Source: a virus. From it: a stretch of DNA of 25,715 nucleotides. The notes beneath the pieces are model-generated. The model was not told the origin of the DNA. It saw only the letters and a list, made by a program, of their open reading frames with translations, and ran no database searches. Below, in pieces: positions 1-25,715 of the stretch. Each line of letters opens with the position of its first letter. The stretch's first letter is position 1. The position numbers and the translations under genes are program-made. The stretch lies in IMG/VR virus record IMGVR_UViG_3300042887_002491, positions 1 to 25,715 of that record; one strand, written 5' to 3'.

Positions 1-302
1 TTTGCATTTGGATTCTGAAAGACAAACCTGATGTCTATGTTTGGATATTGGTTGAATATCAGTTCCATCTTTTCTCGGTCGGCTTTTACCCAACGTCCTT
101 TTGTTTCCAAGTACATTGTTCCACCTTTTTTCTTTTGTAGAACAAAGTCGGGTGTGTAGGTGTGGTTTGTGGCTGGTTTGATATAGGAGAGTTTCTCAGT
201 TTCGTAACTGTACTTTTTCTTTGAGGATTTTAGATTTTCATTTATTGTATCTTCAAGACCAGAACGAAACCCGTGTTTTATCGCAACTGCATTTCTTTTC
301 AT
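1..302 (-). CDS. T7 endonuclease I-like Holliday-junction resolvase (3' end beyond window)
   Basis: This is the first 100 codons of a gene that runs off the left edge. I translated it by hand from the ATG at 302. It closely resembles T7 gp3 (endonuclease I, 149 residues), a dimeric nuclease that cuts Holliday junctions and other branched DNA and debranches replicating phage DNA before packaging. FRSGLED near residues 12-18 and NHTYTPDF at 46-53 match T7 exactly, and LETKGRW follows at 65-71. The PD-(D/E)XK catalytic set is visible as E17, D52, E66 and K68, corresponding to T7 E20, D55, E65 and K67. A four-residue insertion separates D52 from E66. The start follows the 591-residue gene by 12 bases and has GAGG five bases upstream. 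T4 itself uses the unrelated endonuclease VII, so this looks like a functional replacement. The family call is firm; the remaining C-terminal part is unseen. Confidence 0.93.
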   Translation of the reverse strand, partial: MKRNAVAIKHGFRSGLEDTINENLKSSKKKYSYETEKLSYIKPATNHTYTPDFVLQKKKGGTMYLETKGRWVKADREKMELIFNQYPNIDIRFVFQNPNA

Positions 303-307
303 TTATA

Positions 308-311
308 CCTC
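308..311 (-). promoter_or_regulatory. Ribosome binding site of the endonuclease I-like gene
   Basis: GAGG on the minus strand, five bases before the ATG at 302, in the short gap after the TGA stop (315-317) of the preceding gene. It supports this start, which places the conserved FRSGLED motif close to the N-terminus as in T7. Confidence 0.7.
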
Positions 312-314
312 ATG

Positions 315-2090
315 TCACACATCAAAACGAATTATAAGATTCATGTCCACGTCATCTCTTTTTGCAAGTGGTGAAGATAACTTACCAATAGCAACAAGGT
401 CATAGTTTTCATTATAAAGTCCAATAGTCGTAACATATGGATTGAAATAAGAACCAGTTGCGTAATCATCTATAAACTGTGATGAATCATTCTTATCTTG
501 ACGTACCGTCCAATTTTGAGTAAAGTTGTACTCGTGTTTACGGATTTTACACGTAATTTCATGTTCATAGAATGTTGTGGTACTACGAAATGAACCTGTA
601 AATCCATACTGAGTTCCTTCAAAATCATAGTTACCAGTTTTACCTAAAAAGGCATCCCAATACTTTGGTCGTGGGTCGGAAACAACAATCATCCCTTGTT
701 TATAAAAAACATTTCCAATACGTGATGTCTGATATGCATACCCTGTTTCAAAAGAATTATTACCGAGATAACTTATGTTTTCAGGGGTGAGACCTTTTTT
801 GTAAATACGAACTTCATCAAGATACCCTGAAAAACTACCCGTCACAGTACCGTCTCCACCAATGTAGAATTTGTTATCGTTTGCGGTATTTGATGTTATT
901 GAACCAGTGGTTTGACCAGTTAGAATACCATTTACCCATACTTGATAATAACTTGAACTCTTTTGACAAACAATATGATTCCATATAGAATGAGAAACAG
1001 CACTTGATGTAACCGTGATATAACTATTTCCAGAACGTTGGGTCAATTCTATCTTATGTTTGTAACCAAGATACAATGATGATGTTTCTGATGATTGATT
1101 GAATATTCTTATATCAAATGGCCAATTTGTTGCGAGTCCATTTATTGATGGATGTAAATTACTGTTCATTATAGATACCGTTTTTGTCTGAGTATCTTTT
1201 ACAATCAAGTCTTTTGTTGTTCTCTTATCAAAAATAGAGTTGTATGGAAGTGCTAAGTTTGATTGAGTCTGTGGGAAGTTTATCCAAAAACTAAATGCAA
1301 AATCCGATTTGCCGCTAAAGTTGAAGTTGTCTGGATTTTCTACTTCATAATATCCACCGTCAATATATGCAGATACACCAGTTGATTGAGTAGTATCTGT
1401 TGTTGGTATTCCCGGTAAATACGTTATGTTTTTATTTCTGATTGACTTGACACTATTTACAAAAGGCGAACCATCCAATGTATAATCAGTTGGTTTGTTA
1501 CGAAGATTGTACTCTCTATACTTTTCATTGAATCCAAGATAAAGATAAAGATTATCGTCACCAACCATTTTTGATTCATCAAATGCAAGGTCTTTTAAAT
1601 TACCTATTCCATCATCTTTCATTGTAATTTGACGAGATGATGTTTGATTTACACTTGTAAATTTTACAGAGTTTCTTCGTAGTCCTTCACCAAAAACTCC
1701 TTGTGGTAATACCATCATAGAACTTGACTCAGCAAGGTATGTTATTCTTCCATAGTCAGTTATTACATTTGGTATTTTGTCTTTTGAATATTCTGTGTAA
1801 AAGTTGTGGTCTAGATAATACCACAACATTTTAGGGTCAACACTTTGAGTGGTAAAAACCCGATCATATAGTGACGATGAAAGATTTGCAACACCACCAT
1901 AATATTTGTGGTTTTCAGGATAATATGCTCTGTAAACATTTATGTCATACAAACCATAATAGTTTTTTGGCTCATTTGAGTCGGATGATATTTCCCATAA
2001 CTTATACACCTCAAATGGACGTACTGTATAGTCTCCTTTTTTGAGTTTCTTCCAAATCAAACTTACCGTATTTCCTTGCTGGAATGACAT
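315..2090 (-). CDS. Virion structural protein with LamG-like domain and shared baseplate C-terminus
   Basis: This 591-residue protein is the last of five adjacent genes with related C-termini. A LamG/concanavalin-like beta-sandwich is suggested at about residues 262-440, running from FAFSFWINFP to FSGYLDEVRIYKKGLTP, the typical first and last strands of such domains. The last 145 or so residues (QGMIVVSDPRP, then HEYNFTQNW, then YVTTIGLYNENYDLVAIGKL) align with the end of the module in the four upstream paralogues, but the front half of that module is absent. LamG domains often bind sugars, so a peripheral baseplate or host-contact role is plausible; this is inference from the fold and the position after the baseplate genes. 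No signal peptide or membrane segment is visible. The ATG follows the upstream TAA by one base with only a weak GAG about 11 bases away, suggesting coupled translation. Confidence 0.75.
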   Translation of the reverse strand: MSFQQGNTVSLIWKKLKKGDYTVRPFEVYKLWEISSDSNEPKNYYGLYDINVYRAYYPENHKYYGGVANLSSSLYDRVFTTQSVDPKMLWYYLDHNFYTEYSKDKIPNVITDYGRITYLAESSSMMVLPQGVFGEGLRRNSVKFTSVNQTSSRQITMKDDGIGNLKDLAFDESKMVGDDNLYLYLGFNEKYREYNLRNKPTDYTLDGSPFVNSVKSIRNKNITYLPGIPTTDTTQSTGVSAYIDGGYYEVENPDNFNFSGKSDFAFSFWINFPQTQSNLALPYNSIFDKRTTKDLIVKDTQTKTVSIMNSNLHPSINGLATNWPFDIRIFNQSSETSSLYLGYKHKIELTQRSGNSYITVTSSAVSHSIWNHIVCQKSSSYYQVWVNGILTGQTTGSITSNTANDNKFYIGGDGTVTGSFSGYLDEVRIYKKGLTPENISYLGNNSFETGYAYQTSRIGNVFYKQGMIVVSDPRPKYWDAFLGKTGNYDFEGTQYGFTGSFRSTTTFYEHEITCKIRKHEYNFTQNWTVRQDKNDSSQFIDDYATGSYFNPYVTTIGLYNENYDLVAIGKLSSPLAKRDDVDMNLIIRFDV

Positions 2091-2091
2091 A

Positions 2092-4290
2092 TTAGTTTAG
2101 TCTCACTACTACTTCAAATATACAAACTTTACCATCATTTTTCTGAATTGGATTTCTTAGTTTGCCTACTGCCAAAAGTTCTTTTTTTCTATTGTACAAT
2201 CCAATAGTTGTTATGTAAGTGTGTGGGTCTTTTTTGAAATAATCGTATTTCAAAAATCCATCATTATCTTTTACATATGTATAATTAGTTGAATAGTTAA
2301 ATTCATTGAAATCTGCACGGCAGAAGTATGTTTCTGTTAGATGGGTTTCAAATGAACGAGCAAAAAATGAACTACTTGGTCTATATGATGTAGGTACGGC
2401 TGCGCCACTAATAGAAAGGAATAAACGATTTGAATTTTGTCCGTCTATGGAACTGGTTGCCGTATTGAATGAACAAGATTGATCGAGCACAACACCATCA
2501 AGAATAATCAATCCCATCTTTGGAAAAACAATTCCCCAAGCGTCATCGCTTGATTCATTATAAACCCCGTCACGAAGTGAGCCAGATGTCACATAATAGT
2601 ATTCTTGTATTCCTTCATTTGTAACAATCTCTTGTTTGGTATCTTTGCTCTCGTCTATAAGTGTAAATAACTTACTCGAACTCGGATGCATTACGGCACC
2701 ACTTGATGACAATTCACAAAGGGCTATTTCAAAGTTGCCAGCATCAAGTTTTTCTTTATACGCGCCTCTATCTAATTGTATTGCGTAGAAATAATCACCA
2801 TTTTTTCCATTTTTGAAAGGAAATTTACCTTCAGTATTTCCAAAACATTCCAACATATATTTACGATACATTGACTTTGCAGGATAAAGGTCAACTTCAC
2901 CTTGAATATAACTTGATCCAGAGCCAGAAATATGACAATATGTTACATCAAACTGATGATACGAGTCTGTTGTATATTGATGTTCATTGAAAACAGAAAG
3001 GTAATAAGTTTTTTGCTTCGGTGTAAGGGACCCAGTATAGAATGTTGAAAGTTTTTCACCAGTACATCTAAACAATCCTTTTGTTTTGTAACGGAGAATT
3101 GGAAGATCGTAATCTGATACCTTTGATATTTTTTTGAAGGCATAGACATTATTCTCATCTGTCTCAAGGTCTTCTATTATTTCATCGATGAACTCATCAA
3201 AATCGGATTGTTCTTGATTTATTTCATTTTGAATAATTAGAGCTTCCGGTGTTGGTTGTTCAACTGGTTTTGGTAAAACAACTATATTACCTTCCGATGT
3301 TACAGAGTATCGATTCGGGTCTTCTTCTGGAAATCCCGCGTCATTTATTTGGCGTAGTCTATCAAATAGATAGTTACGAATTAAACTTAGAAATATCAAC
3401 TCAATTTGCATTGGAGTTTTTGTACTAAAAATTCCCTGAGACTGTAATGCCATCTGATCCATCATTTGTATGATGAAATTAATTCTGTTCTCAGCTACCT
3501 TTAGATTTTTGTTTACGTCTTCTGTTGTATTTGCAATAAGTAATTCATTCTTTTGTTCGACGGGAACATCCGAATTTGCTATTTCAAGAGCGTTTTCAAA
3601 TCGTAGTATAGCCAACCTCTCTATTTCAGCAGGATCAATTACAGGTGGTGTGAATACATTACCCGTAAATATCGGTGGTGGGGGTGGCATTACAGTCGAT
3701 GGAACTACTGCGCTAAATGATGGTTTTATTTCACTCGGTGGAGTTGCAACAACAGGTGGTTCAAATATAGTTTCAACTTGTTGTATAGTCAAAAAATAAT
3801 CAGTAAGAGTTTTTTGATATTGTTCACTTACAAGAAACACGTATTGTACATAAGTTATGTATTCAGGTCTGTTGTATATGTATACTGGATTATTTGGGTC
3901 CGATACATCGAAACTCCAATTCTCTTGAATTGGAAGAGAACTTGCATTTACATCCTTATATGGTGCCCTTTTTGTGTAACGATATAGAACATCTAAACCA
4001 GCTAAAAAATTTCTATCAACTTTGGTATAAGTTGCAAGATCATCAAGTGTTTGTGATGATAGTCTGCCGGTTTCATAGTAATATTCTACGTCTGGAAGTT
4101 GTCTTGTTAGTTTATCTATATCAACATTTTCTTTTGTGGTAAGAAATATAGACTGATTTCTACCTGAGTTTATCGTATTTGGTACGTTAATTACTTCAAC
4201 TGTTTTTCCAACATTTATTGGCGTATTGAAATCCCCTTGCCACAAGGAACCTATAAATCCAACTTCCTTGATTTCATATTCTAAAGCCAT
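2092..4290 (-). CDS. Baseplate/fibre-like structural protein with the shared C-terminal module
   Basis: A 732-residue protein. Residues 398-732 form the module shared with the neighbouring genes: TKGLF at the start, a conserved F-LIDES segment, GLIILDGVVLD, a FNEFNYSTNYTYV segment, and the ending YITTIGLYNRKKELLAVGKL. The N-terminal 190 residues are unique to this gene, rich in Tyr and acidic residues, and of no family I recognise. A proline-rich linker follows at about 190-225, including a run of five prolines at PPPPPIF. Then come helical segments at about 225-290 (for example RLAILRFENALEIANSD) and an acidic stretch near 350-385. It starts one base after the TAA of the 888-residue gene, without a strong ribosome binding site. 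The likely role is a virion component of the baseplate periphery; the specific function is unknown. Confidence 0.72.
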   Translation of the reverse strand: MALEYEIKEVGFIGSLWQGDFNTPINVGKTVEVINVPNTINSGRNQSIFLTTKENVDIDKLTRQLPDVEYYYETGRLSSQTLDDLATYTKVDRNFLAGLDVLYRYTKRAPYKDVNASSLPIQENWSFDVSDPNNPVYIYNRPEYITYVQYVFLVSEQYQKTLTDYFLTIQQVETIFEPPVVATPPSEIKPSFSAVVPSTVMPPPPPIFTGNVFTPPVIDPAEIERLAILRFENALEIANSDVPVEQKNELLIANTTEDVNKNLKVAENRINFIIQMMDQMALQSQGIFSTKTPMQIELIFLSLIRNYLFDRLRQINDAGFPEEDPNRYSVTSEGNIVVLPKPVEQPTPEALIIQNEINQEQSDFDEFIDEIIEDLETDENNVYAFKKISKVSDYDLPILRYKTKGLFRCTGEKLSTFYTGSLTPKQKTYYLSVFNEHQYTTDSYHQFDVTYCHISGSGSSYIQGEVDLYPAKSMYRKYMLECFGNTEGKFPFKNGKNGDYFYAIQLDRGAYKEKLDAGNFEIALCELSSSGAVMHPSSSKLFTLIDESKDTKQEIVTNEGIQEYYYVTSGSLRDGVYNESSDDAWGIVFPKMGLIILDGVVLDQSCSFNTATSSIDGQNSNRLFLSISGAAVPTSYRPSSSFFARSFETHLTETYFCRADFNEFNYSTNYTYVKDNDGFLKYDYFKKDPHTYITTIGLYNRKKELLAVGKLRNPIQKNDGKVCIFEVVVRLN

Positions 4291-4291
4291 A

Positions 4292-6958
4292 TTACCAGTT
4301 CAGTCTAATTTTTATTAGAACATCATTATCAAATGTCTTGTTTATAGGTCTACTCAATTTAGCAACAGCAAGTAATTCATTGAAATCATTATACAAACCA
4401 ATCGATGTTATGTATGTTTGTGGGTTCTTGTCAAAACAAGCGTGTAAAAATTCACCGTTACTTCCACTAACATATGTTGGGTTGTTACTGAAATTACCAT
4501 ATGGTGCTGCAACTCTTACAAAGTAATGATTTGTTGTCTTGTATTTTACATTTCTTGCCTTCATATAAGAACCGAGGACACCAGAACCACTAATTGATGT
4601 AAATAGTTTGAATGAGTTATCTCCAGCTATGTTACTACCACTAACTGTATTGAATCCAAGTTCAGTATTCAACTTATATGGGTCAAGGACGATGATACCA
4701 AGATTAGGATAAACTATTCCGTATGTATGACGTGGTGTGTTTGAGTAAACTCCACTATTTAGACTACCACTTACGATGTCATATGAAACATATGGGTCGT
4801 GAGTACATGAAATTGTATCAGACCTATCATCAGAATCGTCAATGAATGTCATCACTTTGTTTGATGATGAGACTGCAACATTACTTCCAGTGAATACACT
4901 ATTCGCGTATGAACCACCACGAAGTTCTGCTAGAGCAAGTTCCCAATTACCAGGATCAATTCTATCGGACATTCCTGTTCTTGAGAAATTGATAACATAA
5001 ACATCATTGGATGCAGTTGGAATTCCATTCGTGTAGAATGTGAATTGTGTTTCTGGCAAGTCAAGGGTTAGTAATCTATACTGACCGTATATTGCCCGTG
5101 TTGGTGTATCATTTAGTTCGCCTTCTGCCCAAAGAGAACCAGAACCTTGATTGTTACCGTAAGCAACAGCAAAGTATGGAGTTTTACCACAAGAATCACA
5201 ATCAGTTACTTCGTAATAATGAGTCTTTGATGCAGTTGGTTGTGTTGAACTTGTATGATGACATTCAAGTGTTTGAGAACCACCGAAAAGACCTTTTGTT
5301 TTTGCACGAACTTTTGCAGAAATAACATCTTTACCCAAATCCAATGGGTGATATACCTTTATAGTTTCAGGTGAACAGTCTGCATCTTGTTTTCTGTAAT
5401 ATCTTACGAACGCACCTTTCAAATAAAGTTCTATTCTACCATCTTCATAGATGTGTGTTACATCTTTTTTGATAATGCCGTAACACTTATCGGAAGGATC
5501 GTCTTCTTCGTACTCATTTATTACTTCACGATACCCACAGTTTGGATCGATTTGTTCATTGGTGTACTCCGTATATCTACCGTTAGAAACAGGGTAGTTT
5601 TCAAGAGGTCCATCTGGAACATACGATATTATGTTGCCAGTAAAGTCCGGCGTTGCATAAACAGGATAACCATATTGGACTTCCCAAATTTGAACTTCAT
5701 CATATAATCTTGCTATCGCCAATCTACATGGTTTGTTTGGATGTTTTTGTAATGTATCGTTTACACCCGTGTCCACGTATCTCTTTTCCGTTGTTCCCGT
5801 TGGTTTTCTTGTTCCAGGAATTTCCACTCTATTGTTTCTGTCAATATATGGGCCTTGAGTTGGAGTATTTGGACCACCGGTTTGAGGAACTGTTATACAG
5901 TCACCACGTTGACCACAATCAGACGTAAATCCAGAAATTATTTGACCAGATGGGGATGATGTCTCATTATAAATCAACTTGTTTTGAAAAAGTTGACGTG
6001 TTTGACCATTTACTTGAATTGAACTTGTAAATTTGAATGCAAAATAATCATCAAAATTTTCAAATACAGGAGAAGATGTTGTAGAAGTTGGTGAAACTAA
6101 CTGTGAGGTTAGACAACTATCTGTCCATCTCTTATTATACCAACCAAGATTTTCTTTACTCGATATTGTTACAGTATTTCCGCCGGCATCTAATTTTTCA
6201 AGTATGAGTGTTGAACTAGGGCCAAGATTTGACATATCATAATACTGTTCAACCACTGGTCTCTTTCCACCATCAGGACAATTTTCATAGAACTTTGAAG
6301 ACTTTGATCTACCAAGTTCAACCCAACCAAGTTTTGTTTCACCATTTGCACAACACTTGTAGATTTCTGCAATAAGAATACATTGTTTATTTAGATTTAC
6401 AAATTCTGGACCAGAGTATTCTGGGAATGATTTTGTTGGTAGCTCTTTGATTGCTCCAATACGATATGTTGCATTTGCACATGGGTCTGGTGTACCACCC
6501 CCACCAACAGTTGTTGGAGGTAAAACGGGAGTCCCAGGGGTTCCAATAAAGCCACCACCTCCTGTTGTTCCGCCAACAAGGCCAGGTGTTCCTGGTTGAA
6601 CAGGACTTGTACTTACAGTTCCACCACCAGCAGTTATGGTTGGATTTGTAAATCCACCCTGTTGAGTTGTTGATGGTATTGTTACAGTTGGACCAACAGG
6701 AGTTCCACCACCCGTTTGACCAGGGGTTGTACCAGTACCACCGATACCAAATGTTCTAACAACACCAGTTCCAACATTATATTGAGTTGGGTCTATGAAA
6801 GAAATATTAGGAGCAGTTATTTGATTCTGAAGAAAATACTCTTCAGGTGTTTGTCCATATATGCGCAAAAAATCTTGTGCAATGGAAGTTCTTACTGGAC
6901 CTTCTGGTAAAGAAAGGTATTGTTGACCTAACACTAATTTGGTGGTATCTGATGCCAT
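4292..6958 (-). CDS. Large structural protein: Gly/Thr/Pro-rich linker, Cys-rich middle, shared C-terminal module
   Basis: An 888-residue protein with a modular build. Residues 1-60 are a short conserved-looking head (LGQQYLSLPEGP, then IYGQTPEEYF). Residues 61-160 are very rich in Gly, Thr and Pro with runs such as GGGG, and probably form an extended flexible linker. Residues 161-550 carry many cysteines, including KCCANG and DCDSC-type spacings, with two segments that look like related sub-domains (AIKELP..ILIAEIYKCC and CRLAIARLYDEVQIWEVQYG). Residues 556-888 are the module shared with four neighbours, with TFIDDSDDRSD, GIIVLDPYKL and the ending YITSIGLYNDFNELLAVAKL. It starts eight bases after the previous stop with no clear Shine-Dalgarno. 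The position after the wedge genes suggests a baseplate-peripheral or fibre role. The Cys-rich part has no family I recognise. Confidence 0.72.
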   Translation of the reverse strand: MASDTTKLVLGQQYLSLPEGPVRTSIAQDFLRIYGQTPEEYFLQNQITAPNISFIDPTQYNVGTGVVRTFGIGGTGTTPGQTGGGTPVGPTVTIPSTTQQGGFTNPTITAGGGTVSTSPVQPGTPGLVGGTTGGGGFIGTPGTPVLPPTTVGGGGTPDPCANATYRIGAIKELPTKSFPEYSGPEFVNLNKQCILIAEIYKCCANGETKLGWVELGRSKSSKFYENCPDGGKRPVVEQYYDMSNLGPSSTLILEKLDAGGNTVTISSKENLGWYNKRWTDSCLTSQLVSPTSTTSSPVFENFDDYFAFKFTSSIQVNGQTRQLFQNKLIYNETSSPSGQIISGFTSDCGQRGDCITVPQTGGPNTPTQGPYIDRNNRVEIPGTRKPTGTTEKRYVDTGVNDTLQKHPNKPCRLAIARLYDEVQIWEVQYGYPVYATPDFTGNIISYVPDGPLENYPVSNGRYTEYTNEQIDPNCGYREVINEYEEDDPSDKCYGIIKKDVTHIYEDGRIELYLKGAFVRYYRKQDADCSPETIKVYHPLDLGKDVISAKVRAKTKGLFGGSQTLECHHTSSTQPTASKTHYYEVTDCDSCGKTPYFAVAYGNNQGSGSLWAEGELNDTPTRAIYGQYRLLTLDLPETQFTFYTNGIPTASNDVYVINFSRTGMSDRIDPGNWELALAELRGGSYANSVFTGSNVAVSSSNKVMTFIDDSDDRSDTISCTHDPYVSYDIVSGSLNSGVYSNTPRHTYGIVYPNLGIIVLDPYKLNTELGFNTVSGSNIAGDNSFKLFTSISGSGVLGSYMKARNVKYKTTNHYFVRVAAPYGNFSNNPTYVSGSNGEFLHACFDKNPQTYITSIGLYNDFNELLAVAKLSRPINKTFDNDVLIKIRLNW

Positions 6959-6966
6959 ATTCTATC

Positions 6967-8031
6967 TTAATAATCTAGTTTAACTTTTATGACTAGCTCT
7001 CTGTCAAAAGACTTCTTTACAGGTTTGCTTAGTTTAGCGACCGCTAATAATTCTTGACTATCATCATACAATCCAATAGTAGTCACATAAACTTGTGGGT
7101 CTTTTACCATTGAATCATATTTCAAAATTCCTGTACTTCCACTTACAAATGAATTATTTGATGTATAATTATATTCTCCATTGAACATTCTAACAAAGTA
7201 ATATGTTGATGCAATTACTTCACTTGTTCTTCCTTGAAAAGAACGAGATACATTAGATGACATTGCTCCACTAATTGAAGTAAACAATTTCAAAGCGTTA
7301 TCATATCCACTTGCAGTTGCTGGAACTCTTTGTGTTGCGAAAGATGCCGAGGCATCAAGTGCTTGACCATTCAACACAATAACACCTCTATCTGGGTAGA
7401 AAAGTCCCCACGGTGTTGTATCTGATGTATAAATTCCATTTGCAATAGAACCGCTTCTCACATTATAAACTCTACCCCCTAATTGAGCAAGTTCAGTTGT
7501 AGTAGTCGTTGAATCATCAATAAGAGTGATATAATTATCACCAGAGCCAGATAGAGTTAGTTGCCACGATTTTGTATCCATTCTATCTTTGAATCTTGCT
7601 CTGTTTACATTTATAACGTAAATATACTCAGAAGTTTCTCCACTACCAAAGGTAAATAGATTATCACCAGAGTTCAATAACATCTGCCTATATTGAGAAT
7701 AGACTGCCTTTGTTGGATAGTCATAAAGATTCTGATTTGCAGAACCGGTTGATGAACCACTACCAACCGAATCCCCATAAGCAATACTGAATTGAGATTC
7801 AGCCCCTTGCATGTTTGATTGACTATTGAAAATTTCGTAATAGTATCTTTGTTGATTGGTTGATTGTGCCGAGCTTGTATAAATTGCAGTTAGGGCCGCT
7901 TGAGACTTAGACCACAAAGGAGCAGATACAACCTCTTTCTGATTTGGGGAAACATCTACATCATCCACAAATGGAGTAAATGTTTTTCCATTTCTCAAAC
8001 TTTTTCGTAGTAAAATCTCTTCTTGTGTCAT
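6967..8031 (-). CDS. Virion structural protein, stand-alone copy of the shared baseplate module
   Basis: About 354 residues, consisting almost entirely of the shared module after a short N-terminal extension. Landmarks are YYYEIFNSQSN, FSIAYGDSVGSGS, YVINVNRARFKDRMD, YITLIDDST, WGLFYPDRGVIVLNG, a KLFTSISGA segment, YYFVRMFNGEYNYTSN and YVTTIGLYDDSQELLAVAKL. I place the start at the ATG at 8031, four bases after the upstream TAA at 8036. An in-frame TTG at 8046 would overlap the previous gene and has no ribosome binding site. Compared with its sister gene at 8036-9145, the LAEL motif that follows the D-x-x-W-x-L segment is replaced by TLSGSG, so the two copies are clearly diverged rather than recently duplicated. 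A structural role is inferred from position and from the related modules. Confidence 0.72.
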   Translation of the reverse strand: MTQEEILLRKSLRNGKTFTPFVDDVDVSPNQKEVVSAPLWSKSQAALTAIYTSSAQSTNQQRYYYEIFNSQSNMQGAESQFSIAYGDSVGSGSSTGSANQNLYDYPTKAVYSQYRQMLLNSGDNLFTFGSGETSEYIYVINVNRARFKDRMDTKSWQLTLSGSGDNYITLIDDSTTTTTELAQLGGRVYNVRSGSIANGIYTSDTTPWGLFYPDRGVIVLNGQALDASASFATQRVPATASGYDNALKLFTSISGAMSSNVSRSFQGRTSEVIASTYYFVRMFNGEYNYTSNNSFVSGSTGILKYDSMVKDPQVYVTTIGLYDDSQELLAVAKLSKPVKKSFDRELVIKVKLDY

Positions 8032-8035
8032 GTTC

Positions 8036-9145
8036 TTAATACTCAAGTTTTACAGTAATTGATAACTCACTATTGAATGACTTTTGAAGTGGTTGACTTA
8101 GTTTTGCAACTGCCAACAAATCACCACCAGGTCTGTCATAAAGACCGATAGAAGTAATATATGTAACAGGTTCGTTTGTAAATGATGTATTGTTTACAAA
8201 TCCCGTTCCACTTCCAGTTACATATGTTGGATTGGTAGAGTAATTGAACTCATTGTTTCCTATTCTAACAAAATAAAAATCTTGTTGTTTTACATCAACA
8301 GCTCTTGCAATAAATCCGTATCCCTTTGTAGCAGAACCACTAATTGCGGTAAATAACTTAAAAGAATTATCACCATTGATATTGCTGCCACTTACACTAT
8401 TAAACGATGCAGAAACATTCAGTTTTTCACCAGATATGATGATTGTTCCTAAATCTGCGTAAACAAGTCCATAGTAATGTGGATTTGATGGATTATAAAT
8501 ACCACCTTCTAAAGAACCACTAACAAGATTTCTAACAGGTGATGGTATTCCATTATAACCTAAGCTATCACTTTGATCAACAGAATCGTCAATTAAACGT
8601 ATAATTGTAGGATTTGAACCAGAAATCTGAACATTACTACCTGTATGTAAAGAATTAACTTTACCACTACCACTCAATTCTGCAATACACAATTCAAAAT
8701 TACCTGGGTCTAATTTATCACCGACTTTACTTCTATTGAAATTTATAGCATAAAAATCATATAGTTTTGTTGAAGTTGAATCATTCAATGTAAATAAAGT
8801 TGAATTTGGATCCAAACAAATCAATCTGTATTGTGAATATATTGCTCTCGTTGGTGTATCTCCGGCTTCTCCTCCCTGTGAAAGAGAACCAGAACCTGCA
8901 TAATGACCATAAGCAACAGAAAATATCTGTGCGTCTTCACAGTCTAATGAGGCAGAACTCCATACTTCATAATAGTATTGACGAGATGATGTTCCTTGTA
9001 AAGAACTTGTAAAAAATGTAAGCAACTCACCCGTTCCAGATGTCCAAAGACCTCTCGTCTGTATAACTTTTTCCGGTTCTGTTCTTGGAAGACCATCTGA
9101 ACCGATAGGTCTTGCAACTGGTCTAAAAATTCTTGATTCTGGCAT
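8036..9145 (-). CDS. Virion structural protein, stand-alone copy of the shared baseplate module
   Basis: A 369-residue protein. After about 26 residues it is a full copy of the module repeated in the next three genes: TRGLWTSGTGELLTFFTSS at the front, YYYEVWSSASLD, FSVAYGHYAGSGS, TRAIYSQYRLICLD, FYAINFNRSKVGDKLDPGN, LCIAELSGSG, IIRLIDDSVDQSD, GLVYADLGTIIISG, SFKLFTAISGSA, FYFVRIGNNEFNYSTNPTYV and YITSIGLYDRPGGDLLAVAKL. The composition (Ser, Gly, Tyr, Asn; beta-strand pattern, no cysteine clusters, no membrane segment) suits an extracellular phage structural protein. The start ATG has AGGA seven bases upstream and follows the 226-residue gene by 16 bases. The precise baseplate position is not known. 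Confidence 0.74.
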   Translation of the reverse strand: MPESRIFRPVARPIGSDGLPRTEPEKVIQTRGLWTSGTGELLTFFTSSLQGTSSRQYYYEVWSSASLDCEDAQIFSVAYGHYAGSGSLSQGGEAGDTPTRAIYSQYRLICLDPNSTLFTLNDSTSTKLYDFYAINFNRSKVGDKLDPGNFELCIAELSGSGKVNSLHTGSNVQISGSNPTIIRLIDDSVDQSDSLGYNGIPSPVRNLVSGSLEGGIYNPSNPHYYGLVYADLGTIIISGEKLNVSASFNSVSGSNINGDNSFKLFTAISGSATKGYGFIARAVDVKQQDFYFVRIGNNEFNYSTNPTYVTGSGTGFVNNTSFTNEPVTYITSIGLYDRPGGDLLAVAKLSQPLQKSFNSELSITVKLEY

Positions 9146-9161
9146 AATTTATTCCTATCTA

Positions 9162-9842
9162 TTACGCGTTTGTTGGTCTTGGATTTATTGTTATTGGAAC
9201 CACGATTCTACCACCAGTCTCATTTGCAGTTACAATAACCTTTGTTGATTTTGCATTAGCAATGTTTGATGCGGCCGCAGATGGGGAAACCTTAAATTCC
9301 ATACCGATAACAGACACAGAGTTTGCTGTTTCTGAATCTCCCATCATTGACATAGGTGAGTTATTCACTTGTGATGCCATCTTTGTTGATTCGATTGTAA
9401 CATAAGTGCTATCAAGAAGTGTTGCGGTATAACCAAGTGTTGTATTCAAGCCAGTTGGATTTATACCCGTTCCATTGAACTTTGTTTCAGGAACGATATT
9501 TGCAGTCGTTGGTGACGTTCCGGCGGTAAGTTGGATTGAAGATTGTCCTACAAGTGAAATATAAGGAATTGCATTTGTTCCTTTTGGAAGTGTAATCAAC
9601 TTATACTTCATTGATTGTGTTTCGTCTGGGACTGCCTCTGTTATAGGCATACTCTCAATTACCACACCGTAGTAGTCAGAACCGAGAGGATGTGCTGGAT
9701 TCCAAAGATCATAATCCACTTCGTCGTCTGCAAGAGCAAACTGTGTAATCTTGAATTGACTTCTTCCTTTTGCGAGAAGTTCACGACCCTTCTTTGTCAA
9801 GATGGCGTCTACGGTAATTGAGGTATTGTCTAGATAACCCAT
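9162..9842 (-). CDS. Conserved phage structural protein of unknown function
   Basis: A 226-residue protein. The first 75 or so residues are strongly patterned, with TSITVDAILTKKGRELLAKG, then FKITQFALADDEVDYDLWNP, then GSDYYGVVIESMPITEA. I recall this N-terminal pattern from conserved unnamed proteins of large T4-like phages, but no function is known to me. The remainder is Thr/Ser/Ala-rich and predicted beta-stranded, ending in an Ig-like strand pattern (KVIVTANETGGRIVVPITI). It has the strongest ribosome binding site of this half of the cluster, AAGGAG eight bases before the ATG, and follows the only sizeable intergenic gap. It may therefore be the first gene of its own transcript and could be made in many copies; that is inference. 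Confidence 0.75.
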   Translation of the reverse strand: MGYLDNTSITVDAILTKKGRELLAKGRSQFKITQFALADDEVDYDLWNPAHPLGSDYYGVVIESMPITEAVPDETQSMKYKLITLPKGTNAIPYISLVGQSSIQLTAGTSPTTANIVPETKFNGTGINPTGLNTTLGYTATLLDSTYVTIESTKMASQVNNSPMSMMGDSETANSVSVIGMEFKVSPSAAASNIANAKSTKVIVTANETGGRIVVPITINPRPTNA

Positions 9843-9904
9843 TTTAGTTACTCCTTGTTGAATGTATTGTTACTAATATAAATATGTATAATCTTTATTT
9901 TCTT
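9843..9904 (-). promoter_or_regulatory. Largest intergenic gap; candidate promoter region
   Basis: These 62 AT-rich bases separate the baseplate-wedge block from the structural-protein and paralogue block. The minus strand contains ATTATACATATTTATATTAG, with several TATA-like boxes that could serve as a -10 element. The exact T4 late-promoter octamer TATAAATA is present at 9877-9884, but on the plus strand, pointing away from the downstream gene. No hairpin followed by a T-run is visible, so a rho-independent terminator is not supported. A promoter here is plausible but unproven. Confidence 0.3.
9851..9856 (-). promoter_or_regulatory. Strong ribosome binding site of the 226-residue structural gene
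   Basis: AAGGAG on the minus strand, eight bases before the ATG at 9842. The downstream paralogue genes have much weaker sites, so this gene is probably translated more strongly than its followers. Confidence 0.75.
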
Positions 9905-12900
9905 TTAGATTCCACTTGTTGTGAAATTTTGATTTGTATTTATTTGATTTGAATCAACAATAAATACTTCCACCACTGGTTTTCCATCTGGTGTATTTCT
10001 GGTATCAATGTTTATGTCTGGTCCTGTCAATTTACAACCCTCAAATCTATGGTTTCTTATTGAATTAGTTAGGTTATTTGGATTTTCATAACTTGCGCTT
10101 ACAAATTGATATGATGAGTAATTTCTCTCCGCCATATCCGCGCTACTTGTATAGTAAAACTTGTAGGCACTATAATAACTATCAGTTCTATAAGATTGAT
10201 ATGTTGTAAATAATGCAGAAGACTTACCACCGTCATTTGCAACAGTTGTCCATCCTAAACCATATCCAGTATTAGGAGTTCCTTCGGAATACTGAATGTT
10301 TTGACGTTCAAATGTATTTGAGAACGCAGTATCTAATGTTCCATAAACACTTGTCAAACCAGTACCCACACCAGACGCAATAGATGCAAAAACTTTTCCA
10401 AACTGTGAGTGTTGTATTGATGTGTAATACTTTGTGTATTTTGATTCAAAAGAACCAGTATCAATCAAAATTATTGCATTGTATGGTTTGTAATAATTTC
10501 TAACAAAATTACCAAAATGTCCATGAGAACTTGATATATTCATTTGATATTTCTTCGCATAACCAATACCAACAATCTTTGTATCGTAGTCACCACCAAC
10601 ATTTATATCTTGTGTAGCTTCTATCTCAAGTGGAATATCCGTTTCACCTTCGACTTCTTGATAGGAACTTTCATTTTCAAATCCTATCAAGATTGTTGCC
10701 TTTTTGGAAGAAATAGAAACAGTTGGAAGTGCAGATGAAGAAATTTCATTTGTTCTTCTTACTGATTTTTCTGGAGATTCTCCGCTAAAGTTTCTTAAAA
10801 CTTTTACCTTTGACCGTTCCAATATATTTGGTTCTATTACTAAACCAAGAATTTCATTTACACGAGCTGGAAGTGTTTGGCGAATTTGATCAAATACACT
10901 AAAATCATATTCCGCGAGTAAATTTATGTATGCAGTAAAATCGTTTTTGTTCGGATATTTCTGCCAATATTCTCTAGCAAACCATTTCAGACGAGGATAT
11001 TCATCTTTGTTTATATTGGAATACTCACCAAAATAATCGTCAATCGTTGTATAACCTATTGCCTCATAAATGTCTTCATTTATAATACTTTGTGGTGAGA
11101 AAGCAACCATCAATTTATTAGAATCAACTGAGAATTTATCAAATTGAGAAACTTCTGATGAAAGTAATGGGTCGAGTCCTCCTATAAGTGAACCAGAATC
11201 AATACGAACTTTTTCTGAGAATGGAGTATTGTTACCAACTGTAGCAACTTCCATGTTGTATGTTTCTCTAATCGATTCAAACGACTCAGAAGTAAAGTTG
11301 TAAAAGGTTGCATGTTTTGAAGAACTGTAAAATGTTGATTTTGTTTGATTAGGATGCGAACTCATCAAACTAGATGTATCGGCAACATCAAATTTTTGCC
11401 AGAATTTCCATTGACCCTGTAAATCATAGAATGATGAAGTCGCTGTATTTCCGTTGTACGATCTCGGTGCAAGTACATGGTTATTGAACGATGATTCATT
11501 CAATTGATTTGACCAATATCTAAGTTCAAAAACTGATCCAGATAGTATATTTGTTGTTTGTGAATTTGAACCAGAACCTATGTAAAGTGTTCCATCAGAT
11601 GACCAAGCCCTATTATAACTTCCACTTGAACTTCCACTCACAACTATGCTACCAGAACGTTCAATTACAAGTTTTCCATACTTTGCAGTCTTTACAAAGA
11701 AACGATAAATTTGATTTGAAGATGTTGCATCGTTACTATATTCACGACTTATCATCAAATTCAATGGCACATCATCATAAAAATAATCATCGTAAATAGA
11801 GGCCGATGTGTATGTGCTCCCGTTACCCAACCAAAATGTAATAGTTCCTTTACCTTCATCTGTTCCGGCATTTTTATCCATCGTAACAAACCAATCAACA
11901 CGACTGCCACTCTGTTTTTGTAAAAGTGTTTGTTTCAGATTTGATGTGTATTTGTAAGAAGATTCAGGTTCCATTTTCCAACGGAATGTAACGGTATCTG
12001 GGTATTGCCATGAACCGGTTGCATTATTCACTCGTTCCCACGGAACATATATGTATCTGTTTGTGGTTGGAAGTGGTAAACTTCCAAAGAAGTTGAAATA
12101 GTAAGTTTGTTTTTCCCATTCATTTCTTGGGATAATTCCTAAATCGGCATTATCAGGTCCACCATATTCACGAATTGTCAAAAGTGTTTGTGGTATACCA
12201 TATGCGGCAAGAAGTGCCTTTATGCCACGAGAAGTTCCTTTTGTCTTATAGATGTAAGGAAGATTGTTGAAAATTCTTCTCCAAACTTCCTTTGTTCTTT
12301 CTTCATATGTTTTTGCAAGATATTTGTTCGTAGTTGTTTTGCCAGTCCATATTGGTTCACCACTTCCACTTAATCCAAGTGCATACTCCCATAAATCTTT
12401 TGCCTGTGATCCATGAGATAGTGTCCATCCAAAATTTTTTGTTGCATCAAAAATAAGGTCTTGAGATAATCCTTCTTTCGGATGTTGTTCTCTTAGATTT
12501 TTTTTCAATATATGATCCGTGTAAAGGTACATTATATCGAAGTGTTGACCCAACATATTTACAAAGGTAACTGCCTGATCATTGTCAGAATCTTCACGAA
12601 TGTGGTCGGGTAAAGCCCTAGCAAGAGCATAGTAATTTTTTGAGTCGTGGTCATCTGCTAAACTGAGTAGATTATCTGACCAATCTTCTACATAAGACGA
12701 ACTATACGAATAGAAATTAAACTTACCTTCTCTCGTTCCAATATCATAATAACTTGAAGTTACATTTAATTCATATTTTGGATATGGTGATATTGACGCA
12801 CTTAACTGATATGTGTAATTATAACTACCAGTTGAATTGTAATATAGATACTTTTCAAAACCATCAAAACCAGATATTACCTTATCTTTCAATAGTTGTA

Positions 12901-13936
12901 TCTTTACCTTATTCGTTTCAACAGAACCAGTTATTGTAGATATTCTTGATATTTCAGATTTATAGAACTCTATAAGTTCCATTTTGTAGAGAAAGTTTTC
13001 TACCCTTGATCTTGCGTTTGAGTAGTAAATAAAATTTTTAAACTCAGTATAATCAACATTCAAAGTAACAGGTAGATTGGAACCAGATATGTATCTGTTC
13101 ATAAGCTGTTCTGATGTATGAACATTTTCACCGAGTATTTCTGTCCAAGATTTATATTCACTATCGGATGTTATCCAATAATCGTAATCTACTTCAAAAT
13201 TTGGTCCTTGTATGAATGGTACTTCCGATTCAAACTGTTCTGGTACTAAGTTTACCGTATCAATGTACGGTTTCATTGTTCTTATTGATACCCAACAGGT
13301 AAAGAATATATCTAAATCGGGACTCAGAGGCTCATATAATTTCACATAAAATGAAAATGGGTCGCCATCTGATGTTACATTTATTACATCTACTAATTTA
13401 TTCTCGCCGAAGTTAAGAACGATTGGTGGTAAAAATGTCTTTGGTTTTACATTCTCTAATACAAATCTTGCTAATTCCAATCTACCAGTCGTTGATTCTG
13501 GTGTTACAAGTGAGAGTTTTATCTCCGTTCTATCATCAGAAATATCAGATATAAATAATTTTTCTTTTGAATCGTATGAACCAATTATATCTTTTAGAAA
13601 ATTATAAACGACCTTGTATTCTGTTGGTGGTACGTTCAAATTTTCCAAATCTTTATGAATTTGTAATTTTATAGTTGGTATTTCGGTAGAAGAATCAACA
13701 GAGTATGTGTCAATGCCATAACCAGATTTTATGTACCCAAGATTTTTCAGAAATGTATGAATTTCAACATTTGCCGAAGGTTTATTAGTTATAGGGTCAA
13801 TGTAGGTTGGGTCGAAATCTGGAACAATCGATCTTTTTTCAAGTAAAGAAAGGTCTTGTAACGGGATTGTTACTCCTCTTTTTGGAAGATTATCCGAGAT
13901 TATTTCATCTATATTTTTATATTCAAAATTTGCCAT
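9905..13936 (-). CDS. Large baseplate/tail protein with tail-protein-I-like motif and LamG-like domain
   Basis: A 1343-residue protein, the largest in the window. At about residues 549-590 is the pattern WRRIFNNLPYIYKTKG followed by RGIKALLAAYGIP and REYGGPD. This resembles the core of phage tail protein I (P2 gpI), which joins the baseplate to the fibre. Residues 640-840 or so look like a LamG/concanavalin sandwich (VTFRWKMEPES at the front, GSVFELRYWSNQLNESSF at the end). The region near 960-1060 (DDYFGEYSNINKDEYPRLKW, then LPARVNEILGLVIEPNILER) is a conserved-looking block before a C-terminal beta-rich part ending NHRFEGCKLTGPDINIDTRN. It follows gp25- and gp6-like genes, as gpI does in P2. 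The start has AGGA six bases upstream and lies three bases after the previous stop. The structural role is well supported by context; the gpI link is from motif recognition only. Confidence 0.72.
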   Translation of the reverse strand: MANFEYKNIDEIISDNLPKRGVTIPLQDLSLLEKRSIVPDFDPTYIDPITNKPSANVEIHTFLKNLGYIKSGYGIDTYSVDSSTEIPTIKLQIHKDLENLNVPPTEYKVVYNFLKDIIGSYDSKEKLFISDISDDRTEIKLSLVTPESTTGRLELARFVLENVKPKTFLPPIVLNFGENKLVDVINVTSDGDPFSFYVKLYEPLSPDLDIFFTCWVSIRTMKPYIDTVNLVPEQFESEVPFIQGPNFEVDYDYWITSDSEYKSWTEILGENVHTSEQLMNRYISGSNLPVTLNVDYTEFKNFIYYSNARSRVENFLYKMELIEFYKSEISRISTITGSVETNKVKIQLLKDKVISGFDGFEKYLYYNSTGSYNYTYQLSASISPYPKYELNVTSSYYDIGTREGKFNFYSYSSSYVEDWSDNLLSLADDHDSKNYYALARALPDHIREDSDNDQAVTFVNMLGQHFDIMYLYTDHILKKNLREQHPKEGLSQDLIFDATKNFGWTLSHGSQAKDLWEYALGLSGSGEPIWTGKTTTNKYLAKTYEERTKEVWRRIFNNLPYIYKTKGTSRGIKALLAAYGIPQTLLTIREYGGPDNADLGIIPRNEWEKQTYYFNFFGSLPLPTTNRYIYVPWERVNNATGSWQYPDTVTFRWKMEPESSYKYTSNLKQTLLQKQSGSRVDWFVTMDKNAGTDEGKGTITFWLGNGSTYTSASIYDDYFYDDVPLNLMISREYSNDATSSNQIYRFFVKTAKYGKLVIERSGSIVVSGSSSGSYNRAWSSDGTLYIGSGSNSQTTNILSGSVFELRYWSNQLNESSFNNHVLAPRSYNGNTATSSFYDLQGQWKFWQKFDVADTSSLMSSHPNQTKSTFYSSSKHATFYNFTSESFESIRETYNMEVATVGNNTPFSEKVRIDSGSLIGGLDPLLSSEVSQFDKFSVDSNKLMVAFSPQSIINEDIYEAIGYTTIDDYFGEYSNINKDEYPRLKWFAREYWQKYPNKNDFTAYINLLAEYDFSVFDQIRQTLPARVNEILGLVIEPNILERSKVKVLRNFSGESPEKSVRRTNEISSSALPTVSISSKKATILIGFENESSYQEVEGETDIPLEIEATQDINVGGDYDTKIVGIGYAKKYQMNISSSHGHFGNFVRNYYKPYNAIILIDTGSFESKYTKYYTSIQHSQFGKVFASIASGVGTGLTSVYGTLDTAFSNTFERQNIQYSEGTPNTGYGLGWTTVANDGGKSSALFTTYQSYRTDSYYSAYKFYYTSSADMAERNYSSYQFVSASYENPNNLTNSIRNHRFEGCKLTGPDINIDTRNTPDGKPVVEVFIVDSNQINTNQNFTTSGI

Positions 13937-13939
13937 TTT

Positions 13940-15700
13940 TTATCCTATCTTTAACCAAGAACCACCCTTATCAACAACATTACTTATTTCCGATAAAATT
14001 CTTAATACTCGTAGTATCAATTGAATATCACTTGTGTTCTTTATTAATGATTGACCTTTTGACTTTGTTGATTGATCATCTGTGAAAGTATAAGTAGATT
14101 CCATTTCAAGTATAGATTTTCTTATTATTGGCCTTCCATTTCCCAAACTACCACCAATATCCCTAGACCATTCATCATACACGGTATTGATTATGTCTTT
14201 TATTTCACTTATACCACCATCGGAAGACAACAATTTCTTTGATTCCGTCAATACTGTGGTAGCTTTTGTTTTATCAGTAATACCATTTATCAAATCTTTA
14301 AATTGGGATTTATATGTATCATTCCATTTTAGAATTTGATTTATTTCCTGTCCAGGTCCAAATGAATTTGCAGATGCCGGTGGAGTAAACACATAATCTA
14401 ATTTTGGAGGTGGAGATTTAACATCTATGTTTTTCAATATAGTTTCCATAGAAGAATATCTACCATTTGGTATTGCATATATTTTATCCCACTCGGTAAA
14501 TATCTGTTTGATAATATCCGATGCGGGATTTCCTGGTGCAGGTGCTGGTTCTTTTGGCTTCAATGAATCTGCAATTCCACCAACGGCCTTTTCAAAAGCA
14601 GCAAGTTGTTTTGCAGAAGCTTCTTCGGATTTTTTGGCCTGTGCTTCGATCTTTGTTGAAAGTGCATCGAATGCATCTGCCGTATTTGAAAGTTGTTTAG
14701 ATACATTACTCTCAAGGTCTGAAAGTGTTGAGTCGATTACTTCGCTAAGTGAAGATATAGTTTCGTCTTTTATCTGATTTTCGTCAACAATAAGATTTCT
14801 TTGATCTGTGAGCTCGTCTATTATTCTATTCAAATCGTCTATATTTTCTTGTTTTATATCGACTGTTTCATTAAGATTATTTATCTGACCTGATAATGTT
14901 TCGACTTTTGCCTGTAATGCAGGTATCGTATTTCCGTTTTCAACTATTAGTTTTTTTAAATTTTCAGTTAGAGTTTTTTCATCGGTTGATATTCCACCAT
15001 TACCCGTTTCTGTATTTAGTAATGTTTCAAATTCAGCAGCTTTTTTCAAAACATTTTTCTCCGCAACAACCGCATCGGGTAAACTTTTAAACTCATTATT
15101 TACAACATAATTGAAAGATAAAATAGTAAAACGTTCATCTAACAAATCTACTTTTATGGAACCCTTATTTCGCAAATAATTATCAAAAGAAACTATTCTA
15201 CCATACTCATCTCTTGTTGCAATTGGTTCTGTATCAATATCTTTTTTAGTTTTCTTGGTCAATTCATCCATCATTTGCTTCAATTGTTCAGATGGAAGAA
15301 TACCCGTTTCACTACCAGTTAATATTTTTCGAACAATAAAACTAAAAAATGGATCTAATGGTTGTGATTTTATACTGTTTAAAATATTTACATCATTTTG
15401 AACTTTCCCTGAATCTATGATTGCTTGAATTTTTCTTTCTTCGGTTATGTACTTCTTTACATAATCATAATCAGTAGATGATTTGAAATTTTTCAATTGT
15501 TCTAAAAGTTGATCTTTTTGTGGAAAGGTAGTTCCTTTCGAAACATTAGATTTACGATAGGCCAATTTTATACCGTTTCTTTGGAAGAAACCATAGAAAT
15601 CATCATTCGTATTGAATTCCAAATTTGGAAATTCAGAAACAAGTGATTCCGCCTGTGTGGATTCTATACCCTGTTCAAATAAAAATTGCTCTATACGCAT
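13940..15700 (-). CDS. Coiled-coil structural protein of unknown function
   Basis: A 586-residue protein. The N-terminal 220 residues are globular and of no family I recognise, opening with MRIEQFLFEQGIESTQAESL. Residues 232-378 or so form a long heptad-patterned coiled coil (for example LVDENQIKDETISSLSEVID-like repeats and AQAKKSEEASAKQLAAFEKA). A short Pro/Ala hinge follows (KEPAPAPGNPA), then a helical C-terminal domain of about 190 residues ending RVLRILSEISNVVDKGGSW. There is no membrane segment. The start ATG overlaps the upstream TAA by one base (TAATG), with AAGG ten bases away. Its place between the wedge genes and the tail-protein-I-like gene suggests a baseplate component, perhaps a rod or strut, but nothing in the sequence fixes the role. 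Confidence 0.65.
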   Translation of the reverse strand: MRIEQFLFEQGIESTQAESLVSEFPNLEFNTNDDFYGFFQRNGIKLAYRKSNVSKGTTFPQKDQLLEQLKNFKSSTDYDYVKKYITEERKIQAIIDSGKVQNDVNILNSIKSQPLDPFFSFIVRKILTGSETGILPSEQLKQMMDELTKKTKKDIDTEPIATRDEYGRIVSFDNYLRNKGSIKVDLLDERFTILSFNYVVNNEFKSLPDAVVAEKNVLKKAAEFETLLNTETGNGGISTDEKTLTENLKKLIVENGNTIPALQAKVETLSGQINNLNETVDIKQENIDDLNRIIDELTDQRNLIVDENQIKDETISSLSEVIDSTLSDLESNVSKQLSNTADAFDALSTKIEAQAKKSEEASAKQLAAFEKAVGGIADSLKPKEPAPAPGNPASDIIKQIFTEWDKIYAIPNGRYSSMETILKNIDVKSPPPKLDYVFTPPASANSFGPGQEINQILKWNDTYKSQFKDLINGITDKTKATTVLTESKKLLSSDGGISEIKDIINTVYDEWSRDIGGSLGNGRPIIRKSILEMESTYTFTDDQSTKSKGQSLIKNTSDIQLILRVLRILSEISNVVDKGGSWLKIG

Positions 15701-16872
15701 TAACGTTGAACCTTGAAATAATATTGATTGTCAAATATTTGATTACTATCACCACCATCTGTTTCTGTCTTTATGAGAATACGATAATATCTTTCAGGTT
15801 GAAAAGAATTCATCCACAAATTGAAATAATTACCTTGAGAATCACAACTAATTTTTGTTCCAAGATTATCAAATGGGATAATTATTTCATCTGTATGGGC
15901 ATCACGTATTTCATAGTAAGATGAAGTCGGTAAGTAGTAATTTTGTGTATAGTAAGATTGTGTAGTGTATAATTTTTGTGGGTATCTTGAATTTACATGA
16001 ATTCTTATTTTTGCTTTTTCGTTTTCTGAGTAGTATTTTTTCAACTTTACGTTTAGTACGGAGTCTTCTAACTGAATTGCAGATATACTCCCAGTTACAA
16101 ATGAAGAATCATCCCAAACAATGTGGAGTTTTGGTGAATATATTGTATTACTATCAACAGAGAAGAATTTTAAACTAGTTAGTGTTTGATTTGAATCTTC
16201 TATGTTTGCACCAAATTTTAGAATAAACCCTTCGTTATCAAATCTACCAGAACCAGTTATCCATTTTTTCACAATTGGTGTTACATCCATGTATATGTCT
16301 GATGATTCATATGAGAATGATTGAGTACACTCAGCACCTTCCCATGTCCACCATGTTCCGCCACCGACCGTTGAAAAATAAGAACCAGTTACAGATGCAA
16401 ATAAAGCTCCAAAAATCAGATTTGCGTCAACCCATGTTTCCGATATTTCGTCCCATTCATAATTTATACCACCAGTTACTTCTGTTACTCCCCATAAAGT
16501 ACCAACCGATTTTGAAGTTCTATACTTCCAAGAAACACCATCTGTGGTTGATGGTGTGTTGAAGTATTTACCAGTTCCATTTACCCAAGAACCGCTTATA
16601 GGATAAGCATATATCGTATATTCTTGTGGAATCTCTCTAGCTTCAGAAGTTCTAAGTTCCAAATAATACTTTGCGTTTGAACTTATTTTACCAGCGTTTA
16701 CACCAGATTCTATCTCAGATACATCAAATTTCATCAAAATACGGCTATTGTATTTAGATGATGAACCGACTAATTGATGAGATAATTCAAGAATCTGGTC
16801 CGTTCCAGTATTCATTGAATCTGTTTTTTCATAAATCGTTGCATCGTATTTTGGATATATGGTGTATATCAT
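15700..16872 (-). CDS. Virion structural protein with DNRLRE-like N-terminal domain
   Basis: A 390-residue protein. Its start has the signature of DNRLRE-type beta-sandwich domains: YPKYDATIYEK, then NTGTDQILEL, then SRILMKFDVSEI, followed by a long aromatic-rich body. A second domain begins near residue 258 with strands such as VLNVKLKKYYSENEKAKIRI and ends RYYRILIKTETDGGDSNQIF. DNRLRE-type domains occur in secreted bacterial surface proteins and some bind carbohydrate. Here the gene sits directly after gp6 in an assembly operon, so a structural part on the baseplate is most likely. The ATG overlaps the gp6 stop by four bases (ATGA) and has GAGG eight bases upstream, implying translational coupling to gp6. 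The exact function is unknown. Confidence 0.68.
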   Translation of the reverse strand: MIYTIYPKYDATIYEKTDSMNTGTDQILELSHQLVGSSSKYNSRILMKFDVSEIESGVNAGKISSNAKYYLELRTSEAREIPQEYTIYAYPISGSWVNGTGKYFNTPSTTDGVSWKYRTSKSVGTLWGVTEVTGGINYEWDEISETWVDANLIFGALFASVTGSYFSTVGGGTWWTWEGAECTQSFSYESSDIYMDVTPIVKKWITGSGRFDNEGFILKFGANIEDSNQTLTSLKFFSVDSNTIYSPKLHIVWDDSSFVTGSISAIQLEDSVLNVKLKKYYSENEKAKIRIHVNSRYPQKLYTTQSYYTQNYYLPTSSYYEIRDAHTDEIIIPFDNLGTKISCDSQGNYFNLWMNSFQPERYYRILIKTETDGGDSNQIFDNQYYFKVQR

Positions 16873-18770
16873 CTAAATGCCCTCACTCTACCAATGATGT
16901 CATTATCAGGGTATTTTATTTCAAAAATAGATGGATCAAGTGATGGAAATATAATACCATCTTTCGTTGCCTTATCAATATTATATGCATATCTTGAATA
17001 TCCAAGAGTTGTATCATAGAAATTTACAATCTTTACATTAGATACTGTTTGAACCCCATCAACTCTATCAAGTTCAGTATAGATATTACTTATTATAATT
17101 GGTTGATTTATTTGCCAACGTTTTATATCAAAGTATCTTTTTAGTTTATCAATACATCGTAGGATTACTTGATTTCCATTTTGATCAGGTAGTGTTATTA
17201 TATCAAATTCCAAACCAATATTTATAATATACGCGTCCTTTATATTGATCGCGTCTGTCAACATTCTATGCTGGCCAAGATATGTCTTCAAGTTTTCTTT
17301 TGTTGCGGTGTTTATTGTGGTCAACTTATTGTTACCATCATATCCTAATACATAAAAATTGAGTGCCAAATCATTTCCAACTCTATCACTATTGAATATA
17401 GAATCTTCAGTTAGTTGAGTATCTTTAGTAATATATGCCTTTGCAATAGAACCATACTTTTGTGGAAGACTATATGCCCGTATGATGTAATCTTCTTTTG
17501 TTACCGCACGATTTTGTGAAGCAAATGATGCTAAAGCATTTTGACGAATTTCATCTATTGTTTCTCCGTCTTTACCACCCGTTGATGGTTCAGAATTTGT
17601 TACTGCCAAACTACCGACCACTTGATTGTATAATGTTATATCCAATCCAGATTCATCTAAAACTATCGTCTTGCTGATTATTCTCGTTAGAGTTTCTGAT
17701 GCAACGTTATCTTTTATCCCACCACCCTGTGTGTAGTAAATGGTAAGTGTTGTATTGTTTGGAGCAAGACCGTATGTTTTTGTGTAAAGAAAATTTGATG
17801 GGTCGATATTTGGAGAAGTGGACGATTCTATACCAGTAATAGAAGAACCTATCAAATCTGGATTTGGTATTAGTTCTTCATCATCTAAATCAGATACACC
17901 AGCGCCAAAACTAATTTCATACTGACTATTGAAATTATTACCAAACGCACGAGAAGTGAATCGTCTCGATACTCTATTCAATTTTAAGAGATAAGGTGTT
18001 TCTGTTCTATATGAACTTAACGATTTATCATTTCTAGGTATGTTTGCAACCGCTTCAAATAATGTATCTTGTGCAAGATATGGAACATGGTACCATTTGT
18101 TTCCATCCGAATCAATTCCATAAAGAATTTCAATTATTTTATCATCTGTTAATGTTATTTTGTCATATGGTTTTGGTGAACCAAATGTATAGTTTGAAGT
18201 TTTTACAACACCAGACACGGCTTTTACAGATTTCTTTAAAAGATAGAAACTCGGTTCATTTGAAATATCATCCACTTCAAAAACAGTAACTTCAGTTGGA
18301 TCGAATGAACTACTGAATCTAAAATCCAAGTAATCAAGTGTTCTGAATTGTATAGAGTTATCTGATTCTGCGGCAACCTGCATACCAGGTTCTATAGCAA
18401 AGGCGTAATTCCAATCGGGTCTGTTATTCAAACCACTTCCAATTGCCGGTAATATTTGAAATACATCAAGTGTTACATTCGCAGCAACTGATGTTTTTGG
18501 TCTATATCCAAAAGATTGGGCAAGATTTATTATATTCTGTGTTTCTGACGCTTGTAGAATCATAGATTCTTGCAAAGCAACATCAGTATAGTATGATAAA
18601 ACATCACCCACATATGCAGACATTTCCATGAATAACATACCAGGTGATGATTCGTTGAAATCTTGGTATGAATTTGGAAAATAGTTTTTTGCAAAATCAA
18701 TCAGATTTTGTCTTAGTGTTCCGAAATCTCTTGCCAGATAACGTATATCTTTTTTTACTAAATCAGCCAT
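16869..18770 (-). CDS. 6: Baseplate wedge protein, gp6-like (baseplate J family)
   Basis: A 633-residue protein, close to the 660 residues of T4 gp6. In T4-type baseplates gp6 forms the inner ring that ties wedges together around the hub and changes shape when the tail contracts. The N-terminus is typical: IRYLARDFGTLRQNLIDFAK, then ESSPGMLFMEMSAYVGDVLS, then ESMILQASETQNIINLAQSF. The baseplate-J core is seen near residues 403-436, with GETIDEIRQNALASFASQNR and AVTKEDYIIRAYSLP, followed by YILGYDGNN-like strands and a C-terminal PDNDIIGRVRAFR. It begins one base inside the stop of the gp25-like gene (TAATG), with GAGG ten bases upstream. The gp25-gp6 pair is a hallmark of contractile injection systems. 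Confidence 0.93.
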   Translation of the reverse strand: MADLVKKDIRYLARDFGTLRQNLIDFAKNYFPNSYQDFNESSPGMLFMEMSAYVGDVLSYYTDVALQESMILQASETQNIINLAQSFGYRPKTSVAANVTLDVFQILPAIGSGLNNRPDWNYAFAIEPGMQVAAESDNSIQFRTLDYLDFRFSSSFDPTEVTVFEVDDISNEPSFYLLKKSVKAVSGVVKTSNYTFGSPKPYDKITLTDDKIIEILYGIDSDGNKWYHVPYLAQDTLFEAVANIPRNDKSLSSYRTETPYLLKLNRVSRRFTSRAFGNNFNSQYEISFGAGVSDLDDEELIPNPDLIGSSITGIESSTSPNIDPSNFLYTKTYGLAPNNTTLTIYYTQGGGIKDNVASETLTRIISKTIVLDESGLDITLYNQVVGSLAVTNSEPSTGGKDGETIDEIRQNALASFASQNRAVTKEDYIIRAYSLPQKYGSIAKAYITKDTQLTEDSIFNSDRVGNDLALNFYVLGYDGNNKLTTINTATKENLKTYLGQHRMLTDAINIKDAYIINIGLEFDIITLPDQNGNQVILRCIDKLKRYFDIKRWQINQPIIISNIYTELDRVDGVQTVSNVKIVNFYDTTLGYSRYAYNIDKATKDGIIFPSLDPSIFEIKYPDNDIIGRVRAFR

Positions 18771-19288
18771 TAGTTCTGTGCCTCTTCAATTACACGAATA
18801 GTTGCGGTCTCTGAAATAAATATCCTGATTGGTAAATATATGTTCGTTCCGGAGATTAGAACTCGTAAGAATATACCGATAGCGTGTGATGGGTCATCAA
18901 TTCTGCCGTCTTCAGTCATATTTAAATTTACAGTAAGTTCTGTTATTAGTAGATATGGCAACCATCTTGATATTGCGCCTTCTATCTCACCACGTAGTCT
19001 TGTAGAAAATTCTTCCTCATCCGTAATATTTTCAAATAATACCGCTCGTATATCTGTTCCAAATTCAGGCTCAAAGTACCTTTCTCCCTTTGCAGTAAGT
19101 AAAAGATTCTTCAAATTACTCAAAACTTGTTCTCTATTAGTTATACTAGTAAAGAAGATTCCATTTGGATTATTAAAAGGTAAAGTTACCCCAATAGGTT
19201 TTATAGCACCAGGTCTTCTAATATCTCTGAATTGAGAACTGTTTTGATCGATGGGATTTAGAATTAGTGATTTTCTACGAAATGCCAT
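18770..19288 (-). CDS. 25: Baseplate wedge protein, gp25-like (GPW/gp25 family)
   Basis: A 172-residue protein, longer than T4 gp25 (132 residues) because of an N-terminal extension of about 40 residues. Gp25 anchors the wedge to the hub and nucleates sheath assembly. The family signature lies at residues 55-90: VLSNLKNLLLTAKGERYFEP, FGTDIRAVLFE, and the characteristic E-x-E-F pattern of the turn before RLRGEIEGAISRWLPYLLI. The C-terminal half has the expected strands (ITELTVNLNM, then IFLRVLISGTNIYLPIRIFI). GGAG lies seven bases before the ATG within the end of the upstream gene, two bases after its stop. It is followed directly by the gp6-like gene, as in many T4-like and P2-like tails. Confidence 0.95.
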   Translation of the reverse strand: MAFRRKSLILNPIDQNSSQFRDIRRPGAIKPIGVTLPFNNPNGIFFTSITNREQVLSNLKNLLLTAKGERYFEPEFGTDIRAVLFENITDEEEFSTRLRGEIEGAISRWLPYLLITELTVNLNMTEDGRIDDPSHAIGIFLRVLISGTNIYLPIRIFISETATIRVIEEAQN

Positions 19289-19290
19289 CG

Positions 19291-19740
19291 TTATGCTCCT
19301 TTTTTCTCATTGAGTCTTGCCATCAATGCAGAATAATCTCTTGTTAGTGCCTTAGATACTTCAGGTGTAAGTTCTTCTTCATTATATCCACTTGGTACCA
19401 TATTTCGAACAGGACCACCACCTATTGAATCAGTCGTAAACCTGATTTCCGGATAGTCATCTTCTGACATGGCGGCTTCCATTGACATTCTCGTTTCATT
19501 GAGAATGTCTTGAATACTATTCAGTCCACTTTTTGAATTTCTAATCTGTTTAGATTCTTTTTGTGGTTGTTTTTGTGGTTGTTTTTTTACAGAAGATAAT
19601 TCTTTCATCAAACTCATACCATGTTGTAATGTTTTTTTATCGTCGTTTTTCTTCGATTCGTTTAGTTTTTTGTCAAGAGCATATTCGATTTCCTCTCGAA
19701 TAATTGATCTTATTTGTTTGAGTAATTTATCTAAACTCAT
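19291..19740 (-). CDS. Small hydrophilic protein of unknown function between peptidase and gp25
   Basis: A 149-residue highly charged protein with no recognised domain. The N-terminus is helical (LLKQIRSIIREEIEYALDKK). A Lys/Gln-rich low-complexity section contains two copies of KQPQ at about residues 53-60. The C-terminal part has an ordered-looking patch (YPEIRFTTDSIGGGPVRNMV) and ends with EVSKALTRDYSALMARLNEK, a helix I faintly recall from conserved phage proteins. It has the best ribosome binding site in the window (GGAGG six bases before the ATG), formed from the last codons of the preceding gene. It could be a small baseplate or assembly factor. Function unknown. Confidence 0.65.
   Translation of the reverse strand: MSLDKLLKQIRSIIREEIEYALDKKLNESKKNDDKKTLQHGMSLMKELSSVKKQPQKQPQKESKQIRNSKSGLNSIQDILNETRMSMEAAMSEDDYPEIRFTTDSIGGGPVRNMVPSGYNEEELTPEVSKALTRDYSALMARLNEKKGA
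19558..19581. repeat. Perfect 12-bp tandem duplication in a low-complexity coding tract
   Basis: TTTTTGTGGTTG occurs twice in direct succession on the plus strand and is followed by a run of seven T. On the coding strand it specifies the repeated KQPQ of the 149-residue protein. The unit is a multiple of three, so gain or loss of a copy keeps the frame. Confidence 0.9.
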
Positions 19741-19741
19741 T

Positions 19742-22498
19742 TTACACCTCCATTATTTCACGTAATACATTATTATAGGCAAATGATATTATACTTTTTT
19801 CCTTTTTATTTAGAATATCCACATAATTCTGATATAGTTCTGTTTTTTTTACGGTAAATCCTATCCCATTAGTATAGGGAATAGAGTCACCTCGTCTTAC
19901 AAAGTAAATTAGTTGAGAGAAAGTTGCATCAGTATTGTCTCCCATAAAATCATAAAGAGTTGCATATTTTTTGAATCCCATGGCATTACCATCACGTACT
20001 GATTCTGTGAAGCCGGAATTTCCAAAAATTACAAATAACCTACCATCTTTCCCGAAGTGTAATACCAATTCGGTGTGGCCAGATGTGTCAATTTTATTAG
20101 TCGTTTTATTTTTTGATTTTTTACGCCTGACAATGTATGCACCCGGCCATTTTTTTATCAATTCCCATAATTCAAGTCCCTCTGATGTTAGACCCTTTTT
20201 GTCAAAATGTTCTCCTAACTTAAATTTTACAATATTACCATTTGGATTATATTTTTGTTCAGGTGTGTTCTCAATTTGAGATTTTTCCTTTTCCAATACT
20301 TTAAGTTCTTCTTCGTATTGTTTTTTTGTAGTTTCCTTATTAGATATGTTTCTGTTGATACCATCAATTTTTATGGTTAAAGTTTTTTCTCGTTTCAATT
20401 CTGAAGAACTTTTTCCGGTTGTGTTGGCTAGAATATTATCTAATTCTTTTTCTTTTGGAGCTTTTTCTGAATTTAGTTTAATAATTTCAGATTCCAATGA
20501 TTTTATTTGAGTTTTTTTAGACTCTATATCTTTGTTTTTTGACTTTATGATTTGTTCTTTTTGTGATTTAGTACCACCATCTGGGTTTACAGCGGCGCCT
20601 TCTTCGTTGAAATATTTATCAACAGATGATGTTCCAACTATTGGTTTATCGTTTGAATCTGATTTGTATTCTCCATTTTTGTATAACAGAAAATCAACAG
20701 TAAATCCACACCAAAATGGCGTATGTGCCCAGTTGGCATCTATTTTTGTTGAATCTTTTCCATATTCTTTGTTACCAATTCCACCCTCGTTCTTACGTTC
20801 AACTCCATCTGCATTTGTTATGATTAGATGAGTTTCAGAACCTTCCGAAAATGTGTATGGAATGTTTTTATTGAAAAGACCAACATCCCGTGGGTTACAT
20901 AACAATGCAACATCAATTGGTGAATTTATTTTCGATGCATATCCTTTGAAAAATGCATTTTTATTGGTTCCAAAAGAAAATAAACTTTTATATTTTGCGT
21001 TATTAGTATCCGTCTTTATTCCTTTTATAATAGGAACGGGTTGTGGATCAGTTTTTGGATATGTTTTCTCGCGTTCTCCTCGATACCAAATACCAGGACC
21101 GTCTCCACTCACGCGTCCTTCTTCGCCTCTTCTCCACGTATCAAAAGTTTTTTCAACACCGATATGATTTATTGGTTCTGGTTTTTTATCTTCTGGGACT
21201 GGTTTTGATCGTTCTTCGGTTGCAGTAGCTCTACCTTCTGATAGTTCTGGATTTCCACCGGCTGGTGAAGTTGATGATTTTAGCTTTGCATTATATCTCT
21301 CAATCGCATCTGATTCCTCACCTTTTCTTTGTGCATCAGTAGATTGTGTAATCTGTTCAATTTCTTTATTGGCAACCTCTGTGTTTATTCCAGTAGTCGG
21401 TGGCTTTGGTTGTTCATTGGATTCAGATTCTGACTTTTGTGTTTGTATTGTCTTTATTTCATTTGAACTTTGATAATCACCTACAGTTGGATCGTCATCT
21501 TTCAAGGATACCAACGATAATACTTTACGACGACCAGTCGAATTTTGAGGAATTACGGGATCGTCATCTTTTATACTTTCGATTGAAAGGTATTTAGAAC
21601 CACCAGTTTTTGTTTTAGTATTTTGTGAAGATGTTGTTACAGGTGTACTTGTACTTGAAGTAGTCGTAGATGTTGTACTTGGAGTGGTTGTTGGTGCACT
21701 TGTAACTTGAGTAGTTGATGTTGGAGTTATTTGGTTTTCAGGTGTTCTAGACGTAGGTGTTGTTGTAAGTGTTGAAGGAGTTGTACTTTGAGTAGAATTA
21801 CTCTCACCATATAATTCGTCCCACCCTTCCGGTTTAGGAAAAATTGAATTAAATTCACCTTTTACTCCATCTGGTGCATCTATTGATGGAATTACTATAA
21901 CAGGTATAGAATTTACAGGTAACTTTTTATCTAAATCTAACTCATAATTTATATCTTCTATATGTCTATAAAAATTTTTATTTTCATATAACTGTCTAAT
22001 TGGGTATGAAAAAATAGATAATGCCTTACTTAAATCTTTATATGATACTACACTAATTCGTTCAGTATACGGACTTACAGTATCAACAGAGGATGCTTCT
22101 GTTTCACCAATATTTCTGAGGTATAATACTTCTGATACTGAAATAGTTATCGGTACGCCACCATTATTGTCACTACGTGATGAATTTAAATTACAGTAAC
22201 CATAGAGAGACAAATAAGCAAAAATTTCATCTTTTGTTGAAAATTTTGATTCAAAATCAGATCTTAGTTTTGAACCTTGTTTCACAGGTGGCAGATTTAC
22301 AAAATTCCAAAGTTCTTCATCGGATTTATAAAGGTCATTTATAGTATAAATTGAAGATATTACAGAAACGTTGTTTTTGATTTCTGCAAATTTTCTTACC
22401 TCTTGAGATATTTGTGAGCCAAAAATAGCATAAAGTTTCAACAGTTTTTCTTTTCTGTCTTGCTGGTATTTTTGTACTAATTCTTCTCTTGTTGCCAT
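19742..22498 (-). CDS. Tail-associated protein with interrupted CHAP/NlpC-like cysteine peptidase domain
   Basis: A 918-residue multidomain protein. Residues 1-230 form a globular N-terminus of unknown type (YTINDLYKSDEELWNFVNLP). A Thr/Ser-rich linker spans about 233-294. Two copies of an L-S-(I/L)-x-S-(I/L)-KDDDP motif follow at about 303-316 and 328-340. The catalytic domain begins near residue 590 with TPFWCGFTVDFLL (Cys597), resumes after a 95-residue coiled coil (644-738) with LWELIKKWPGAYIVRRKK, and contains SGHTELVLHF (His808) and FGNSG (Asn827). This W-C, GH, GN order matches peptidoglycan-cleaving CHAP-type phage domains such as those labelled TIGR02594, from memory. The neighbouring gp5-like hub lacks a lysozyme domain, so this protein likely opens the cell wall during injection. 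No signal peptide is visible. The substrate bond is unknown. The ATG has only a weak GAGA upstream. Confidence 0.75.
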   Translation of the reverse strand: MATREELVQKYQQDRKEKLLKLYAIFGSQISQEVRKFAEIKNNVSVISSIYTINDLYKSDEELWNFVNLPPVKQGSKLRSDFESKFSTKDEIFAYLSLYGYCNLNSSRSDNNGGVPITISVSEVLYLRNIGETEASSVDTVSPYTERISVVSYKDLSKALSIFSYPIRQLYENKNFYRHIEDINYELDLDKKLPVNSIPVIVIPSIDAPDGVKGEFNSIFPKPEGWDELYGESNSTQSTTPSTLTTTPTSRTPENQITPTSTTQVTSAPTTTPSTTSTTTSSTSTPVTTSSQNTKTKTGGSKYLSIESIKDDDPVIPQNSTGRRKVLSLVSLKDDDPTVGDYQSSNEIKTIQTQKSESESNEQPKPPTTGINTEVANKEIEQITQSTDAQRKGEESDAIERYNAKLKSSTSPAGGNPELSEGRATATEERSKPVPEDKKPEPINHIGVEKTFDTWRRGEEGRVSGDGPGIWYRGEREKTYPKTDPQPVPIIKGIKTDTNNAKYKSLFSFGTNKNAFFKGYASKINSPIDVALLCNPRDVGLFNKNIPYTFSEGSETHLIITNADGVERKNEGGIGNKEYGKDSTKIDANWAHTPFWCGFTVDFLLYKNGEYKSDSNDKPIVGTSSVDKYFNEEGAAVNPDGGTKSQKEQIIKSKNKDIESKKTQIKSLESEIIKLNSEKAPKEKELDNILANTTGKSSSELKREKTLTIKIDGINRNISNKETTKKQYEEELKVLEKEKSQIENTPEQKYNPNGNIVKFKLGEHFDKKGLTSEGLELWELIKKWPGAYIVRRKKSKNKTTNKIDTSGHTELVLHFGKDGRLFVIFGNSGFTESVRDGNAMGFKKYATLYDFMGDNTDATFSQLIYFVRRGDSIPYTNGIGFTVKKTELYQNYVDILNKKEKSIISFAYNNVLREIMEV
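19745..19751 (-). promoter_or_regulatory. Strong ribosome binding site of the 149-residue gene
   Basis: GGAGGTG lies inside the last three codons of the peptidase gene; the GGAGG core is six bases before the ATG at 19740. The stop of the upstream gene and this start are one base apart, so translation is probably coupled. Confidence 0.85.
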
Positions 22499-22524
22499 GT
22501 TTTATCTCATATCATTGGATATTT

Positions 22525-23850
22525 TTAAAAACCTACCGTATCAGGACCGTCGCCAGATTGTTTCGATTGTAATTTGACAACAAAATTGTTTTTCTTTAGT
22601 TCGGAGAACTTATTTTTATCAGATTGATTCGGACCACCAGAAAACTCATTTACAAATGCAAACTTACTGGCTATTTTTGGTAAAAAATTTATCAATCTAT
22701 TTATTGAATTAGCGTATTTAACGTAGTCGCCACTATTCAATGGTGTCCCAGATGGACCAACTCCGGTCGGATGCGTCATTCTAATTATAGATTCATTCAT
22801 ATCAACCAAAACGTCCATCAAAGATTTTAATAGTTCAATCAATCTATCACCCAATATGATTGGTGATGTTGCATTGAATCCAAGAGAAATTCTACCACCT
22901 TCGAGTTCAATTATGTTTTTGGCATTTAGTGCAAGTGTTTTCTCCGTAGCAAATCCAATACCTTCTTTTGCAAAACCAACAATCTCTTGTTTATTTGAAT
23001 TCAAAACAATTCTGTCAGACGCAAGTATAATCTGATTTCCACCAAATAGATTTTTCCTAAATAGTCCTATTTCTTTATCGAATATTGAAGGTGTATATGA
23101 AGATGCTGGCGTAAATTTTATAGATTGACCCGAACTCAACCAAATCGATGCATCATCTTGGTCTGGGCTTTCAATATGAAATTGATTGTATGTCTTTTCA
23201 TTTTTCTTTGGATTTGTTCCATTTGAAATTATCGTAATAGGATTACCAGTTGCACCAGTGCCTATACCCCACGTTGGAGAAATTTGATATTTTCTTCTCG
23301 TATCTACCGTGGAACCGAGTCTTATTGATTGACCCCATCTCCCTTCTATGATTATATCACCAGAGAAAGGTTGAATGGGAAATACATCATTTCTTTCTGG
23401 AAATGTTGGGTCGATTTGTTCTTTTACGTCAGTTCTATCTGTTAGTTTATTCGTTATACCGAGTGAGGCATCTGATGCTTTTTGATTATTATCTCTATCA
23501 TCTAATCTAATTGCATTTGCACCAGGAAGTCCATTATGATGTACAGATGAACGAATCGAAATAGGAGTTGTGTAGTAGTATTCTCTACCATATCCAGCCC
23601 CCGAATGATATGGCGTTGGTGCTTTACAAACAAAAACAACCTCACCTTTTATTGGTATTTGTTTTATATTTGCATTCAAAGACCTTGCTTGTATAAGGTC
23701 TGTTGGTGACATAGCAGAGTTTGAATTTAGAAATTTACACTGAATAGTGTAAAGTCTACTTGGATTTTTTGCCTCGTAATCTACGGATACGACTTCTGCC
23801 GGAGCCCATTCATACTCTTGTGCATTAAGTATTATCTTCTGAAAGTCCAT
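22525..23850 (-). CDS. 5: Baseplate central hub/spike protein, gp5-like, lacking the lysozyme domain
   Basis: About 441 residues. The N-terminal 110 or so residues resemble the OB-fold of T4 gp5 and gpV-type spikes (EYEWAPAEVVSVDYEAKNPS, then IKQIPIKGEVVFVCKAP). The motif GDIIIEGRWGQSIRLGS near residue 165 is typical of T4-like hub proteins, and the later beta-repeats (QIILASDRIVLNS, TLALNAKNIIELEG, ISLGFNATSPIILGD) fit the triple-stranded beta-helix of a spike. THPTGVGPSGTP near 358 is a common spike C-terminal motif. T4 gp5 has 575 residues with an inserted lysozyme domain, which is missing here. The start is uncertain: ATGs at 23850 and 23859 and a GTG at 23877 are in frame, with GAGG 12 bases before the first and 3 before the second. 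I chose 23850, which overlaps the preceding gene by 26 bases. Confidence 0.82.
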   Translation of the reverse strand: MDFQKIILNAQEYEWAPAEVVSVDYEAKNPSRLYTIQCKFLNSNSAMSPTDLIQARSLNANIKQIPIKGEVVFVCKAPTPYHSGAGYGREYYYTTPISIRSSVHHNGLPGANAIRLDDRDNNQKASDASLGITNKLTDRTDVKEQIDPTFPERNDVFPIQPFSGDIIIEGRWGQSIRLGSTVDTRRKYQISPTWGIGTGATGNPITIISNGTNPKKNEKTYNQFHIESPDQDDASIWLSSGQSIKFTPASSYTPSIFDKEIGLFRKNLFGGNQIILASDRIVLNSNKQEIVGFAKEGIGFATEKTLALNAKNIIELEGGRISLGFNATSPIILGDRLIELLKSLMDVLVDMNESIIRMTHPTGVGPSGTPLNSGDYVKYANSINRLINFLPKIASKFAFVNEFSGGPNQSDKNKFSELKKNNFVVKLQSKQSGDGPDTVGF

Positions 23851-24196
23851 TTGTTGCATTCGCCTCGTTTGATTCACCGATGTTTTTGATCTCTTTTAGA
23901 AGAGCATCCTTTTCTTCATCTGTCAAGAACGAACTTCCTTCTTCAGTCGTCTTTGAAACCATACGTTGAATAACAGCAGCAAGCTTTACAAGATGTTCAT
24001 CATTCTTGACCGATACTTCCATATAATCTTTGATAACAGGAACAAGTAAAGCAGCATCACTTATGTTTGTAATAAGCGGTTTCAAGTCCGCAATCAGAAG
24101 GTTTATCTGGCGGTCTTTCTTCTTTTGGTTCTCGTAAATATCTTTTAGTAAGTCCGAGAACTTTTTACTTCCGAATATTTCTGTATCAAAGCTCAT
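23825..24196 (-). CDS. Small helical protein upstream of the hub gene, function unknown
   Basis: A 123-residue, largely alpha-helical acidic/basic protein. It starts MSFDTEIFGSKKFSDLLKDI, continues with NQKKKDRQINLLIADLKPLI and LLVPVIKDYMEVSVKNDEHL, and ends in an acidic tail. I recall similar proteins next to hub genes of large T4-like phages but know no assigned role. No domain, metal site or membrane segment is visible. Unlike most neighbours it lacks a Shine-Dalgarno near the ATG: the nearest GAGG lies inside the end of the sigma factor gene, 19 bases upstream. Its 3' end overlaps the hub gene by about 26 bases. A chaperone or minor virion protein is possible, but that is a guess. Confidence 0.65.
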   Translation of the reverse strand: MSFDTEIFGSKKFSDLLKDIYENQKKKDRQINLLIADLKPLITNISDAALLVPVIKDYMEVSVKNDEHLVKLAAVIQRMVSKTTEEGSSFLTDEEKDALLKEIKNIGESNEANATNGLSEDNT

Positions 24197-24210
24197 ATGA
24201 TATAACTATG

Positions 24211-24942
24211 TTAGTCCTCAATAATGTCTTGAATATCAAACCAATCCATATCTGCAATATTCTGACCTTCCGTGTACGCCTCGTAAAGTCTTCCATAGAT
24301 AAGTTTGAATTTTGTAATTACATTTGTTATGTACTGTGTTTTTATGCCTGTTCGTTCTCTAATTAGGATATAAAGTGCCTTTTTGTTGTAATTCTCAATA
24401 TTTTCACGAGTTTTGAACAAATAGAGAACTGAGTCTGCAACTTGTAAGTCTCTATTCTTTGTAAATACAAGTGGTAAAAATTGTTCCATTATATCTACAA
24501 AAATATCGATGAAGTCTTTTTGTTCGTCTACAAAGTCATTGCGTATCTGTTCATTTACGATATTACGTTCAGAGTCAATAGACTCTATGGTATGTCTCTT
24601 TTTGTAGAGATAATAGTTTTTATTATTTTCAGCAATTAGATAGTTTTTAGCAACTATTGAGAAATACGAGAATGCTTTGAATCCACTATCCCCATCATAC
24701 TTACCGAGTTTTTCATGTAAGAAAGCAACAACTTCATGTTTTACATCTTCATGTGACACATCAAAATTGTAGAACTTGAATCGGTGAATCATTATCTCAG
24801 ATAACTTATAAAATGCCGGATGTATTCTTTTTGTGTAGATTATGTTTCGTTCAATGGGGTCTTCACAACGGTTGTATTCGTTTATTGCGTCTTCTGTTTC
24901 TTGTGTAAAGTAGACGTTCTGTTTTTTCTTTTTTACTTCCAT
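24211..24942 (-). CDS. 55: Late-transcription sigma factor, T4 gp55-like
   Basis: A 243-residue protein that probably binds host RNA polymerase core and directs it to phage late promoters. The sigma region 2-like part lies at residues 38-110: MIHRFKFYNFDVSHEDVKHE, VVAFLHEKLGKYD, and GFKAFSYFSIVAKNYLIAEN, the same layout as T4 gp55 (FNF..., LHNFD, NPHAYITQ). Residues 167-220 include NKKALYILIRERTGIKTQYI and TNVITKFKLIYGRLYE, which look like a helix-turn-helix resembling sigma region 4; T4 gp55 (185 residues) lacks one. The last 13 residues (DMDWFDIQDIIED) are hydrophobic and acidic like the sliding-clamp-binding tail of T4 gp55. The start overlaps the upstream TGA by one base (TGATG) and has AGAGG five bases upstream. 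Confidence 0.85.
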   Translation of the reverse strand: MEVKKKKQNVYFTQETEDAINEYNRCEDPIERNIIYTKRIHPAFYKLSEIMIHRFKFYNFDVSHEDVKHEVVAFLHEKLGKYDGDSGFKAFSYFSIVAKNYLIAENNKNYYLYKKRHTIESIDSERNIVNEQIRNDFVDEQKDFIDIFVDIMEQFLPLVFTKNRDLQVADSVLYLFKTRENIENYNKKALYILIRERTGIKTQYITNVITKFKLIYGRLYEAYTEGQNIADMDWFDIQDIIED

Positions 24943-25265
24943 CAGAACCTCTCTATTGTACCACGAACATCGTTTTGTTGTTCATCTTGTTCTTGTTCTA
25001 ATTCAAGATAAAGAGCAATATCATTGATTATCTTCTTCAACTCTTTGAAGAAATAACCCGTTTCATCATCAGATTCAAATGCACCTTTTCGGTCTAATTG
25101 TTTTAGATAAGACTGTTGACTGAGGACTCTATTTCTCATTGACATAATAAAGTCTACATTTTCTTGTGCAATTGACTCTAACTGAGCATACTTTGTGTAT
25201 AGATTATAAATGACATAACCCGACCCCAAAAGAAGGAGTGATAGGAATACAACTAAAAATTCCAT
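24942..25265 (-). CDS. Small single-pass membrane protein with a helical tail
   Basis: A 107-residue protein when started at the ATG at 25265, which follows the ClpP stop by one base and has AGAGGA just upstream. An upstream in-frame start would overlap ClpP and put hydrophilic residues before the hydrophobic segment. Residues 1-22 are a transmembrane helix (MEFLVVFLSLLLLGSGYVIY). The rest is helical and charged, probably coiled coil (YAQLESIAQENVDFIMSMRN, then FKELKKIINDIALYLELEQE), ending in a Gln/Asp-rich tail. No cleavage motif is evident, so it is probably a membrane anchor rather than a secreted protein. No family is recognised. It lies between a ClpP-like protease and the late sigma factor. 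Confidence 0.7.
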   Translation of the reverse strand: MEFLVVFLSLLLLGSGYVIYNLYTKYAQLESIAQENVDFIMSMRNRVLSQQSYLKQLDRKGAFESDDETGYFFKELKKIINDIALYLELEQEQDEQQNDVRGTIERF

Positions 25266-25266
25266 G

Positions 25267-25715
25267 TTATCCTCTCTTGAATTTTGGCTCGATGATTGAA
25301 TCAATTACACCAAGTCCAAGTGCTTCTTCAGGTGAAAGGTAATAATCTTTGAGTGTTGTTTCTTTCCAAAACTTTGCATCTTTGTTTGAGTTTTCACTCA
25401 TAATTTGAACAAGAACTTCTTCCAACTTTTCCATGTGTTGTACGTTTGCCTTCATATCCGATGACTTACCATAGATACCTGAAGACATCTCGTGGAACAT
25501 GATTGTACTGTTCTTTGATGCAGCACGAATACCGGTTCCAGAACATAGGAGAAGAGCGGCGGCTGACATAGCACGTCCCCTACAAATTGTATTTACCTTT
25601 ACGTTGAGTGATTGAATAAAGTCAATCATACCGAGTGCTTCGTATACATCACCACCGTCAGAATTGATGATAATGTTGATTGGGGCATCCTTCTTTTCAT
25701 CATCTCTCATGTGAA
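25267..25715 (-). CDS. clpP: ClpP-family serine protease (5' end beyond window)
   Basis: The reading frame is open to the right edge of the window. About 148 codons are visible; a full ClpP has about 200, so roughly the first 50-60 residues are missing and the ATG at 25710 is unlikely to be the true start. Counting from that ATG, the catalytic triad is present: Ser49 in GRAMSAAALLLCSG, His73 in NSTIMFHEMSSG, and Asp122 in LKDYYLSPEEALGLGVIDSI. The Ser-His and His-Asp spacings (24 and 49) closely match E. coli ClpP. The oxyanion-loop segment INIIINSDGGDVYEALGMID is also typical. In a phage structural cluster it may process capsid or other virion proteins, or act with a host Clp ATPase; the sequence does not decide. 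The next gene starts one base after its TAA. Confidence 0.92.
   Translation of the reverse strand, partial: HMRDDEKKDAPINIIINSDGGDVYEALGMIDFIQSLNVKVNTICRGRAMSAAALLLCSGTGIRAASKNSTIMFHEMSSGIYGKSSDMKANVQHMEKLEEVLVQIMSENSNKDAKFWKETTLKDYYLSPEEALGLGVIDSIIEPKFKRG
25270..25275 (-). promoter_or_regulatory. Ribosome binding site that decides the start of the small membrane protein
   Basis: AGAGGA lies within the final codons of the ClpP-like gene, four bases before the ATG at 25265. It favours this start over upstream in-frame starts inside ClpP. Confidence 0.7.

Follow-up and report, generated by a model that had tools for sequence, protein, structure and literature searches.

A putative baseplate-associated cell-wall hydrolase of a phage, with a coiled-coil hairpin predicted inside its papain-like catalytic domain

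How can a protein carry the cysteine and histidine motifs of a CHAP/NlpC-like enzyme and still hold 211 residues between them? The question is raised by a gene for a 918-residue protein in a 25.7 kb viral record, which was analysed over its whole length (25,715 nucleotides; hereafter the window) and in which the main genes all lie on the minus strand. In this protein Cys597 sits in an FWCGF motif, His808 in SGHTE and Asn827 in GNSG, and translation of the open reading frame confirmed these positions and the 211-residue separation between Cys597 and His808, as given by an earlier sequence-only reading. The same reading had put the usual spacing at well under 100 residues, and rightly so: the two residues are 49–62 positions apart in 30 TIGR02594-type proteins and 60–87 positions apart in six CHAP domains of phages, identified with PF05257. 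The TIGR02594-type set was drawn from 34 bacterial loci collected by means of a DNA motif for DDETPWCAAFV; 21 of its proteins were sampled, and each of them scores as TIGR02594. The features discussed below are collected in Table 1.

Table 1. Positions of the 918-residue protein, its parts and the neighbouring baseplate genes in the window.
Feature	Position	Strand	Basis
gp6-like baseplate wedge protein, synteny anchor	16869..18770	-	phrog_6 E=1e-18, weak Baseplate_J
gp25-like baseplate wedge protein, slot marker	18770..19288	-	PF04965 E=9e-10, phrog_261
918-residue putative baseplate/tail-associated cell-wall hydrolase, entire gene	19742..22498	-	ORF
Residues 1-232, N-terminal domain, also present in nearest homologues	21803..22498	-	full-length alignments
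Residues 233-440, linker rich in Thr/Ser/Pro, with SIESIKDDDPVI segment	21179..21802	-	sequence
Residues 495-641, putative split catalytic domain, half 1, including W590, W596 and C597	20576..21016	-	alignments, hhalign to TIGR02594, structure model
Cys597, putative nucleophile, in first turn of helix	20708..20710	-	
Residues 642-743, predicted antiparallel coiled-coil hairpin inside domain	20270..20575	-	heptad test, AlphaFold2
Residues 744-918, putative split catalytic domain, half 2, and conserved C-terminus	19745..20269	-	hhalign to TIGR02594, structure model
His808, putative general base, in beta strand	20075..20077	-	
Asn827, putative third active-site residue, GN-SG / GGN motif	20018..20020	-	

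The 918-residue protein has no match at threshold in Pfam, PHROG or NCBIfam, no match was found in the named-phage records searched, and a bacterial genome scan returned no relative. Viral scans using the protein itself yielded few or no new loci, L102 and L103 being gained in this way. Homologues were gathered by synteny with the gp6-like gene (80 + 80 loci, partly overlapping), and hmmsearch over the open reading frames of these loci found approximately 40 homologous domains, which define a new domain family. Its members exist in several insert states. The Cys–His spacing is 194–217 residues in the coil-bearing homologues, with 321 in L026, and 209–213 in L016 and L019, which carry a different insert. 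Four proteins with the cysteine (L038, L053, L074 and L112) are coil-free, with a spacing of 112–114 residues, while L020–L022 lack both the cysteine and the coil and show a corresponding spacing of 70–72. The presence of the coil needs a single change on the tree. The domain formed by residues 1–232, a probable anchor, is swapped as one unit between L011 and L103, and L003 has a collagen-like linker at the place of the Thr/Ser/Pro-rich one. The protein encoded at L103:2666-5332 is 90% identical to L011 over its N-terminal 419 residues, its catalytic half being closest to L102 (44%), so that modules have been exchanged with a breakpoint at a domain boundary.

To compare the family with TIGR02594, its alignment was cut to the columns of the coil-free L038 and aligned by hhalign with the 30 TIGR02594-type proteins. 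The alignment has a probability of 93.7, an E value of 1.9e-7 and a score of 54.4, against a maximum of 23.6 for 100 column shuffles and 15.1 for the reversed profile, and it pairs WC with WC, H with H and GGN with GGN. Each half also aligns separately: the N-terminal half with an E value of 7e-4 and the W-C motifs paired, and the C-terminal half with an E value of 1.2e-6 and the GH and GGN motifs paired. The coil-bearing set taken alone reaches an E value of 1.3e-5 and a score of 43.8 (shuffle maximum 18.2), covering the His half. Small family subsets taken alone align marginally, as does the coil-free Cys-bearing subset, which scores 29.5 (shuffle maximum 26.5). The paired motifs in the coil-free columns identify the predicted catalytic domain as a divergent TIGR02594/CHAP-like (papain-fold) domain that is split by an insertion. 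The curated cut-off of TIGR02594 (70.55 bits) lies well above the family, since the 918-residue protein gives no match and L016 scores 9.9 bits; the family is therefore related to TIGR02594 and is not filed there. The CHAP gathering score (PF05257) is likewise not reached by the 918-residue protein.

The structural models agree with this assignment and with features expected of peptidase clan CA (NlpC-P60-CHAP group), namely a W-C cysteine where a helix begins, a histidine in a later strand and a polar third residue. AlphaFold2 was run on residues 441–918 with 20 homologues (pTM 0.73, with a pLDDT of 90–98 in most blocks); in the resulting model Cys597 begins a helix (596–607), the histidine lies in or at a strand and the asparagine lies just past the next strand. 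The coil-free L038 was modelled with a pTM of 0.84, and its cysteine is at a helix N-terminus, its histidine in or at a strand and its asparagine after the next strand. Foldseek found no hit at E<=0.001 for the model of the 918-residue protein against the PDB or for that of L038 against the PDB and viral structures; the weak matches include several clan CA entries, with CHAP, PlyGRCS, PcsB, SpeB and USPs represented, as well as viral proteins of the CHAP/NlpC/TIGR02594 types. For the coil-bearing model the list is led by USP28, LSD1 and MacA, with TM values below 0.25 that are driven by the coil. In profile searches of the PDB, coiled coils dominate the matches of the whole domain, and nothing relevant came up with a coil-free profile or with profiles of the halves. 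A papain-type domain from which a coiled coil projects, as the sequence-only reading had proposed, is thus supported by the separate alignment of the halves, by a coil-free register that spans both motifs and by the models.

The surroundings of the gene point to where such a protein might act. The gene is flanked by genes for a 450-residue and a 149-residue protein, and downstream of it follow the 149-residue gene, the gp25-like gene and the gp6-like gene, which makes this a baseplate block of a contractile-tailed phage. At gp6, the nearest named phage is Microcystis phage Mel-JY01 (70% identity), followed by Flavobacterium phages. Elsewhere in the window, the gene adjoining gp6 (15700-16872) has a weak match to a CBM96 carbohydrate-binding module (E 6.8e-5, under the cut-off), and five consecutive tail genes on the minus strand (315-9145) are paralogues. 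Four of these have in common a C-terminal region of approximately 330–370 residues (35–48% identity), and the fifth (315-2090), which also carries a Laminin_G_3 domain, has its last 39 residues in common with two of the other four. A 243-residue protein (24211-24942) resembles by eye a T4 gp55-type late sigma factor, the Pfam match being absent, and positions 25267-25710 match head maturation protease/ClpP-like PHROGs (phrog_94 E=1.7e-36).

In relatives, the position before the gp25-like gene is held by GH19-type proteins (Mel-JY01, L027 and L030) or by GH19+M15 proteins (L034 and L040). The gene therefore has what is expected of a virion-associated lysin, lying among baseplate genes and in a slot that holds known lytic enzymes in relatives. 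This slot looks like an exchangeable lysin cartridge, to judge from its predicted contents, which may be GH19, GH19+M15, GH24+VanY or the split Cys domain. The first 56 residues of the coil-free, L038-type proteins match the N-termini of the GH19 slot proteins of L037, L030 and Mel-JY01 (E values of 8e-12, 1e-10 and 1.5e-4, respectively), so that different enzymes share one probable anchor. Very large multi-enzyme proteins occupy the slot in L141, L147, L140 and L128, with an N-terminal region that is alpha/beta-hydrolase-like by eye; those of L140, L141 and L147 carry GH24+VanY and that of L128 carries an NAGPA-type domain.

The state of the three candidate residues was scored in every homologue, among which several contigs end short at the 5' end. 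The cysteine is present in 22 proteins, some of them near-identical, and all 22 keep the histidine and the asparagine. The remaining 18 have Ala, Asp or Ser at the Cys position, and often Arg, Tyr or Phe in place of the histidine. A search with Pfam and with profiles built from the slot proteins, which finds relatives of those types, detected another lytic domain in none of the 22 Cys-bearing proteins, and an M15/VanY, GH24, GH19 or NAGPA-type domain in all 18 Cys-less ones. This replacement domain is part of the same polypeptide, except in L022, where it is encoded by the adjacent gene. A 785-residue gene with an M15/VanY-type motif and an NAGPA-type domain adjoins the Cys-less slot protein at L022:412-2769 and L023:2137-4494. 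Among 17 columns that are invariant in the Cys-bearing rows, nine remain so in the Cys-less rows, including W590, W596, N535, N543, Y548 and E555, while His808 drops to 42% (H, R, Y or F) and is among the most relaxed columns. Such a pattern is how a catalytic pair lost from a retained scaffold would be expected to look. The sequence-only reading had counted homologues lacking either residue as evidence against its proposal; such homologues exist, yet in each of the 18 another lytic domain stands in, and the loss of the cysteine therefore speaks in favour of catalysis. The complementarity between the cysteine and the other lytic domains supports Cys597 and His808 as the putative catalytic residues. 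The tree has just two changes in the state of the cysteine, too few for a test of this association on independent pairs to become significant.

The 918-residue protein is probably a baseplate- or tail-associated peptidoglycan hydrolase, a papain-fold relative of TIGR02594 and CHAP with an active site made up of Cys597, His808 and Asn827. We infer that it is enzymatically active and present in the virion. Its C-terminal half would be a domain with a papain fold, acting as a cysteine amidase or endopeptidase. The chain would leave this domain past the Cys helix as a two-helix antiparallel coiled coil, running out and back over approximately 100 residues, and would then re-enter it to supply the His strand; as the hairpin begins and ends at one place, the domain core could still fold. 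The phage would in this way carry in its virion a cysteine murein hydrolase that is delivered with the baseplate.

Evidence for the coil itself comes from the heptad pattern, the a and d positions being enriched in core residues over 644–738 (shuffle p=0.008) and over 650–690 (p=0.004), and from the model, in which long helices span 642–691 and 698–743 with a short turn between them. The coiled coil that had been read at 644–738 is therefore present as an antiparallel hairpin with a break at about 692–697, not as one continuous coil. It also makes up most, but not all, of the extra length as had been suggested: approximately 100 of the approximately 155 extra residues belong to it, and the remainder includes a second small insert (GEHF...GLT..G.ELW..I..WPGA). 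Sequence identity among six close homologues averages 30% in the coil and 51–52% in both core halves, and across the eight main proteins with a coil the distance from the cysteine to the GxH segment is steady at 157–176 residues; the coil may thus be a rod whose length counts more than its sequence. By eye, L020–L022, which are without the insert, have a long helical stretch upstream of the domain, which fits a spacer role. Most likely the coil is a rigid arm by which the enzyme is spaced, or made to oligomerise, at the baseplate, and not an obligatory inhibitory lever.

According to the sequence-only reading, the coil might be a mechanical or inhibitory device, a lever or sensor that would keep the enzyme inactive in the virion and release it once the baseplate rearranges. 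Precedents exist in USP25, a cysteine protease whose catalytic domain has a coiled coil inserted in its middle, through which an auto-inhibited tetramer is built (PMC6255862), and in PcsB, where a model has the CHAP domain freed from its coiled-coil domain via FtsX (PMC6355983). USP28 leads the Foldseek list for the 918-residue protein, though the match is coil-driven (TM 0.16), and the Cys-less branch L020–L022, in the clade of the 918-residue protein, has no coil. Mildly against such a device, the active-type proteins L038, L053, L074 and L112 occupy the same slot without a coil and L016 and L019 have a different insert, so that the coil seems unneeded for safe carriage in the virion, and its low sequence identity relative to that of the core is unlike that of a docking surface. 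An inhibitory function is thus unlikely; since there are coil-free relatives of the active type, a rigid arm acting as a spacer or in oligomerisation is preferred to an inhibitory lever.

That the C-terminal domain of this protein is a non-enzymatic structural or binding module, in which the three residues have been kept by chance, appears improbable. Nearly half of the scored family has no nucleophile and keeps the fold-defining residues, which points to a second, non-catalytic use of the fold; however, the 918-residue protein retains Cys, His and Asn, as each of the other Cys-bearing members does, and has no other lytic domain. It is a bolder and also rather doubtful proposal that the hairpin may be a force- or contact-coupled gate that activates a baseplate-borne cysteine murein hydrolase at infection, a phage counterpart of USP25/28, with the fold being reused as an inactive structural module wherever another lytic enzyme has been fused to it. 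A processing protease, acting in baseplate maturation or self-cleavage, is very improbable: the substrate does not follow from a papain-like fold by itself, but in relatives the slot is filled by cell-wall enzymes (GH19, GH24 and M15/VanY) that alternate strictly with the cysteine, and a TIGR02594 protein has been annotated as a putative phage endolysin (PMC5418858).

Under the preferred reading, that of a hydrolase with a spacing arm, these proteins are a family of probable phage tail lysins, absent from Pfam, PHROG and the named-phage records searched, in which a coiled coil lies inside a papain-like catalytic domain. What appears to be new is that a divergent lysin family of papain-like type carries an inserted coiled coil and has its activity replaced by that of other enzymes. 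The interchange of an intact Cys–His pair with other cell-wall hydrolases in one baseplate slot amounts to a natural experiment, the replacement pattern predicts from sequence both the catalytic residues and which copies are active or inactive, and, with coil-bearing and coil-free proteins available as natural pairs, what the insertion does can be tested directly.

Among known systems, TIGR02594 has the W-C motif at a helix start, a G-H-V strand and GGN in identical order, while its Cys–His spacing of 49–62 residues differs from the 112–114 of the coil-free relatives, the 211 of the 918-residue protein and the 321 of L026, and the new family has an extra conserved N-terminal segment (SP.D.ALL.N..VG.FNKN.PY.F.EG.E.H). 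CHAP domains (PF05257) follow the same Cys–His–Asn/Glu logic and supply the weak Foldseek neighbours 2k3a, 8xyf and 4cgk; Pfam gives no match, and the CHAP of Gram-positive phages was rejected as the closest family because a profile of six phage domains aligns no better than shuffles. Tail-borne cell-wall enzymes are known among the virion-associated lysins of tailed phages, as in the T4 gp5 type and phage K ORF56 (reviewed in PMC5380687), which belong to other enzyme families; the 918-residue protein is placed here from its position among the baseplate genes. Pneumococcal PcsB also combines a coiled coil with a CHAP-type murein hydrolase (PMC6355983), but there the coil forms a domain of its own, attached through a linker, and does not interrupt the catalytic domain. 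USP25 and USP28 offer an architectural parallel, since in these cysteine proteases a long coiled-coil insertion of two helices divides the catalytic domain (PMC6255862). They form an unrelated eukaryotic family in which the insertion serves to oligomerise and autoinhibit the enzyme; USP28 was rejected as a relative, its Foldseek match being coil-driven and low in TM, and the parallel is kept as an analogy only.
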